From the NCBI RefSeq assembly GCF_001543325.1, contig NZ_CP013355.1, forward strand, positions 1,270,001-1,334,000: 64,000 bases of DNA, in the 5' to 3' direction. The DNA is from Lutibacter profundi (lineage in GTDB: Bacteria; Bacteroidota; Bacteroidia; Flavobacteriales; Flavobacteriaceae). Numbering within the stretch: the first letter of the stretch is position 1; each line of letters opens with the position of its first letter. A program made the position numbers and the translations under genes. Below the pieces are notes generated by a model. The model was not told the DNA's origin. It made no database searches and was given only the letters and a program-made list of their open reading frames with translations. Of the stretch, positions 1-64,000 are shown piece after piece.

Positions 1-239
1 TGATGAAATGGGCCACGCAACTCTTTTTTACCTCTTGGATAAAATTCAACTAATTCTTGAGGTGTAAAACATGCGTGTGTTACATTGCAACGTCCGCCAC
101 CACTTACTTTTAACTTTTGTAATACATTATTGCTTCCTTCTAAAATAGTAACTTCCATTTCTGGATTTAATTCTGCCGCGTTTATGGCAGCAAAAAAACC
201 TGCTGCTCCACCTCCAATTATGATTAATTTTTTCTTCAT
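1..239 (-). CDS. HI0933/BaiN-like flavoprotein, N-terminal part (cut by window edge)
   Basis: The reverse strand from the ATG at 239 encodes about 79 residues before the window ends. It opens MKKKLIIIGGGAAGFFAA, a Rossmann FAD-binding GxGxxG-type fold, and continues with LKVSGGGRCNVTH, a signature of the HI0933/YhiN family of NAD(P)/FAD-dependent oxidoreductases (often annotated aminoacetone oxidase or BaiN). Family members are about 400 residues, so roughly 80% lies outside the window. The ORF that can be read on the opposite strand here is a shadow. The flavoprotein call is secure; the substrate is not known for this family in Bacteroidota. Confidence 0.85.
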   Translation of the reverse strand, partial: MKKKLIIIGGGAAGFFAAINAAELNPEMEVTILEGSNNVLQKLKVSGGGRCNVTHACFTPQELVEFYPRGKKELRGPFH

Positions 240-296
240 ATTAACTAGGTATCCTTTTTCTATTGATAAAAAAGAAACAAAAAAATCTAGGTTTAC

Positions 297-360
297 GGTG
301 ATTGAGCGGAGCCGAAATCACTTTCTTAATAGTTTACGGCTTCGACTCCGCTCAGCCACC
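297..360. repeat. Paired inverted GAGCGGAG repeat (REP/BIME-like hairpin)
   Basis: Two oppositely oriented copies of a short element lie here. The first (298-321) is GTGATT-GAGCGGAGCCGA-AATCAC. The second (338-357) reads GGCTTCGACTCCGCTCAGCC. Each has self-complementary ends, and the whole 64 bp can fold into one long hairpin because GGTGATTGAGCGGAG pairs with CTCCGCTCAGCCACC at 13 of 15 positions. It lies between the start of the flavoprotein gene and the stop codon of the GHMP kinase gene. It is the same family as the copies at 1411, 1752 and 1814. Confidence 0.85.
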
Positions 361-363
361 AAA

Positions 364-1293
364 TTATAAAATTAATTCTTTATAAGGTATTACCGTATGA
401 AATCCTTTTTCATTAAAGTAATTGGTTGTATCTGTGTTACCTGTTGCCAAAATAAAATCACCTCCCCAAGCTCCCAAGCTTTTAGTTTGTCCAAAATAAT
501 CAGAAAATAATAATTCTTGAACAGTTTTTATTTGAATTGTTTTTGAAACAATTTGCTCATGTTCAATTAGTAGCTTTTCAAAATCTTTTAAGTTATTACA
601 AGCTACAAACTCTTGTGTTAAATTTGAAATCTGATTTATTTCTGAAGTTAAATTTCCTTTTAATTCATTAAATCGCTGAATACCTTCTCTACTATTTTGT
701 TTTTTATTTAAATACACAAAAAATAAGTTTTCTTTAAATGAAGGATTGAAATTCACTTTTTCTATAATTGGCTCAAATTCATTTTTAGCATATAAAATTG
801 GTGTATTATTTTGAGCACAAGCAATATCGTAACCACTTCCTCCAAAAGTTTTCTCTAATAACTCATAAGGATTAATTTTTGCCCAATTGGCAATATTATT
901 TAGTAAAGTTGAAGAGGTTCCCAATCCCCAATTATTAGGAAATGTTAGGTTTGTTTTCACTAAAAATCCTGTTGCTGACTTTAAAAAAGACGGATTTAAT
1001 TTTTGAGCTTCTTTTAAAATCTTAGCTAAATTCTCAGCTAATTTATCATTCCCTCCATCTTTTCCAGATTCAAAAGTAGCACTTGCTAAACGTAGTTTTG
1101 GTAAATCAAAAATAGCTTCAAGCCAACATTTACCTTCATTTGTAAAACTGTTCCAAATTAATTGAGGTTCATTAATTGGTTCAACCATTAAATCTTGACC
1201 ACAAGTTGTTGGAACAGCCAATGCTTTTGCGCCTTCCAATACAAAATATTCGCCTGTTAATAATAATTTTCCGTTGCTGTAAAATGCTTTCAT
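364..1293 (-). CDS. GYDIA-family GHMP kinase (probable mevalonate-pathway kinase)
   Basis: A 309-residue small-molecule kinase of the GHMP superfamily. Visible features are an N-terminal KLLLTGEYFVLEGAKALAVP substrate-binding segment, the ATP-binding glycine loop NWGLGTSSTL near residue 125, and the GGSGYDIACAQ motif near residue 150 that names the family. A C-terminal GGDFILATG completes the fold. It is on the same strand as HMG-CoA reductase (1828-3102), with only the GIY-YIG gene between them. That pairing supports a role in mevalonate or phosphomevalonate phosphorylation. The exact substrate cannot be told from sequence. The stop codon lies 4 bp from the paired repeat. Confidence 0.85.
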   Translation of the reverse strand: MKAFYSNGKLLLTGEYFVLEGAKALAVPTTCGQDLMVEPINEPQLIWNSFTNEGKCWLEAIFDLPKLRLASATFESGKDGGNDKLAENLAKILKEAQKLNPSFLKSATGFLVKTNLTFPNNWGLGTSSTLLNNIANWAKINPYELLEKTFGGSGYDIACAQNNTPILYAKNEFEPIIEKVNFNPSFKENLFFVYLNKKQNSREGIQRFNELKGNLTSEINQISNLTQEFVACNNLKDFEKLLIEHEQIVSKTIQIKTVQELLFSDYFGQTKSLGAWGGDFILATGNTDTTNYFNEKGFHTVIPYKELIL

Positions 1294-1402
1294 TAGTTAT
1301 TATCTATTCATTTGTGACAACCAATAGAATCAAAGCCAAAACCTTAAATAATTTCGATTCCGATCAATGACCATATCAAATTAATTCTATCCTTCATCTA
1401 TA

Positions 1403-1735
1403 TTATTCCGGTGACTGAGCGGAGTCGAAGTCATTATTATCTGAATGTGTTTCATTTTGACAAACAGCAAACTTCACTAAATCACTGTAATTATTTTTGA
1501 TTAATGCTTCTTTCTTATTCCTACTCCAACCTTGAACTTGTTTTTCTTTATAAAAAGCATCATCAATTCTTTGAAATTCTTCATAATACAACAATTTTAT
1601 AGGTAATCTTCTTGCTGTATAATTTGCTCCAACTCCATTTTGATGTTGTTGCAAACGTAATTCTAAATCTTGAGTACTCCCCGTATAATAAGTTCCATCT
1701 GAGCATTTCAATATGTACATAAAACCTTTTTTCAT
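1403..1735 (-). CDS. GIY-YIG nuclease family protein embedded in repeats
   Basis: A 110-residue single-domain GIY-YIG protein. The motif appears as MYILKCSDGTYYTGST at residues 6-21, followed by the HQNG...YTARR-P segment and YYEEF, and then FYKEKQVQGWSRNKKEALI, all standard for the UvrC-like GIY-YIG domain. Residues 102-110 (DFDSAQSPE) and the stop are encoded by a copy of the GAGCGGAGTCGAAG repeat, and two more copies lie just upstream of the start. Stand-alone GIY-YIG proteins of this size are common in Flavobacteriaceae but their role is uncertain. A relation to repeat spread is my inference. Confidence 0.9.
   Translation of the reverse strand: MKKGFMYILKCSDGTYYTGSTQDLELRLQQHQNGVGANYTARRLPIKLLYYEEFQRIDDAFYKEKQVQGWSRNKKEALIKNNYSDLVKFAVCQNETHSDNNDFDSAQSPE
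1411..1434. repeat. GAGCGGAGTCGAAG dispersed repeat, copy inside GIY-YIG gene
   Basis: GTGACTGAGCGGAGTCGAAG followed by TCAT, with near-complementary ends GTGACT/AGTCAT. It forms the last codons of the GIY-YIG gene (encoding FDSAQS on the reverse strand). Confidence 0.85.
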
Positions 1736-1751
1736 AGTTTTTTAATATATT

Positions 1752-1774
1752 GGCTTCGACTCCGCTCAGCCACC
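1752..1774. repeat. GAGCGGAGTCGAAG dispersed repeat, copy upstream of GIY-YIG
   Basis: GGCTTCGACTCCGCTCAGCC followed by ACC, in the opposite orientation to the 1411 copy. It lies 17 bp upstream of the GIY-YIG start codon, so the gene is bracketed by inverted copies of the repeat. Confidence 0.85.
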
Positions 1775-1813
1775 AGTTCACTTCAAAATTCAATTCCTTT
1801 TTAACATCGTTTT

Positions 1814-1836
1814 GGCTTCGACTCCGCTCAGCCGCC
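1814..1836. repeat. GAGCGGAGTCGAAG dispersed repeat supplying the HMGR stop codon
   Basis: GGCTTCGACTCCGCTCAGCC followed by GCC, a direct repeat of the 1752 copy. On the reverse strand its GGC GGC TGA provides the last two glycines and the stop codon of the HMG-CoA reductase gene. Confidence 0.85.
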
Positions 1837-3102
1837 AGTCAACTTATTATACGCTTCAACAACCGCATTATGTGTTACTGTTTTATTTTCAAAATAATTG
1901 ATTAAGAATGCTTTTTCTTCTTCGCTAGCACCTAATTGTTTAATAATATTTGTTAAGTGCATTTTCATATGTCCTTTTTGGATTCCTGTAGTGGTTAATG
2001 CTCTTAAAGCTGCAAAATTTTGTGCTAGTCCTGCTACAGCAATAATTTCCATTAATTCCTTTGCTGAAGGGTTTCCAAGTAATTCTAGCGCTAATTTTGA
2101 TAATGGATGTAATTTTGTTAATCCACCAACAGTTCCTAATGCTAAAGGAATTTCAATCCAAAATTTAAAAGTGCCATTTTCAATAGATGCATTGGTTAAA
2201 CTCTTATATTTTCCGCTTTTTGAAGCGTATGCATGAGCTCCGGCTTCAATAGCTCTAAAATCGTTTCCTGTTGCTAAAACCACGGCATCAACTCCATTCA
2301 TAATCCCTTTGTTATGCGTAACTGCTCTATGAGGTTCTGCATTTGCAATTTGTATTGCTTGGACAAATTTTTGAGATAATATCTCAGCATTTTCTGCATA
2401 TAAATCGTCAACCTTGCAACTAACCTCAGCACGGACCAAACATTCAGGAACGTAGTTAGATAAAATACTCATTACTATTTGAGTGTCCTCTTTTTTAAAT
2501 TCATTTGAAATAGCTTCTAAACATGAATTTATAAAATTTGCCCCCATACTATCAACCGTTTCAAAAGTAACATGTAATTGATAATAGTTTGCTAAATCTT
2601 CTGTTTTATCTCTCAATTCTATCTCTAAAATTCCTCCACCACGTTTACGCATATTTTTGGTAATTTCTTCAGTAACAGAAAATAATGCACTCTTTTTCGA
2701 AGAGAAATAATCATAAAGTTCCTGCTTATTACCTTCATACATAAAATGAACTTGTCCAATTTTGGTAGTTGAAATCACTTTTGCTTTAAATCCGTCACGT
2801 GTACTCCAAAACTTAGCAACCAATGAAGCTGCAGCTACTACCGAGCTTTCCTCTATAACCATTGGAATTGCATATATTTTTCCATTAATTACAAAATTAG
2901 GTGCTATAGCAAATGGCATATAAAAATTAGAAATGGTATTTTCTATAAAATCATCGTGTAAATTTTGTAATACTTCATTTGAGTTCCAATATTGCTTTAA
3001 AATTTCTTTATTTTTTTTAGCTTCATTAAAAAAATTTGAGGCTAACCAATCTATTTTTTCTAACTTACTTAATTTTGAAAATCCATTAACAGCTTTAGAC
3101 AT
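1828..3102 (-). CDS. Hydroxymethylglutaryl-CoA reductase (class II type)
   Basis: Catalyses the reduction of HMG-CoA to mevalonate, the committed step of mevalonate isoprenoid synthesis (class II enzymes can also run in reverse). The ATG at 3102 (MSKAVNGFSKL) is preferred over an upstream in-frame ATG at 3150: it gives the expected 424-residue length, and an A/G-rich AAGATAAGA sits before it. Motifs seen are ENGTFKFWIEIPLALGTVGG, the NADP/NAD-binding VDAVVLATGNDFRAIEAG, and the late GIQKGHMKMH with the catalytic histidine. The C-terminal Gly-Gly-stop comes from an inserted repeat. The nearby GHMP kinase supports a biosynthetic role. Confidence 0.95.
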   Translation of the reverse strand: MSKAVNGFSKLSKLEKIDWLASNFFNEAKKNKEILKQYWNSNEVLQNLHDDFIENTISNFYMPFAIAPNFVINGKIYAIPMVIEESSVVAAASLVAKFWSTRDGFKAKVISTTKIGQVHFMYEGNKQELYDYFSSKKSALFSVTEEITKNMRKRGGGILEIELRDKTEDLANYYQLHVTFETVDSMGANFINSCLEAISNEFKKEDTQIVMSILSNYVPECLVRAEVSCKVDDLYAENAEILSQKFVQAIQIANAEPHRAVTHNKGIMNGVDAVVLATGNDFRAIEAGAHAYASKSGKYKSLTNASIENGTFKFWIEIPLALGTVGGLTKLHPLSKLALELLGNPSAKELMEIIAVAGLAQNFAALRALTTTGIQKGHMKMHLTNIIKQLGASEEEKAFLINYFENKTVTHNAVVEAYNKLTGG

Positions 3103-3251
3103 TCTTATCTTATTATTTATATTTCGACAAAGATAAATTATTAAATACAAAAATAGATGAATAACATAAATGTCAATTTTTATGATATTTTTCAGGTCTG
3201 TTTTGCTAAATTTTTCTTAAACTTGGGGCTTATTTAAAGAAATCATAATTA

Positions 3252-5417
3252 ATGAAAAAAATATTTGTATTTTTTATAGCTATAACTTCCTTAGCAACTG
3301 CACAAAAACAACATATTACTTTAGAAGAAATTTGGAATGGCTCGTTTAGAACTGAACGTATGAATGAGTTAAACTCTATGAATGGTGATTTTTATACACT
3401 CTTGAATTTTAATAGAAAAACTAGAAGCACTTCAATAGACAAATATAGTTATGAAACTTTAGAAAAAGTAAGAACTATTGTTGATAGCAACGATTTAAAC
3501 AATTTAAAATATTTTGAAAATTATTCCTTCAACAACAATGAAACTAAATTAATTTTAGGTGTTGATATTGAACCTATTTACCGAAGATCAACTTTAGGAA
3601 TATTTTATGTTTACGATATTGCATCAAAATCTTTACAATTAATAGATAAAGATAAAATACAAGAACCTACATTTTCACCCGACAGTAAAAAAGTTGCTTA
3701 CGCAAAAAACAACAATCTTTTTATTAAAAATTTAGAAACTAATAAGGTTACTCAAATAACTTTTGATGGGTTAAAAAATAACATTATTAATGGTATTAGC
3801 GATTGGGTTTATGAAGAAGAATTTGAATTTGTCCGTGCTTTTAAATGGAGTAACGATAGCAAAAACATTGCATTTTTACGCTTTGATGAAACCGAAGTCC
3901 CAACATTTTCTATGGATATTTATGGCAATACATTATATCCTACTCAACAAGTTTTTAAATATCCTAAAGCAGGTGAAAATAATTCAGTAGTTACTTTAAA
4001 ATTATACAACACTACAACTGCCAAAACTACTAAAATTGATTTAGGTAATTATGAATATATTCCAAGGTTTACGTGGACGAATGATATCAATATTTTATGT
4101 GCTACAACTTTAAACCGACATCAAAATAATTTAAAATTGTATTTTATAAATACCGTTAATTTTTCATCAAAAGTGGTTTTCAATGAAACCGATAAAGCCT
4201 ATGTTGATGTTAATGATAATTTAACCTTTTTAAATGATAACAGTTTTATTTGGACTAGTGAAAAAGACGGATTTAATCATATTTACCACTATACTAAAAA
4301 TGGTAAATTAATAAACCAAGTTACCAACGGAAATTGGGAAGTAACTGATTTTTATGGAGTAAATGAAAAAACAAAAACTATTTTCTATCAATCTACTGAA
4401 GATGGTTCCATAAACAGAACTATTTATGCGATAAAGTTAAATGGTAAAAACAAAAAACGATTAACAAACCCTTCAGGTACAAATAGTGCATCTTTTAGTA
4501 AAAATTTTAACTTTTTTATCAATACTTTTTCCGATGCTAATACACCCCCAATTTATAACTTGTACAATGGAAGTGGAGAATTAATAAAAGAAGTTTTAAA
4601 TAACAACGCACTTTTAGAAAAATTAAGCACGTATAATTTAGCAAAAAAAGAATTCTTTACTTTAAAAACAGGAAATGGAGCATTTAATGCGTGGATGTTA
4701 AAGCCTTTAAATTTTGATGCAAATAAAGAATATCCTTTGTTTATGACTCAATATTCTGGTCCGGGCTCACAATCAGTTAGTAATAAATGGAATAGTGCAA
4801 ACGATTACTGGCACAAATTATTAGCCGAAAAAGGATATGTTATTGTTTGTGTGGATGGAAGAGGAACTGGATTTAAAGGTGCTAATTTTAAAAAAATCAC
4901 CTATAAAGAGTTAGGTAAATATGAAGTTTTAGATCAAATTGAAGCTGCAAAAGAATTAGGTAAATTGCCTTTTATTGATGCAAATGAAATTGGAATTTGG
5001 GGTTGGAGTTATGGTGGGTTTATGTCTTCAAACTGTTTGCTAAAGGGAAATGATGTTTTTAAAATGGCCATTGCTGTTGCTCCAGTTATTAGCTGGCGAT
5101 TTTACGATTCAATTTATACAGAACGATATATGCAAACACCTCAAGAAAACCCAAATGGCTATGATGAAAACTCACCATTAAATTACGTAAATCTACTGAA
5201 CGGTAATTTTTTATTAGTGCACGGAAGTGGTGATGATAATGTTCATTTTCAAAATTCTATGAGAATGTCAAATGCTTTAATTGAAGCTAACAAACCTTTT
5301 GATCAAGCTTTTTATCCAGATAGAACACATGGTATTTACAGAGGTAAAAATACAAGGCTTCATCTTTATAATAAAATGACTAAATTTATCGAGCAAAATT
5401 TAAAAAAAACTAAATAA
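3252..5417 (+). CDS. Secreted dipeptidyl peptidase IV-like S9 peptidase
   Basis: A 721-residue protein with a signal peptide (MKKIFVFFIAITSLATAQ), a DPP4-type eight-bladed propeller with the DWVYEEEFEF segment whose paired glutamates bind the substrate amino terminus, and a C-terminal alpha/beta hydrolase. The catalytic triad is readable: Ser586 in GWSYGG, Asp661 in HGSGDDNVHF and His693 in RTHGIYRG. The family releases X-Pro or X-Ala dipeptides from peptide amino termini in the periplasm. Only 15 bp separates it from a POT-family transporter and two further transporters follow, so products are probably imported at once. Confidence 0.95.
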   Translation: MKKIFVFFIAITSLATAQKQHITLEEIWNGSFRTERMNELNSMNGDFYTLLNFNRKTRSTSIDKYSYETLEKVRTIVDSNDLNNLKYFENYSFNNNETKLILGVDIEPIYRRSTLGIFYVYDIASKSLQLIDKDKIQEPTFSPDSKKVAYAKNNNLFIKNLETNKVTQITFDGLKNNIINGISDWVYEEEFEFVRAFKWSNDSKNIAFLRFDETEVPTFSMDIYGNTLYPTQQVFKYPKAGENNSVVTLKLYNTTTAKTTKIDLGNYEYIPRFTWTNDINILCATTLNRHQNNLKLYFINTVNFSSKVVFNETDKAYVDVNDNLTFLNDNSFIWTSEKDGFNHIYHYTKNGKLINQVTNGNWEVTDFYGVNEKTKTIFYQSTEDGSINRTIYAIKLNGKNKKRLTNPSGTNSASFSKNFNFFINTFSDANTPPIYNLYNGSGELIKEVLNNNALLEKLSTYNLAKKEFFTLKTGNGAFNAWMLKPLNFDANKEYPLFMTQYSGPGSQSVSNKWNSANDYWHKLLAEKGYVIVCVDGRGTGFKGANFKKITYKELGKYEVLDQIEAAKELGKLPFIDANEIGIWGWSYGGFMSSNCLLKGNDVFKMAIAVAPVISWRFYDSIYTERYMQTPQENPNGYDENSPLNYVNLLNGNFLLVHGSGDDNVHFQNSMRMSNALIEANKPFDQAFYPDRTHGIYRGKNTRLHLYNKMTKFIEQNLKKTK

Positions 5418-5432
5418 TTAACAAATTAGATT

Positions 5433-6926
5433 ATGAAAGAAATACCATTTAGAAAACATCATCCAAAAGGACTTTATACTTTATTTGCTACAGAAATGTG
5501 GGAACGGTTTAGTTACTATGGAATGCGAGCACTGCTAACCTTGTACTTAACTGCTGAATTAGTTAATGATGGTTTTGGCCTAGATAGAGAAGCTGCCCTA
5601 GAAATTTACGCAATATTTACAGGATTGGTATATTTAACTCCTATTTTAGGAGGCTGGGTTTCTGATAAATTATTAGGGCAACGTAAAACTGTTTATATTG
5701 GAGGTTTAGTAATGGCTGTTGGTCAATTCTTATTGGCATCTAGTTCTTTTTTAGACCACTCTCTTTCTCCTGATTCTAGAATATCTTTATTTAATTTTGG
5801 ATTGGGTGTTTTAATTATTGGTAATGGATTTTTTAAACCAAATATTTCTACTGTTGTTGGTGAATTTTACAATGATAATGATCCTATGAAAGATGCCGGA
5901 TTTAATATCTTCTATTTAGGTATTAACTTAGGTGCAATTTTAGGAACTTTTATTGCTGGTGGTTTAGGAGAAAGTGTTAATTGGGGCTACGGGTTTTTAG
6001 CCGCTGGTATTGGGATGCTTATTGGTGTACTTTGGTTAAACTGGAAAGAGACTACTCTAGAACATTACGGTTTACCTCCTAATAATAAAAATGGAAAAGT
6101 AAAACTTGATGGACAAGATTGGTCAACTATTATTATATACGTAGTTTCCTTAATTGCGGGTACATTAGGACTTATATTCTTATGGGGATTTTTACCTGAT
6201 GGTATTAAAACAGGAATTACTTATGTTGGCTTTGCAGCTATTTTTATTAGCTTATTTTATGTTATTTTCAAAGGAACCAATGGCGCTCACGAATGGAGCC
6301 GAATGGCTGTAATTATTGTTTTAGCTATTTTTAACATTGTATTTTGGGCTGGTTTTGAACAAGCTGGTGGAACTTTTAGTTTATTTGCAAAAGAAAATAC
6401 GGATAGAATAATGTTTGGCTGGGAAATGCCAGCAACTTGGTTTCAGAATGTAAATTCATTTGCCATCTTAATTTTTGCTTCCTTATTTTCAATAATGTGG
6501 ATATGGTTAGATAAAAAAGGGTGGAATCCTAGAACACCTATTAAATTTGCACTTGGTTTATTTTTAGGTGCTGCGGCTTTTTGGGTAATGACACAAGCTT
6601 CTAATGCTGCTGAAGGTGGTAATTTAGTATCTCCTTGGTGGTTGGTTTCAGTATATGTTCTACTAACTTTAGGTGAATTAATGTTATCTCCTATAGGTTT
6701 ATCAATGATTACTAAATTGGCACCAACAAAACTAGTTTCGGTTGTAATGGGATTATGGATGGCAAGTTTTGCTGCTGGTAATTATATGGCTGGTATGTTA
6801 GAAAGTATTTTACACAAATACGATTTTGAATTGTACCCGTTTATTACTATGGTAATGTTAGTCTCTGGGGTAGCATTATTAACTATATCTCCTTTACTTA
6901 ATAAAGCAATGAAAGGAATTCACTAA
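5433..6926 (+). CDS. POT/PTR2-family proton-coupled peptide transporter (first of three)
   Basis: A 497-residue, roughly 12-14 helix major-facilitator protein of the POT family. The signature EMWERFSYYGMRALL near residue 22 contains the E-x-x-E-R-F-x-Y-Y motif for proton-coupled di/tripeptide symport. GNGFFKPNISTVVGEFY and FWAGFEQAGGTFSLFA are further family segments. It lies 15 bp behind the dipeptidyl peptidase and ends at a strong terminator hairpin (6954-6990). This supports a two-gene unit in which extracellular dipeptides are released and imported. Substrate range is inferred from the family. Confidence 0.95.
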   Translation: MKEIPFRKHHPKGLYTLFATEMWERFSYYGMRALLTLYLTAELVNDGFGLDREAALEIYAIFTGLVYLTPILGGWVSDKLLGQRKTVYIGGLVMAVGQFLLASSSFLDHSLSPDSRISLFNFGLGVLIIGNGFFKPNISTVVGEFYNDNDPMKDAGFNIFYLGINLGAILGTFIAGGLGESVNWGYGFLAAGIGMLIGVLWLNWKETTLEHYGLPPNNKNGKVKLDGQDWSTIIIYVVSLIAGTLGLIFLWGFLPDGIKTGITYVGFAAIFISLFYVIFKGTNGAHEWSRMAVIIVLAIFNIVFWAGFEQAGGTFSLFAKENTDRIMFGWEMPATWFQNVNSFAILIFASLFSIMWIWLDKKGWNPRTPIKFALGLFLGAAAFWVMTQASNAAEGGNLVSPWWLVSVYVLLTLGELMLSPIGLSMITKLAPTKLVSVVMGLWMASFAAGNYMAGMLESILHKYDFELYPFITMVMLVSGVALLTISPLLNKAMKGIH

Positions 6927-6953
6927 TATGTTAAAAAATTAAGAATCATATAT

Positions 6954-6990
6954 AAAAAGCTCAAGTAATAATTATTACTTGAGCTTTTTT
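6954..6990 (+). terminator. Rho-independent terminator after the first POT gene
   Basis: AAAAAGCTCAAGTAATAATT followed by ATTACTTGAGCTTTTTT is a near-perfect stem with a T tract. It separates the DPP4/POT unit from the next gene. It also shows that the in-frame ATG at 6979 inside it is not the start of the following gene. Confidence 0.85.
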
Positions 6991-7008
6991 ATTTTAAAAC
7001 AAAAATTT

Positions 7009-8487
7009 ATGAGTACAGAAAACAAAGACCTAGGCTTTATTGGCCTTTTAAAATCATTCACACAACCTTTTTGGATTGCTAGTGTAATGGAACTATTTGA
7101 ACGTTGGGCATGGTATGGCTTATTTGCTGTTTTGGCTTTATACTTAACTGGGTCAACAGACGAAGGTGGGCTAGGATTTACACATATTGAAAGGGGTGAA
7201 ATAATGTCTTATGTAACTTTCATTCTGTATTTATTACCAATTATCACAGGTGCAATCTCAGATAAAATAGGTTACAAATTATCGCTAATAATTGCTTATT
7301 TATTACTTGGTTTTGGGTATTATTTTATGGGAGATGTTACATCATATACCGCTGTTTTTATCATGTTTCTAATCGTAGCAGTTGGTGCTGCTATGTTTAA
7401 ACCTGTTGCTTCAGCAATTGTTACTAAATCTACTGATAAACGTAATTCATCTTTTGGGTTTGGCGTTTTTTATATGATGGTAAATATTGGTGGGTTTTTT
7501 GGACCATTATTTTCTGGTAAATTAAGAGATGAATATGGTTGGAAAATTGTTTTTGTTATGGCTGCTTGTGCAATAGCTGTTAATTTACTTTTAGTATTAT
7601 TCTTTTTTAAAGAACCTAATAGAGAAAAAACAGAAGATTCTTTTGGGAGTACCATTAAAAAATCTTTAATAAACATCTTGGAAGCTCTTTCTGATATGAA
7701 ACTTACAATGCTTTTATTAATTATGGTAGGTTTTTGGTTAATGTTTAATCAACTTTTTTATACACTTCCTGTATTTATTGAAGAGTGGGTAAATACAAAA
7801 CCATTATATGAATCGTTACACAGTACATTACCTGGCATTGCTGATTTCTACAAAAACAAAGATGGAGGAATTAATCCTGAACAAATTGTTAATATGGATG
7901 CCTTTTTTATTGTTATACTACAAATGATAATTTCTACCATTATTCTTAAATGGAAACCTATTAGCGCTATGATGACTGGTATTACAATTGCAATTATAGG
8001 TATTGCGCTTTCCTTTTATACAGATAATATTTTCTACACAATAATTGGTATTTTAATTTTCGCTATTGGCGAAATGACATCCAATCCTAAATTTTCAGAT
8101 TATATTGCCAAAATTTCGCCAAAAGGTAAAGAAGCATTGTACATGGGAACTTATTTTTTACCAATTGCAGTAGCAAATTTCTTAACCAAATGGATTACGG
8201 GAGATTTATATGCAAATATGTCCGATAAGGTAATTATCGTTCGTGAAGAATTAGCTAAAAGAAGCATTGAATTACCTGAAATAACATTAGAATATACTAA
8301 AAATAATTTTTATACTGAAGCTGCCCAAAAATTACAAATGGGTGCAGATGAGATGACTACTTTTCTATGGAACACGTACCATCCTGGAAATATTTGGTAC
8401 GTTATTGCAGGTATAGGTTTACTTACCATTATTGGTCTTTTTATTTACAATGCCATAATTAATAAAAAAATAAAAATAGCTTCATAA
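7009..8487 (+). CDS. MFS transporter, POT-like divergent member (second of three)
   Basis: A 492-residue polytopic membrane protein starting at ATG 7009 (MSTENKDLGF). The longer frame to 6979 would start inside the terminator. MELFERWAWYGLFAVLALYL is a diverged form of the POT motif, with the ERF-x-YYG pattern changed to ERWAWYG. A later AVGAAMFKPVASAIV matches the FFKPN region. A hydrophilic loop of about 40 residues (YESLHSTLPGIADFYKNKDG) lies mid-protein. It is probably a peptide or related solute symporter, though substrate specificity may differ from the flanking POT genes. Confidence 0.85.
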   Translation: MSTENKDLGFIGLLKSFTQPFWIASVMELFERWAWYGLFAVLALYLTGSTDEGGLGFTHIERGEIMSYVTFILYLLPIITGAISDKIGYKLSLIIAYLLLGFGYYFMGDVTSYTAVFIMFLIVAVGAAMFKPVASAIVTKSTDKRNSSFGFGVFYMMVNIGGFFGPLFSGKLRDEYGWKIVFVMAACAIAVNLLLVLFFFKEPNREKTEDSFGSTIKKSLINILEALSDMKLTMLLLIMVGFWLMFNQLFYTLPVFIEEWVNTKPLYESLHSTLPGIADFYKNKDGGINPEQIVNMDAFFIVILQMIISTIILKWKPISAMMTGITIAIIGIALSFYTDNIFYTIIGILIFAIGEMTSNPKFSDYIAKISPKGKEALYMGTYFLPIAVANFLTKWITGDLYANMSDKVIIVREELAKRSIELPEITLEYTKNNFYTEAAQKLQMGADEMTTFLWNTYHPGNIWYVIAGIGLLTIIGLFIYNAIINKKIKIAS

Positions 8488-8499
8488 AAAAATGCCTCA

Positions 8500-8557
8500 T
8501 TGAGTGCAGTTGAAATGTATTTATTATTAACAAATTAGATTTTTTAACTCCGCTCAA
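8500..8557. repeat. Degenerate GAGCGGAG inverted repeat pair
   Basis: TTGAGTGCAGTT (8500-8511) is complementary at 10 of 12 positions to AACTCCGCTCAA (8546-8557). This looks like a decayed paired copy of the repeat seen at 297-360, and CCTCA/TGAGG extends the pairing on the outside. It fills the gap between the second and third transporter genes. Confidence 0.6.
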
Positions 8558-8607
8558 AATGACAGTTGAGGTCACATTTTCAATTTTTTAAACTAATTTA
8601 TAATTTA

Positions 8608-10638
8608 ATGAATACATCTTCAAACGATTTTTTCAAAACTCAAGTATTAGGCCATCCTGCCGGACTTTTTGTATTGTTTTTTACAGAAATGTGGGAACGT
8701 TTTTCTTTTTATGGAATGCGAGCCCTCTTGGTGTTATTTTTAGTAAGCGCCTTAGGAATTGGTGGCTGGGACTGGCCAAGAGAAAATGCTTTAGCTCTGT
8801 ACGGAACTTACTTAGCGTTATTGTATTTAACCCCAATAATTGGTGGAACTTTAGCCGATAAATATTTAGGAAACCGCAAAGCCATTATTATTGGCGCATT
8901 AATTATGACACTAGGTCATGCCAGTATGGCAATTGAATCAAATTCATTTTTTTTATATTTAGGATTAGGACTGTTAGTTATTGGTACCGGTTTTTTTAAA
9001 CCAAACATGAGTTCATTTATTTCAATTTTATACAAAGACTTCCCTGAAAAAAAAGATGGTGCTTATACTATTTTTTACATGGGCGTTAATGCAGGTGCTT
9101 TTCTTGGAATTATGTTGTGTGGATATTTAGGTGAAATTTTAGGATGGAGCTGGGGATTTGGATTGGCTGGAATATTTATGTTACTAGGTTTGTTGCAGTT
9201 TACATTGGCACAAGGTATTTTTGGCGAAGTTGGTAAAAAACCAAATAAAGAAAATACAACTATTGAAGCTGATAATCATACTGAAATTGAAGACAAATTA
9301 AATCCGTTTACTTTACTAGATAAAATTTTAATTGTTTTTATTGCTGTAACAGGTTTAACTTGGATTATTAACGATCCTCTTTCTAAAATTGAAGATTTCA
9401 ATTTGTTAAGTTTTGGAGGTACTGATTATGCTGGTCATACTATTCTTATTACTTTAATTTTATTTATTTATCTACTGGGTTCTAGAATTGTACGCTATAG
9501 CCCAATAACAAGAGACAAAATGTTTGCTGTGGTTATTTTTGCCTTCTTTATTATTTTCTTTTGGGCTTCATTTGAACAAGCTGGTGGCTCTATGAGTATA
9601 TTTGCAAAAGATTACACAAGTCGAATTTTATCTGGAAAATCGGCATTACTTTTTAATATTATCGATATTATTATTACTGTTGTACCCATAGTAATTATTA
9701 CATACGTCTTATTTTTATTATTTAAACAAACCTTCAAAAAATATTTTCTATCAAATCTAATTCTAGGATTTAGCTTTGTTTTAATTTGGGGAATTGTAGC
9801 TTGGAAAATTTACAATAACTTCAATACTTTTTCTTATGAAATTAACTACCAAACATATCAAATACCTAAAAAAAATGTTGATGGTGAAGAAATTCTAAAA
9901 GAGTTTCCTATTACTTCTAAAACTTTAATACCTGAAAATGCAATTCTAATCAACAACAAAACTGTAATCAGATCATCTAATGATTTTGTTAAAAACGATA
10001 AAATTTCTATTATTGATATTGATAAAAAAGGCGTAAATTATAAATACTTAACTACTAACGAAGCTAGTAAAGTTAATACAACTATTGCTGCAACAGTTGT
10101 TCGAAAAAAGGATAATGAAATTCAAATCCCTGCAACTTGGTTTTTAATTTTAAACTCCTTATTTATCATTGCTTTTGCCCCTTTATTTTCTAAGTGGTGG
10201 GAAAGTAAATACAATCCGAAACCTGCCAATAAATATGCTATCGGATTATTTTTCTTAGGTATTGGATTTGCTTTTTTAGCTTTTGGAGCTTCAGGAATTC
10301 CTCAAGGTGCAAAAACAGCATCAGTAAGTATCATTTGGCTAATTCTCGCTTATTTATTTCATACGTTGGGAGAACTTTGCGTTTCACCTGTTGGTCTTTC
10401 TTATGTCAGTAAATTAGTACCTCCTAGAATGATAGCATTTATGTTTGGGGTTTGGTATTTAGCTTTAGCCATTGGCAATAAAGCATCGGGTAAAATGGGA
10501 TCAATGATTGATGATATAACAGCAAAATACGATATTTCAACTTTCTTTTTGATTTTTACATTTGTTCCCATTTTTATTGGTATTATTGCCCTATTATTAA
10601 ATCCTGTACTAAAAAAATTAATGCATGGTGTTAAATAA
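8608..10638 (+). CDS. POT-family peptide transporter with a large extra domain (third of three)
   Basis: A 676-residue POT protein starting at ATG 8608 (MNTSSNDFFK). The upstream in-frame ATG at 8566 lies by the repeat relic and would add a non-conserved tail. The family motif EMWERFSFYGMRALL and GTGFFKPNMSSFIS are intact, as is FFWASFEQAGGSMSIFA. It is about 170 residues longer than the first POT gene. An insert at about residues 400-505 is rich in K, N, I and E, flanked by hydrophobic helices, and reads as an extracytoplasmic domain. Similar long POT proteins occur in Bacteroidota. Confidence 0.93.
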   Translation: MNTSSNDFFKTQVLGHPAGLFVLFFTEMWERFSFYGMRALLVLFLVSALGIGGWDWPRENALALYGTYLALLYLTPIIGGTLADKYLGNRKAIIIGALIMTLGHASMAIESNSFFLYLGLGLLVIGTGFFKPNMSSFISILYKDFPEKKDGAYTIFYMGVNAGAFLGIMLCGYLGEILGWSWGFGLAGIFMLLGLLQFTLAQGIFGEVGKKPNKENTTIEADNHTEIEDKLNPFTLLDKILIVFIAVTGLTWIINDPLSKIEDFNLLSFGGTDYAGHTILITLILFIYLLGSRIVRYSPITRDKMFAVVIFAFFIIFFWASFEQAGGSMSIFAKDYTSRILSGKSALLFNIIDIIITVVPIVIITYVLFLLFKQTFKKYFLSNLILGFSFVLIWGIVAWKIYNNFNTFSYEINYQTYQIPKKNVDGEEILKEFPITSKTLIPENAILINNKTVIRSSNDFVKNDKISIIDIDKKGVNYKYLTTNEASKVNTTIAATVVRKKDNEIQIPATWFLILNSLFIIAFAPLFSKWWESKYNPKPANKYAIGLFFLGIGFAFLAFGASGIPQGAKTASVSIIWLILAYLFHTLGELCVSPVGLSYVSKLVPPRMIAFMFGVWYLALAIGNKASGKMGSMIDDITAKYDISTFFLIFTFVPIFIGIIALLLNPVLKKLMHGVK

Positions 10639-10718
10639 TTAAAAATTATTTTTAATTTCGGAATCATTTTTGTTAATAACATGAAAAATATTCGTCTAAC
10701 CCTAAAAACAAATACCTA

Positions 10719-11282
10719 ATGAAAAAAATATATATCGTATTAACTTTGGCACTTGCCATTGGTGTTTTTTATTCTTTTTCGGCGAAAAAAGAAGAAAAGG
10801 CTAAAATTAATTGGATGACACTAGAAGAAGCCGTTGAAGCTCAAAAAACAGTACCTAAAAAAATTATTATGGATGCCTTTACAATTTGGTGTGGCCCTTG
10901 TAAAATGTTAGATAAAAATACTTTTAACAATAATGATGTTGCCAATTTTATTAATAAAAATTATTATGCTGTAAAATTTAATGCTGAAGGAAACGAGGTT
11001 ATTAAATTCAAAGGAAAAACTTATACAAATCCCAATTTTAGGTCTAATACTACTGGGAGAAACAGTTCTCACCAATTATCTAGTTATTTTGGTGTAAGAG
11101 CCTATCCAACTATCTTGTTTTTAGATGAAGAAGCAAATCCTATTGCTCCAATTACTGGGTATAAAACACCTCGGCAACTAGAGCTATTCCTAAAGTTTTT
11201 TACATCTGTTGATGTTAAAAATATAACTCAAGAAGCCTGGGAAGACTATAAAACCAATTTTGTTCCAAAATTTAAAAACTAA
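10719..11282 (+). CDS. Thioredoxin-like secreted or membrane-anchored protein
   Basis: A 187-residue protein with an N-terminal hydrophobic anchor or signal (residues 4-20) and a thioredoxin fold. The redox motif is W57-C-G-P-C61, followed by K-MLDKNTF; the cis-proline loop appears as RAYPTILFLDEE. An insert (NFRSNTTGRNSSHQ) precedes the second half, as in thioredoxin_7-type proteins. It probably acts in periplasmic thiol-disulfide exchange. The stop overlaps the comEC stop by a few bases in convergent orientation. Confidence 0.9.
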   Translation: MKKIYIVLTLALAIGVFYSFSAKKEEKAKINWMTLEEAVEAQKTVPKKIIMDAFTIWCGPCKMLDKNTFNNNDVANFINKNYYAVKFNAEGNEVIKFKGKTYTNPNFRSNTTGRNSSHQLSSYFGVRAYPTILFLDEEANPIAPITGYKTPRQLELFLKFFTSVDVKNITQEAWEDYKTNFVPKFKN

Positions 11283-13331
11283 TATAAAGGTTCCTTTAAT
11301 ATAAATGCTCCTTTTTGCTTTGTATAGTAAAAAGGAGTTTTATTTTTAAAACAGGTTTCTTCCCATTTAGTTATATAGCTTTTATAATTTGACCCATCAG
11401 CAACCAATAATTTCGGTTTTAACTTTTGAAGCAATCTTTCTACATTAATTTTTGGAGATTGCCTTAATAATATGATAGATGGTTTTACTGATTTAAAGTT
11501 ATATATTTCTAAACTATCAACAATTAAAATAGTTTCTTTATGAAACTTAATTAAATTGTTAACTTGTTTTTGCTGCTGTACCCTTTTAATTCCTGCACCA
11601 ACCAAATACGTTGTAATTATATTATTTGTTTTATGTAATGAATCTTTTGAATAGAGCGTTAAATCACTTCCAAAGCGCTTGGTTATCAAGCTATTTCTAG
11701 TGACATTAAAAACAATAAATTCACTTGTAGACTGCAATTTATATTTTTCGAAAATAACAATTAATTGAATTGCTATTACAGAAACTAACACGAAGGCTAA
11801 ACGATGAAAACTCCTTTTTTCTATCCACTTCATTGTGCCAAATATGAACACATAAAACAACAACATTAATACTAGTGAAAATGAGATATTTTGAATTACA
11901 AAATCTTCTTGTTGTGCAATCCAACTAACAAAATTATTCATTGCATAAATTACATAGCTATAAAAATCTCCTATGAATTGAGGTAATATTTCAAAAACCG
12001 AAAGTAATATAACTATAATTCCAACCAATAAAATAATTCCTAAAAATGGAATTATTATCAAGTTAGACATAAAAAACAATCCGGGAAATTGATGAAAATA
12101 ATACAAACTTAAAGGTAAAACTCCTAGTTGAGCAGCAATAGATACTGTAAATAATTGCCACATTTTAGTAGGCAACCATAATTTTGGCTTCCATATACTA
12201 TATAATTTTGGCTGAATCCACACAATGGCAAAAACCGCCAAATAACTTAACTGAAAACCAACTTCAAATAAATAAGTAAGGGTTAAACAACAATAAAATA
12301 AAAATAGAAACAATCAACGAATTATAAATGTTTGAACGCCTATTTAACTGCAAACCAATTGTTAATACTGTAAACATAGTAACTGCCCTAACAACTGAAG
12401 CCGATAAACCTGCAATTACTGCATATACCCAAAGTATTAAAACAATTAGTACCGTTGCTATAAATTTTCCGTTTTTAAAATTATGAATTGGTTTACATAT
12501 AAACATTAACAGCAATAAAATAATACCAATGTGCAATCCTGAAACAGCTAAAATATGAATGGCTCCAGCACTTATATAACTCTGTAATAAATCTTTAGTA
12601 ATTGAATTTCTTTGCCCTAACAATAATGCGGTAATAACAGCGAGTTCATCTTTTTTAAATTCTTTCTTTTTTAATGATTTAATTATCTCATTTCTAATTT
12701 TTGCAGCAAGCCCTCTAAGTGTTGAATTCGTTTTTTGAGATACTAAAAACTCATGTTTATAAAGGTTTATTTGATGATAAATTTGGTGATTTTTTAGGTA
12801 TTTTTTATAATTAAAACTGTAAGGGTTTAACGGCTCTCTTATATTTTTAAATGATGTTCCAACTAATAAACCTGTATCTATTTCTAATAGATTATTAATA
12901 CTATCCTTTTGAATGTTTACTAAAATTTTTCCAATCGCTTTTTCTCCTTCTAATTGTAAAACTGTAGCTTCATATTTGTTATAAAAATCTGTTGGCTTTA
13001 ATATTTTACTAATTTTTATTTGTATTGTTACTTGCTTTTCTAAACTAAATTTTGTAGAATTAGCATAATGTAATTTACTATTTAACAAGTTTTTATAGGT
13101 CACAGAGCTTATTCCAATAAAAAAAGAAATTAAAAACACCAATAGTGTAAAACTAAAAGACGGTTGCAATTCTTTATTTGCTTTAAAATATGCGAATAGT
13201 AGTGTACCTATTAATAACGTAAGTATTTCAACCAAGTAGATTGGCTTAATAAACACCAAATCTCCAACAATAATACCAAGTATTAACCAAAAAGTGAGTT
13301 GTACAGGTACAAACTTTAAAAACTTTATCAT
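11279..13331 (-). pseudogene. comEC: ComEC/Rec2-family DNA uptake channel, frameshifted
   Basis: Two reverse-strand frames, 12264-13331 and 11279-12313, make one ComEC-like protein of about 675 residues. The first half carries the DUF4131-like N-terminal region and the Competence-domain signature HILAVSGLHIGI, then ends at a TGA just after LLLFNPYLFI. The second half continues with LFEVGFQLSYLAVFAIVWIQP, which directly follows FNPY in homologues. A single extra base in the TTATTTATTT run (about 12267-12276) explains the break. The C terminus lacks the metallo-beta-lactamase domain seen in Firmicute ComEC, as is usual for Flavobacteria. This could be true inactivation, a sequencing error or slippage. 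Confidence 0.85.
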
Positions 13332-13399
13332 AGCGCAATAAAATTACTAAAAAATTTACTAAAATGATTTATATCACCAGGAACTATTACAATATGAGG

Positions 13400-13407
13400 T
13401 AATTTTG
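13400..13407 (+). promoter_or_regulatory. Putative flavobacterial -7 box
   Basis: TAATTTTG fits the Bacteroidota TAnnTTTG consensus and lies 22 bp before the ATG of the 13430 gene. A clear -33 TTG is not seen. Confidence 0.45.
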
Positions 13408-13429
13408 AACAATCATTAAATTTAAAATT

Positions 13430-14317
13430 ATGAAAAAATTAATTTTCAGTAGCATTACAATTCTTATTATTACATTTAATTCAGTTGGGCAAGACCTATC
13501 TCCATATCTTAAAATTGGAGAAAGTAGTGAAACTATGGATCAAATTTCTGATAACGTTATTAATACTTTAAAAAACAATTCTTTTACCATTTTAGGAACT
13601 TATAATCCTGAAAACAAAAGTTCTTTAAAAGTTATAGCTTTCACTAGAGCTGATTTAAAAAACACTGTAGTTAAAGTATTAGACAGAGGCGCTCTTGCTG
13701 CCGTTTTTAAAATTGGATTGGTTCAAAAAAATGGTAAAGTAACTATTTCTTACACAAATCCAGAATATTTTTTAAGAGCTTATTTAAGAGACAATTACAG
13801 CACTTTTAAACATGTTTTTCAAAAATTTAGCACTGACTTAAAGGCCGCTTTATCAAGTATAGGAACTGATTTTACTCCTTTTGGCGGAACTATAAAAGCT
13901 GATAAATTAAAAAATTATCACTATAAAATAATGATGCCTTACTTTACAGATCCAATTGAACTGAATGAATATGCTTCTTTTGAAGAAGGTTTAAGAATAA
14001 TTGAAAATAATTTAAAAGCAAAAAAAGGACAAACTGTTTTAGTGTATAAATTAATATATAAACAAGATAAAGTTGCTGTATTTGGCGTTGGTTTACAAAG
14101 TAAAGAAGATGGTGAAGCCGATTTTTTACCTACAATTGGTGAAGCCAATATTGCCGCAATGCCTTATGAAATAATTTTACAAGGGAAAAAAGCTACCATG
14201 CTTCATGGAAAATACAGACTTGCCTTATCTTGGCCTGAATTAACTATGGGAACTTTTATGAAAATTATGAGTACTCCTGGCAATATTGAAGACACCTTAG
14301 AAGGTATTTGCAACTAA
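13430..14317 (+). CDS. Secreted protein of unknown function
   Basis: A 295-residue protein with a clear signal peptide ending near NSVGQ (residues 1-20). The mature part begins with a segment predicted as alpha/beta (QISDNVINTLKNNSFTILGTYNPE) that is faintly like DUF302/TT1751 folds. It ends with hydrophobic and aromatic segments (YRLALSWPELTMGTFMKIM). No catalytic motif is recognised. It stands alone between comEC and a 138-bp repeat element and seems to have its own promoter. Confidence 0.8.
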   Translation: MKKLIFSSITILIITFNSVGQDLSPYLKIGESSETMDQISDNVINTLKNNSFTILGTYNPENKSSLKVIAFTRADLKNTVVKVLDRGALAAVFKIGLVQKNGKVTISYTNPEYFLRAYLRDNYSTFKHVFQKFSTDLKAALSSIGTDFTPFGGTIKADKLKNYHYKIMMPYFTDPIELNEYASFEEGLRIIENNLKAKKGQTVLVYKLIYKQDKVAVFGVGLQSKEDGEADFLPTIGEANIAAMPYEIILQGKKATMLHGKYRLALSWPELTMGTFMKIMSTPGNIEDTLEGICN

Positions 14318-14335
14318 AGTATAAACACATCATAT

Positions 14336-14473
14336 AAAAGAGGCTGTCTAAAAAGTGTCATTCTGAATGTAAATGAAGAATCTCCTTGAAATTAAACACT
14401 TATATATCAAAATGTTGAGATTTTCACTTTGTTCAAAATGACAAGTATAATTGCTTTTCAGACAACCTCTTTT
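14336..14473. repeat. 138-bp palindromic-ended (MITE-like) element, copy 1
   Basis: Begins AAAAGAGGCTGTCTAAAAAG and ends CTTTTCAGACAACCTCTTTT, so it has terminal inverted repeats of about 20 bp. The interior contains a second nested inverted pair, GTCATTCTGAA.../...TTCAAAATGAC. It matches the element at 45897-46035 in reverse orientation with only four or five visible differences. It lies between convergent genes (13430 gene and UspA) and may act as a two-way terminator. Confidence 0.9.
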
Positions 14474-14479
14474 AGCTAA

Positions 14480-14917
14480 TTAAAAATTATAATTTTGAGG
14501 TAATATTAATAATGGGACTTTTAAATTATTAAGTATTTTTTTTTCTAAACTTACCGCAAATAAATTTTCAAGAAAATTATGAGTATGATGCCCTATCACA
14601 AATAAATCTGGTTGCCAATAATCAATAGCATTGTTAATTTCTTCCAATGGTTGCCCAACAAGTTCTATATCCTTAATTTCAATTTCAGGGTGTTTCTTCT
14701 TTATACTTTTAACCAATTTAATGGCATTTTCTTTTTCAAATTGCTCTAATTCATACGGAAAAACACCACCATCAATATTCCCAATTGCATATCTAATTAC
14801 ATAAATAAGTTCCAATTTTGCATTTAATTCTTTTGCTAACTTTATGGCATAATTTACAGCATTTTGTGCAGATTCACTTCCGTCAATACCTACTAAAATA
14901 TTTTTAATTGTTTCCAT
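14480..14917 (-). CDS. Universal stress protein (UspA family)
   Basis: A 145-residue single-domain UspA protein. It opens METIKNILVGIDGSESAQNA, with the beta-1 strand and D-x-S ATP-pocket residues. The late VIGHHTHNFLENLFAVSLEKKIL is a variant of the G-x2-G-x9-GS nucleotide-binding motif in which the GS pair is replaced, so ATP binding is uncertain. It ends VPLLILPQ, the canonical final strand. Monocistronic in appearance. Confidence 0.92.
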   Translation of the reverse strand: METIKNILVGIDGSESAQNAVNYAIKLAKELNAKLELIYVIRYAIGNIDGGVFPYELEQFEKENAIKLVKSIKKKHPEIEIKDIELVGQPLEEINNAIDYWQPDLFVIGHHTHNFLENLFAVSLEKKILNNLKVPLLILPQNYNF

Positions 14918-15086
14918 AATACCGTGATTTTAAACACTTAAATTTACAACATTCATGTCTTATTTAAAAGAAAAAAACAATTTAAAATTACCTAAACAAA
15001 AGAAAAAGAGGTATTTAAACTTTTGTGTAAACCCTATTTATTACTCTAATAATTTAGTTAACTCTCGTAAAAAAATTGTAATAGTA

Positions 15087-16190
15087 TTAGCTTATAATTA
15101 ATTCAGCCACTTTTTTTGAAGCTCCTTTTCCTCCTAATTTTTTTTCTAAATCAAAATAATTTAAAAATATTAAAGCTCTTTGGTATCCATCTAATATTTT
15201 GTGAAGTTCTTTTTCTAAATTTTTCTCATTAAATTCATTTTGAATCAATTCTTTTACTACTTCTTTATCCATAATCAAATTCACCAATGAAATATATTTC
15301 AAATCAATTAATCTCTTTCCTATTTGATAGGAAATCCAACTTGTTTTATAGCATACAATTTCTGGTACTTTAAACAAGGCTGTTTCTAAAGTTGCAGTAC
15401 CTGAAGTTACAATTGCTGCGTAGGAAACAGACAGTAAATCATAGGTTTTATTACTTATAAATTTCACATTCTCTTTGGCTATAAATTGCTTGTAAAATTT
15501 AAAATCTTGACTTGGAGCTCCTGCAATTACAAATTGATAATCTTTAAATTTATCGGCCATTTTTAACATCATCGAAAGCATTTTTTTAATTTCTTGCTTT
15601 CTACTTCCGGGCAATAATGCGATAATTGGTTTGTTAGATAAATGATGTTCCTTTTTAAAAGTTTCTTCATCAACTTGCTTTCTATTTGAAATTGCGTCAA
15701 TTAATGGGTGACCAACAAAATGTACTGGGAAATTGTGTTTCTTTTCATAAAAGTCTTTTTCAAAAGGTAAAATCACATACATCTCATCAACATCTCGTTT
15801 GATCTGTTTTATCCTATTTTCTTTCCAAGCCCAAATTTGTGGTGAAATATAGTAATGAACTTTAATTTTTTCTTTTTTAGCAAATTTGGCAATTCGCATA
15901 TTAAAACCCGGATAATCTATTAGTATTAATGCATCTGGTTTAAAATTTAAAATATCTTTTTTACAAACATTAATATTTTTATAAATGGTACGTAAATTCA
16001 TTACAACCTCAGCAAACCCCATAAAAGCTAACTCTTTATAATGCTTTACCATAACACCTCCTACTTCTTGCATTAAATCTCCTCCCCAAAATCTAATTTC
16101 AGCCTGTTTATCTTTTTCAATAATTGCTTTCATTAAATTTGCTCCGTGTAAATCACCTGAGGCTTCTCCAGAAATAATATAATACTTCAT
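15087..16190 (-). CDS. lpxB: Lipid-A-disaccharide synthase
   Basis: A 367-residue GT19-family enzyme that joins UDP-2,3-diacylglucosamine and lipid X to make the lipid A disaccharide at the inner membrane. Diagnostic segments are YIISGEASGDLHGANLM at the start, FWGGDLMQEVGG, YYISPQIWAWKENRIK, HFVGHPL, ALLPGSRKQEI and VTSGTATLETAL. Length is normal for the family. It is 9 bp downstream of a small membrane-protein gene and surE, forming an lpxB-surE operon arrangement common in Bacteroidota. Confidence 0.97.
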   Translation of the reverse strand: MKYYIISGEASGDLHGANLMKAIIEKDKQAEIRFWGGDLMQEVGGVMVKHYKELAFMGFAEVVMNLRTIYKNINVCKKDILNFKPDALILIDYPGFNMRIAKFAKKEKIKVHYYISPQIWAWKENRIKQIKRDVDEMYVILPFEKDFYEKKHNFPVHFVGHPLIDAISNRKQVDEETFKKEHHLSNKPIIALLPGSRKQEIKKMLSMMLKMADKFKDYQFVIAGAPSQDFKFYKQFIAKENVKFISNKTYDLLSVSYAAIVTSGTATLETALFKVPEIVCYKTSWISYQIGKRLIDLKYISLVNLIMDKEVVKELIQNEFNEKNLEKELHKILDGYQRALIFLNYFDLEKKLGGKGASKKVAELIIS

Positions 16191-16199
16191 TTTATAAAA

Positions 16200-16484
16200 T
16201 TAAAAAGAAAACAAGGTTAAAAAAAACACTATTAATGCTATTAAAAAAGTTTCTAATAAAACACCTCTAGCTCGATAAATTTGTTTCTTTTTTAGAAATA
16301 CAAAAAATACAAAAAAATTAGCAATTGCACCTAAAACTAAAACTTTTCCTTCTAGATTACCATCTTTTATTAATTCTAAACTTTTGTAAAAATTAAAATT
16401 TGAAAAGAATTCTATAAAAATAAAACACCCAAAAGAAGTTGCTATTAAAGCAACAACAAAACCAATTAAAAGTTCTTTTTTCAT
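16200..16484 (-). CDS. Small membrane protein between surE and lpxB
   Basis: A 94-residue protein with three hydrophobic stretches (residues 5-27, 48-65 and 75-94), separated by basic loops including FLKKKQIYRARG. It is sandwiched between surE (16 bp away) and lpxB (9 bp away) on the same strand. That implies co-transcription and perhaps a link to envelope lipid synthesis. No family recognised. Confidence 0.8.
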   Translation of the reverse strand: MKKELLIGFVVALIATSFGCFIFIEFFSNFNFYKSLELIKDGNLEGKVLVLGAIANFFVFFVFLKKKQIYRARGVLLETFLIALIVFFLTLFSF

Positions 16485-16500
16485 AATTTGTGAAATAAAA

Positions 16501-17265
16501 TTACAAGTCCCAATTATTTAACTTAGGTATAAAATAATGTGCAGTTAGATCGAACTGTACTGGTACTATAGAAATATAATTGTTTGCCAATGCCCATTCA
16601 TCAGTATCTTCACCTTTATCCATATTTACAAACTTCCCTGTTAGCCAATAATAAACTCGCCCCTGTGGGTTTGTTCTTCTATCAAATTCTTCAACCCAGT
16701 TTGCACGTGCCTGTCTACAAACTTTAACTCCTTCAAAAGTAGCATTATTTGGAAAGTTTACATTGAGTACAACTCCATCTGGCAAACTATTTTCTAATAC
16801 ATTTAACGCAATTTTTTTTATGTATTTTTTTAAGGGTTCAAAATTTGCGTTCCACGAATAATCTAACAATGAAAATCCTATGGCAGGAATTCCTTCAACA
16901 CCTGCTTCTACAGCCGCACTCATTGTACCTGAATAAATTACATTAATTGAAGAGTTTGACCCATGGTTAATACCCGAAACACACAAATCTGGCTTTCTGT
17001 CTAAAATTTCACTTACTGCTAGTTTTACACAATCGGCAGGTGTTCCTGTTGATTTGTATTCTTGTTGTGGGCCATCATCAATCTTAACTTTATTGCAATA
17101 TAAAGTTTCATTAATAGTAACTGCGTGTCCCATACCACTTTGCGGACTGTCAGGTGCAACTACAACCACATCACCAATCTGGTTCATAACAGCAATTAAT
17201 GTTCTAATTCCTGGTGCTGTTATACCATCATCATTCACAACTAAAATTAAAGGTTTTTTATTCAT
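16501..17265 (-). CDS. surE: 5'/3'-nucleotidase SurE
   Basis: A 254-residue survival protein E, a metal-dependent nucleoside monophosphate phosphatase. ATG 17265 (MNKKPLILVVNDDGI) is chosen over the ATG at 17286 because VNDDG normally begins about 10 residues from the start. Motifs seen are NDDGITAPGI (metal ligands), APDSPQSGMGHAVT, the DLCVSGINHGSNSS loop and VIYSGTMSAAVEA. First gene of the surE - membrane protein - lpxB operon. Confidence 0.96.
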   Translation of the reverse strand: MNKKPLILVVNDDGITAPGIRTLIAVMNQIGDVVVVAPDSPQSGMGHAVTINETLYCNKVKIDDGPQQEYKSTGTPADCVKLAVSEILDRKPDLCVSGINHGSNSSINVIYSGTMSAAVEAGVEGIPAIGFSLLDYSWNANFEPLKKYIKKIALNVLENSLPDGVVLNVNFPNNATFEGVKVCRQARANWVEEFDRRTNPQGRVYYWLTGKFVNMDKGEDTDEWALANNYISIVPVQFDLTAHYFIPKLNNWDL

Positions 17266-17523
17266 AAACTGAAAATTAAGTAACAAAACTACATTATTTA
17301 ATTGGGTTTTATTTAATTAAACTTTAACATTTTGTGAAGATTTTTCATTATTATTATTCTTAATATTGTGTAAATTAAATTCCTCCACAGTAATGGAGTA
17401 TTTGTGAATTATTAAATACTTTTTGAAGAATCTATAAAAAAAAGTTAAATTACACTCCTATTCAAAATAATGGCACTATTTTGGTAGATAACAAACTACT
17501 TAATTATAAAATTGATTAGACAG

Positions 17524-19644
17524 ATGATGAATAGAAAATTTAAACTAATATTGCCAATACTTTTTGTTTTTAGCTTATTTACAAGCTTTCAAACAAGTGA
17601 AAATACAATTAATACAGATCCAAAAGACAAACTTTTAATTACTATTTTAAGGTATGTACTTACAGAAGGACACTATAAACCTCAAAAAATTGATGATGCT
17701 TTTTCTGAAAAAGTATATACTCGTTTTTTAGAGGGATTAGACCCTTCTAAACGTTATTTTTTACAATCTGATATTGATGAATTTTCAAAGTACAAAACTC
17801 AAATTGATGATCAAATTAATAGTGAAGATTTGTCATTCTTTGTTTTAGTTTATAATCGATTTAAACAACGGGTTCATGAATCTGAATCTTTTTACAAACA
17901 ACTATTAGCGCATAAATTTAATTTTGACAAGAATGAAACTATAGATGTAGCTTATAAAAATTTAACTTATGCCAAAAATTCAGATGAAATAATAAACACT
18001 TGGCGTAAGCAGTTAAAGTTCAGTACATTATCTAGATTATATGATAAAATAGCTGCTGAAAACGACAAGAAAAAGGAAGATAAAACATATCGCGTAAAAT
18101 CATTTGACATTCTTGAAAAAGAAGCTAGAGAAGCAACATTAGAAAATATGAGTGATTATTTTCAACGTGTTGAAGAGTTAACTTACTCTGATTGGTTTTC
18201 ATCCTATATAAATAGTATTGCTGAAGAATTTGACCCACACACAACCTACTTTGACCCAACGGTGAAGAAACGCTTTGATATTTCAATGGCCGGAAAATTG
18301 GAGGGAATTGGCGCAAGACTTACAAAGAAAAATGATTATACCAAAGTAATTGAACTAATTTCTGGTGGCCCAGCTTGGAAACAAGGAGACTTAGAGGTTG
18401 GAGATTTAATTTTAAAAGTAGCACAAGGTAATGAAAAGCCAGTTGATATTGTTGGAATGCGTTTAGACGATGCCATTGAATTTATAAAAGGGAAAAAAGG
18501 TACCGAGGTTAAACTTACGCTTAAAAAATTAGACGGAACAATTAAAGTAATATCAATTATAAGAGATGTTGTTGAACTAGAGGAAACATTTGTTAAATCA
18601 AGTATTGTAAAAAAAGAAGGAAGAACATTTGGAGTTATTAATTTACCTAAATTTTATATTGATTTTGATGAAAAAAACTATAGAAATTCCGCAACAGATA
18701 TGGCTCAAGAAATTGAACGCTTAAAGAAAGAAAATATTGAAGGCATAGTTCTTGATTTAAGAAATAATGGTGGTGGGTCTTTAAAAACAGCTATAGAGAT
18801 TTCTGGTTTATTTATTAATAAAGGACCTGTTGTTCAAGTAAAATATAGAGATAGAAAACCTAACGTTAAAAGAGATATAGACCCTAGAATGCAGTGGAAT
18901 GGCCCTTTGGTAGTATTGGTTAACGAATTATCAGCTTCTGCATCAGAAATTTTTGCTGCTGCAATGCAAGATTATGGTAGAGCTGTAATTATTGGAGGAA
19001 AACAAACTTATGGTAAAGGAACTGTACAAAGTGTTTTAGACCTTAACAGATATCATAATTTAAATGAGGATATTGGAGCTTTAAAAATGACTATTCAAAA
19101 GTTTTATAGAATTAATGGTGGTTCTACACAACTAGAAGGTGTACACTCTGACATTATGTTACCAGACAGATATACTTATATGAATATTGGTGAACGTGAC
19201 TTAGAAAATCCCTTAAAATTTGACAAAGTTGAACCTGCCAACTATACCTTTTGGAATAATTATGAAAATTTTAACCAAACAATTAACAGAAGTAAGAAAC
19301 GAATTTCCAATAATAACTACTTTAAATTAATTGATCAGAATGCAAAGTGGCTGAAAAAATCTCAGGATGATACAGTTATATATTTGAATTATAAAGCCTA
19401 TGAAAAAGATTTAGAATATCACAAAAATCAATCTTTAAAATATAAAGCTATTGGTGATTACACCTCTAATTTAACATATACATCCCCTCTATATGAAAAA
19501 GTGTTGTTACAAAACGATAAGGATTTAGCTGAAAAACGTGAAGCTTGGCATAAAAATTTAAAAAATGATATTTATGTTGAAGAAGCATTAAACGTTTTAA
19601 GTGATTTAAAAATAAAACCACAAGATCAATTAGTTAAAAATTAA
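17524..19644 (+). CDS. prc: Carboxy-terminal processing peptidase (tail-specific protease, S41)
   Basis: A protein of about 706 residues starting at ATG 17524 or 17527 (a TTG at 17512 also keeps the frame). After a signal peptide comes the Prc N-terminal helical domain with FLEGLDPSKRYFLQSDI, then a PDZ domain at about residues 240-325 (GIGARLTKKNDY...GDLILKV). The S41 protease follows, with the catalytic serine in NELSASASEIFAAA and lysine in TYGKGTVQS. A C-terminal DUF3340-like helical region closes it. It degrades tagged or misfolded periplasmic proteins. A strong terminator follows. Confidence 0.95.
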   Translation: MMNRKFKLILPILFVFSLFTSFQTSENTINTDPKDKLLITILRYVLTEGHYKPQKIDDAFSEKVYTRFLEGLDPSKRYFLQSDIDEFSKYKTQIDDQINSEDLSFFVLVYNRFKQRVHESESFYKQLLAHKFNFDKNETIDVAYKNLTYAKNSDEIINTWRKQLKFSTLSRLYDKIAAENDKKKEDKTYRVKSFDILEKEAREATLENMSDYFQRVEELTYSDWFSSYINSIAEEFDPHTTYFDPTVKKRFDISMAGKLEGIGARLTKKNDYTKVIELISGGPAWKQGDLEVGDLILKVAQGNEKPVDIVGMRLDDAIEFIKGKKGTEVKLTLKKLDGTIKVISIIRDVVELEETFVKSSIVKKEGRTFGVINLPKFYIDFDEKNYRNSATDMAQEIERLKKENIEGIVLDLRNNGGGSLKTAIEISGLFINKGPVVQVKYRDRKPNVKRDIDPRMQWNGPLVVLVNELSASASEIFAAAMQDYGRAVIIGGKQTYGKGTVQSVLDLNRYHNLNEDIGALKMTIQKFYRINGGSTQLEGVHSDIMLPDRYTYMNIGERDLENPLKFDKVEPANYTFWNNYENFNQTINRSKKRISNNNYFKLIDQNAKWLKKSQDDTVIYLNYKAYEKDLEYHKNQSLKYKAIGDYTSNLTYTSPLYEKVLLQNDKDLAEKREAWHKNLKNDIYVEEALNVLSDLKIKPQDQLVKN

Positions 19645-19679
19645 ACTTTACTTTTTTTAAAACAACGTTTATTTCTCTC

Positions 19680-19722
19680 AAAAAACCCTCAAAAAACATG
19701 ATTTGTTTTTTGAGGGTTTTTT
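19680..19722 (+). terminator. Rho-independent terminator after prc
   Basis: AAAAAACCCTCAAAAAACAT followed by GATTTGTTTTTTGAGGGTTTTTT forms a strong stem with a T tract, 36 bp past the prc stop. Confidence 0.92.
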
Positions 19723-19861
19723 ATTCTGTTGAAAGAAAAAAGAACTATACATTACAACCCTAAATTTAAAAACTTTATCGAATCAAAAGGTTAGTTAATC
19801 TAATAGCTATTTTTTAAAGCACCCTTTCTTAATAAGTTTGTTTTACAAATAGCAAACCCAC

Positions 19862-20641
19862 ATGCATCCAGAATTGTTTAATTTTTATTTACCTTTTTAC
19901 ACCCATAATGTAACTGTTTACACCTATGCATTTTGCATTGTTATTGGTACATTATTAGCCTCGCTTTATACAAAATGGAGAGCAAAAAAAGACTTAAACA
20001 TAATTAACCTACCAAACACATTTTTCTACATTATTTTTATAGCTGGTTTTATTGGTGGAAAATTATTTTTCTACTTAGAAAGGCCTGTACATTTTTGGAG
20101 TAACCCAAAATTGATGCTCGATAATTTTTCTGGCGGATTTGTATTTTATGGTTCGTTTATAACCACTATTCCAATTGTTATTTGGTATTTAAAAAAGCGA
20201 AAAATATCGGTATTACCAATGCTAGATATTTTAGCAATTACCACCATAATAGTACATAGTATTGGTAGAATTGGTTGCTTTAATGCTGGTTGCTGTTATG
20301 GTTCCCCAACAAATAGCTTATTTGGTATTGTGTTTCCTACATCAAATAATGTAGCTGTACATCCAACTCAATTATACGAAGCAACTACCTTAATTTTATT
20401 AGCAATTTTGCTTCTTTATATAAAAAAACATCAACAATTTAAAGGGCAATTATTCTTGCTTTATATTGGAATGTATGCAATTTCAAGAGCAATATTAGAA
20501 CTTTTTAGAGGAGATAAAAGAGGTTTTATTATTGAAGAAATTCTATCTCACTCTCAATTTATAGCGCTACTAATCTTACTTACATCATTATTCTTTTACA
20601 AAAAATTAAAAACGAAAAACAAATTAATCCTTAATAACTAA
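19862..20641 (+). CDS. Lgt-family membrane protein with cysteine-rich variant motif
   Basis: A 259-residue, about seven-helix protein of the prolipoprotein diacylglyceryl transferase family. The Lgt signature is present in altered form, GRIGCFNAGCCYG, where E. coli Lgt has GRxGNFxNxExxG. HPTQLYE is conserved, but the catalytic-histidine segment (FHGG in E. coli) reads FYGS. So R of GR-x-G is kept while the N, E and H positions differ. This Cys-rich subclass also occurs elsewhere and its enzymology is not clear to me. It lies 4 bp before a lipoprotein gene. Confidence 0.85.
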   Translation: MHPELFNFYLPFYTHNVTVYTYAFCIVIGTLLASLYTKWRAKKDLNIINLPNTFFYIIFIAGFIGGKLFFYLERPVHFWSNPKLMLDNFSGGFVFYGSFITTIPIVIWYLKKRKISVLPMLDILAITTIIVHSIGRIGCFNAGCCYGSPTNSLFGIVFPTSNNVAVHPTQLYEATTLILLAILLLYIKKHQQFKGQLFLLYIGMYAISRAILELFRGDKRGFIIEEILSHSQFIALLILLTSLFFYKKLKTKNKLILNN

Positions 20642-20645
20642 AAAA

Positions 20646-21329
20646 ATGAAAAAAAGTATTTTAAACATTGGAGTACCTATAACTTTATTAATAATAGCCA
20701 TATTTATAATTGGGCCAGCCTGTACGGGAGATCCAGACGAATATAGCTACAATTGGTGGCCTGATACAGATTTAGATGGATTTGGAGATTCATATGAAAA
20801 TCCGGTTGTAGCAACCAATAATAATGCTCCTTCAAACTATGTAAGAGACAATTCAGACTGTGATGACAGTAATGCAACTATATATCCAGAAGCAACTGAA
20901 ATACCAGATAATACTATTGATGAAGATTGTAATGACTTATATGGGTATACTTTTTATGCAGACAAAGATGGTGATGGCTTTGGAGCTGGAAGTCCAGTGA
21001 TTCTTGATTTAGATTTAGGTGCTAATACACCCGATAATTATGCAACTAACGATGCTGATTGTGATGATGACAATGCTGCGATAAATCCTTTAGCTGATGA
21101 AATTGCAGGAAATGGTATAGATGACAATTGCGATGGAAATATAGATGTTGTTGAATATTATATTGATGCTGATGGTGATGGTTATGGATCAACTGCCTTT
21201 GCTGCAGCACAAGGTGTTACCAACAACATAGATTGTGATGATACAAACGATGAAATTCACCCGTATGCACAGGAGAAGAACAACGGTATTGATGATGATT
21301 GTGATGGTTTGATTGATGAAGGATATTAA
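20646..21329 (+). CDS. MopE-like metal-binding lipoprotein
   Basis: A 227-residue protein with an N-terminal hydrophobic segment and lipobox GPAC (cysteine at about residue 26). It contains three copies of a roughly 60-residue acidic module. Each begins D-x-D-x-DGFG or DGYG and contains a DCDD-x-N-x-x-I-x-P-x-A-x-E motif ending in GIDD-x-CDG. This is the putative metal-binding MopE repeat, likely calcium or copper. It starts 4 bp after the Lgt-like gene, a tightly coupled pair of acyltransferase-like protein and lipoprotein. Confidence 0.88.
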   Translation: MKKSILNIGVPITLLIIAIFIIGPACTGDPDEYSYNWWPDTDLDGFGDSYENPVVATNNNAPSNYVRDNSDCDDSNATIYPEATEIPDNTIDEDCNDLYGYTFYADKDGDGFGAGSPVILDLDLGANTPDNYATNDADCDDDNAAINPLADEIAGNGIDDNCDGNIDVVEYYIDADGDGYGSTAFAAAQGVTNNIDCDDTNDEIHPYAQEKNNGIDDDCDGLIDEGY

Positions 21330-21437
21330 AATATAAAGTACTATATAAATTCGTTGTGTATAATTATTAAAAACTAATTACGCGCAACGGGTATTTTATT
21401 GACAAAGAGCATAACAACAATTTAAAATTAAATAAAA

Positions 21438-21872
21438 ATGAAAAAATTACTAAAAACACTCTTATTATTTACAGTAACATGCGCACTTATAAATTGTGAT
21501 AACGACAACGGTAATGCAGCAAACGAAACGGCATGTAATTATGAAGGTTTTACTTTTTTAGATACTAATGACAATACACAAACTTTAATACCAGAAACAG
21601 ATTTAGTAACAGATTTTTTTCCAAATAATGGCGGCCCAGGAATTGCAGCAGTAGAAATTTATGGAGGAAACCCTTTTGTAGTATTTACAACAAATGCAGT
21701 TACTGTAGGAGCTACTGAAAATATAAATTTACTTATCAATGGTAATACATATCCAGTTACAGTTACTTGTCAAAGAGCTGGTACTTTAGTAGGAGAAGAA
21801 TTTAGGTTTGATGTAACTGCTAACAATGTTGAAGCAGAATATTGCGTTGTAATTGATAGTGTAAATCCTTAA
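21438..21872 (+). CDS. Small outer-surface-type lipoprotein of unknown function
   Basis: A 144-residue lipoprotein with signal MKKLLKTLLLFTVTCALINC (lipobox LINC) followed by DNDNGN, an acidic tether typical of Bacteroidota surface-exported lipoproteins. The mature domain has two further cysteines (TACNYEG and VTCQRAG) that could pair, and a beta-rich pattern. No family recognised. It is 108 bp after the MopE-like gene and may share the transcript. Confidence 0.75.
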   Translation: MKKLLKTLLLFTVTCALINCDNDNGNAANETACNYEGFTFLDTNDNTQTLIPETDLVTDFFPNNGGPGIAAVEIYGGNPFVVFTTNAVTVGATENINLLINGNTYPVTVTCQRAGTLVGEEFRFDVTANNVEAEYCVVIDSVNP

Positions 21873-22064
21873 CAATTAAGTTAGAAATAAACTGAAAGCC
21901 CTAAAACAGTGTAGGTTTTAAATTTAGAAATTAAAACCTAAAAAGGGTAAATAATTTTAAAAGAAAAAACGGTGATAAAAATTGTAAATTTACCAACATC
22001 AGAAGATGTTTATTCAAAAAAAACTAAAAAATAATCTATAAGAAGAATTAATTAAACTTGCTAT

Positions 22065-25010
22065 TTGAAACACAAGAAACTCCATAGTACTATTATTTTC
22101 ACATTATTAATATGGGGTTTTTTTTCTGTTCATACTATATTTTTAAAGAAGTCAGAAAGTATAGTAAAAAAAGGAATTGCATTTTTTATGTTACTTTTTA
22201 CTTTTACTATTTCATTTGCTCAAAAATATACCAATTACACAACAAAGAACGGTTTACCTAGCAATCATATTTACACCATTTTACAAGATTCCGATGATTT
22301 TATTTGGTTTTTAACCGATAAAGGAATGGTGAAATTTAATGGTAACAATTTTAAAGTATTTACCACAAAGCAAGGCTTACCTAATAATGATGCATGGGAT
22401 GGTTTTACAACACCCGACAGTAAACTTTGGTACTTATCAAAAGCTTCAAAACTTGGCTATATAGAAAATGACAGTGTGCATTCTTTTCCAAATAATGATG
22501 ATGAGAAAATAATAAATCCTATTTTTTCAAGCCAAATTGGAAATAATGTTTACCCAACAGGACCTAAAAATACGTATAAACTTATTAATGGAAAATGGGA
22601 AGTGCAAGAATTTAACAAGACTAAAATTATAGATAAAACAATCATTTACAACAAAAAAATAAGTCAAATTTCAATTAATTTCAAACAAGACACTTTAAAT
22701 ATTATTAATAAAAAAAATACTATTATTAAACAGATTGCTGTACGCAACTTATTGAAACACCTTTCTGTAAGAGGGCAAATTACCGATAGTTTATTTACTT
22801 GGGTTTCAGAAAAAGAGTATTTAATTTTAAACCTTAATACATTAAAATTAAAGAATTTCTTATTTAAAGATGAAATAGGATTAGAAACTGTAAAACACGC
22901 ACGTATTAATTTAATAAACAACAAATTACAAATAACAGGGGCTGGATTTGTTGGGTTTTTAGACGATAAACTACATATTAAAGATCCTTTTTACTTTCCG
23001 AGTGAACTAAAATCACACTTTGCTTTAATTGATAAAAATAACGCTATTTGGTTTGCTACTTTTTCAAACGGAGTTTACAAACTTCCTTATGTGAAACGCA
23101 CTGTTAGTTATTCATTAAACAATCAAAAAACCGGGAGATTAAGTGTTACAAATAACGGAATTTATACAACTTGCTTTAATAAAGGGTTTTATAAAATGGA
23201 TACAGTAACAAATAAATTTAACCTTTTTTTAAAAGAAGAAGAATTCCCTTTTAGAGTTAAAGAAATTAAAGAACTAAACACCGTGTTTTTTCCCTCAAAT
23301 TATAAACTACGTTATTTCAAAAATAAAAAACTAACAACAGTTGATTATAGAAAATCAGGTGAATTTTTAAATGGTGTTGCTAACCAACTCATTTATCACA
23401 ATACGAATTTATACAGTATATTTGCTTTTGGGGTTAATAAACTAAACACCAAAACTTTTACAATAGAAAAAGAATATTTACAATCTGGCTGTAACTATTT
23501 ATTTGCTTTTAACAACCAGTTATTAATTGCTACTAATAATGGTTTAAAAGAATTAAAAAACGATCGTATAATTGACGTGAAATTAAACAATAATCATTTT
23601 AACAAATCTATTTTATCTTTAAATAAAATTTCTTCTCACCAGTTTTTAATAAATACGGATGGTTTTGGGAGTTACATTTCCAATTTTAATACCATAACTC
23701 AATTACCAAATTCTGAATTTTTAACCGTTGAAAATGCTTTTATTGATACTAATGATATTTGGTTAGCTACCAATGAAGGGATTTTAAAATACACCAAAAT
23801 TAAGGAAACATACAAATTCATAAAAAAATTAAATTCAAACAATGGCCTTCCTTCAAATATTGTTAATGATATTTTAATTCGTAAAAATAAAATTATAGCG
23901 AGTACCAATAATGGTATTGTAATACTTCCAAAAGACCAAGAAAATATATCACAATTTTTAACCATATATTTAGAAAACGCTAACTATAATAATCAAAAAA
24001 TAACAGGGGAAAATTCAACTTTCAACTATAAAAATGATAACACTATTACATTTTCAGTTTCAAGTATAAATTTTGATGAAAATGTTTCAAAATTAAATTA
24101 CAACTACAAACTATCACCCGTTCAAAAAAACTGGATTAATACCACATCTACAACTATAAACTTTACTGATTTACCGCCAAACAACTATAATTTAGAACTA
24201 GAAGCACAGGGGATTACTAAAAATTACACATTTAGAATAACACCTTTATGGTATCAACACACTATTTCAAAAATTGGAATTTCACTACTAATATTAGTGT
24301 TTTTAAGCTTTTTATTACTCAAAATTAGAAATAGAGAATTAGCTAAAAAAACAGCAAAATTAAATACACAAAAACAATTAGCTGAATATGAGTTGCATGC
24401 GTTACGATCACAAATGAACCCTCACTTTGTGTTTAATTCCCTAAATGCTATTCAATATTACATCACAAAAAATGAAATTGAATTATCTGAAAAATATTTA
24501 GTGCGATTTTCTAGATTGATTCGTAAATTCTTCGATTTTTCAAGAGACAAATTTATAACTTTAGAACAGGAAATTTCTTTACTAAAAAATTACTTAGAAG
24601 TTGAAAAAATGCGTTTTGGCAAAGATTTCAACTACAAATTTAACATTGATAAAACACTAAATTTAAACGAACAAAAAATCCCCACAATGCTTTTACAACC
24701 CATTGTTGAAAATGCGGTTAATCACGGTTTATTTCATAATGAAGGTAAAGGGTTAATTAAAATTGAATTTTTAAAAAACCCTTTGCATGATTTTGTTGTA
24801 AAAATATCAGACAATGGTGTTGGGCTTAAAAAAGCCAAAGAAATAAGAGAAAACTCGATAAAAACACACATTTCAAAATCTAGTGAAATCATTCAAAACA
24901 GAATAGAATTATTGAACCAATCTAAAGCGTGGTTTATAACGTATTCTATTCAAGAATTGCAAAATTCAACGGGTACAATTGTTCAACTAACTTTTACAAA
25001 TAATGAGTAA
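22065..25010 (+). CDS. Propeller-domain sensor histidine kinase (LytS/His_kinase type)
   Basis: About 981 residues from a TTG codon at 22065. No well-placed ATG precedes the signal-like segment MLLFTFTISFAQ, so the exact start is uncertain. The periplasmic sensor is a two-component regulator propeller (first repeat NGLPSNHIYTILQDSDDFIWF) followed by a Y_Y_Y-type domain (about residues 655-725). A membrane helix follows at about 732-752. The kinase part has QMNPHFVFNSLNAIQYY with phospho-acceptor His787 and a GHKL ATPase (LLQPIVENAVNHG, SDNGVGL). It overlaps the LytTR regulator gene by 8 bp. Confidence 0.92.
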   Translation: MKHKKLHSTIIFTLLIWGFFSVHTIFLKKSESIVKKGIAFFMLLFTFTISFAQKYTNYTTKNGLPSNHIYTILQDSDDFIWFLTDKGMVKFNGNNFKVFTTKQGLPNNDAWDGFTTPDSKLWYLSKASKLGYIENDSVHSFPNNDDEKIINPIFSSQIGNNVYPTGPKNTYKLINGKWEVQEFNKTKIIDKTIIYNKKISQISINFKQDTLNIINKKNTIIKQIAVRNLLKHLSVRGQITDSLFTWVSEKEYLILNLNTLKLKNFLFKDEIGLETVKHARINLINNKLQITGAGFVGFLDDKLHIKDPFYFPSELKSHFALIDKNNAIWFATFSNGVYKLPYVKRTVSYSLNNQKTGRLSVTNNGIYTTCFNKGFYKMDTVTNKFNLFLKEEEFPFRVKEIKELNTVFFPSNYKLRYFKNKKLTTVDYRKSGEFLNGVANQLIYHNTNLYSIFAFGVNKLNTKTFTIEKEYLQSGCNYLFAFNNQLLIATNNGLKELKNDRIIDVKLNNNHFNKSILSLNKISSHQFLINTDGFGSYISNFNTITQLPNSEFLTVENAFIDTNDIWLATNEGILKYTKIKETYKFIKKLNSNNGLPSNIVNDILIRKNKIIASTNNGIVILPKDQENISQFLTIYLENANYNNQKITGENSTFNYKNDNTITFSVSSINFDENVSKLNYNYKLSPVQKNWINTTSTTINFTDLPPNNYNLELEAQGITKNYTFRITPLWYQHTISKIGISLLILVFLSFLLLKIRNRELAKKTAKLNTQKQLAEYELHALRSQMNPHFVFNSLNAIQYYITKNEIELSEKYLVRFSRLIRKFFDFSRDKFITLEQEISLLKNYLEVEKMRFGKDFNYKFNIDKTLNLNEQKIPTMLLQPIVENAVNHGLFHNEGKGLIKIEFLKNPLHDFVVKISDNGVGLKKAKEIRENSIKTHISKSSEIIQNRIELLNQSKAWFITYSIQELQNSTGTIVQLTFTNNE

Positions 25011-25749
25011 TACTATACAAGCAATAATTGTTGATGACGAAAAAAATGCCTTGGAAAGTTTAGCTTTAAAAGTGTCTAAATATTTCCCAAACATTAATAT
25101 AACCCATAAATTTCAAAACCCACAAAAAGCAGTTGAAGAAATAAACAAAAACCATCCACATATTTTATTTTTAGATATTGAAATGCCTGTTTTAAGTGGT
25201 TTTGACGTGTTGTCTAAAATTGAAAATCCTAATTTTGAAATTATTTTTGTAACCGCTTATAACGAATATGCTATTGACGCCATAAAACATTGTGCCATTG
25301 GTTATATTGTAAAACCTATAGATAATGATGAATTAAAAGCTGCTATTGAAAATGCTTTAAAGAATATTAATCAAAAAAGTGCTTTAGAAAAAAACAGACA
25401 ACTTTTAGAAAACTTAGTCTCAAATGGCAACTCAGTTATTGTAATTCCTACTCAAAAAGGGTTGAGCTTTATAAAAACCGATGCTATTATTCGTTTTGAA
25501 GGCATAGATGGTTATACTAAAATTATTTTAACAAATAAAACTACTATTTTAAGTTCGTATAGTATTGGAAAATTCACTAAAACAACTGCTTTACACAATT
25601 TTTACTTAGTGCATAAATCTCATTTTATTAATATAAGTTTTATTAAAGAATATTTAAATGAAGGTTATATTGTATTAACTAATAATGATAAAATTCCAGT
25701 TTCAAAAATAAGACGCATCGAGTTTTTAGAAAAAATTAGAAACAATTAA
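25003..25749 (+). CDS. LytTR-family response regulator
   Basis: A 248-residue regulator with receiver domain (acidic D11-D12, phospho-acceptor D58 in LFLDIEMP, conserved T in VTAYNEY and K in YIVKPI). A C-terminal LytTR DNA-binding domain follows (YLVHKSHFINISFIKEY). The ATG overlaps the end of the kinase gene, so the two are translationally coupled. LytTR regulators usually bind paired direct repeats; candidate target motifs lie directly downstream (see GGTAACAAAA sites), but the link is inferred from position only. Confidence 0.95.
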   Translation: MSNTIQAIIVDDEKNALESLALKVSKYFPNINITHKFQNPQKAVEEINKNHPHILFLDIEMPVLSGFDVLSKIENPNFEIIFVTAYNEYAIDAIKHCAIGYIVKPIDNDELKAAIENALKNINQKSALEKNRQLLENLVSNGNSVIVIPTQKGLSFIKTDAIIRFEGIDGYTKIILTNKTTILSSYSIGKFTKTTALHNFYLVHKSHFINISFIKEYLNEGYIVLTNNDKIPVSKIRRIEFLEKIRNN

Positions 25750-25832
25750 TTATCACTTAAGTCCTCTTTATATTACACTTTCAATATACGTTTAAGAAGT
25801 CCTAAACGCTTTTAGCAATTTAAAAATAAAAC

Positions 25833-25873
25833 CACAACATCAATTAACTAAAAGTTAATGGCGTTTTGTTGTG
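25833..25873 (+). terminator. Stem-loop after LytTR gene
   Basis: CACAACA (25833-25839) pairs with TGTTGTG (25867-25873) and, inside, ATTAACT pairs with AGTTAAT. It is a two-part hairpin 84 bp past the stop, without a strong T tract, so it is only a possible terminator. Confidence 0.45.
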
Positions 25874-25919
25874 TTAACTATATATTTAAGAACACCAAAA
25901 CTGCTATTGAGCTTTAAAA

Positions 25920-26107
25920 CAACACCATAAAATAATTTTAAAATAATTTCGTATAATTGTAATAACAATCTCTAATTAGAAATTAAAAAACTGCTAAATA
26001 GGGTAACAAAATTAAATGATGGTTGATATATACCTAAACAATCATAAACAAATTACTAACTAAAAAATCTACTAATGAAAAAAATTATAACTCTTCTGTT
26101 TTTGTGA
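25920..26107 (+). repeat. Duplicated leader region with truncated signal-peptide relic
   Basis: This segment resembles 36288-36475, the region before and into the HU-barrel gene. The match is strongest from GGTAACAAAATTAAATGAT (26002) through ACAAATTACTAACTAAAAAA to an ATG at 26075, where MKKIITLLFL is followed by TGA (compare MKKIIALLFF at 36444). It is a duplicated promoter and signal-peptide start whose coding part is lost. The rest of 25750-26312 holds the stem-loop above and the upstream region of the next gene. Confidence 0.8.
26002..26020 (+). promoter_or_regulatory. GGTAACAAAA motif, site 1
   Basis: GGTAACAAAATTAAATGAT, 73 bp before the truncated ATG at 26075. Near-identical to site 3 at 36372. 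It could be an operator or part of the transcribed leader. Confidence 0.4.
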
Positions 26108-26267
26108 CAAAAATTATATATAGATGGAAAATTATAGACTTTCATCTTCTTATACAATAACTAATTCTCATAATCTAATCAAACAGTTATTTTATCGAAT
26201 GACTATTTTATTTTAAACAATACAACTATATTTTTGAATTTACCTTTAGAACAATTTCAATATAATA

Positions 26268-26284
26268 GGTAACAAAATTGAAAT
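26268..26284 (+). promoter_or_regulatory. GGTAACAAAA motif, site 2
   Basis: GGTAACAAAATTGAAAT, 45 bp before the TTG start of the outer-membrane barrel gene at 26313. Confidence 0.4.
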
Positions 26285-26312
26285 AAAATTTATATAATTA
26301 AAAAAACGAACC

Positions 26313-28010
26313 TTGAATACTATTAAATATAATTTAGTAATAGTGCTACTTTTTATTAGTGCTATAATATTTGCCCAAGAAAAAGAAAGAGCGATAACTC
26401 TTAACGGAAATATTGGTCTTTTTTATGATACGTATAATTATTCCGAACAAAATTATCCAACTTTTAGACCAAGATATCTAGACAACGAATTAAGGTTAAA
26501 CATTAATGCTACCCTGCAAATTGGAGAATACCTGTCAATTCCTTTTGGAATAAGTATTAGCAATCAAAAAACATTGTATAATTTACCTGAACTACCCGAA
26601 GAAAATTTAATAGATTTTATCCAAAACCCCAGAAATAATATTAGTATTAATCCTGAATATAAATGGATAAAAGGTTATTTAGGAACACAAACACCTAGTT
26701 ATTCAGAGCTTACAACAGGAGATACTCCTATTTTTGGAATAGGAATAGAATTAAATCCAGAAAAGTTTATTTTTTCAGCAAACTATGGTTTATCACAACG
26801 AGCTATTGAATCTGATTTATTCCTAAATATAATTGGAGCATATAAACAGGAAATACTAGCAACAAGAATAGGTTATGGTAAAATTGAAGGCACAAAAATT
26901 ACATTAAATTTTGTAAAAGTAAAGGATGATATAAATTCAGTTATTAATACACCTCTATATGATACTCCTATTGAAGGACTTACAACCTCTTCATTAATTG
27001 AGCTTAAAATAAAAGAAAAATTATTATTTAAAACGGAAACCGCTGCGTCAATTTTCACAACCAACTTAAACAATTCTTTTTCAATAAACAACCCTACAAT
27101 TGAATCTCTTAATAATATTATTACAATAAATGCAAGCAGTAAAGGGGATATTTCTCATGTTTCTTCATTAGATTATATTTCTAAAAAAATTACAGTTGGT
27201 GGTGAAATAAGATATATCGGTTCTGGCTTTGTTCCTGTTGGCTACAGAAATATTGAAAAAGATGTTCTAGATTATAAAATAAAATCGAGCTTTAAATTAT
27301 TTAAAGATAAAACATCAATTAATGGAATGTTTGGTATTCGAAGAAATAATGTTAAAAACACCAATTTACAAAGTACAAAGCGAGTAATAAGTAATATTAA
27401 CGTGTTTTCACAAGTAAGTGAAACTTTTTCAATAAATGCAAATTATTCAAATTTTGGATTTAATAATAACGAAATAAATAATTTAATTAGAATTGAAATG
27501 ATTAATAACTCCTTTTCATTATCTCCCTCCTATAAATTTAAATCTGAAAAAATAAATCATCAAATTAATGTAAATGGAAGCCTTAATATTTTTGATCAAT
27601 TTGATGCTATTAGCAATTCATTTGTAGCTACTAAATCAAAAAATTTAAGTTTAAACTATAATTTAATGTTCCAAGAAATACCCTTAAATATTAATTTTAT
27701 TAGCTTATTTTTTAATAATGAAATGCCCTTAAGTACCATAAAAATGAGCAACTACGGAACAACTGTTAGTTATAAGTTTTTTGATAAAAAATTAAGTCCA
27801 TCACTTGGATTAAACCTATCAAATATTACGCGCGATAACTTTACAACAGACCATAGGTTTAGCATCCGTTTTAAAGCAAAATATAAAATAACAAAAAAAC
27901 TTCAATTTAATTTATCATATAGATTGAATAACTACAAATATGGTTCCTCAAGACCCAATGCTATTACAAATGAACAGAGAATGCAATTTGCATTTTTACA
28001 AAAATTTTAA
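26313..28010 (+). CDS. Outer-membrane beta-barrel protein
   Basis: 565 residues from a TTG start, since a complete signal peptide (NTIKYNLVIVLLFISAIIFAQ) follows at once and no ATG is available. The mature part shows many alternating aromatic/polar amphipathic strands separated by short turns, with long extracellular-like loops, and ends QMRFAFLQKF-style with a terminal phenylalanine, the usual barrel assembly signal. No TonB box or plug is seen. It is 11 bp upstream of the giant secreted protein and probably co-transcribed. It may be a porin-like partner that anchors or exports its neighbours; that part is inference. Confidence 0.8.
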   Translation: MNTIKYNLVIVLLFISAIIFAQEKERAITLNGNIGLFYDTYNYSEQNYPTFRPRYLDNELRLNINATLQIGEYLSIPFGISISNQKTLYNLPELPEENLIDFIQNPRNNISINPEYKWIKGYLGTQTPSYSELTTGDTPIFGIGIELNPEKFIFSANYGLSQRAIESDLFLNIIGAYKQEILATRIGYGKIEGTKITLNFVKVKDDINSVINTPLYDTPIEGLTTSSLIELKIKEKLLFKTETAASIFTTNLNNSFSINNPTIESLNNIITINASSKGDISHVSSLDYISKKITVGGEIRYIGSGFVPVGYRNIEKDVLDYKIKSSFKLFKDKTSINGMFGIRRNNVKNTNLQSTKRVISNINVFSQVSETFSINANYSNFGFNNNEINNLIRIEMINNSFSLSPSYKFKSEKINHQINVNGSLNIFDQFDAISNSFVATKSKNLSLNYNLMFQEIPLNINFISLFFNNEMPLSTIKMSNYGTTVSYKFFDKKLSPSLGLNLSNITRDNFTTDHRFSIRFKAKYKITKKLQFNLSYRLNNYKYGSSRPNAITNEQRMQFAFLQKF

Positions 28011-28021
28011 AATTGATACAC

Positions 28022-31000
28022 ATGAAAAAAATAAATATTTTATTCGCTATATTTCTAGGTATTTTCTTAAAAGTAAATGCCCAAGAAATTACAATTAATT
28101 TAGATGTAGATTCCAATCCAAATCCTGAAATTTCAGAATGGGTTGACAGAACTGAATTAGCACTACTAACAATTGTTAATACTAATGAAAAATATGTAGA
28201 TTTTGAATATAAAATTCAAACTAAAATATTTAAAGACGGTGAATTAGTTGTTGAAACTAAAACAAGTCAAATGCCAATTATGTATTTACCTTTTGGTTCT
28301 GAAACATTCTTAGCAGATGAAATTGTACCTTATAATGCCTTGAGATTTTATGGGAATATAGAAAAAACAGTAATTCAAACCGGGTTACTACCTGCTGGAA
28401 ATTATTCTTTTTGTGTTTCTATTATTGATTTAGAAGGAAAACCGTTAACAAGGCTAGAAAGTGTTTGTAAACCAATGTTAATTACAGATTATCAATTACC
28501 TGAATTAATTTCACCAATTGAAAACACCACAATTTTAGCACAAAACCTACCTTCAACCATATTTACTTGGTCTCCTATTGCTCCAACTCCTCCAGGCGAT
28601 GAGGGTATAAAATACATTATTGCAATTAGTGAAGTTAAAGGTAAACAAACTCCCGCACGAGCATTTGATGTAAACTACCCTATAGTTGAAGAAGAAATAA
28701 TAGCTGGCACACAATTTAACTGGCCAACAGATATTGATACACCTGATGAAGATACACAATATGTTTGGAGTATTAAACCCGTAACCTTTAATGATAATCC
28801 TTACAAATCTGGTGAAAATAATTTTATTAAAGTAGGTACTTTTAATGTAAAAATAAATAATCGCTCTAGTGAAAACGGAGAAGATGATAAAATCGTTTAT
28901 GGAGATTCTGAAAATACAACCAATAAAAACAATAAACAAAATGAGTCTTGTGAATGTTTCAATGGTGATGTAATTGATGCGTCCTTTTTACCACTAAATT
29001 TATTTAATAATCCTAGCGGAAAAACAGTAATTGAAGTTTCAGGTTTATTAACATTACAAAATATGATAAGATCTTGTATGTCTAATGTACCTGAAGCTAA
29101 AGGAAATCCTGCATACAGTTTTGGAAATTGGCAATTTAAAACTCGTATTGGTTTTGATGCCACACATACACCTGATCTTGATACTTTTACATCTAGTGGC
29201 GATGTAGGAAGTCACACTTTTAACACGCACGCTTTAATTATGGCTTGCGAAAAAACAGAGCAATTACAAATAGAAGTTACCGTAGTTAACAAACTACTAA
29301 ATTATAAATGCACCATGGTATTTTTCAAAGATATACCAGAAGAATTTCTGAATGAAATTTATAATGAAAAAGATAATTGCAATTGTGAAGAAAACACCAC
29401 TCCAGAACCACTAGTTTTTATAGCTCAATCAGACGCACAAACAAGCCCCTTAAAAATGCAACTTATAGATTATGAATCCTATAAAAACTATGTATTGGGT
29501 TGTGCAAATAACCCTGAAAATTTTACAATAAATGCAACAATTGATTGGGGTGACGGTACACCGCTAATATATTCAGCAAGTCCAAATACAGAACATACGT
29601 ATCTTTCTATTGATGATATGCCTGCTACCATTGAATTATTATTTGAATTAAAACCTTTGAGTGTAACAACTAAAAATCAAATAAGTGAAACAACCGAAAA
29701 TCAAACCTGTATTGTTAACTATGAAGTACCAATAACTGAAAATTTCAAAAATGGAATAGAAATATCTAGCGATTGTAATTGTACTAATTTAAGTTTAACC
29801 GAACCTGAATTAAATATTTTTCAAACTGAACCTGAAAATAATCCACGTAATTTAACATTAGGAGGAGTAACAGCTTATCGTGATTACTTGTTATCCTGTA
29901 ATGAAAATTACAGTCTAGAAACACACAGTATAACCGTAACTTTAAATTGGGATGAAGAACATAGTAACCAATCCATTGTTAATGAAGGCCCTTTTATACA
30001 CGAATATGCCATAGATCACGAAATACCTGAAGAAATTTGTGCAACTTTTACAATTGCCCCGCTGTTTCCTGAAGATGGAGATGATGAACCTAGCTGTATA
30101 ACTGTTAAATGTATTGCAGTCTCTCCAGAATTATTAGCACTTAATACGGGGCCTGTTGGAACAGGAGATTTAGCTTTAGGTGAAAGTATTTTTGCTGGAG
30201 AACATGTAAACGGACAAGGAGAATTTGAAATTATAACAACAACGCTAGAAGGTGATGCTCCAGGACCATATTCTGGAACAGGAACTGTATATATTGATTG
30301 GATAAAATCTGACATGACTGTTGAATTTACTGACATAACTATTGATGGCAATAATAATTTAGTTTCAGGGTTTATAACAGCTCAAGTTCATGACACCGCA
30401 CCTACCTATCCTTTTGCTTGGGCAGGAGGAATTGCATTAAATAATATTAATGTAGAAAGCATTATAAATTGGGTAGAAAACACTACAGGCCAAGAAATAG
30501 ATTATGACCCTGCAATAGGTTCAATAATGCCCGTAAAAGTTCCTTTAGGTTTAAATTTTCCTAGTGGAGATCAGTTAGCAATCACTGAAATGGTTTTTAG
30601 AGCTGATAAATCTGAATTTAATTTAATAGCAGCCAAAACAACACCTCCAGATTGGGGAGACACTCAATTAATTGGTTTTAAAGCTTTAAACATACAGTAT
30701 CACCCTAATTCACCTGAGTTTCCACCTGAAAGATTGGAACTTGTTGAAGATATAACTGTTGGGAATATCAATGAAAAAATAACATTCACATTTAGAGCTC
30801 CTTCTGCAAATAATCCAGGATGTTATATTGAATGGGATGAATTTGGGTTTTCAGCCTATGGCGTTGAATTAGATGCTAATTTTACACGTGAATGGTTAAT
30901 TCCATTACCTGATGATGGTACTTCAAAAGCAAAAGCAAATTTAGTTGCTACAGGAAGTGCTTGGGGAGATTTAATTTTTATTGGAAATCTAGAAGAATCT

Positions 31001-34000
31001 GTTATATCAAGTACAATCCCTGAGCCAGACTCAGGAGTCCCAACAGATTCAGGTTCTCATGATTTCATCATTTTAGCCAATAATATTTCTTATGATTGGT
31101 CTGATGTTGCAAATGCTCCAGCAATTGATTTCCCTCCAATTTACACTGGTGAAACAACTAACTTATTTAGAGGTTTCCATATGGAAGAGCTCACTTTAAA
31201 GTTCTCACCAAACAAAATGAATACTCCAAACGGAGATCCCATTGAAATAAGCATAAATGATATGATTATTGATGATACAGGAATTACACTAGAAGCTGAA
31301 ATTGAAAACTTGGTAGTTTTTGGAGATGCTGAAATTGGTGATATGGCCGCAAGTATAGATCGTGTTTATTTAGAAATTTTATCCAGTAGTTTTGTTGAAG
31401 CTGGTGTTGAAGGTAGAATAGCAATACCTGTAAGTGATGGAAATAGTTTAGATGACTCATTAGCTTATACCGCACTTTTTAATGTACCTCTTGATCCTGC
31501 AGCAAATAAAAACTTTCAAATTACTTTAACTCCAGATCAACCTATAAATGCAGATTTATTAAAAGGAACCTTCAATTTAGATGATACATCCAACCTCTCA
31601 GGTTATTTTGATAAAGACAAAAAAACATTCACTATGGAATTAAATGGTGATTTTACTTGGGAAGATGCAGAAATAGGCCCTGTAAAAGAAATTAATTTAG
31701 AAATTGGGTTTGAAGGTGTTGGCTTTGATTACGACTCTAGCCTTACTTCAAATAAATTAACTTTTGACTCTGGTGAATGGTCATTTGCAAGTCCACAAAA
31801 GCGAATGGCAAACTTTCCAGTTACCATTGATAATATAGATTACACAACAATGACTGCAACCGGAAACCAACTATTACACGGAAAACTTAATTTTGATGTG
31901 ATTTTTAATTTATCATCAAAAATTGGAGGAATGACCACCTTAGGTGCTGAATTTTCAATAAATGATGATTCTGGTAGTGGCGGAAAAAAGTTTGTTCCAA
32001 ATTTTATTGGAGGAGTCATAGATTCCATCGCAATTCAAGCTGATATGGCTGCCGTTAAAATAAAAGGAGCCATTGGATTTAGAAATGACGATCCTGTTTT
32101 TGGAGATGGATTTATAGGAACACTTAGTGCCGAATTTAAAGGCCCAGGAATAAAAGTTGATGCTTTAGCAGAATTTGGAAACACAACCTATTTAAGTATG
32201 AGTAGATACAGATACTGGAGAGTAGAAGCTGAAGCAACATTTCCTGCTCCAGGAATAACATTCTTACCTGGTATGGCATTCCGTGGTTTTGGAGGTGGCG
32301 CATTTAAAAATATGGAAGCAACCCTATCAGGAAATACCTATACGTTTACACCAAAAAAATCTTCCTTCGGTTTTAGAGCAAAAGCAGTAATGGCTACCAC
32401 ACCAAAAGAAGAAACATTCAACGCTGATGTTGGTTTATTAGGAACATTCTCTAATAGTGGAGGTATGACTTATATTGGTTTTACAGGTGATTTTTATGTT
32501 GGTGCTGGCTTTGCTAAACGAAACAATGCTAAAATTGATGGAACGCTTACTGTAGATTATGATTTCCCACAAAAACACTTTAATATGAGTGCTAGTGTAA
32601 ATGTAAATGCATCACCTATTACAACCCCTAGCCCAATGAGTTTAGTGCTAGATATTAATGGAAAAACGAATTTATGGTATTTTAAATTTGGAGAACCTGC
32701 CAATTTAAATACTGTAAACGTATTTGGTGTTAGTTTGTATGAATATTTAATGTTTGGAAATTCTATTCCTTACCCAGGCGGTTTTACAAATACATTTAAA
32801 ACAAATTATTACAATGCCGTTGGTGTTTATCCAAGTGCAGGAGGAGCAGCAACTGGAGGTGTAGGTAGTAATACAGCAGCTGGAAAAGGATTTGCTCTTG
32901 GAATAGGTTTTATGTTTGATAAAAGTGGTGAAAAACAATTGACAGATTACAATAATGGTAACAAAAAACATGTATTAAGTTTTGCATTAGCAGCTGGAGC
33001 AGAATTACACCTTTCGTATATGGAGTATTTAGGAAGTTGTGGAGGCTATACTCCTGTTGGCATTAATGGTTGGCGTGCAAAAGGTAGTTTAGGAATGTAT
33101 GGTATGGCTGCAGCAGGTGTAAAAAAATATAAAAGAAATGGATCCGTTAAATGGAATACAACCGTTGCAAGTTTAGCCGCTGGTGCTTGGATTACAGGTG
33201 AATTTCCTAATCCGTATTATGTAGCTGGTGCTATTGATGGTTCAATTACAGTTTTTGATTTAATTTCTTTTAACTTTCACAAAGATTTTGAAAAAGGAAC
33301 TTCTTGTGGAAATGGTAGTGCAGGAACTGGTGCTCCTGTAACGCAAGGTGATGCTGCTGCTGATCAAGAAAATGCTTTAATACAATATATCCATCCTGAG
33401 AATTCGTTTAATTTCCCTATTGATGAACCTCTTGCGGTGAAGTTTGGGTTAAATCCTGATGAAGTTTTTGATGTTTCAGAACAACAAGCAAATGGTACTG
33501 TTATCATGCGCACATTTAAAATGGTTGTAACTAAAAATTTACAGATTAAAGATGATGCAACAGGAGTTTGGTCTGGGGTAAGTTTAACAACAAACGAAAA
33601 TAATTTAGGCGAATATTTATACACTAAAACAGCTCCTATTACTGTTACGGCATCAGCTCAATTAAATTCATTTCCTCCAGGAGGAGGAGCTGGAAATTTG
33701 CCAGTTGCTACCACAGCAGCCTCAGGTGTTTATACTGCTCCTGCAAATTATACACCCGTAACTATACCTGCATCCAAAACAACAGTAAACTTATCTCAAT
33801 TAGTTATTTATCCTGCCCCAGAAATATCTAATGACTATGATGATTTACCTCCTGATCCAGCTCCAATTGTAAATTCACTTACTGCTGATAAAAACTATAA
33901 ATTTACCGTAACTGCTACTCTAAAAGAGTGGAATGGTTCAAACTGGGTAAATGCTCTTAAAAATAATGGAACTCCTGTAAGCCAAACAATTATTAAACAA

Positions 34001-34054
34001 TTTAGAACTGGAGACGCAAGTTTAACAGCAAACAATATTCTATATAATTACTAA
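28022..34054 (+). CDS. Very large secreted multi-domain protein (TANFOR-like N-terminal region)
   Basis: 2010 residues from ATG 28022 (MKKINILFAIFLGIF; an upstream ATG at 28013 is less likely) with a signal peptide ending VNAQ. Residues about 22-290 resemble the N-terminal region of TANFOR-type Bacteroidota proteins (YLPFGSETFLADEIVPYN, LPAGNYSFCVSIID, TIFTWSP). Three Cys-rich modules start at about residues 308, 451 and 584 (CECFNG, CNCEEN, CNCTNL). The middle 1200 residues are beta-rich repeats with phrases such as GDLIFIGNLEES and FRGFGGGAFKNMEA. A Gly/Ala-rich segment and a C-terminal Ig-like region follow. No secretion-sorting CTD is evident. Confidence 0.8.
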   Translation: MKKINILFAIFLGIFLKVNAQEITINLDVDSNPNPEISEWVDRTELALLTIVNTNEKYVDFEYKIQTKIFKDGELVVETKTSQMPIMYLPFGSETFLADEIVPYNALRFYGNIEKTVIQTGLLPAGNYSFCVSIIDLEGKPLTRLESVCKPMLITDYQLPELISPIENTTILAQNLPSTIFTWSPIAPTPPGDEGIKYIIAISEVKGKQTPARAFDVNYPIVEEEIIAGTQFNWPTDIDTPDEDTQYVWSIKPVTFNDNPYKSGENNFIKVGTFNVKINNRSSENGEDDKIVYGDSENTTNKNNKQNESCECFNGDVIDASFLPLNLFNNPSGKTVIEVSGLLTLQNMIRSCMSNVPEAKGNPAYSFGNWQFKTRIGFDATHTPDLDTFTSSGDVGSHTFNTHALIMACEKTEQLQIEVTVVNKLLNYKCTMVFFKDIPEEFLNEIYNEKDNCNCEENTTPEPLVFIAQSDAQTSPLKMQLIDYESYKNYVLGCANNPENFTINATIDWGDGTPLIYSASPNTEHTYLSIDDMPATIELLFELKPLSVTTKNQISETTENQTCIVNYEVPITENFKNGIEISSDCNCTNLSLTEPELNIFQTEPENNPRNLTLGGVTAYRDYLLSCNENYSLETHSITVTLNWDEEHSNQSIVNEGPFIHEYAIDHEIPEEICATFTIAPLFPEDGDDEPSCITVKCIAVSPELLALNTGPVGTGDLALGESIFAGEHVNGQGEFEIITTTLEGDAPGPYSGTGTVYIDWIKSDMTVEFTDITIDGNNNLVSGFITAQVHDTAPTYPFAWAGGIALNNINVESIINWVENTTGQEIDYDPAIGSIMPVKVPLGLNFPSGDQLAITEMVFRADKSEFNLIAAKTTPPDWGDTQLIGFKALNIQYHPNSPEFPPERLELVEDITVGNINEKITFTFRAPSANNPGCYIEWDEFGFSAYGVELDANFTREWLIPLPDDGTSKAKANLVATGSAWGDLIFIGNLEESVISSTIPEPDSGVPTDSGSHDFIILANNISYDWSDVANAPAIDFPPIYTGETTNLFRGFHMEELTLKFSPNKMNTPNGDPIEISINDMIIDDTGITLEAEIENLVVFGDAEIGDMAASIDRVYLEILSSSFVEAGVEGRIAIPVSDGNSLDDSLAYTALFNVPLDPAANKNFQITLTPDQPINADLLKGTFNLDDTSNLSGYFDKDKKTFTMELNGDFTWEDAEIGPVKEINLEIGFEGVGFDYDSSLTSNKLTFDSGEWSFASPQKRMANFPVTIDNIDYTTMTATGNQLLHGKLNFDVIFNLSSKIGGMTTLGAEFSINDDSGSGGKKFVPNFIGGVIDSIAIQADMAAVKIKGAIGFRNDDPVFGDGFIGTLSAEFKGPGIKVDALAEFGNTTYLSMSRYRYWRVEAEATFPAPGITFLPGMAFRGFGGGAFKNMEATLSGNTYTFTPKKSSFGFRAKAVMATTPKEETFNADVGLLGTFSNSGGMTYIGFTGDFYVGAGFAKRNNAKIDGTLTVDYDFPQKHFNMSASVNVNASPITTPSPMSLVLDINGKTNLWYFKFGEPANLNTVNVFGVSLYEYLMFGNSIPYPGGFTNTFKTNYYNAVGVYPSAGGAATGGVGSNTAAGKGFALGIGFMFDKSGEKQLTDYNNGNKKHVLSFALAAGAELHLSYMEYLGSCGGYTPVGINGWRAKGSLGMYGMAAAGVKKYKRNGSVKWNTTVASLAAGAWITGEFPNPYYVAGAIDGSITVFDLISFNFHKDFEKGTSCGNGSAGTGAPVTQGDAAADQENALIQYIHPENSFNFPIDEPLAVKFGLNPDEVFDVSEQQANGTVIMRTFKMVVTKNLQIKDDATGVWSGVSLTTNENNLGEYLYTKTAPITVTASAQLNSFPPGGGAGNLPVATTAASGVYTAPANYTPVTIPASKTTVNLSQLVIYPAPEISNDYDDLPPDPAPIVNSLTADKNYKFTVTATLKEWNGSNWVNALKNNGTPVSQTIIKQFRTGDASLTANNILYNY

Positions 34055-34065
34055 AAATAATACCT

Positions 34066-36138
34066 ATGAAACTTCTTAATCAAATATTAATAATAGGCAT
34101 TTTTATAAATATTTCTTTTGTAAAAGCCCAAGAAAAACCAATAAGCAAAATTAAAGTTGCCGCACGTTATACAACACAAGGAGTAGAATTGCGTTTTTTC
34201 CCTGATAGAAAAAATATTTTAGACTTAGGTCTTCAATCTGGGTTTATTTTAGAAAGAGCCGAAGGGAATTCAAAAAAATTCACTGAAATTACAAGAACAA
34301 AGCCTTTTTCTGAAGAAGAATGGGCAATTGCAATGCAACAAGCAAAAACAGAAGAAGAAAAAATACAAATTGAAATATCACAAGATTTTTATATCTCTAG
34401 TAAAGAAAAAAAGGGAGGAAACCTTGATTTTACTAAAGGTATTGCAAATTTAAAACAACAAAAAGCAGATGAAGATTTTCAATTTATGGTATCTATTTTA
34501 ACTGCTATAAAAAATGCAGATGCTGCTAAAGGTTTAGGTCTTGCTTACGTAGATACAAATGTTCTATTGGGAAAGAAATATACCTATAAAGTGAAACTTG
34601 TCGGAAATTCATCCATCTATAAAATTGAATCTGTTCCTGTAACGCTTCAAACAACAAACAATAAATCTGCTTATAAAAATAAGGTATATATAAAAACTGG
34701 AGATACTAAATTAGGTTTTATTTGGGAAGACCATCCTTATTTATCAGGTGTTGACATTGAACGTAAAATAAACGGCAAGTTCAAAAAACTAAATGATGCC
34801 CCAATTTACACTGTTAGAGGAAAAAACTATAAAGGAGTTAAACGTAATGGTTTTAGTGAAGATAGTTTGGTGAATTATCAAAAATATACTTACCTATTTT
34901 ATGCTCAAACCATTTTTGGTGAACGTGTTAAATTTGCAGAAGTAACCGGTATGCCCCGTGATTTAACACCTCCGCAAAAACCATTTTTAAAACAACCAAA
35001 ACACATAAAACCAAACGAAGTTCTTATTGAATGGGAAATGAAAGCTCCTATTGCTAAAGATTTTAAAGGTTTTGCCATTTCAAGGTCTAATAAAAATGAT
35101 GGATATTTTTCATTAATTAATGATAAATTACTACCTAGTACCGCTAGAAAATTTATTGATAAAAGCTTTATCAAAGGAAAAAGTAATTATTACTTAATTC
35201 AAGCTTTAGATACAGCCAATAATGTAAGTTCTTCATTTCCAATTTCGGTAACACTTATAGATTCTATCCCTCCAGTAAAGCCAATTTTTATAGATGGAAA
35301 AATTGATTCCACTGGTGTTGTTACCATTAACATACAAAAAAATAAAGAACCTGATTTAATGGGTTACAGACTCTACAGATCAAATAGTCCTAAACATGAG
35401 TTTTCTCCAATACAAGAAGGCTTTTTATCATTAGACAGTCTTAAAAATAACGTACAAACCGTTTTTAGTGATACGATTACACTTAAATCATTAACTCCTT
35501 ATATTTATTATAGAGCCGAAGCCTTAGATTTTAACCATAATACCTCTAAGTTTTCGGATATTTTAAAAGTAAAAAGACCAGATATAATTCCACCTACAAC
35601 GCCTGTATTTAAAAAAGTAAAAGTAGGTGAAGATTTTGTTGAACTCGGATTTTCTTTAAGTAAAAGTCGTGATGTGAAACAGCAACTTCTTTATCGTAAA
35701 TTAAACCTTAAAGATAAATGGGAACTACTTACAACTTTAAAAAATAATCAAAAAACGTATATTGATAAAAATGTAGAAAAAGGAACTAAATATTATTACA
35801 CATTGCAAGCTATTGATGACAGTGATAACAAATCTGAGTTCGCAATTCTAGTTATGGGAAAACCTTATGATACTGGTGTTCGCCCTCCAGTTGAAGATTT
35901 AAGAATACAACAAAATAAAAACGACATAATTATTACTTGGAAATATCAACTCAAAAACAAACAAACACTATTTTTAATTTATAAACAAAATAAAAATGGT
36001 GATTTGGTTCAATACAAAAACACAAGCGAGTTGTTTTTTAAAGAAAAATCAGCTAATAAACCTGCTGTTTATGCCGTAAAAGTTATTACAAAAGATGGTG
36101 GTAAATCTAAAATTAGCAAACTAATTAGCATTCAATAA
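34066..36138 (+). CDS. Secreted fibronectin type III-repeat protein
   Basis: A 690-residue protein with signal peptide (IFINISFVKAQ). After an N-terminal region with a charged helical stretch (EEWAIAMQQAKTEEEKIQIE) it carries at least three FN3-like domains. Each is recognisable by PP-x-x-P linkers (TPPQKPFLKQP, IPPVKPIFIDG, IPPTTPVFKKV), FAISRSN/YRLYRSN-type strands and Y-x-x-QA-x-D-x-x-N closing motifs (YYLIQALDTANN, YYTLQAIDDSDN). It begins 11 bp after the giant protein gene. Such FN3 proteins directly follow TANFOR-type genes in Bacteroidota, to my knowledge. Likely an envelope adhesion or scaffold factor. Confidence 0.85.
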   Translation: MKLLNQILIIGIFINISFVKAQEKPISKIKVAARYTTQGVELRFFPDRKNILDLGLQSGFILERAEGNSKKFTEITRTKPFSEEEWAIAMQQAKTEEEKIQIEISQDFYISSKEKKGGNLDFTKGIANLKQQKADEDFQFMVSILTAIKNADAAKGLGLAYVDTNVLLGKKYTYKVKLVGNSSIYKIESVPVTLQTTNNKSAYKNKVYIKTGDTKLGFIWEDHPYLSGVDIERKINGKFKKLNDAPIYTVRGKNYKGVKRNGFSEDSLVNYQKYTYLFYAQTIFGERVKFAEVTGMPRDLTPPQKPFLKQPKHIKPNEVLIEWEMKAPIAKDFKGFAISRSNKNDGYFSLINDKLLPSTARKFIDKSFIKGKSNYYLIQALDTANNVSSSFPISVTLIDSIPPVKPIFIDGKIDSTGVVTINIQKNKEPDLMGYRLYRSNSPKHEFSPIQEGFLSLDSLKNNVQTVFSDTITLKSLTPYIYYRAEALDFNHNTSKFSDILKVKRPDIIPPTTPVFKKVKVGEDFVELGFSLSKSRDVKQQLLYRKLNLKDKWELLTTLKNNQKTYIDKNVEKGTKYYYTLQAIDDSDNKSEFAILVMGKPYDTGVRPPVEDLRIQQNKNDIIITWKYQLKNKQTLFLIYKQNKNGDLVQYKNTSELFFKEKSANKPAVYAVKVITKDGGKSKISKLISIQ

Positions 36139-36208
36139 ATCATCCTTTTTTATTTTTGGGCTTATAAAAATAACCTATTACTAAAAAATAGACTTAACTA
36201 AACATTTT

Positions 36209-36249
36209 ATCAACATCAAACTCTTGTTAAAAAAGAGTTTGATGTTGAT
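36209..36249 (+). terminator. Perfect 17-bp hairpin ending the upstream operon
   Basis: ATCAACATCAAACTCTT (36209-36225) and AAGAGTTTGATGTTGAT (36233-36249) are perfectly complementary with a 7-base loop. No T tract follows. It probably ends transcription from 26313-36138 and separates it from the HU-barrel gene. Confidence 0.7.
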
Positions 36250-36287
36250 TCCTATAAAACAAACTTGTTAGCCATAAACAAAAAAAC

Positions 36288-36443
36288 TACACCTTAAAAT
36301 AATTTTGTACATTGTAACACTTGTTACACTAAAATAGTGGCTTCTTTTGAAATAAAAAAACCACTAAATAAGGTAACAAAATTAAATGATGTTGATATAT
36401 ACCAAAACAACAATAAACAAATTACTAACTAAAAAATCTACTA
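36288..36443 (+). promoter_or_regulatory. Leader and promoter region of the HU-barrel gene
   Basis: This stretch is the better copy of the duplicated leader at 25920. TAATTTTG (36300-36307) matches the Bacteroidota -7 box. A perfect small palindrome GTAACACTTGTTAC (36314-36327) and a GGTAACAAAATTAAATGAT motif (36372-36390) follow, the latter 72 bp before the ATG. The palindrome may be an operator. Confidence 0.5.
36372..36390 (+). promoter_or_regulatory. GGTAACAAAA motif, site 3
   Basis: Identical to site 1 over 19 bases, upstream of the HU-barrel gene. Confidence 0.45.
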
Positions 36444-39400
36444 ATGAAAAAAATTATAGCTCTTCTGTTTTTCGGAATTAGTTTAATTACCTATTCACAA
36501 AAGGATAACAGTAAACTGAACACTAATTCCTCAACTCCATTTTTCGTTGGCTTAGCTTCAGGTATTTCAACTCCTTCAGCAAGTTTTAGCGATGATAGTT
36601 TTGCTGCAAACGGTAGCTTTATTCATATCTCTGGAGCATATTATTTTTCAAATTTTGGAATAGGTGTTTCTTTTGGGCAAATATCAAATCCAACCAGTAG
36701 CAATTTTAACAATTCAACAAATTCACTTGACATCCCAATAATAAATACTTCTGAAAACTGGAAGCAAATCTATTATGGAATTGGGCCAGAATATAAAACA
36801 AACTTTGGAAGTTTTAGTGCTACATTTTCCTCCAAAATAGGTTTACAATCGGTTAATTCTGTTGAGCTTCAAAGTAGTTCAAACGTTAATAATATAGATA
36901 TTTTTACTCCTGTAATAATAATGAAATCAGATAAAAACTCAAGTTTATCTTACTTTTCAACAGGTATAAAATTAGGTTATAACCTAAGCCAAAATTTTAA
37001 TCTTTCTGTAACAGCCAATTATATGTCTGCACTTTCTAATGGAATTACCCTTTCAAGAAGCAAAATTACAGACACCAATAGAAATGGCATTATTGATGCT
37101 GAAGATTTAAAATTTGCTACTGGGTCAGCAACTATAGATTATGAAACATCAACACAAAACATAAAACCACAAACTACTAATTTTGGAATTGGATTGAGTT
37201 ATTCTTTTGGTTCCAAAAAAGGATACGATTATTATGAAGCAAAGGATGATGAAAATAACAGTACTAAAGCCATAAACCATGATGCTAGTAGAAATAACAA
37301 CACAAACTCTATTGTGGCTCCTGAATCTAAAGGTGACGGAAATGATGACAAAAATAACGGTACTAGAGCCATAAACCATGATGCTAGTAGAAGTAATAAC
37401 ACAAACTCTATTACTGCTCCTGAATCTAAAGGTGATGGAAATGATGACAAAAATAATGGTACTAGAGCCATAAACCATGATGCTAGTAGAAATAACAACA
37501 CAAACTCTATTGTGGCTCCTGAATCTAAAGGTGACGGAAATGGTAATAGCACAACTAAAAGAGGGAAAAGAAAAGCAAAAAAAGAATGCTTAGAAAATGG
37601 AGGCTCTTTTTGGGAAAGCAGTGATGGATCTTACCATTGTATGATGAAATTATCTACATCTAAACAAGAAGGAAATACAACCAATGAACTATTTAGAAGC
37701 AAAAAAAGAAAATGCTTTAAAGCTGGCGGACAATGGGTTACAAATCCTCACGGTTCGTTTTGTTGGAATCCTTCTCAACAAACTGCTAAAGTTGAAGTAA
37801 ATACTGGAGATAACACTAACTCCTTGTTAAGAGGTATTAAAAAAGAAAAAAATAAACTAGACGAAGATAGTGATGGTGATGGATTATCAGTTGGTTTAGA
37901 AATATCAGATAATGCAGATAACGATTGTGACGATAGGGATAGTTCTTCTTTAAAAAGAATGAATAAAGCAGAATTAATTGATGCGATGGCTAAAGATGCT
38001 AATTTATCTAAAGCGGATGCCAAAAGAGCACTTGAAGCTTTAACAGCTAACTTATCAAAGTCCTTAAAAAAGGGTAACTCGGTACAATTAATTGGTTTTG
38101 GGAATTCTATCTCAGCAAGAGCTGCTAGAACTGGTAGAAATCCTCAAACTGGAGCAACAATTAAAATTGCTGATTATAAAAATCCTAAAAGGATAAATAA
38201 TTCTCAAGATACTCAAGTTAATAGTGGTAAAACCCAAATGAATAAAGGCGAATTAGTGGATGCTATTGCAAAAGATGCTAATTTATCTAAAGCCGATGCA
38301 AAGAAAGCTTTAAATGCTTTCGAGTCTATAGTATCTAAAAAATTAAATACTGGAAAATGTATAAAATTAATTGTACCCGTTGCAATAAATAAAAGAATTA
38401 AAGAAGGGGGTAAAACAATTGGTGCTAGTCAAGGAAACAATCTGAACGAAGATGAAGAATTAAACCTAAAACGAAAGCGCCCAGGAAGAACGAAATATTC
38501 AAATATTACCTTAAAAAGAAATCAAGTTAAGGATGGTGAAAGCAACGGTACTAGAGCCATAAACCATGATGCAAGTAGAAGTAATAACACAAATTCTATT
38601 ACTGCTCCTGAATCTAAAGGTGATGGAAATGATAACAAAAATAACGGTACTAGAGCCATAAACCATGATGCAAGTAGAAGTAATAACACAAACTCTATTA
38701 CTGCTCCTGAATCTAAAGGTGATGGAAATGATGACAAAAATAATGGTACTAGAGCCATAAACCATGATGCTAGTAGAAATAACAACACAAACTCTATTGT
38801 GGCTCCTGAATCTAAAGGTGACGGAAATGGTAATAGCACAACTAAAAGAGGTAAAAGAAAAGCAAAAAAAGAATGCTTAGAAAATGGAGGCTCTTTTTGG
38901 GAAAGCAGTGATGGATCATACCATTGTATGATGAAATTATCTACATCTAAACAAGAAGGAAATACAACCAATGAACTATTTAGAAGCAAAAAAAGAAAAT
39001 GCTTTAAGGCTGGTGGAAAATGGGTTACAAATTCTCACGGTTCGTTTTGTTGGAATCCTTCTCAACAAACTGCTAAAGTTGAAGTAAATACTGGAGATAA
39101 CATTAATTTGCCATTAAGACGTTATGCAACAGAACGCAAAAAAAAGTTTAAAACTAAAGTACCAAGAAAAAATCAACATTCAAATAATAATCTTTCTGGT
39201 TACACTACAGAATCAACCATGATATTTGTTAAAGTAGATGAAACTTCTTTAAGGCAGTCTAATACTAAAATTCATAAAGACAATTCTGTTCAAGATAATG
39301 ACAAAAGAATGTCAAAAAGAACTTTACGAGCTAGAAATGGATACAGAGAAAGAGTACAAGCACGAACACTTAGAACTGCTGATAAAAGATATCGTGATGA

Positions 39401-39953
39401 AAGAGTGAAAGCACGAACACTTAGAACTAGTGACAAGAGATACAGAGCTAAACGTGATGAAAGAGTAAAAGCACGAACACTTAGAACTAGAGACAAAAGA
39501 TATAGTAATAAACGTGATGAAAGAGTACAAGCACGAACACTAAGAACTGCTGATAAAAGATATAGAGAGAGAATTAGAGATAATAACGTACGAGATAAAA
39601 AAAATACAATTCAGAATAAAAAACCTATAAAAATTACAACAAAAGAAAATAACAAGGTAATTCCTTCAAATGATTTAGATACTCGATATTTAAAGGTTCA
39701 AAATTATCAAACTATTCAAATTTCAAAAAGTAAATTTCAATTAACTGCACCACTTTTAATTAGCAAAAATCAAACTGACCTTATAAGTTATAATTGGACT
39801 GTTAAAAATAAAACCCAAAATAAAGTAGCTAAATTTACCGGGGAAACCATTCATTATAATTTTGATGTTAGTGGTACTTATGAAATTGAAATAACCCCTG
39901 TGGTTAACCATAAAAATTTGAATTCATACCATATCAGTATTATTTGCAATTAA
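36444..39953 (+). CDS. Outer-membrane barrel fused to two HU-like DNA-binding domains and Arg-rich repeats
   Basis: 1169 residues. A signal peptide (ALLFFGISLITYS) leads into an outer-membrane barrel at about residues 20-258, ending in the strand FGIGLSYSF. Then come three 33-residue repeats (about 270-370), two two-cysteine modules (CLENGG...HC and CFKAGG...FC), and a calcium-type acidic loop (DSDGDGL...DNDCDDRD). HU domain 1 spans residues 506-585 with the DNA-arm motif RTGRNPQTGATIKIA intact; a degenerate HU copy lies at 599-672. A second copy of the 33-residue repeats and Cys modules follows, then four Arg-rich ERV-x-ARTLRT-x-DKRY units (969-1042) and a PKD-like C-terminal domain. Reading continues with no frameshift. 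The architecture is not one I recognise. Confidence 0.85.
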   Translation: MKKIIALLFFGISLITYSQKDNSKLNTNSSTPFFVGLASGISTPSASFSDDSFAANGSFIHISGAYYFSNFGIGVSFGQISNPTSSNFNNSTNSLDIPIINTSENWKQIYYGIGPEYKTNFGSFSATFSSKIGLQSVNSVELQSSSNVNNIDIFTPVIIMKSDKNSSLSYFSTGIKLGYNLSQNFNLSVTANYMSALSNGITLSRSKITDTNRNGIIDAEDLKFATGSATIDYETSTQNIKPQTTNFGIGLSYSFGSKKGYDYYEAKDDENNSTKAINHDASRNNNTNSIVAPESKGDGNDDKNNGTRAINHDASRSNNTNSITAPESKGDGNDDKNNGTRAINHDASRNNNTNSIVAPESKGDGNGNSTTKRGKRKAKKECLENGGSFWESSDGSYHCMMKLSTSKQEGNTTNELFRSKKRKCFKAGGQWVTNPHGSFCWNPSQQTAKVEVNTGDNTNSLLRGIKKEKNKLDEDSDGDGLSVGLEISDNADNDCDDRDSSSLKRMNKAELIDAMAKDANLSKADAKRALEALTANLSKSLKKGNSVQLIGFGNSISARAARTGRNPQTGATIKIADYKNPKRINNSQDTQVNSGKTQMNKGELVDAIAKDANLSKADAKKALNAFESIVSKKLNTGKCIKLIVPVAINKRIKEGGKTIGASQGNNLNEDEELNLKRKRPGRTKYSNITLKRNQVKDGESNGTRAINHDASRSNNTNSITAPESKGDGNDNKNNGTRAINHDASRSNNTNSITAPESKGDGNDDKNNGTRAINHDASRNNNTNSIVAPESKGDGNGNSTTKRGKRKAKKECLENGGSFWESSDGSYHCMMKLSTSKQEGNTTNELFRSKKRKCFKAGGKWVTNSHGSFCWNPSQQTAKVEVNTGDNINLPLRRYATERKKKFKTKVPRKNQHSNNNLSGYTTESTMIFVKVDETSLRQSNTKIHKDNSVQDNDKRMSKRTLRARNGYRERVQARTLRTADKRYRDERVKARTLRTSDKRYRAKRDERVKARTLRTRDKRYSNKRDERVQARTLRTADKRYRERIRDNNVRDKKNTIQNKKPIKITTKENNKVIPSNDLDTRYLKVQNYQTIQISKSKFQLTAPLLISKNQTDLISYNWTVKNKTQNKVAKFTGETIHYNFDVSGTYEIEITPVVNHKNLNSYHISIICN
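37262..37820 (+). repeat. 559-bp internal direct repeat, copy 1 (with 99-bp tandem units)
   Basis: Contains three 99-bp tandem units (starting 37262, 37361 and 37460; TACTAGAGCC-like starts) and both Cys modules. It is repeated almost exactly 1287 bp downstream at 38549, with the HU domains between the copies. The repeat is in frame (429 codons apart). Confidence 0.92.
38549..39107 (+). repeat. 559-bp internal direct repeat, copy 2
   Basis: Near-identical to 37262-37820, with tandem units at 38549, 38648 and 38747. A few base differences are visible, for example CAAGTAGAA for CTAGTAGAA. High identity within one gene suggests recent duplication or gene conversion. Confidence 0.92.
39348..39569 (+). 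repeat. Arg-rich coding tandem repeats (four units)
   Basis: Units begin GAAAGAGT at 39348, 39399, 39459 and 39519, giving periods of 51, 60 and 60 bp. Each encodes ERV-x-ARTLRT-x-DKRY, with AKRD or NKRD spacers in the longer ones. Confidence 0.88.
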
Positions 39954-39967
39954 TAAATAATATTTTT

Positions 39968-41383
39968 ATGAAATTAAAATTAAGTATTACACTACTTATT
40001 TTATTCACTTCTTGGGTTTGTTATGGTCAAATTTCAAACCCAAGACATCCCGCAGAATGGGAAGAAATAAGCAGTGTTATTATGGAATTTCGCTACTTTA
40101 AAAAACCAAACGAAAGTTGGGATAAAGCTTTAGATCCTTTTATAAAAACAGCAAAAGCATGTATTGAAGAGAAAATAAATTTTTATATTATAAAACCAAC
40201 TGAAAATAGCAAGTATTCTCATCAAATGGATTTAGATTCCATTTTTAAAAATAAAAATATTAGCTCACCTTTTGTGCATATTATTTCGAAAGATACTATC
40301 TCAGGTTCTTATCCTTGGACAAGAGACCATGGTATGAATTTTGTTTATAAAAACGATGTTGAAAAAGGTTATTTGTATAATTTTTTTGAAGATTATACAG
40401 GCAATTTTATAGCAGAACAATTTAACTATCCTAGTGCTATTATAACTCCAGAAAACAATAACGATTATTATACAGATGGCGGTAATTTTTTAACAGATGG
40501 ACACGGAACATTTAATATCGCTGCAACAGATATCACAGAAGATTTACCAACTAGTTTAAAGTTGAAATATGATTACTTTTATCAATATTTTGGCATACAG
40601 AAAACGTTAAATGTACTTGTTCCTTTTGTTCATGTAGATTATTTTTTAAAACTAATTAACGAAGAAACTGCTATTATATCTTATATCCCTAATAATAATT
40701 ATGACATATCAATAGATGAATATTATGATCATCAATATTATATAGACCAAGCAGCCATTTCAATATCTCAATATTTAAAATCTGCTTTTGGTAGAGAACT
40801 GAAACTCATCCCTATCCAAAATGCACCAACAACCTATGATAAAAAAACAGAAACTGTTTTACACACTTCAAAAGCGACTTATACAAACTCTTTAATTTTA
40901 AACAAAACTGTTTTAGTACCTCAATATAGTATAGAACCTTTTGATTCGTTAGCAATAAATACATATAAAAAAGTGATGCCTGGCTATAAAATAGTTGGTG
41001 TAAATTGTAGACTGTACGGACAATTTTCGGGTGCAATACATTGTTTAACACATGAAATTTATGCAAACAATCCTATTTATATAAAACACAAATGGTATCA
41101 AGACATTGTAAAAAATAATTTAAACGGATTTCCAATTAGTATTGTCTCAAAATCACCAAGCGGCATAAAAAAAGCAATCTTATTTTGGAAAACTAGTCAA
41201 ACTATGCCGTATAAATCTCTTCAAATGAAAAATGTTAAAAATGATATTTTTGAAGCTATTATTCCTACTGCAAATAGTGGCATAACTATTAGTTACTATA
41301 TACAAGTTCAAAATAATAACGGTAAAACAATTCAAAAACCAATGGTTGCTCCAAAATATTCCTATAGGTTTACTGTTGAATAA
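39968..41383 (+). CDS. Secreted peptidylarginine deiminase-like protein (PAD_porph family)
   Basis: 471 residues from ATG 39968 (MKLKLSITLLILF) with signal peptide to about CYGQ; the longer frame to 39944 overlaps the previous gene. The catalytic domain belongs to the agmatine deiminase/Porphyromonas PAD family. D120 in PWTRDHG, H222 and D224 in FVHVDYF and C359 in SGAIHCLTHE match the deiminase triad pattern. A C-terminal Ig-like domain follows (about 390-471), as in P. gingivalis PAD, but no type IX sorting domain is evident. It lies 14 bp after an Arg-rich repeat protein. Agmatine deiminases are normally cytosolic, so the signal peptide argues for protein arginine as substrate. Confidence 0.88.
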   Translation: MKLKLSITLLILFTSWVCYGQISNPRHPAEWEEISSVIMEFRYFKKPNESWDKALDPFIKTAKACIEEKINFYIIKPTENSKYSHQMDLDSIFKNKNISSPFVHIISKDTISGSYPWTRDHGMNFVYKNDVEKGYLYNFFEDYTGNFIAEQFNYPSAIITPENNNDYYTDGGNFLTDGHGTFNIAATDITEDLPTSLKLKYDYFYQYFGIQKTLNVLVPFVHVDYFLKLINEETAIISYIPNNNYDISIDEYYDHQYYIDQAAISISQYLKSAFGRELKLIPIQNAPTTYDKKTETVLHTSKATYTNSLILNKTVLVPQYSIEPFDSLAINTYKKVMPGYKIVGVNCRLYGQFSGAIHCLTHEIYANNPIYIKHKWYQDIVKNNLNGFPISIVSKSPSGIKKAILFWKTSQTMPYKSLQMKNVKNDIFEAIIPTANSGITISYYIQVQNNNGKTIQKPMVAPKYSYRFTVE

Positions 41384-41423
41384 TGCATGTTTTTGGTTAC
41401 AGAAAATATTTTTAGATAAACAA

Positions 41424-41440
41424 GGGTAACAAAAATACTA
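41424..41440 (+). promoter_or_regulatory. GGTAACAAAA motif, site 4
   Basis: GGGTAACAAAAATACTA, 62 bp before the lipoprotein ATG at 41486. Confidence 0.35.
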
Positions 41441-41485
41441 CATTATGTATATAAGGTTGAATATTGATTTTAAAAACAATTAGAA

Positions 41486-42064
41486 ATGAAAACAATTTTA
41501 CTTATTATTTTAACAACAGTTTTATTTGTTAGTTGCGATAATGATAACGACCCAACAAACAATGTGTGTGATGACAACTACGTAAACACATTAATAACAG
41601 ATGCTTTTTCTGCAACAAATGGCTATGATGACTTACCAGAATTTATGGATTTAAAAACACACCAATACCGAATAAAAATAAATGCAGATGGTGAAATTTG
41701 TAGTGTTGGTTATCAAAACCCAAGCACTTGGACGGGTAATTATATTATTGAAATAATTAATGAAACTACAAATGCATCCTACTCTGGTACACATTCTTTT
41801 TCACAAGCACAACTAGATTACCAAAGCATTACTCCTGTTGCTGTAAGTTCAGGAGATATAATTAAAGTGATGCGAACAATAGCTAACAGCACCTCACTTA
41901 ACGAAACAGTTGGTAGAATATTAAGAAAATCAGATTTTACAAACGTTCCATATCCAATAACACAAGGAAATGTTGAATTTTTAAGTTCTGATTTTTATGG
42001 ATCAGGAGGACCTGTGCCAAATTTTGGGCAGCCGTATATTCCTTTAGGATTTAAAGTGAATTAA
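41486..42064 (+). CDS. Lipoprotein of unknown function
   Basis: A 192-residue protein with lipobox LFVSC (cysteine at residue 17) followed by DNDND, an acidic stretch like that on the 21438 lipoprotein. The mature part has a cysteine pair (CDDN and GEICSVGYQ) and beta-rich sequence (TGNYIIEIINETTNASY). No family recognised. It is the last gene of the 22-42 kb cluster and has its own GGTAACAAAA site. Confidence 0.78.
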   Translation: MKTILLIILTTVLFVSCDNDNDPTNNVCDDNYVNTLITDAFSATNGYDDLPEFMDLKTHQYRIKINADGEICSVGYQNPSTWTGNYIIEIINETTNASYSGTHSFSQAQLDYQSITPVAVSSGDIIKVMRTIANSTSLNETVGRILRKSDFTNVPYPITQGNVEFLSSDFYGSGGPVPNFGQPYIPLGFKVN

Positions 42065-42224
42065 ATAAGCTACATAGAGATTAAAAATAAATAATAATAT
42101 TCCATCCTTTTAAAAATAAGTCATATTATTCGTCCCCACTTTTTTTAGTTCAATGAAATTTCATTTTTAGAAAGCTTCCTTTTTACTTAAATTCATGTAA
42201 TTTAGCAGTCCTAAAAAAATAAAT

Positions 42225-42677
42225 TTGAATTTCGAAATTACTTTCAATACAAAATGGTCAGATTTTGACCCAAACAGGCATATGCGTCACACGGCTTACA
42301 ATGATTATGCTGCTGAAGTTAGAGTGCGTTTTTTTCAAGCGCATGGCCTTTCAATAACAGAGTTTGCAAAATTAAATATTGGCCCTATTTTATTTAAAGA
42401 AGAAACCTCTTTTTTTAAAGAAATTCACATCGGCGAAAATATTACTGTTAAAATGGAATTAGAAGGTGTTTCTAATGGTATTGAACGTTGGCGTTTTAAC
42501 CATCAAATATTCAACGAAAAAGGAGAACTCTCTGCGGAAATAAAGGTGTATGGAGCTTGGATAGATTTAGTAAAACGCAAACTAACTGCTCCTCCTCAAA
42601 AATTTGTTACAATTTTTGAGAACTTACCTAAGACAAGCAATTTTAAAAAAATTGAATTAAGAAAAAAGAACCTTTAA
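42225..42677 (+). CDS. Acyl-CoA thioesterase (hotdog fold, 4HBT family)
   Basis: 150 residues from a TTG start, because the conserved WSDFDPNRHMRHTAYNDYA segment begins only about 10 residues in and no ATG lies in range. This is the 4HBT signature with the catalytic aspartate in F-D-x-x-x-H. It probably hydrolyses acyl-CoA thioesters in the cytosol. The end overlaps the convergent MORN gene by 4 bp. Confidence 0.88.
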   Translation: MNFEITFNTKWSDFDPNRHMRHTAYNDYAAEVRVRFFQAHGLSITEFAKLNIGPILFKEETSFFKEIHIGENITVKMELEGVSNGIERWRFNHQIFNEKGELSAEIKVYGAWIDLVKRKLTAPPQKFVTIFENLPKTSNFKKIELRKKNL

Positions 42678-43381
42678 TTATTTAAAATAAGTTCCCACTC
42701 TCCTGGTGTATTAATTATAAATGCGAAAATAACATCAAATGTCATTGTTTTTAACTTATTTGAAGTAGTGTAATTTAATTTACACTCAAATGGGTACGTA
42801 ATATTTTCATAGCCAACATAATTAGGTGTTTCTATTCTATTGCCATTCGTACTGTCTAATCTAATATTTGAAATACTTGTATTATAACTCCCATTTTGCA
42901 TAAACTTAATTTTTACTTTATTCGTTACAAAACTATCACTTTCCTGTACCTTTCTAAAAGTATAACGATCTACACCTCTATTCCATTTCACACTATAATC
43001 TGGTATTTTAGCCTTACCAATATATCTGTCATTTTTCCAAATACCAATTCTAATTGAATCACTACCATTTACCTTAAATACTAATTTTCCCTTTCCATTC
43101 ATTAATCCATTTTTAAATTGTCCTTCATAATAATTTCCAGAAGCAAATGTTAATACACCCTTACCATTGGGAAGTCCTTTTTTAAAAGAGCCCTTGTATG
43201 TATTAATTCCTTTAGCAACACCTTTACCATGAGCTAAACCTTTTTTACATTTACCTAAATATTGTTCTTGAATTCCCTTTTTTAAGACTTTACAATCTGA
43301 TTTTTTTTGAGCAAATAATATAAAAATACCACCAAAAAAGATAAAAATTAATAATGCAATTTTATTTTTCATACTTTTCAT
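42674..43381 (-). CDS. Secreted MORN-repeat protein
   Basis: A 235-residue protein with a signal sequence (ALLIFIFFGGIFILFAQ; start at 43381 or the nearby ATG at 43372). At least three MORN-type repeats follow (GKGVAKGINTYKGSF, GKGVLTFASGNYYEGQF, GKGKLVFK), a motif often found in membrane-associated proteins. The C-terminal half is not recognised. Confidence 0.85.
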   Translation of the reverse strand: MKSMKNKIALLIFIFFGGIFILFAQKKSDCKVLKKGIQEQYLGKCKKGLAHGKGVAKGINTYKGSFKKGLPNGKGVLTFASGNYYEGQFKNGLMNGKGKLVFKVNGSDSIRIGIWKNDRYIGKAKIPDYSVKWNRGVDRYTFRKVQESDSFVTNKVKIKFMQNGSYNTSISNIRLDSTNGNRIETPNYVGYENITYPFECKLNYTTSNKLKTMTFDVIFAFIINTPGEWELILNN

Positions 43382-43525
43382 GTTTAATTCTACTTTAAAA
43401 GTAGAAAATAAAACCTAATTATTTTACGAACACCTAACTATTCTTAGTTAAATTAATGTTAATCTATAATAATAATTATTACCTTTAAATTTTAGTTCTT
43501 AATTTTATCCTACATTTTAATTTAT

Positions 43526-44134
43526 ATGAAATCACTTATCTCCATACTTATTTTTATTCTATTTTTTAGTACTACTCTTTTTTCACAACAAAGAGGAAAT
43601 CATGGGAATTCTTCACAGAAAGCAATGCCACAGAAAATAAATCCTAAAAATATGGCTGGAATTATATCTTATGATTTTGATGAAGTGATAAAAAAGTTAA
43701 AAATTAAAGAAACGCCTATCAAAAATATTGTTTCAAAGGCAATCACAACTCATAACAATAAAATAAACGAGCTAAAAACATTTAACTACGAAATATTTAA
43801 CAATGTAAAATCCTTTTTAACAAAAAAAAGAAATGAAGCCAAATTAAGCCGTGATTTTACTATTATGACAGAGGCTAGAATGAAAGCAAATGAAATGTTA
43901 GCTCCTATAAGAGATAAAGTTATTACACAAAAAAGCATTTTAAATACCACACTAAAAAAGGAACTCTCTGAAAAACAATTTAAGAAGTGGCTAAAGTATC
44001 AACAAGGAAAACTTAAAGAGTTAAAACCTAAAAATACTCAACAAAGCATGCAAAGTGCACAAAACAGACAGCAAATACAAAGAAATGGACAAAGAAACAG
44101 ACAAAGACAAAGTATGAATGGAAGACGTTACTAA
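43526..44134 (+). CDS. Secreted helical protein, Q/R-rich tail (possibly Spy/CpxP-like)
   Basis: A 202-residue protein with signal peptide (MKSLISILIFILFFSTTLFSQ). The core is mostly helical and charged, with an LSEKQFKKWLKYQQGKLKEL segment that recalls the LTxxQ-type motif of periplasmic Spy/CpxP-family proteins. The tail is dominated by Q, N and R (RQQIQRNGQRNRQRQSMNGRR). The family assignment is tentative. A terminator hairpin follows. Confidence 0.75.
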   Translation: MKSLISILIFILFFSTTLFSQQRGNHGNSSQKAMPQKINPKNMAGIISYDFDEVIKKLKIKETPIKNIVSKAITTHNNKINELKTFNYEIFNNVKSFLTKKRNEAKLSRDFTIMTEARMKANEMLAPIRDKVITQKSILNTTLKKELSEKQFKKWLKYQQGKLKELKPKNTQQSMQSAQNRQQIQRNGQRNRQRQSMNGRRY

Positions 44135-44165
44135 TTCATTGTATAATTATTAAACTATCTATTCC

Positions 44166-44198
44166 AAAAAAAGTTTCTCAACTAGAGAAGCTTTTTTT
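44166..44198 (+). terminator. Terminator after the Spy-like gene
   Basis: AAAAAAAGTTTCTC, loop AACTA, GAGAAGCTTTTTTT: a near-perfect stem with one mismatch and a T tract. Confidence 0.75.
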
Positions 44199-44220
44199 GT
44201 GTAACTAGGTTTTTTCAACA

Positions 44221-44249
44221 AAAAAAGCTCCTCATTTCTGAAGAGCTTT
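44221..44249 (-). terminator. Terminator for tRNA-Leu
   Basis: On the reverse strand AAAGCTCTTC...GAGGAGCTTTTTT forms a stem-loop just after the tRNA 3' end, with a T run. Confidence 0.7.
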
Positions 44250-44250
44250 G

Positions 44251-44332
44251 TGCGGGCGGAGAGACTCGAACTCTCACACCTTGCGGCACTAGATCCTAAG
44301 TCTAGCGTGTCTACCAATTCCACCACGCCCGC
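44251..44332 (-). tRNA. tRNA-Leu(UAG)
   Basis: The reverse strand gives an 82-base cloverleaf. The acceptor stem is GCGGGCG/CGCCCGC with A as discriminator. The D arm contains TGGTAGAC. The anticodon stem is CTAGA/TCTAG around the loop CTTAGGA (anticodon TAG at 44298-44296), followed by a long variable arm (TGCCGCAAGGTGT) and a TTCGAGTC T-loop. The long variable arm is typical of leucine tRNA. CCA is not encoded. It reads CUN leucine codons. Confidence 0.95.
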
Positions 44333-44400
44333 TTAATTATTGTGGGTGCAAATATACACAATACTTTAAAATTGCAAAGCAGTTATTAAATATTTTTTCA

Positions 44401-44434
44401 TTGATTCAAATCCAAATAAAATTGCTTAATTTTG
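44401..44434 (+). promoter_or_regulatory. Putative promoter of the M20 dipeptidase gene
   Basis: TTG (44401-44403) followed after 23 bases by TAATTTTG (44427-44434), matching the TTG / TAnnTTTG pattern of Bacteroidota promoters, 21 bp before the ATG. Confidence 0.55.
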
Positions 44435-44455
44435 GTTAACTAAAATTAAAATTTA

Positions 44456-45844
44456 ATGGAAAATATAAAAGCATACGTTACTCAGCACAAAGATCGGTTT
44501 ATTAATGAACTTATTGAATTGTTAAAAATACCATCAATAAGTGCTGATTCAGCCTACAGTCAAGATGTATTAAATACGGCAGATGCAGTAAAAAAAGCAC
44601 TTTTAACAGCTGGATGTGATACCGTTGAAATTTGTGAAACCCCTGGTTATCCTATTGTATACGGAGAAAAAATAATTGACAATAACTTACCTACCGTTCT
44701 TGTTTATGGGCATTATGATGTTCAACCTGCTGATCCAATTGAACTTTGGGATTCTCCTCCTTTTGAACCCGTTATTAAAAAAACTGAAATACATCCTGAT
44801 GGTGCAATTTTTGCACGTGGCTCTTGTGATGATAAAGGTCAAATGTATATGCATGTAAAAGCATTAGAGTACATGGTTAACAATAATAATTTGCCTTGTA
44901 ATGTGAAATTTATGATTGAAGGTGAAGAAGAAATAGGCTCAACAAGTTTAGCTTGGTTTGTAGAGCGTAATCAAGAAAAATTGGCTAATGATGTAATTTT
45001 AATTTCTGACACTGGTATGATTTCAAATACACAACCATCTATAACTACTGGTTTAAGAGGCTTAAGCTATGTTGAAGTTGAAGTAACAGGCCCAAATAGA
45101 GATTTACATTCTGGGCTATATGGAGGAGCTGTTGCAAACCCAATCAATATTTTAACAAAAATGATTGCTTCATTACACGATGAAAATAACCACATTACCA
45201 TTCCCGGATTTTATGATAAAGTTGAAGAATTATCAACTGAGGAAAGAGCCGAAATGGCAAAAGCTCCCTTCTCGTTAGAGGCGTATAAAAAAGCACTTGA
45301 TATTGATGAAGTTTATGGAGAAACTGGTTACACTACCAACGAACGAAATTCAATTCGACCAACCTTAGATGTTAATGGAATTTGGGGTGGATATACTGGT
45401 GAAGGTGCAAAAACGGTTATTGCAAGTAAAGCACATGCCAAAATTTCTATGCGCTTGGTTCCAAACCAAGATTGGAAAGAAATTACTGAGTTATTCACAA
45501 ACCATTTCATAAATATTGCTCCAAAAGCAGTTAAAATTAAAGTTACACCTCATCATGGTGGACAAGGTTATGTAACTCCAATCAACAATATTGGCTATAA
45601 AGCCGCAAGCAAAGCTTATGAAAAAACCTTTGGTATTACACCAATACCTCAACGATCTGGCGGTAGTATTCCTATTGTAGCCTTATTTGAAAAAGAATTA
45701 AAAAGTAAAACTATTTTAATGGGATTTGGTTTAGATAGTGATGCTATCCACTCTCCAAACGAGCATTTTGGCATTTTTAATTACTTAAAAGGAATTGAAA
45801 CAATTCCGCTATTTTTTAAGTACTTTACAGAAATGAGTAAGTAA
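44456..45844 (+). CDS. M20-family metallodipeptidase
   Basis: A 462-residue cytosolic dipeptidase of the M20/M25/M40 group. Zinc-ligand motifs are in order: GHYDVQP, ARGSCDDKGQ (bridging Asp), IEGEEEIGS (catalytic and ligand glutamates), and HSPNEHFG near the C terminus. A dimerisation insert in the middle contains the VTGPNRDLHSGLYGG substrate-binding histidine. It would cleave dipeptides like those imported by the POT carriers. Confidence 0.95.
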   Translation: MENIKAYVTQHKDRFINELIELLKIPSISADSAYSQDVLNTADAVKKALLTAGCDTVEICETPGYPIVYGEKIIDNNLPTVLVYGHYDVQPADPIELWDSPPFEPVIKKTEIHPDGAIFARGSCDDKGQMYMHVKALEYMVNNNNLPCNVKFMIEGEEEIGSTSLAWFVERNQEKLANDVILISDTGMISNTQPSITTGLRGLSYVEVEVTGPNRDLHSGLYGGAVANPINILTKMIASLHDENNHITIPGFYDKVEELSTEERAEMAKAPFSLEAYKKALDIDEVYGETGYTTNERNSIRPTLDVNGIWGGYTGEGAKTVIASKAHAKISMRLVPNQDWKEITELFTNHFINIAPKAVKIKVTPHHGGQGYVTPINNIGYKAASKAYEKTFGITPIPQRSGGSIPIVALFEKELKSKTILMGFGLDSDAIHSPNEHFGIFNYLKGIETIPLFFKYFTEMSK

Positions 45845-45896
45845 ATTTTTATTTAGAGCATAGCCAATAAATTACAAGATCCATTTATTACACACC

Positions 45897-46035
45897 AAAA
45901 AGAGGCTGTCTGAAAAGCAATTATACTTGTCATTTTGAACAAAGTGAAAAATCTCAACATCTTGATATATAAGTGTTTAATTTCAAGGAGATTCTTCATT
46001 TACATTCAGAATGACACTTTTCAGACAGCCTCTTT
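45897..46035. repeat. Palindromic-ended (MITE-like) element, copy 2
   Basis: AAAAAGAGGCTGTCTGAAAA at one end and CTTTTCAGACAGCCTCTTT at the other, so terminal inverted repeats are nearly perfect. It is the reverse complement of the 14336 element with only a few base changes. It lies between convergent genes (M20 dipeptidase and PhnA-like). Confidence 0.9.
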
Positions 46036-46053
46036 AACTTTATACTTTAAAAC

Positions 46054-46635
46054 TTATATTTTCTTCACGTATTTAGTTACAATCACAATTTGAGTAGGTC
46101 CAACTTTACCTTCAATATACTCAGCATTATCTCTGTCCAATGTAATTCTCCTCACTGCAGTTCCCTGCTTGGCAATTAGGCTAGATCCTTTTACTTTTAA
46201 ATCTTTAATAAGCACAACAGAATCTCCTGATTGTAAAACAACACCATTAACATCTCTGTGTACAATTTTATTTTCATCTTCCTCTGCTCCTTCTCCTGTT
46301 GCTTTAGCCCATTCTAAATTTTCTTTATCCAAATACAACATATCCAACAAATCTTGCGGCCAACCTTCTGCTCTTAAACGGGATAGCATTCTCCAAGCAA
46401 CCACCTGAACAGCAGTAACTTCACTCCACATACTGTCGTTTAAACAGCGCCAGTGATTTGCATCAACACTCTCAGGGTTCTCAAGTTGATCAATACACAT
46501 TTCACATGCAAAAATACTGTCATCAACCGTTCCCTTTGGAGCTGGAGGCACTTTGTAAACTCCTAATTTTTTAGTACTTCCACATAATTCACAACATCCA
46601 CCACTTCGTTTTTCTAATGTTTCATTCACACTCAT
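46054..46635 (-). CDS. PhnA/YjdM-family zinc-ribbon protein
   Basis: 193 residues from ATG 46635 (MSVNETLEKRSGG), preferred over the ATG at 46665 because it fits the family start. Two CxxC pairs form a zinc ribbon (CCELCGS and CEMCIDQ), followed by a helical segment (WSEVTAVQVVAWRMLSRL). The C-terminal PhnA domain has DVNGVVLQSGDSVVLIKDLKVKGSS. The name comes from alkylphosphonate studies but the molecular role is not established. Confidence 0.92.
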   Translation of the reverse strand: MSVNETLEKRSGGCCELCGSTKKLGVYKVPPAPKGTVDDSIFACEMCIDQLENPESVDANHWRCLNDSMWSEVTAVQVVAWRMLSRLRAEGWPQDLLDMLYLDKENLEWAKATGEGAEEDENKIVHRDVNGVVLQSGDSVVLIKDLKVKGSSLIAKQGTAVRRITLDRDNAEYIEGKVGPTQIVIVTKYVKKI

Positions 46636-46710
46636 TTTTTTGATTTTAAGATTGTAAAAGTACACTTTAAAAACAATTTTGCAAATTACCCTTTAGTACT
46701 TGTTTTTTGG

Positions 46711-46804
46711 GCGTTACTTTTTTTTTGATAACAAAAAAAGAAGTCGGGCTATTCGTTACAAATCCTCGCTATTGCTGTGGGTTTTTCACTGCTATCCCTA
46801 ACGC
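46711..46804. repeat. Inverted-repeat intergenic element (unassigned)
   Basis: Ends GCGTTA (46711) and TAACGC (46799-46804) bracket about 94 bp with GGGCTATTCGTTACAA and a TTTTTCACTGCTATCC stretch. I have seen similar-looking sequences between flavobacterial genes but cannot confirm it here. The rest of 46636-46980 shows no gene I trust. Confidence 0.35.
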
Positions 46805-46980
46805 AATTATGAACTTTAAAAAATTGAAAATGCTATAAAAATTTAGATAGCGAAAAGAGCAGCAAAAAAAAACAGACAATTCCAAACAGATATCTTTTTT
46901 AAAAAAGCCATAAAAAAATGATGAATAAAAAAATGCTCCTCTAAAAAATGGCACTAGTATTAAATTTAATTTTGAAAATC

Positions 46981-49221
46981 TTAAATAATTATTTTCCCTA
47001 GTAGTTGTTTCTCTTTAATATTATCTAAAATTAATAATTTTGTCTCTTTCGTTTCATTCGTTTTTCCATAATTTTTATATACGGTATATTTTAAAATAAC
47101 AGGGGCTTTACTTTGTTGTACTTTACTTTCAATATTAATTTGCCATTCACCCTTTGCAGCATCAATTAACAAAAATTCTTCGGTATTAAAACCTTGTGTT
47201 TTCTCTTCATACAATCGTATTTCATTTGCTAGTTTAGTATGTGACCATGAAAAAAACTTTTTTTGTGGATTTACAAATTGTAATTCAAATTCAGCTTCAT
47301 TATCATTGTATTCAAAAACAATACGAGCATCATAATCCATTTCCTTTAAATAATTATCTAAAACACCACTTATATCTAATTCTTTTTTATGTTTTAAAAG
47401 CAATCCTCTCATTTCATTTGTAACAACTTTTTGAATCCCAGAAAAATCAACTCCCAAATAACCATTATTTTGAATTTTTTTATAAATATCCAATGCTTTC
47501 TGATTATAGCCTGTTTCTTGATAAATAAGAGCTAAATCTCTATACGCTTGCGCATCTCTAGGTTTTAACTTCGCTATCTTTTCAAAAATTTGTTTGGCTA
47601 AGAAAAAATCTTGTTGTTGTTCATATTTATAAGCTATTAACCTTAAAACCTCTATATTATCTACATTAATTTCTAAACAATTTAAAAGTATTTTAGATGC
47701 TAATTCCTTGTTGCCATATTGCAATATAAAATCTGAAATATTTACAAAATACAAAGGGTTATTTAAATAATTTATACGTTGTTTTAAATAATGGGCATAA
47801 ACTTCATTTAACGTTTGAAATTCTTTTAATTCTTCAATATATTTTTCATTAACAGTGGTGCTAATCAAAGATAAATTTTCAGTAAAATCATTATTTTTTA
47901 CCAAAGCTGTATTTTCTGAATTTTTAGATTTTTTTCCTGCCAAAGAAGATTTTGTGCTAATTAAAATAACACCATTACTTCCTTCACTTCCCCATCTATT
48001 AGTTGCAGCCAATCCCTTTAATATTGTTATTTTATCTATATTATTGGGGTTAATAAAATTAGTTAATTCTGTTCCTCTACCTACTGAACTTGATCTACGT
48101 ACAGGAGTACCATCAATTATTATAAGAGGAAAAACATTTAACAAAATAGAATTTGCTCTAAATACCATTTGACTTATATCATCATTTTGTCCGTAATGTC
48201 TTACTCCTGAAAACTTTCCATGAATAGAAATATTGTCATCTCTTCCTTCTGGCAAATCGTCACCACCTATAGATTGTACTGCATAACCTAGTTTTTTCTT
48301 TGCTGTTTTTCCATAGCCTACATCTATAGTTTCTTCTTTTCTAGCTCCTTTCACAACAACCTCTTCTAACTCGTTCTCATCATTTGACAATAAAATTTCA
48401 ATAAGCGGAGATTCTCCAACTACAATTTCTTTAGTGAGCTTCCCTAAGTAACTAATTGTTAAAATATCACCTTGTTTTGCATTTATCTTAAATTCACCTT
48501 TTTCGTTTGTTATAGCACCTGCTGAGTTCCCATTAACTACAATAGTAGCTCCAACTAGCGCTCCATCTGAGCTATAAACTATTCCGCTTACTTCATCAGT
48601 GCTAACTTCTTTTGTAAATGCATTTTCTGGCTCTTTATGTGTGCTATTAATTGTTAATTCTACTTTTTTAACATCTTTAATGTTTAACATTGACAACGCT
48701 TTTTTAACATCAATTTTCCTCAAATTTATGTACTTCCCTTTTGTCAAGTGGCTTTGTTTTATTAATACTCTAAAATTTGCTTTTTCACTACTATTAATAA
48801 TGTGCGTTACCGTATTAGTATTAAGAGTAAGTCTATCTAAAGTTTCAATACCATCAGTAAATAAGAATACAATATCAGATTTTTTATGTTCTAACAACAC
48901 ATCAAAATATGCTACTCCATCATAATTTATTTTTAACAAAGTTTCTTTTAGTTGTGACCAATTAGCGTTTTCAATGGTGAAATATTTTTGCAAATCAATA
49001 CTGTTACTAAACACTATTAATTCAACTTTTGCATTTGGAACATTCTTAAAATAATTAGTTAAAAAATTTAATTCTTTTGCTACATCTTTACCTTGCATAG
49101 ACAAAGAAGAGTCCCAATAAATAGTAATTTTTTGTACTGGTAGTGTTGCATTTATATTATGCGCTTGTAATAAGGTTATTGTTAAAACATAAGATAAAAA
49201 AACGGTAATTATTTTTTTCAT
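46981..49221 (-). CDS. VWA, carboxypeptidase-like and TonB-plug domain protein with TPRs
   Basis: 746 residues. Signal peptide, then a von Willebrand A-like domain (about 30-190; IYWDSSLSMQG resembles the DxSxS metal site, FLFTDGIETLD). A CarbopepD_reg-2 Ig-like domain follows (about 207-275; VSGIVYSSDGALVGATIVV), then a TonB receptor plug region (about 285-425; GYAVQSIGGDDLPEG, IIIDGTPVRR, GLAATNRWGSEGSNGVILI). No barrel follows. Instead there are TPRs (about 490-600) and a DUF2135-like end. The plug belongs to the SusC/RagA style. Confidence 0.85.
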   Translation of the reverse strand: MKKIITVFLSYVLTITLLQAHNINATLPVQKITIYWDSSLSMQGKDVAKELNFLTNYFKNVPNAKVELIVFSNSIDLQKYFTIENANWSQLKETLLKINYDGVAYFDVLLEHKKSDIVFLFTDGIETLDRLTLNTNTVTHIINSSEKANFRVLIKQSHLTKGKYINLRKIDVKKALSMLNIKDVKKVELTINSTHKEPENAFTKEVSTDEVSGIVYSSDGALVGATIVVNGNSAGAITNEKGEFKINAKQGDILTISYLGKLTKEIVVGESPLIEILLSNDENELEEVVVKGARKEETIDVGYGKTAKKKLGYAVQSIGGDDLPEGRDDNISIHGKFSGVRHYGQNDDISQMVFRANSILLNVFPLIIIDGTPVRRSSSVGRGTELTNFINPNNIDKITILKGLAATNRWGSEGSNGVILISTKSSLAGKKSKNSENTALVKNNDFTENLSLISTTVNEKYIEELKEFQTLNEVYAHYLKQRINYLNNPLYFVNISDFILQYGNKELASKILLNCLEINVDNIEVLRLIAYKYEQQQDFFLAKQIFEKIAKLKPRDAQAYRDLALIYQETGYNQKALDIYKKIQNNGYLGVDFSGIQKVVTNEMRGLLLKHKKELDISGVLDNYLKEMDYDARIVFEYNDNEAEFELQFVNPQKKFFSWSHTKLANEIRLYEEKTQGFNTEEFLLIDAAKGEWQINIESKVQQSKAPVILKYTVYKNYGKTNETKETKLLILDNIKEKQLLGKIII

Positions 49222-49298
49222 AGCTTTTTATATTTAATTAAAGTACTAAAAATAAAGTAATTGTAAATTTCGAGTTTAAATAAACTAATGTTCGTCTG

Positions 49299-49405
49299 TT
49301 CAAGTGATTTTTCGTAATAAAATGGAGAAAAATAGTATTGAGAACCATATAAAAGTTCTATTCGCTATACTAATTCACGAACTCCTGTGGTAAAATTCAC
49401 TTGAA
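49299..49405. repeat. Inverted-repeat element with TTCAAGTGA/TCACTTGAA ends
   Basis: Perfect 9-bp end repeats TTCAAGTGA (49299) and TCACTTGAA (49397-49405) with an interior inverted pair AGTATTGAGAAC / GTTCTATTCGCTATACT. It is a candidate dispersed-repeat relic in the 368-bp gap before the S37 peptidase. Nothing else is visible in that gap. Confidence 0.5.
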
Positions 49406-49589
49406 TTGACGGTTTTTATCAAAATGCACAACGGGTTAAAAATAGGCATTATTAAATTAAAAATATAAGCGCTTCAAAAATAATACCGTGAAAAATATGA
49501 ATAGCTTTTGTAAAAAGGTTAAAGAAATTTACTGGATATTATTTTACAAAAATTGATTTTGTTAAATAGTTCATTTTATAGTTGGATTC

Positions 49590-50906
49590 TTACAAAGGAT
49601 AAATAGTAACACTATAGCCTAACCAATTTTGTAATTTATCATAAATTAATTGTTTGTCTTTAGTTGAAAAATCTTTAATTCTAGTTTTATGAGACCCTCC
49701 TTTTAATACCATTTTAAGAAAATTAACATGAGGTTTTGGATTAGGCGCGCAAGCTCCCCAAGTATCGTACTCTCCATAGATATATAAAATTTTATTTCCC
49801 TGATTTTCTACATAATCACGAACTTTTTTTATATAAGTTGAATTAAAATCTAAATCAACATTTTTAGGTGCAAAACGTAAATTTGTAGGTTCATAAACCT
49901 CTTTAATTAAATCTTTTACTGGTGTTATATCAAAACCATAAAAACCTAATTCTGTTAAATGCTGATAATATGAAGGTAATAAATCGTAATATGTTTTATC
50001 ATTATAAAAGTCTATTCCTACAATTTTATTTAAGTAATTAAATTGTTCTTTTGCTGAAGCATTTTCAACTGTAATTTCATCACATTTCCCACCCCATTGC
50101 CAAAAAGAAAATGGAAATTCTAGTACTGCATACTCTAAGGCTTCTTCAGGTGAAACCTTGGTAAAACTCATCTTATTTTCTGTTGCATATTTTAAAATTT
50201 CATTCAACACAGAGTCTCTATTTTTTAAAATTAATCGTTGAAATTGAGTAATTTTATTTCTACACTCATCACTACCAATTTTATTTATATGTTCCTGAGT
50301 TCTAATATCTTCTTGTCCGTTTATTAAAGGTGTCACATAAGGTACAGCTACGGCCACATCATAGGGGTATTTAAATTTATAAATTAGAACTGTTTCGCCT
50401 CCTTTGCTAATTCCTGTTGAAATCCATTTACTTTTATACAGTGTCTTTAGTTTTGTTACCAATTGATGGTAATCTTCAACTGCTTGGTCATTTTTTAAAT
50501 ACTTCCAAGGAATTGAATCTGGACGAGATTTACCATAAAAACGATATTCTACCTGTACCTGATTTCCTTTAAGTATTTTACTTAATTCATATGTTCTTGG
50601 GTATGCACTATAACCTTCTGTAACTAAAACAGTTGGTTTTTGAATATCAACATGTGACAAATACACATAATGTTTAAACGTTCCTACACTTATATCATTA
50701 TGATCCAATGGCTCATTTATAATTAGTTGAAATGCTTTTGTGAAGTGATCTTTCGCTTCTATTTTAGTAATTTCAGCATTTGGAAAAAGATTTTCTAATT
50801 TTTGTTGAAAAGTTAATATTTCAATAGGTTCAAGTTTTACAACTCTACAGCCAACAACCAAAAAACTTACAACAAAAAATAGGATAAGAGTTTTATAAAA
50901 CTTCAT
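49590..50906 (-). CDS. S37-type serine aminopeptidase lipoprotein
   Basis: 438 residues with lipobox FLVVGC (cysteine at about residue 20). The alpha/beta-hydrolase core has the nucleophile elbow STGISKGGETV, consistent with the PS-10/S37 (tripeptidyl-type) family. Late segments are ILYIYGEYDTWGAC for the acid region and KGGSHKTRIKDF for the histidine region. It probably acts on peptides in the periplasm or at the surface. It is followed on the same strand by the DadA-like gene but with a gap of 38 bp, so linkage to the hydroxyproline locus is possible. Confidence 0.8.
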   Translation of the reverse strand: MKFYKTLILFFVVSFLVVGCRVVKLEPIEILTFQQKLENLFPNAEITKIEAKDHFTKAFQLIINEPLDHNDISVGTFKHYVYLSHVDIQKPTVLVTEGYSAYPRTYELSKILKGNQVQVEYRFYGKSRPDSIPWKYLKNDQAVEDYHQLVTKLKTLYKSKWISTGISKGGETVLIYKFKYPYDVAVAVPYVTPLINGQEDIRTQEHINKIGSDECRNKITQFQRLILKNRDSVLNEILKYATENKMSFTKVSPEEALEYAVLEFPFSFWQWGGKCDEITVENASAKEQFNYLNKIVGIDFYNDKTYYDLLPSYYQHLTELGFYGFDITPVKDLIKEVYEPTNLRFAPKNVDLDFNSTYIKKVRDYVENQGNKILYIYGEYDTWGACAPNPKPHVNFLKMVLKGGSHKTRIKDFSTKDKQLIYDKLQNWLGYSVTIYPL

Positions 50907-50944
50907 AGTTCTTTATTAACATAAAATAATTTGTAAAACAATCT

Positions 50945-52186
50945 TTAATTAAATCTTTCCAATGAAAAAGGTTCTAAATTTAAAGATGTTTTTTTATCTG
51001 AAATAATTTCTGAAATTAATTTACCTGTTGCTTGGCCTTGACTCCAGCCCATCATTGCATGACCAGTTGCAAAATTCACATTTTTTAATGATTTTACTTT
51101 TCCTATAAAAGGTAAACCATCAGGTGATACAGGTCGGAAACCATAATCTGCATCTTTTATTTCTTCTTCTGAAATTTTAATATTCGGGTAAAATACAGTA
51201 GCATTTTTAGCTATTTGTTCTACCCTTATTTTATTAATTTTGGTATTTATTCCTGCAATTTCCATGGTTCCTCCAAAACGGGTGAACCCATCCATAGGTG
51301 AAACGGCAGTATTGAGTTCTGATAATATCGCAGGATAATTAATCCCTGTTTTTCTGTAGAGATTAATACGGTAACCTTTTCCTGCTTGTACTAAAAGTTT
51401 AACCCCTAGTTTTTTGGCAACAATAGAACTCCACGAGCCTGAAGCTACAACAAGTTCATCAAAATCAAGTTGTTGCTTATCTGTAATTAAATGTGTTATT
51501 TTTTGGCTATTTATTTCAAAATCTATCACTTTTTCGTTTAAATAAAACCGAACACCTTTTGATTTAAGGTAATAATGCATTTTTTTCATAAAATCATCTG
51601 GTGTTGTATGTGCATCATCTAAATAATAAAAAGCTCCCTCCGCTTTCATTTCCGGTTCCATCTCTTTCAATTCGCGCTTGCTAATGTGCTTTACATCAAG
51701 CCCTTGTTTTTTGGCTAAATCAGCTAAACGAGCTTCTTTATCTTCAAATTTTGAAGTTTGGTAACTCATTAACAATCCTTTTCTTTCAAATTGAAAATCA
51801 AATATGCCACTATCTTTTATTTCCTGAAAGAGATCTCTACTTAAAATTGTAAAATCTTTTATCACTGGAGCTGAAGATTTTACGTGTTTTGCTGTAGCAA
51901 ATTTATTAAAATTCCAAGCCCATCTAAATAAATCTAAATCAAAACGAGGTTTTAAATAAAATGGACTTGCTTGGTTAAACATCATTTTTATTCCAGAGGC
52001 AACCATTCCAGGCGCTGCCAAAGGGGTTACATGACTAGGTGAAATATATCCCGCGTTTACAAATGAAGCACCTGATGTTATATCAAATTGGTCAATAACT
52101 GAAACTTCATGGCCTTCTTTTAACAAATAGTAAGCAGAATTTAATCCTATAATTCCACCACCAATAATTACAACCTTTTTACTCAT
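50945..52186 (-). CDS. DadA-like FAD-dependent amino-acid dehydrogenase (probable D-hydroxyproline dehydrogenase)
   Basis: 413 residues of the DAO/DadA family. It begins VVIIGGGIIGLNSAYYLL (FAD-binding) and has SGASFVNAGYISPSH, a DadA-type segment, and ends with GHAMMGWSQGQATGKLISE. In Bacteroidota a DadA-like enzyme next to a semialdehyde dehydrogenase and a proline racemase-like epimerase serves trans-4-hydroxyproline breakdown. The epimerase beside it is a pseudogene here, so the present role may differ (for example another D-amino acid). Confidence 0.88.
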   Translation of the reverse strand: MSKKVVIIGGGIIGLNSAYYLLKEGHEVSVIDQFDITSGASFVNAGYISPSHVTPLAAPGMVASGIKMMFNQASPFYLKPRFDLDLFRWAWNFNKFATAKHVKSSAPVIKDFTILSRDLFQEIKDSGIFDFQFERKGLLMSYQTSKFEDKEARLADLAKKQGLDVKHISKRELKEMEPEMKAEGAFYYLDDAHTTPDDFMKKMHYYLKSKGVRFYLNEKVIDFEINSQKITHLITDKQQLDFDELVVASGSWSSIVAKKLGVKLLVQAGKGYRINLYRKTGINYPAILSELNTAVSPMDGFTRFGGTMEIAGINTKINKIRVEQIAKNATVFYPNIKISEEEIKDADYGFRPVSPDGLPFIGKVKSLKNVNFATGHAMMGWSQGQATGKLISEIISDKKTSLNLEPFSLERFN

Positions 52187-52198
52187 AATTTACAATAC

Positions 52199-52880
52199 TT
52201 AAAATCCATGTGCATACGAATTATCATTATCATCAATAATAATAGTATTAAATCTATATATTTTTGCCCCAACCTTGAACTGTTGGAATAATACATTGTA
52301 TACCGTTCAACTCTATTTTTTTACAATTTTACCAATAAACTTTGAACCAATAAAACTTTCATGAATATATTCTTCACTTACCTTTAAATTACTATAAAAA
52401 TACAATTGTACAATATGTGTAAAAGTTCCTCTACTACGGACAGATTAAACCATTACTTTTTCTCCTTAAAAAACGGCATTTCCTCTAGATGAAGATGAAT
52501 TAAAAAGATTTTCAGTCCACATAAGATGTAAAAACACCTATTATTTTTTTAATATTGTTTCTAATAATTTGAGGATACTAAATTAATTTAGTTGCTGTAA
52601 AATTATGAACTCGACCAAAATTTTCTTGAGAATCAATTATTGCATAATAATTTCCACCATAAGCTACACCAAAAGTAATTTCTCCTAATTCAGGGTCATA
52701 ATAGTTATTTTTTTTTAGTTAAAAACAATGCTGCATTTGATAATTTTATCCAATCTACTTTATCTTTTGTTTGCTAATATTCAACCTCAATTAATCTAGC
52801 AGATGCTTCCATTTTTACTTTCCATAGTATTTTAGAAATTCTTAAATCAACAAGTATATGCATCTATGCATGAAAAAATG
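52199..52880 (-). pseudogene. Decayed proline racemase / 4-hydroxyproline 2-epimerase
   Basis: Between the DadA-like and dehydrogenase genes the reverse strand gives pieces of a proline racemase-family enzyme interrupted by stops and shifts. N-terminal CIDAYTC (near 52870) matches the CIDAHTC start motif. A middle piece reads GEITFGVAYGGNYYAIIDSQ (the AYGGNFYAIVD motif), then HESFIGSKFIGKIV (the HESI-GS region) and the end FNTIIIDDNDNSYAHGF before a stop at 52199. About 300 bp of the catalytic-Cys region after CIDAYTC is missing, and the CGTGTSA segment is damaged (VRSRGTFTH). The gene is dead. It explains this otherwise empty gap. Confidence 0.85.
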
Positions 52881-52893
52881 TTTCTACTCCTTT

Positions 52894-54480
52894 TTAGGAT
52901 ATACTATCTTTAGTTAATTTACCATCTACCAAACGTAAAATTCCCAAAGGGTTTTCATTTTTTAGCTCATTTGGAAGTAATTCATTTGGCCAACTCTGAA
53001 AACTAAAAGGACGAACCCAACGTTTAATTGAATGAATACCAACTGCTGTAAATCTACTATCTGTTGAGGCAGGGTAAGGACCTCCATGCACCATTGAAGG
53101 GCAAACTTCAACTCCTGTTGGAACTCCATTAAAAATAATACGCCCCACTCTATTTTGAAGTTCACTTACAATAGCTGGATAATTTTTAATTTCATTATTT
53201 TCAGATAAAATGGTTCCTGTTAACTGTCCTTCCAATTTTGAAATTATTACTTCTAGTTGTTGTATATTTTCACATTGAACAACCATTGAAAATGGGCCAA
53301 ATACTTCTTGATGTAATGTGGTATTTGTCAAAAAAGTTGCTCCTTCAACTGTTGTAATTATCTGCCTACCAAAATTTTTTGACACCTCATTATTTATTGT
53401 TGCTGTAGTTTGTAATCCATGTTGTGCTATCATTTTTGCTTTGTTACTTTCATAAGCTCCAATAATATTTGGATGCAACATACATGAAGGTTCTATTTTT
53501 ACAATTTCTTTAGATAATGTTTTTATGAAATTAGACAAGCTATCTCCTTTTACCCCTAAAATTAGCCCTGGATTTGTGCAAAATTGCCCTGAACCAAGCG
53601 TTATAGAATTTGCATAAATTTTAGCCCATTTTTTTCCTTCATTTTTAATTGCATTTGGTAAAATTATAACAGGGTTTATACTGCCCATCTCAGCAAAAAC
53701 AGGAATTGGCTCTTTCCGTTTTGCTGCCATATCATACAATGCCCTACCACCATTAATGCTACCTGTAAATCCAACTGCTTTTATCTGTGGGTGCTTAACT
53801 AATATCTCTCCTATTTCAATTCCACTACTGTTTAAATTAGAAAACACTCCATTTGGCATTGCTGTTTTTTCAGCAGCTTTAATAATTGCAGATGCTACTA
53901 ATTCTCCTGTACCGGCATGCATTGGATGTGATTTTACAACTACAGGACAACCTGCAGCAAATGCGGCAGCAGTATCACCTCCAGCGGTTGAATATGCTAA
54001 TGGAAAATTACTTGCTCCAAAAACTACGATTGGGCCTAATGGAACATCCATTTTACGAATATCAACCTTTGGAATTGGGAGCCTGTTTGGTTGAGCTGTA
54101 TCAATAGTTGCTTCAACCCAAGAACCTTCTTTTACTAAATTTGCGAAAGCGCGTAATTGAAAAAGAGTTCTTCCTCGCTCACCAATTGCTCTTCCTTCTG
54201 GCAATCCTGTTTCTGAACAATATGTTTGTATTAGTTCATCACCTAATGCTTCAATTTCAGTTGCTATTTCATTTAAAAATTCACTTTTTTTAGTACCTGA
54301 AGTTGTTCTAAAAATTTTGAAAGCTTTGGTGGCTAATTCTACTGCTTTTTCAATTTCAATTGTAGAAGCTTCTGAATAAATTATTTCATTTTCGGCATTT
54401 GTTTGTGGATTAAATGTTTTAAATGTTACATTTCCTATTGAAGATAAAACATTTCCTATGTAATTCTTTCCTGTAATCAT
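52894..54480 (-). CDS. 2,5-dioxovalerate (alpha-ketoglutarate semialdehyde) dehydrogenase
   Basis: 528 residues, intact. The aldehyde dehydrogenase fold shows VFGASNFPLAYSTAGGDTAAA (cofactor site), VVVKSHPMHAGTGE, AEMGSINPVI with the active-site glutamate and SGQFCTNPGL with the catalytic cysteine. The phrase VEVCPSMVHGGPYPASTD and the ending WPNELLPNEL are typical of KGSADH-type enzymes that finish hydroxyproline or sugar-acid breakdown to 2-oxoglutarate. The flanking epimerase and deaminase are broken. Confidence 0.93.
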   Translation of the reverse strand: MITGKNYIGNVLSSIGNVTFKTFNPQTNAENEIIYSEASTIEIEKAVELATKAFKIFRTTSGTKKSEFLNEIATEIEALGDELIQTYCSETGLPEGRAIGERGRTLFQLRAFANLVKEGSWVEATIDTAQPNRLPIPKVDIRKMDVPLGPIVVFGASNFPLAYSTAGGDTAAAFAAGCPVVVKSHPMHAGTGELVASAIIKAAEKTAMPNGVFSNLNSSGIEIGEILVKHPQIKAVGFTGSINGGRALYDMAAKRKEPIPVFAEMGSINPVIILPNAIKNEGKKWAKIYANSITLGSGQFCTNPGLILGVKGDSLSNFIKTLSKEIVKIEPSCMLHPNIIGAYESNKAKMIAQHGLQTTATINNEVSKNFGRQIITTVEGATFLTNTTLHQEVFGPFSMVVQCENIQQLEVIISKLEGQLTGTILSENNEIKNYPAIVSELQNRVGRIIFNGVPTGVEVCPSMVHGGPYPASTDSRFTAVGIHSIKRWVRPFSFQSWPNELLPNELKNENPLGILRLVDGKLTKDSIS

Positions 54481-54559
54481 TTAGGTCATTTTTTAATTAT
54501 TAATTTTAATTATTCCGAAATTAATAGTGTAAACGCTTCTGATTACACTCGAATTAATT

Positions 54560-55145
54560 CTTATAAATTCTTGTAATTTGGAAACGTTGTTGAGGTAGTA
54601 ATTCCTTTTCATTATAATTGCCAAAATATTATTGCACTCCTCTCCAATTAATTATAATATTAACTCTCTAACCTCTTCGTATCCAATTCTTGTTGTTAAT
54701 TCTGCTAACTTTATAATTTTGTACTAATTTAGTATTTATATCTAGTTTTAACAAGGGCAAAAGCCAATTATAAATTGCGGTAGCTCTCGTTGTTTTAGTT
54801 GCTTTTATAATTTACAAATGGTTCCACTTCAACTAGAGATACTCATAACAATCTTGCTGCCCAGCCATCAACAAATAAGCTTTCTAAAGCCAACATATAC
54901 ACACCACATGAAGTTTTGAAACAATTTTCAAAACAAAACTTCATTCTCGTAACAGTAAAAATATCTAGTATAAATTCTTTAACTGCAACAACATACAGGC
55001 AGTCAATACTTCAAATGTATCCAGTGTATCTTAAATACCATAGCCCATTGGAGTATTATAAATCAGAACTAGTAAGGTGGTACTACCTACTCTTTTTTTA
55101 AATAAGTTACAGTTTATCAAGCACCTACATATATGCTTTCCTACT
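54560..55145 (-). pseudogene. Decayed dihydrodipicolinate synthase-family deaminase (hydroxyproline pathway)
   Basis: The reverse strand of the gap before the AraC gene translates in pieces to a DapA/HpcH-like protein. The pieces are VLIYNTPMGYGI then DTLDTFEVL (usual IYNNPVDYKI..TLDMFEEL), VTRM...SCGVYMLALESLFVDGWAARL (usual GVDTLALESL), WLLPLLKLDINTKLVQNYKV and IKLAELTTRIGYEEVRE, ending LIGEECNNILAII. Multiple stops and shifts and a missing N-terminal half mark a pseudogene. The family fits Delta1-pyrroline-4-hydroxy-2-carboxylate deaminase, the missing step between DadA and the semialdehyde dehydrogenase. Confidence 0.82.
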
Positions 55146-55279
55146 TGTTTTGATTACTTTCTTTATTTAAATTTATTACAACTTTATTTTACCTCTTATT
55201 TTTTATTAATTATTTATATTATATTACCTTAAATTTTGTATTTTCGAAATAATTAGATTAATATTCGCATATCTATTTC

Positions 55280-56122
55280 ATGAAAGTTTTACCTTTTAAA
55301 ATTCCAAAACCTGAAAACGTAACTTTATATATACAAAATTATGAAGGAGAATCTTTTTATGAAAAATTACACCAACACAAAGAAATTCAAATAAGTGTAA
55401 TTATTAAAGGTGAAGGCTCATATATTATAGGTGATTGTGTTGGGGAGTTTAAACCTAATGATATTTTTGTTATTGGAGAAGATTTACCCCACGTTTTTAA
55501 AAGAGATATTGCCTACGGAAAAGATACAAAGATGATTACTTTATTTTTCTCAAAAAATGCTTTTGGTAATACTTTTTTTAGTTTGCCTGAGTTTGAACAT
55601 TTTCATTCGTTTTTTGATAATGCTGTTTTGGGATTTGAAGTGCTTTCAAATAAAAAAAAACTAGCTCAAATTTTATCAGAAATAAATACCCTTTCTAAAT
55701 ATGAGCAATTTATTTCATTTATAGAAATTCTAAATTCAATATCAAGAGGTGAAAAACACACTTTATCTTCTCTAATAAATTTAAAAAAATACGGTGACGC
55801 TGAAGGAAAAAGAATGAGTGATATTTTTCAATACACCATGAATAATTATCATACCGAAATTAGCCTACATCAAGTTGCTAACATTGCAAATATGACACCA
55901 AATGCTTTTTGTAGGTATTTTAAACAACGTACTAACAAAACTTTTGTGAATTTTTTAATTGATATACGTATTGGAAGTGCTTGTAAATTATTGACTAAAA
56001 ATAACGATTTAAATATTACTGAAATTTCTTATAAATCTGGTTTTAATAATTTAGCAAATTTCAACAGAAAGTTTAAAGCTATAAAAGGTGTTACACCTTC
56101 AGAATACAGAAAAAAGCACTAA
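55280..56122 (+). CDS. AraC-family regulator with cupin domain
   Basis: 280 residues: an N-terminal cupin-like sensor (about 20-100; HQHKEIQISVIIKGEGSYIIGD) and a C-terminal double helix-turn-helix (about 185-278; HQVANIANMTPNAFCRYFKQ and ITEISYKSGFNNLANFNRKFK). It is divergent from the pseudogene and dehydrogenase genes, a usual position for the regulator of hydroxyproline catabolism in this phylum. Its target enzymes are now incomplete. The stop overlaps the MmcQ-like gene by 4 bp, convergent. Confidence 0.9.
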   Translation: MKVLPFKIPKPENVTLYIQNYEGESFYEKLHQHKEIQISVIIKGEGSYIIGDCVGEFKPNDIFVIGEDLPHVFKRDIAYGKDTKMITLFFSKNAFGNTFFSLPEFEHFHSFFDNAVLGFEVLSNKKKLAQILSEINTLSKYEQFISFIEILNSISRGEKHTLSSLINLKKYGDAEGKRMSDIFQYTMNNYHTEISLHQVANIANMTPNAFCRYFKQRTNKTFVNFLIDIRIGSACKLLTKNNDLNITEISYKSGFNNLANFNRKFKAIKGVTPSEYRKKH

Positions 56123-56475
56123 ATAAATCCTAGCTCACTTTGTGTTTTTTTGGTCAATCCATTAACGACTAAATTGTATGAATAATCTATCAATTCTTTT
56201 ATAAAATGGGTAGGTAAATCACCCTCAATAATAATGGTGTTCCAATGTTTTTTATTCATATGGAACCCTTCAATAACATCATTATATTGTACTCTTAATT
56301 CAATTGATTTTTCAGGGTCACACTTTAAATTAACTGTTGAAGGTTGCTGGTCTAACCCTAACAATGCAAACATTTTTCCTGCAACTTTAAAAACCAACGT
56401 TTTTTTATCAAAAGGAAAACTTTCTGTCGCATATTTTTTCGATAAACAATAATCTCTAAATACTTCAATATTCAT
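56119..56475 (-). CDS. MmcQ/YjbR-family protein
   Basis: 118 residues of the YjbR/CyaY-like fold family. Motifs seen: FPFDKKTLVFKVAGKMFAL, NLKCDPEKSIELR, and KKHWNTIIIEGDLP with the conserved Trp-x-Thr. Family members are often annotated DNA-binding but the function is unproven. First or second gene of a short reverse-strand group with the DUF4230 gene (16 bp apart). Confidence 0.9.
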   Translation of the reverse strand: MNIEVFRDYCLSKKYATESFPFDKKTLVFKVAGKMFALLGLDQQPSTVNLKCDPEKSIELRVQYNDVIEGFHMNKKHWNTIIIEGDLPTHFIKELIDYSYNLVVNGLTKKTQSELGFI

Positions 56476-56490
56476 AATATTGTACTAGTT

Positions 56491-57087
56491 TTATGCCTCT
56501 GAAATTGGTATTACTAGCTGTGCGTAATTTAATTTCCAACCAGAAGTTTCTAATAATTTCTCAATCATTAGAATGGTATCTAAGGCTTCTTTATTAGCTG
56601 TATTTAACAATCCGCTTTCAGGAATTTTATCAATAATAAACGCTTTAGATTCTTTATTTAATTCTGTTAAATCTTCAGCATTAAATTTATTAAATATTCC
56701 ATCTTTTTTGTCGTAATATCTCACATCAGTCTCTACAGTTAAAACCTTTGGTTTCGGGAAATGAGTAAGTATAATTTCCAAATCTTTATTATTAGCTTCT
56801 AACTTTATTTGAGATAAGTCAAATCCAATATGGACTTTTGCATTAATCAATAAAATGGCCTTTTTTTTACTTGTAATAATATTTAAAAAATGATTTTTGG
56901 TATTTTCATAATGATAAATTTCAGCAAAATCACCTTCAACAGTAATTAATTTACAAACACTTTTAATTTTTTCTATTAAAATTATAGATTGTGTTTCAAT
57001 TTTTTGAAGTGAGTTTTTTTTATTAAAAAAAGAAATTCCCCAATATGAAAGTAATGCTCCAAGTACAATTCCTAAAAGTAGTTCCAT
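56491..57087 (-). CDS. DUF4230 domain protein, membrane-anchored
   Basis: 198 residues with an N-terminal membrane segment (ELLLGIVLGALLSYWGISFF) and a DUF4230-like domain (LITVEGDFAEIYHYE, KKAILLINAKVHIGFDLSQI, and the acidic and basic segments around FPKPKVL). Function of the domain is unknown. It begins 16 bp before the MmcQ-like gene in the same direction. Confidence 0.85.
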   Translation of the reverse strand: MELLLGIVLGALLSYWGISFFNKKNSLQKIETQSIILIEKIKSVCKLITVEGDFAEIYHYENTKNHFLNIITSKKKAILLINAKVHIGFDLSQIKLEANNKDLEIILTHFPKPKVLTVETDVRYYDKKDGIFNKFNAEDLTELNKESKAFIIDKIPESGLLNTANKEALDTILMIEKLLETSGWKLNYAQLVIPISEA

Positions 57088-57125
57088 AATTGTTAAAGGT
57101 ACTAAAAAATTTGATTTTTAAATAT

Positions 57126-57152
57126 AAAAAAAGCAGCTAAAAAGCTGCTTTG
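57126..57152 (-). terminator. Terminator after OsmC gene
   Basis: AAAAAAGCAGCTAAAAAGCTGCTTTG; on the reverse strand AAAGCAGC / GCTGCTTTTTTT gives a strong stem with a T tract, 20 bp past the OsmC stop. Confidence 0.85.
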
Positions 57153-57171
57153 CATAAGGGTTTTATAGCTA

Positions 57172-57549
57172 TTAGTCTTTTAAAACTGAGCTTAAATTTG
57201 TAATTACATTAAATGTTGGTGGCTCTGCTAAGTGACGTTTAACAGGGCATTGAGCAACTACATTTTTAATGGTATTTTTATATTTTTCAGGGAAACTAGC
57301 TGGCAAATCAACAATAATATCAATGTCTTTTACCATGTTTGTCATTTGATTGTAATTCATTCTTTGCGTTATTTCTACCTCATCAATTGGCAATCCTCTT
57401 TGCTGCATAAATGCTTTAACATAAACCGCTGAGCACATACCTGCAGTTGCTAAAAATATTAAAAAAGGAGATTCATTCATTGTAATTTCTTTTCCATTTA
57501 TGAATGGAACAATCCTACCGCTTTTGTCAAATTTTATTTTTAAATCCAT
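57172..57549 (-). CDS. OsmC-family protein
   Basis: 125 residues of the OsmC/Ohr fold. Two conserved cysteines are present, Cys39 (TAGMCSAVYV) and Cys101 (VAQCPVKRHL), the pair used for organic peroxide reduction. Whether it is a peroxidase or another OsmC subgroup cannot be told. Not obviously in an operon. Confidence 0.92.
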   Translation of the reverse strand: MDLKIKFDKSGRIVPFINGKEITMNESPFLIFLATAGMCSAVYVKAFMQQRGLPIDEVEITQRMNYNQMTNMVKDIDIIVDLPASFPEKYKNTIKNVVAQCPVKRHLAEPPTFNVITNLSSVLKD

Positions 57550-57622
57550 AATTTACTTATTTTTTATTTGGCAAATTTATCACAACAATAAGTGCTGTTG
57601 TGTAACTAAAACTACATATAGA

Positions 57623-58756
57623 TTACAGATTTATTTTAAACAAATCACTTGCAATTCCATCTACTAAAAATTTTCCTTTTTTTGTGGTAATCAATGTGTT
57701 ATTAGCTGCTAATTCAAGCAAACCTCTTTTAATAAAAGGTTGCGTATTTTTTTTTAGATGTTGTAAATAATTTTTGCCAAAATCTTTTTCAACCTTCTGA
57801 TAAGAAACACCCCAAATGGTTCGTAAACCAGTCATAATATATTCATTGAATAAATTATTTACAGACAGTTTTTCAATTTCATTTGGCAATTTATCTTCTG
57901 TTAGTGCTTTTACATATTTTGCATTGTTTGATACATTCCAAGACCTTTCACTACCATTAAAAGAGTGTGCAGAAGGGCCAATACCCATATATTTTTCTCC
58001 TAACCAATATGAGGTATTATGTTTTGAAAAATAATTTTGTTTCCCAAAATTAGAAATTTCATAGTGTACAAATTCATTTTTTTCTGTTTCTGAAACAAGT
58101 ATCTTAAAATGCTCTAAAGCTAAATTTTCATCGAGCGGAGGAACTTTTCCTTTTTGTATAAAACTATGTAATGCTGTTTTTTCTTCAACTGTTAGCGCAT
58201 AACTTGAAATGTGAGAAATTCCAAATTTAAATGCTAGTTTTAAATTTTCTAACCATTTTTTACTACTCATATTTGGTACTCCGTAAATTAAATCAATGGT
58301 AATATTGTCAAAATAGCGAATTGCTATTTCTAAACTTTTTTTTGATTCTTCAGCTGTATGGGCTCTATTCATAAACTTTAAATCATCATTAAAAAAAGAT
58401 TGAATACCTATACTTAACCTATTTACAGGTAGCTTCGCCAAATCCTTTATTTTTTTTTCAGATAAGTCATCGGGGTTTGCTTCCAAAGTAATTTCAGCAT
58501 CAGTAACAACCTTATAATTTTTATAAATGACAGAAAATATTGATTCTAACTCCTTTGCTGTTAACAATGAGGGTGTTCCTCCTCCAACATAAATAGTGTT
58601 TATTTTTTCGTGTTCAAATTCCTTTTTTCTGAATACTAATTCCTTTTTAATAGCAGCCAACATCTCTTCTTTATTTTTCAAGGAAGTTGAAAAATGAAAA
58701 TCACAATAATAGCATGCTTGCTTACAAAATGGTATGTGTAAATATATTCCTGCCAA
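57623..58756 (-). CDS. hemW: Heme chaperone HemW (radical SAM)
   Basis: 377 residues, starting MAGIYLHIPFCKQACYYCDF with the radical-SAM CxxxCxxC cluster ligands C11, C15 and C18. Then NTIYVGGGTPSLL and EANPDD, LSIGIQSF and DLIYGVP, all HemW/HemN motifs. The C-terminal winged helix-like domain is present. It resembles coproporphyrinogen III oxidase, but members of this group deliver heme instead of oxidising coproporphyrinogen. Confidence 0.94.
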   Translation of the reverse strand: MAGIYLHIPFCKQACYYCDFHFSTSLKNKEEMLAAIKKELVFRKKEFEHEKINTIYVGGGTPSLLTAKELESIFSVIYKNYKVVTDAEITLEANPDDLSEKKIKDLAKLPVNRLSIGIQSFFNDDLKFMNRAHTAEESKKSLEIAIRYFDNITIDLIYGVPNMSSKKWLENLKLAFKFGISHISSYALTVEEKTALHSFIQKGKVPPLDENLALEHFKILVSETEKNEFVHYEISNFGKQNYFSKHNTSYWLGEKYMGIGPSAHSFNGSERSWNVSNNAKYVKALTEDKLPNEIEKLSVNNLFNEYIMTGLRTIWGVSYQKVEKDFGKNYLQHLKKNTQPFIKRGLLELAANNTLITTKKGKFLVDGIASDLFKINL

Positions 58757-58843
58757 AGCTTAAATTATAAGTTGTTAAATGTACGCTATTAAAAAAAAAT
58801 AAAAAAAGTAATTTTTGTTACTTATTTACTGGAAATTGTATTG

Positions 58844-58851
58844 TAAATTTG
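58844..58851 (+). promoter_or_regulatory. Putative -7 box
   Basis: TAAATTTG fits TAnnTTTG, 17 bp before the ATG at 58869. No convincing TTG spacing upstream. Confidence 0.4.
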
Positions 58852-58868
58852 GGTAAAACAACAATGTT

Positions 58869-59156
58869 ATGTACACACATATTGTATCATTTAAGGTAAA
58901 AGAAGGGGAAGGTATTACTTTTGTAGAATTACAGAAATTTGAAGAATTAACAGAAGCAAAACCTGCTGGATTAGATCACTTTCATATTTTTAAAGACAGA
59001 AATGAAAAAAACAGATATTTTTTGGTTGAATATTGGAATTCTAAAGAAGATAAAGACAGAGTAGAAAGTTCAAAAGAACATCACCTTTTTCACGAACACA
59101 GAAAATTAATTATAGATCAAAAATATGAAACGTATGAGTGTGATGTAATTATCTAA
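58869..59156 (+). CDS. ABM/Dabb-like small alpha+beta barrel protein
   Basis: 95 residues with a ferredoxin-like dimeric alpha+beta barrel pattern: YTHIVSFKVKEGEG (strand 1), FHIFKDRNEKNRYFLVEYW (strands), and SSKEHHLFHEHRKLI (helix), like antibiotic-biosynthesis monooxygenase or Dabb families. Function unknown. Convergent with ruvC, the genes touching at 59156/59157. Confidence 0.75.
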   Translation: MYTHIVSFKVKEGEGITFVELQKFEELTEAKPAGLDHFHIFKDRNEKNRYFLVEYWNSKEDKDRVESSKEHHLFHEHRKLIIDQKYETYECDVII

Positions 59157-59711
59157 TTACTTCTTAACTCTTTTTCCATTTTGTTTAACAAAGGCTTCCC
59201 AGCCTGTATAGTTTTTTGCTGAAGCTACTTTTCCACTATTGTAGAAATGACATACTGCTGCAGCCAAGCCGTCTGTTGCATCTAAATTTTTAGGTAACTC
59301 TTTAATTTTAAATAAATTTTGAAGCATTTTCGCAACTTGCTCTTTACTTGCATTACCATTGCCTGTAATGGCCATTTTAATTTTTTTTGGAGAATACTCT
59401 GTAATAGGCACTTCTCTTGATAAACCTGCAGCCATAGCAACCCCCTGAGCTCTTCCTAACTTTAACATTGACTGTACATTTTTCCCAAAAAATGGTGCTT
59501 CTATTGCTATTTCATCTGGATGATAGGTTTCAATTAATTGAATGGTTCTTTCAAAAATCAATTTTAACTTCACGTAATGATCACTGTATTTTTTTAATGA
59601 CAGCTCATTTAACTGCATTAATTCCATTTTTTTGTTTACAATCTTAATCAATCCAAACCCCATAATGGTAGTTCCTGGATCTATTCCTAATATGATTTTT
59701 TCTAAGCTCAA
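59157..59711 (-). CDS. ruvC: Crossover junction endodeoxyribonuclease RuvC
   Basis: 184 residues. Holliday-junction resolvase with catalytic acids in ILGIDPGTTIMGFG (Asp10), IAIEAPFFGKN (Glu) and DATDGLAAAVCH (paired Asp). GRAQGVAMAA is a further family block. A basic C-terminal tail (KNYTGWEAFVKQNGKRVKK) is present. Works with the RuvAB motor in recombinational repair. Confidence 0.97.
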   Translation of the reverse strand: MSLEKIILGIDPGTTIMGFGLIKIVNKKMELMQLNELSLKKYSDHYVKLKLIFERTIQLIETYHPDEIAIEAPFFGKNVQSMLKLGRAQGVAMAAGLSREVPITEYSPKKIKMAITGNGNASKEQVAKMLQNLFKIKELPKNLDATDGLAAAVCHFYNSGKVASAKNYTGWEAFVKQNGKRVKK

Positions 59712-59735
59712 TTATTTGTTTATTTGTAAAACCAA

Positions 59736-60698
59736 ATGTACAATATCTCTAAGAAACATAAAGATTATATTCTTTTACTAGTTAAATTAGTAATTGTATT
59801 TGGTTCTTTATACTTTATTTATCATAAATTGGTTAATAATAAACTCTTATCATTTTCAGAATTACAGCAACAAATCACAGTATTATTTTCTAAAAACATA
59901 TGGGCATTACTATTAATACTTTTATTTACTGATGTAAATTGGCTTCTAGAAACATACAAATGGAAAGTAATAGTTTCTGTTGAAAAAAAAATTACTTTTT
60001 TTGAGGCTTTTGAACAAAGTTTTGCTTCACTTACAGCCTCTTTAATTACTCCCAATAAAATTGGTGAGTATGGAGCTAAAGCACTCTTTTTTAAAAAGAA
60101 ATATCGAAAAAAAATTGTTCTCTTAAATTTTCTTGGAAATATGAGTCAGTTAGCTGTCACAACCTTTTTTGGCTTTATTGGAATAACCTATTTTCTACTC
60201 TATTTTACTATTAATATTCCTTATTTTAATAGTAAAAAACTAGTGCTAATTATTGCTATAACAATCATTTTATTTTTAATTATAAAAAAAATAAGATTCT
60301 TTAAATCTGTTAAAATATATGTAACTAAAATATCTATTTATTTAAAACAAATTCCTAAAGTTATTTACGTTAAAACAATTGGATTTGCTTTATTACGCTA
60401 TATTGTTTTTACCCATCAATTTTATTTTTTACTAAAACTATTTAGTGTTGAAACTAATTATATCACTTTAATAAACTTACTTTTTTGTATGTATTTTATT
60501 GCGTCTATCATTCCTAGTTTAACTATTTTTGATTGGGCTATTAAAGGTTCGGTTGCAATATGGGTTTTTAGCTTTATTGAGCTAAATGAGCTTACTATTA
60601 TTACAGTTACATTGCTAATGTGGCTTCTTAATTTTGCCATCCCGGCACTTTTAGGAAGTGTTTTTATATTCAATTTTAGATTCGTAGAAGAAAAATGA
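59736..60698 (+). CDS. Lysylphosphatidylglycerol synthase TM-like (UPF0104) flippase-like membrane protein
   Basis: 320 residues with 7 to 8 hydrophobic helices. The segment FFEAFEQSFASLTASLITPNKIGEYGAKA carries the family T-P-x-x-x-G-E-x-x-x motif of the UPF0104/LPG synthase TM domain (MprF-like flippase). It overlaps the next glycosyltransferase by 4 bp (ATGA), so the pair is translationally coupled. Likely acts on a lipid-linked glycan or lipid; substrate unknown. Confidence 0.85.
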   Translation: MYNISKKHKDYILLLVKLVIVFGSLYFIYHKLVNNKLLSFSELQQQITVLFSKNIWALLLILLFTDVNWLLETYKWKVIVSVEKKITFFEAFEQSFASLTASLITPNKIGEYGAKALFFKKKYRKKIVLLNFLGNMSQLAVTTFFGFIGITYFLLYFTINIPYFNSKKLVLIIAITIILFLIIKKIRFFKSVKIYVTKISIYLKQIPKVIYVKTIGFALLRYIVFTHQFYFLLKLFSVETNYITLINLLFCMYFIASIIPSLTIFDWAIKGSVAIWVFSFIELNELTIITVTLLMWLLNFAIPALLGSVFIFNFRFVEEK

Positions 60699-61822
60699 TA
60701 TACTTTTTAATTTTAATAACTATAATTTATTTAGCATTAATTACATCATTCATTATTGGATTTAATAAAACTGAAACTATTTACCTTAAAAATATCACAC
60801 CTAAAAATACATTTTCAATTGTAATTCCATTTAGAAATGAAAGTCACAACCTCCCTAAGTTGCTGCAATCACTCTCTACTATTAATTACCCCAAAAGTTT
60901 ATTTGAAATTATTTTAGTAAATGACCATTCTACAGATAATTTTAAGCCTATTATTACTGATTTTGAAGCAAAATACCCTACTGTAAATTTAAAGTTAATC
61001 AACAATTTTATAAAATCAAATTCTCCTAAAAAAGACGCTATAAATACAGCCATTGAGCAATCTGATTTTGAGTGGATTGTAACCACCGATGCCGATTGTA
61101 TTGTACCAACAAATTGGCTACTAGCATTTAACCAATTTATTTTAGAAAAAAAACCATTATTTATTAGCGCTCCAGTAAAATTTATAGAACAACATTCTTT
61201 TCTTTTCTATTTTCAAAATTTAAATTTCATAAGTTTAGTAGGAAGCACCATTGGAGGTTTTGGCATTCAAAAACCCTTTATGTGCAATGGTGCCAATTTA
61301 TGTTACCGCAAAGCTATATTTAGTAAAGTTAACGGATTTGAAGGCGCTACAAAAATAGCAAGTGGTGATGATGTTTTTTTGTTAGAAAAGATACATCAAT
61401 TATTTCCACATAAAGCCCTGTTTTTAAAATCTACAGATTCCATTGTGCAAACTAGTGCTGAAAATAACTTAAAATCATTCTTCAATCAACAAATAAGATG
61501 GGCTTCAAAAACTACAGCTTACAAATATAATTTTACGAAATTTATTGGTATCACCATATTTTTATTAAATTTTGTTCTGGTTTCACTACTAATTACCGCC
61601 GTTATAAAACCAACTCTTTGGAAGTATTTATTTCTTTTATTTTTTATAAAATTATGTATTGATTTTATATTAATTTACAAGACCTCTTTATTTTTAAAAA
61701 CTCAAAAAAAAATAAAATACTACCTCGTAATATCTTTGTTGTATCCATTTTTTGTAGTTTTTATAGGAATAACTTCCTTCTTCAAAAATTATGAGTGGAA
61801 AGGTAGAGTTTTTAAGAATTAA
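60695..61822 (+). CDS. Membrane glycosyltransferase, family 2
   Basis: 375 residues: an N-terminal membrane helix, a GT-A domain with FSIVIPFRNESHNLP, ILVNDHSTDN, VTTDADCIVP (DxD-like metal site) and QQIRWASKT (QxxRW motif), then two to three C-terminal helices. Processive-type GT2 enzymes make polysaccharide or glycolipid. Coupled to the flippase-like gene. Confidence 0.92.
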   Translation: MIYFLILITIIYLALITSFIIGFNKTETIYLKNITPKNTFSIVIPFRNESHNLPKLLQSLSTINYPKSLFEIILVNDHSTDNFKPIITDFEAKYPTVNLKLINNFIKSNSPKKDAINTAIEQSDFEWIVTTDADCIVPTNWLLAFNQFILEKKPLFISAPVKFIEQHSFLFYFQNLNFISLVGSTIGGFGIQKPFMCNGANLCYRKAIFSKVNGFEGATKIASGDDVFLLEKIHQLFPHKALFLKSTDSIVQTSAENNLKSFFNQQIRWASKTTAYKYNFTKFIGITIFLLNFVLVSLLITAVIKPTLWKYLFLLFFIKLCIDFILIYKTSLFLKTQKKIKYYLVISLLYPFFVVFIGITSFFKNYEWKGRVFKN

Positions 61823-61823
61823 T

Positions 61824-61964
61824 TTATTTTTTGGAATTAAATAAACCCGAAATTAATGCTTCTGCGTTAAACCATAAAAAGATAATAATTGCTAATAAAA
61901 TAACTAAAAAAAGACCTCGTTTGTAATTTGGTTTTTTACGTTTTTTAAATCGTTGTTGTTCCAT
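61824..61964 (-). CDS. Small single-pass membrane protein (46 residues)
   Basis: A short reading frame starting ATG 61964: MEQQRFKKRKKPNYKRG then a hydrophobic helix LFLVILLAIIIFLW and NAEALISGLFNSKK. The very basic N terminus and one helix resemble small inner-membrane proteins with a cytoplasmic basic tail. The stop is 1 bp from the glycosyltransferase stop (convergent), and it lies 19 bp from the mnmD stop in the same direction. Confidence 0.7.
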   Translation of the reverse strand: MEQQRFKKRKKPNYKRGLFLVILLAIIIFLWFNAEALISGLFNSKK

Positions 61965-61983
61965 AATTTTATTGAATGAATTT

Positions 61984-62643
61984 TTATTTTGTAGCTCTAA
62001 GCATTTCTCTTTTTCCAGGAGGACCAGCCAATCTTTCGACTACAAATCCAACCGATTGCATAGCTCTTCTAACACTACCTTTAGCACTATATGTTACCAA
62101 AACACCACCTTTTCTCAATGCTTTATACATTATTTTAAATATATCCTCTGTCCATAATTCAGGTTGTACTCTTGCTCCAAAAGCATCAAAGTAAATTAAA
62201 TTATAACAATTGTCATCAGTTATTTCATTAAAAAACTGTTTCCGTTTAGTCAATGAAAATTTTTCCGAAATCGTATTTTTCAGTTCCCACTCTTGTTGGT
62301 GCATTTTTGCAAAAATAGCACTAAAATTATCAGCTTTCAATGCTGAAACATAATTTAATTGTTCAATTTCTTTAGTTAAAATAGGGTAAGCCTCTACTCC
62401 AACATAATCTACTGTTAAATCTCTTCTCTCACACTCTAAAAAAGTAACAAAACTATTCAAACCTGTACCAAAACCTATTTCCAAAATTGAAATTACATCG
62501 TTTGAAAAAAGAGACAATCCGTTTTTAATAAAAACATGCTTAGCTTCCTGTATTGCTCCATACTTTGAATGATACTGTTCATCCCATTCAGGTAAATGAA
62601 TAGTAGTAGAACCATCATTTGTAATAATTATTTTTCTGTCCAA
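61984..62643 (-). CDS. mnmD: tRNA (5-methylaminomethyl-2-thiouridine)(34) methyltransferase MnmD
   Basis: 219 residues, the stand-alone MnmD domain of the MnmC pathway. ILEIGFGTGLNSFVTFLE is the SAM-binding glycine loop and YFDAFGARVQPELWTEDIF is the catalytic-site segment (DAF-x-x-x-x-x-P-x-x-W). GPPGKREMLRA near the end is typical of the family. Acts on wobble uridine of tRNA. The short membrane-protein gene is just downstream on the same strand. Confidence 0.95.
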   Translation of the reverse strand: MDRKIIITNDGSTTIHLPEWDEQYHSKYGAIQEAKHVFIKNGLSLFSNDVISILEIGFGTGLNSFVTFLECERRDLTVDYVGVEAYPILTKEIEQLNYVSALKADNFSAIFAKMHQQEWELKNTISEKFSLTKRKQFFNEITDDNCYNLIYFDAFGARVQPELWTEDIFKIMYKALRKGGVLVTYSAKGSVRRAMQSVGFVVERLAGPPGKREMLRATK

Positions 62644-62869
62644 CGCTTAAAATATTATAAAATTTAACTATAAAACACTATATATAATATAATTACCTTT
62701 GAAATACTAAAATTATATTTTTATCAAAAAAGGAATAATAATTCCAATAAGCGGTAATTCTGCAATTTAATTTTACCCATTTTACATATATAATTATTTT
62801 TAGTCAAAGATATTAAAAATTAAGCATTAACATTCGGCTATTTTCTTCCTCCAAATTAAAAAAAATAAG

Positions 62870-62877
62870 TAATTTTG
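62870..62877 (+). promoter_or_regulatory. Putative -7 box of ilvE
   Basis: TAATTTTG, 23 bp before the ilvE ATG, matching TAnnTTTG. No clear -33 TTG. Confidence 0.4.
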
Positions 62878-62900
62878 TTTAAACTAAATTTCCATGAATT

Positions 62901-63953
62901 ATGGCTTTACACATTGAAAAAATAGCAAAATCTAGAATTTCTGAAGTTGATTTTAACAATTTACAATTTGGTCATGAGTTTACAGACCATATGTTTGAGT
63001 GTGATTTTGAAGATGGCGAATGGCAAAATCCTGTAATTAAACCTTATCAACCTATTCTTTTCGACCCATCTGCAAAGGTATTTCATTATGGTCAAGCAGT
63101 TTTTGAAGGAATGAAAGCTTATAAGGATGACGATGATAAAATTTGGTTATTTAGACCTGAACAAAATCAAGAACGTATAAATATTTCGGCTGAAAGGCTG
63201 GATATGCCCAGTTTTCCAAAAGATTTATTCTTTGAAGGATTAACAACTTTATTGAAAATTGACAGTGAATGGATTCAAAAAGGAGAAGGAAATTCACTTT
63301 ATATTAGACCATTTATAATTGCTACAGAGCATGGCATTTCAGCATCGGCTTCTAACAGGTATAAATTTATGATTATTTGTTCACCCGTACAAGCTTATTA
63401 TGCAGGTGAAGTGAGAGTGGTAATAGCCGATAAATACAGTAGATCTGCAAATGGTGGGGTTGGCTACGCTAAAGCTGCTGGTAATTATGCAGGCTCATTT
63501 TACCCAGCCAGACTGGCTCGAGAAAAAGGATTTCAACAAGTTGTTTGGACAGATTCATGTACTCATGAATATTTAGAAGAAGCAGGTGTTATGAACGTAT
63601 TTTTTAGAATAAATAACACACTGCTAACGGCACCAACTAGTGATAGAATTTTAGATGGAATTACTAGAAAAAGTATCATCCAATTTTTAGAAAGTGAAGG
63701 TATTGATATTGAAGTTAGACCTATAAAAGTAACCGAAATTGTAGAAGCTGCTCGCAAAGGTGAATTATTAGAAATGTTTGGAGCAGGTACTGCTGCTGTG
63801 GTAAGTCCTATTTTAGGTTTTTCCCATCAAGGTGAAAATTTTGAATTGCCTAAAGTTGAAAATAGTTATGCTAGCTTTATTAAAAAAAGCATTACGGCTA
63901 TACAGCAAAACAAAGCTGAAGATAAATTTGGATGGAGATACGAAGTGAAATAA
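62901..63953 (+). CDS. ilvE: Branched-chain amino-acid aminotransferase
   Basis: 350 residues. PLP-dependent fold-type IV enzyme that transaminates Val, Leu and Ile with 2-oxoglutarate. K191 in GVGYAKAAGNYAGS is the PLP lysine. FHYGQAVFEGMKAYKDDDDK, IRPFIIATEH, YLEEAGVMNVFF and MFGAGTAAVVSPI are family blocks (BCAT type II). No terminator is visible in the remaining 47 bases. Confidence 0.96.
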   Translation: MALHIEKIAKSRISEVDFNNLQFGHEFTDHMFECDFEDGEWQNPVIKPYQPILFDPSAKVFHYGQAVFEGMKAYKDDDDKIWLFRPEQNQERINISAERLDMPSFPKDLFFEGLTTLLKIDSEWIQKGEGNSLYIRPFIIATEHGISASASNRYKFMIICSPVQAYYAGEVRVVIADKYSRSANGGVGYAKAAGNYAGSFYPARLAREKGFQQVVWTDSCTHEYLEEAGVMNVFFRINNTLLTAPTSDRILDGITRKSIIQFLESEGIDIEVRPIKVTEIVEAARKGELLEMFGAGTAAVVSPILGFSHQGENFELPKVENSYASFIKKSITAIQQNKAEDKFGWRYEVK

Positions 63954-64000
63954 TTGATTTGAAACTAGTTTTGTCAAAAATCAATAGTTTTCTTAATTTA

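Follow-up and report, generated by a model that had tools for sequence, protein, structure and literature searches.

Several described systems each resemble one portion of a protein encoded in the 64,000-nucleotide stretch of the Lutibacter profundi genome analysed here (the window). In the OmpA-type plan a barrel is followed by a periplasmic tail; the window protein likewise has a probable eight-strand barrel and then a tail, but this tail is a collage, and no OmpA-type domain occurs in the protein's Pfam list. Rickettsia palindromic elements are in-frame peptide inserts and share with this locus the presence of foreign words within genes, whereas the words found here include pieces of conserved proteins rather than one repeat family. 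HU/DNABII proteins (PF00216) align with the first HU domain of the window protein (HU1) over profile positions 1–78, the DNA-binding arm motif included, but the window HU is exported, fused and without its last helix. HU1 also passes the cut-off of HU-HIG and related proteins (PF18291; 38.1 versus 26.2 bits), a family that an HU/IHF-superfamily paper may describe, but it does so far below the PF00216 score on the same residues, and the wHTH, Ig or Gly-rich partner of that family's title is not seen beside the window HU. RHS-type proteins with HU-containing tails share the HU pieces, with SRSN, KKGYDYY, KRPGRT, KKLADELVN or EF-Tu words in various members, but they are carried by an RHS repeat protein instead of a barrel. 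Lastly, the peptidylarginine deiminase of Porphyromonas gingivalis, PPAD, shares its main active-site residues and an Ig-like part with the product of the neighbouring gene. In the available part of PMC4487231, PPAD residues R152 and R154 hold the substrate carboxylate, and mutants of the channel cysteine C239 are about 8% active or dead.

A fusion of a probable barrel with HU, Cys and Arg blocks

The frame at 36444..39953 (+) is intact and begins with ATG, and its 1169-aa product runs from a signal peptide through a probable β-barrel, HU, Cys-pair blocks and four Arg-rich units to a weak PKD/Ig-like end (Table 1). The first-pass annotation had proposed such a frame, which proves real and open throughout, and had named misassembly among the circumstances that would undo it. 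Misassembly is unlikely because the host genome was assembled as one contig and the order barrel then HU is seen again in three proteins (P0002, P0008, P0009), each from another contig; the fusion of HU to an export signal and barrel ahead of it is genuine and found in more than one assembly. While 586-bp repeats could collapse or expand during assembly, the stop-free single frame, the one-contig genome and the related fusions elsewhere make it very improbable that an artefact of assembly or gene calling explains 36444–39953. A look for homologues of the same order had also been suggested; barrel then HU is kept in these three proteins, and relatives have such pieces in other orders. Homologue searches scored about 8000 candidates sharing most words, so that the homologue lists are lower bounds. 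Among the open PMC papers listed we found no description of such an architecture.

Table 1. Features of the fusion gene and its downstream neighbour, in window coordinates.
Feature	Coordinates	Strand	Basis
Signal peptide, aa 1–19	36444..36500	+	By inspection; MKK start and YSQ end nearly invariant in family alignment
Probable outer-membrane β-barrel, aa 20–258	36501..37217	+	8 strands by eye on family alignment; PF13505 in family members
EF-hand-like DTNRNGIIDAED loop inside barrel region	37071–37106	+	EF-hand/dockerin matches in several family members
Direct repeat copy A, 586 bp: three 33-aa units and Cys-pair block, aa ~264–459	37234..37819	+	
Cassette between repeats: TSP3-like stretch, HU1, HU half with EF-Tu-like tail, tail-tube-like piece	37820..38520	+	Repeat borders
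HU domain 1, aa 506–582, without C-terminal helix	37959..38189	+	PF00216 1.6e-26, profile 1–78 of 90; PDB HU 2.8e-18
HU N-terminal half, aa 599–642	38238..38369	+	PF00216 profile 1–44, own-genome scan E 2.8e-8
EF-Tu C-terminal-like tail, aa ~640–663	38361..38432	+	tblastn against own EF-Tu, E 0.041
Tail-tube (gp19)-like piece, aa 675–692	38466..38519	+	PF06841 0.067 here
Direct repeat copy B, 586 bp	38521..39106	+	95.7% identical to copy A, gap-free
Arg-rich array, aa 961–1062	39324..39629	+	28 Arg/102 residues, net charge +26
PKD/Ig-like end, aa 1063–1169, and stop	39630..39953	+	Weak PKD profiles in relatives
Short peptidyl-arginine-deiminase-family (PAD) gene, 471 aa	39968..41383	+	PF04371 1.1e-29

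The N-terminal region probably forms an outer-membrane β-barrel. This earlier proposal is supported at the level of the family, in which PF13505 matches six of 12 members (best 1.7e-6), but the window member has no Pfam match of its own in this region; against the PDB the barrel profile returned only EF-hand/dockerin-type loop matches (best E 0.37). The tail had been placed in the periplasm on condition that the last barrel strand exits there, and an even strand count would put it in that compartment.

The canonical HU domain claimed earlier is borne out far beyond chance: HU1 scores 92.8 bits, above the curated PF00216 cut-off of 22.4, and keeps the arm RTGRNPQTG. It lacks the last helix, as its profile alignment ends at position 78, and neither copy reaches the full-length HU fold; the HU-alpha and HU-beta equivalog cut-offs are likewise not reached (93.5 versus 162 and 91.2 versus 157 bits). 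What had been read as a degenerate second HU (aa 599–672) is actually an HU N-terminal half joined to an EF-Tu C-terminal-like tail. This tail is weak in the window but significant in P0002 (NCBIfam EF-Tu 1.3e-9; Pfam GTP_EFTU_D3 1.3e-7), and EF-Tu is represented by short pieces rather than by its complete three domains. The stretch at about aa 672–695 resembles a phage or contractile-injection-system (CIS) tail tube, with PF06841 at 7.7e-7 in P0049, above the gathering score; the P0003 version has 7adz tail protein as its best PDB match (E 0.74), and an own-genome PF06841 scan returned nothing, its controls being equally silent. Of a CIS, the window protein has just this short tube-like piece, with no complete spike, sheath or tube component. 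The genome's own hup was considered as a recent source of the HU domain and rejected (71% DNA identity over 212 nt): all eight full HUs examined in collage proteins resemble the HU of an RHS protein (P0031) more closely than own-genome hup.

The HU cassette between direct repeats

Both 586-bp repeats contain the Cys-pair blocks noted at first pass. The two copies agree at 183 of 195 residues, and a dS of 0.067 between their Cys blocks marks a recent internal duplication. The cassette, whose TSP3-like stretch was recognised by inspection, fits exactly between them, giving a unit of 1287 nt, or 429 codons. On this exact position the cassette looks like an insert, and the HU piece like a swappable part, not the protein's core; in P0003 and P0005 a block of this kind likewise flanks the HU arms, and no strain with the cassette cleanly removed was seen. 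The idea that the repeat/Cys block is an element common among Bacteroidota was rejected, since among 295 class genomes it occurs in its own only. At E ≤ 0.05 it matches 10 of 395 phylum genomes; the nine matches outside its own genome range from 5.5e-4 to 0.03, and six of them are interrupted by stops. Among PHROGs, phrog_5121, of unknown function, matches the start of the Cys block in P0003 (3.9e-6) and P0005 (0.0046), and the window protein itself matches HU (1.6e-26), with one further match at 0.6.

Among 37 genus genomes, 13 have a strong barrel match, three have HU fused into this family and one has both, the front of the G034 gene being cut off by a contig end; 12 of the 13 strong-barrel genomes have no full HU. 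A relative from another genus (P0052 of G575) has no HU but keeps the barrel, the Cys block, the Arg array and the PKD-like end, and G002 and G023 are without the barrel, so that barrel anchoring is not essential. Between these two genomes the full HU copies have dN/dS values of 0.77 and 0.49, versus 0.09–0.20 in neighbouring parts: 0.16 for the Arg-rich and PKD-like region, 0.20 for the PAD gene, and 0.14 and 0.09 for the HU-half/EF-Tu hybrids (61 codons each, one strain pair). In the single strain pair compared, constraint on the full HU copies is thus weak. The first-pass annotation had centred on HU as a possible DNA binder; that HU is the functional point of the protein is not supported, given its position between repeats, its scarcity in the genus, its absence from P0052 and its dN/dS.

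An Arg-rich array paired with a deiminase-family gene

The four Arg-rich units announced earlier were found as four copies of 60 nt. The array reaches 19 Arg in 60 residues, versus at most seven in the other 37 program-made ORFs of ≥150 aa in the window; elsewhere the partner genes reach 11 (G002), 14 (G034, the cut gene) and 20 (P0052 of G575). The PKD-like character of the end is echoed only by weak profile matches in relatives (0.055 in P0002, 0.013 in P0057). Residues 905–1169 share 73% identity with G002 across 207 codons.

The ATG of the PAD gene lies 14 nt past the stop of the 1169-aa frame (the program-made ORF begins with TTG at 39944), and its product appears exported by inspection. 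Its best PDB match is PPAD (7.4e-16), over the catalytic and Ig-like parts, while its N-terminal stretch has no PDB match. The Arg-rich/PKD-like gene and the PAD gene are adjacent in all five genomes found with either. PAD occurs at E ≤ 1e-20 in four of 38 genus genomes, and strong Arg/PKD matches, sought in 37, fall in the same four, adjacent each time. Of 397 genomes drawn evenly across the family, two have the Arg/PKD gene at E ≤ 1e-6, and a close PAD occurs only in those two (E 0 and 5.3e-162, against 1.1e-38 for the next best). In the other-genus genome (G575) PAD begins 12 nt downstream of its partner; across the two genera PAD is 52% identical and the partner 28%. Since G002 and G023 are close relatives, the independent pairings number fewer than five, and the counts cover genomes, leaving aside database proteins such as P0002, whose neighbour genes are not visible. 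None of 29 class-level PAD loci read had such an array beside it; those PADs are distant and mostly of a longer form, since the frames of distant relatives at class and family level are for the most part about 560–650 aa long, versus 471 aa here.

By the residues given in the available part of PMC4487231, the active-site Asp, His-x-Asp, Asn and Cys of PPAD are kept in all five short PADs. The C-terminal-arginine clamp is not: by eye, neither R152 nor R154 has an Arg counterpart in any of the five, the first position being Phe throughout and the second Glu, Lys, Lys, Glu and Asp, and the position of C239 is Tyr in all. Peptidyl-arginine activity is therefore uncertain and a small-molecule substrate possible.

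The explanation we tentatively prefer, at somewhat less than an even chance and from sequence evidence, is a membrane-anchored polycationic scaffold in the periplasm, with a collage tail, whose arginines would be the substrate of the neighbouring enzyme. On an OmpA-like plan the barrel would anchor the protein in the outer membrane, with the tail in the periplasm. The conserved working part would be the Arg-rich array with the PKD/Ig-like end, made together with the exported deiminase-family enzyme; the array might serve as a scaffold that binds polyanions, whether incoming or of the envelope (lipopolysaccharide, polysaccharide, DNA), and the enzyme might make the array less charged by converting its arginines to citrulline. 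Between barrel and array, the long in-frame repeats around the HU/EF-Tu/tail-tube cassette would form an exchange site, the cassette being swapped by homologous recombination, adding a basic or protein-binding surface and remaining dispensable. Of this picture, the anatomy, the repeats with the cassette borders, the gene pairing and the pattern of conservation are observed, while compartment, substrate, binding partner and recombination are inferred. If the pairing is as proposed, the two genes would offer a candidate substrate and enzyme for arginine deimination in a bacterium other than P. gingivalis.

Three other readings compete with this scaffold. The enzyme might instead act on agmatine or free arginine as a mere passenger of the locus, as the absence of PPAD's substrate-binding arginines and of C239 would allow; agmatine deiminase models match too (6.1e-10), but at 38.6 versus a cut-off of 381.8 bits, and the adjacency over two genera, kept at such divergence, together with an Ig-like part that aligns with that of PPAD, makes this rather unlikely. 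Periplasmic HU domains might bind DNA entering or leaving the cell, the array adding charge. The retained arm and score of HU1, the nearly full HU of P0010 (profile 1–89 of 90) and, in the available part of PMC6011942, the holding of biofilm DNA by extracellular HU/IHF proteins are in keeping with this, but full HU is missing from most strong-barrel genomes and from the other-genus Arg/PKD/PAD relative, HU1 lacks a helix, and several relatives have the arm alone (P0003, P0005, P0050, P0051). As the full copies are also weakly constrained in the one pair, DNA binding is possible but not favoured, and we regard it as distinctly improbable; an HU match in an exported protein need not imply a DNA-binding role.

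A third reading takes the middle as a rapidly changing spacer into which illegitimate recombination brings pieces, and in which only length, disorder and charge matter. Piece order and content do differ among relatives, and the recent internal duplication and weakly constrained HU fit as well. Against it, all 16 HU/EF-Tu matches at E ≤ 1, which come from 4 of 12 genes tested, are in the sense frame, though fragments in other frames would fade past recognition earlier, and some of the words are found again in other phyla. The HU-half/EF-Tu hybrids are moreover clearly constrained, so that the collage is not wholly idle. We consider such a spacer unlikely.

Shared words in RHS-type and other carriers

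RHS-type proteins (most of P0017–P0045, and P0055) share part of this word vocabulary, the named ones being from Phycisphaerae and Kiritimatiellae. It is possible, though we would sooner doubt than assert it, that the window protein belongs to an undescribed class of exported 'word-collage' proteins across at least Bacteroidota, Planctomycetota (Phycisphaerae) and Kiritimatiellae. Taken as a whole, this proposal would have a partly common list of short in-frame pieces, taken from abundant conserved proteins (HU, EF-Tu, CspA) and from the contractile-injection tube, spike and eCIS core, together with orphan words (KKGYDYYKA, SRSN, GHVTVLK, KKLADELVN), set into unrelated barrels, RHS shells and FG-GAP proteins by some capture or exchange process, the flanking direct repeats being the exchange site in Lutibacter. 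If so, bacteria of different phyla would build exported proteins with interchangeable, still recognisable fragments of core proteins, a practice that would bear on the origin of new bacterial genes. An assignment of the KKLADELVN words to ribosomal L17 was not accepted (Pfam only 0.14, in P0003). P0003 matches two phage and 61 plasmid records, among the matches listed all over the HU arm. A composite sequence matched four plasmid records, the best three being Cereibacter 'phage tail protein' (70% over 20 aa, E ~2).

Composition of the collage protein

The collage protein, which runs from a signal peptide and a probable barrel through HU pieces, Cys-pair blocks and an Arg-rich array to a PKD/Ig-like end, is real and odd: its frame is open for 1169 codons in a host genome of one contig (2.97 Mb), and the named relatives returned by homologue searches are Lutibacter. 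When the HU profile check was run, the first of the two HU-type domains described in the first-pass annotation (aa 506-582) proved genuine (PF00216, 1.6e-26; solved HU, 2.8e-18), the match ending at profile position 78 of 90. The second, which had been called a degenerate HU, is HU over the first 44 profile positions only, the remainder being a stretch that resembles the C-terminal tail of EF-Tu. This tail is matched weakly by the window copy alone (E 0.041); the same hybrid in the relative P0002 matches EF-Tu models in three stretches (1.3e-9) and GTP_EFTU_D3 at 1.3e-7. A tail-tube-like piece follows the hybrid, scoring 0.067 in the window and 7.7e-7 in database protein P0049, with a weak match of the P0003 version to a solved tail protein (E 0.74).

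Coordinates of the collage gene and surrounding features
Feature	Position	Length	Remarks
Two-component pair (Reg_prop/Y_Y_Y histidine kinase, LytTR regulator), then three frames	22065-36138	565, 2013 and 690 aa (frames)	frames have export-type starts
Inverted repeat, A/T-rich loop	36211-36247		3' of the 690-aa gene
Collage frame	36444-39953		
EF-hand/dockerin-like loop DTNRNGIIDAED	37071-37106		between last barrel strands
Direct repeats	37234-37819 and 38521-39106	586 bp	95.7% identical, gap-free
Cassette with HU1, hybrid and tube piece	37820-38520	701 nt	exactly between the two direct repeats
Short PAD-family gene	39968..41383 (+)	471 aa	
MORN-like repeat protein, export-type start (by inspection)	42674-43381 (-)	235 aa	

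Each direct repeat encodes three 33-residue units and a Cys-pair block, and the repeat-cassette period is 1287 nt, or 429 codons, so that loss or gain of one such unit keeps the frame. HU arm words likewise lie between copies of the Cys-pair block in the Lutibacter-type collages P0003 and P0005 (104 of 112 and 100 of 118 residues identical). No strain with the cassette cleanly removed was seen. We infer exchange of the cassette by recombination; the reading we favour takes the HU fusion as one exchangeable piece of the collage.

The start of a Cys-pair block in P0003 (residues 407-428) matches phrog_5121, a phage protein family with no assigned function (3.9e-6), a match not found with the window protein itself. 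Several barrel-family members match EF-hand or dockerin profiles.

The arginine-rich array and its deiminase-family neighbour

What relatives keep was hand-counted from a match table of 37 genus genomes. Thirteen have a strong barrel match (E <= 1e-50) and two more have weak partial ones; HU is fused into the collage family in three (the window's own genome, G002 and G023), of which only the own genome combines it with the barrel. The barrel is missing from G002 and G023, in which signal peptide, HU cassettes, Arg array and PKD-like end are all retained; HU is missing from P0052, the protein of genome G575 in another genus, in which barrel, Cys block, Arg array and PKD-like end are present. 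In G034 the gene is cut at the contig start, and its visible part has HU C-terminal words only.

The array holds 28 Arg in 102 residues (net +26); mean Arg content over 38 mechanical ORFs of the window, collage frame included, is 2.6%. The next gene after the collage gene belongs to the peptidyl-arginine-deiminase (PAD) family, and among solved structures its closest relative is PPAD, the peptidylarginine deiminase of P. gingivalis (7.4e-16, catalytic and Ig-like parts). The active-site Asp, His-x-Asp, Asn and Cys of PPAD, as named in PMC4487231, are kept in all five short PADs, whereas neither the R152/R154 pair nor C239 is.

This short gene is found in 4 of 38 genus genomes, the same four that have strong Arg/PKD matches; four others lack a PAD and have weak PKD-like matches only (E 2.6e-5 to 9.1e-4), which fall in different and longer frames. 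Of 397 genomes drawn from the family, two contain the Arg/PKD gene, adjoined by a close PAD in both, and 36 further genomes have distant PADs only. Since G002 and G023 are closely related, there are fewer than five independent pairings. A class-level search gave PAD matches in 92 of 395 genomes; among the 29 loci fetched (flanks at most about 1.5 kb), none had an Arg-rich array beside the PAD, and frames at one GC-rich locus reached at most 12 Arg per 60 residues. The conserved unit is best read as the Arg array plus its deiminase-family neighbour; the mechanism of collage protein and PAD we infer throughout.

Constraint and origin of the HU pieces

By Nei-Gojobori estimates for the single pair G002/G023, over small segments and without confidence limits, dN/dS is 0.77 (81 codons) and 0.49 (76 codons) for the full HU copies, 0.14 and 0.09 for the HU-half/EF-Tu hybrids (61 codons each), 0.16 for Arg+PKD (199), 0.20 for PAD (471) and 0.25 for the whole protein (635). 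Of the parts measured, the full HU copies are thus under the weakest constraint, an argument against DNA binding as the common function; the hybrids are constrained, an argument against a collage that is wholly idle.

Recent copying of the collage HU from the genome's own hup is unlikely: every one of the eight full HU segments taken from Lutibacter-type collages is nearer to the HU of database protein P0031 than to own hup or to four further hup genes (one from the genus, three from the order). The comparison is small, with six segments on the distant side and five hup genes, and the segments include non-HU residues after the arm. The window HU scores 0.71 to P0031, against 0.61 to own hup and at best 0.65 to another hup.

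Shared words in distant proteins, and the window neighbourhood

Fifteen Lutibacter-type proteins (P0001-P0015) and 29 others (P0017-P0045) have 142 distinct 6-mers in common, P0016 being excluded; shuffled versions of the latter share 23.3 on average and at most 31 (20 shuffles). The 29 come from a search seeded with P0017, itself a first-search hit, and are not a random sample; much of the sharing reflects homology in HU and EF-Tu, enough by itself to produce common words. Also common to both sets are KKGYDYYKA, SRSN words, KRPGRT and VRGWDP. Named distant members are P0019 and P0044 (Phycisphaerales), P0020 and P0030 (Phycisphaerae, part of Planctomycetota) and P0055 (Kiritimatiellae): HU pieces occur in P0020, P0030 and P0055, SRSN in P0019 and P0020, and KKLADELVN in P0055, while P0044 has GHVTVLK only, in an exact form absent from the Lutibacter-type set. 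Among the other distant proteins, KKGYDYY is carried by P0038-P0040 and P0043, and KRPGRT by P0037 and P0039. At E <= 1e-3, own EF-Tu matches 8 of 45 proteins, and no match arises when each protein is shuffled 20 times; 3 of 56 proteins contain CspA-like words (GTVKFFN). The word names CspA, gpD, eCIS core and Hcp are presumed, save where a profile hit is given. P0021 combines HU with EF-Tu domains 1 and 3 (3.6e-19, 1.7e-22) and a VgrG-type OB domain (2.8e-11).

P0021 is a giant, apparently exported protein of 3293 aa with 41 'DSFFD' units. Most of P0017-P0045, as well as P0055, are RHS-type proteins; in many of them HU pieces sit at the C-terminal end, where polymorphic toxins carry their variable domain. 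In P0038-P0040, EF-Tu words lie within the RHS repeats. In P0016 (874 aa), Lon protease and HU share a frame, possibly because a frameshift has joined neighbouring genes.

The inverted repeat upstream of the collage gene probably terminates transcription, which makes it likely that the barrel gene is transcribed from a start of its own. In G007 (locus L045), a single small gene separates the barrel gene from a kinase/regulator pair similar to that of the window.
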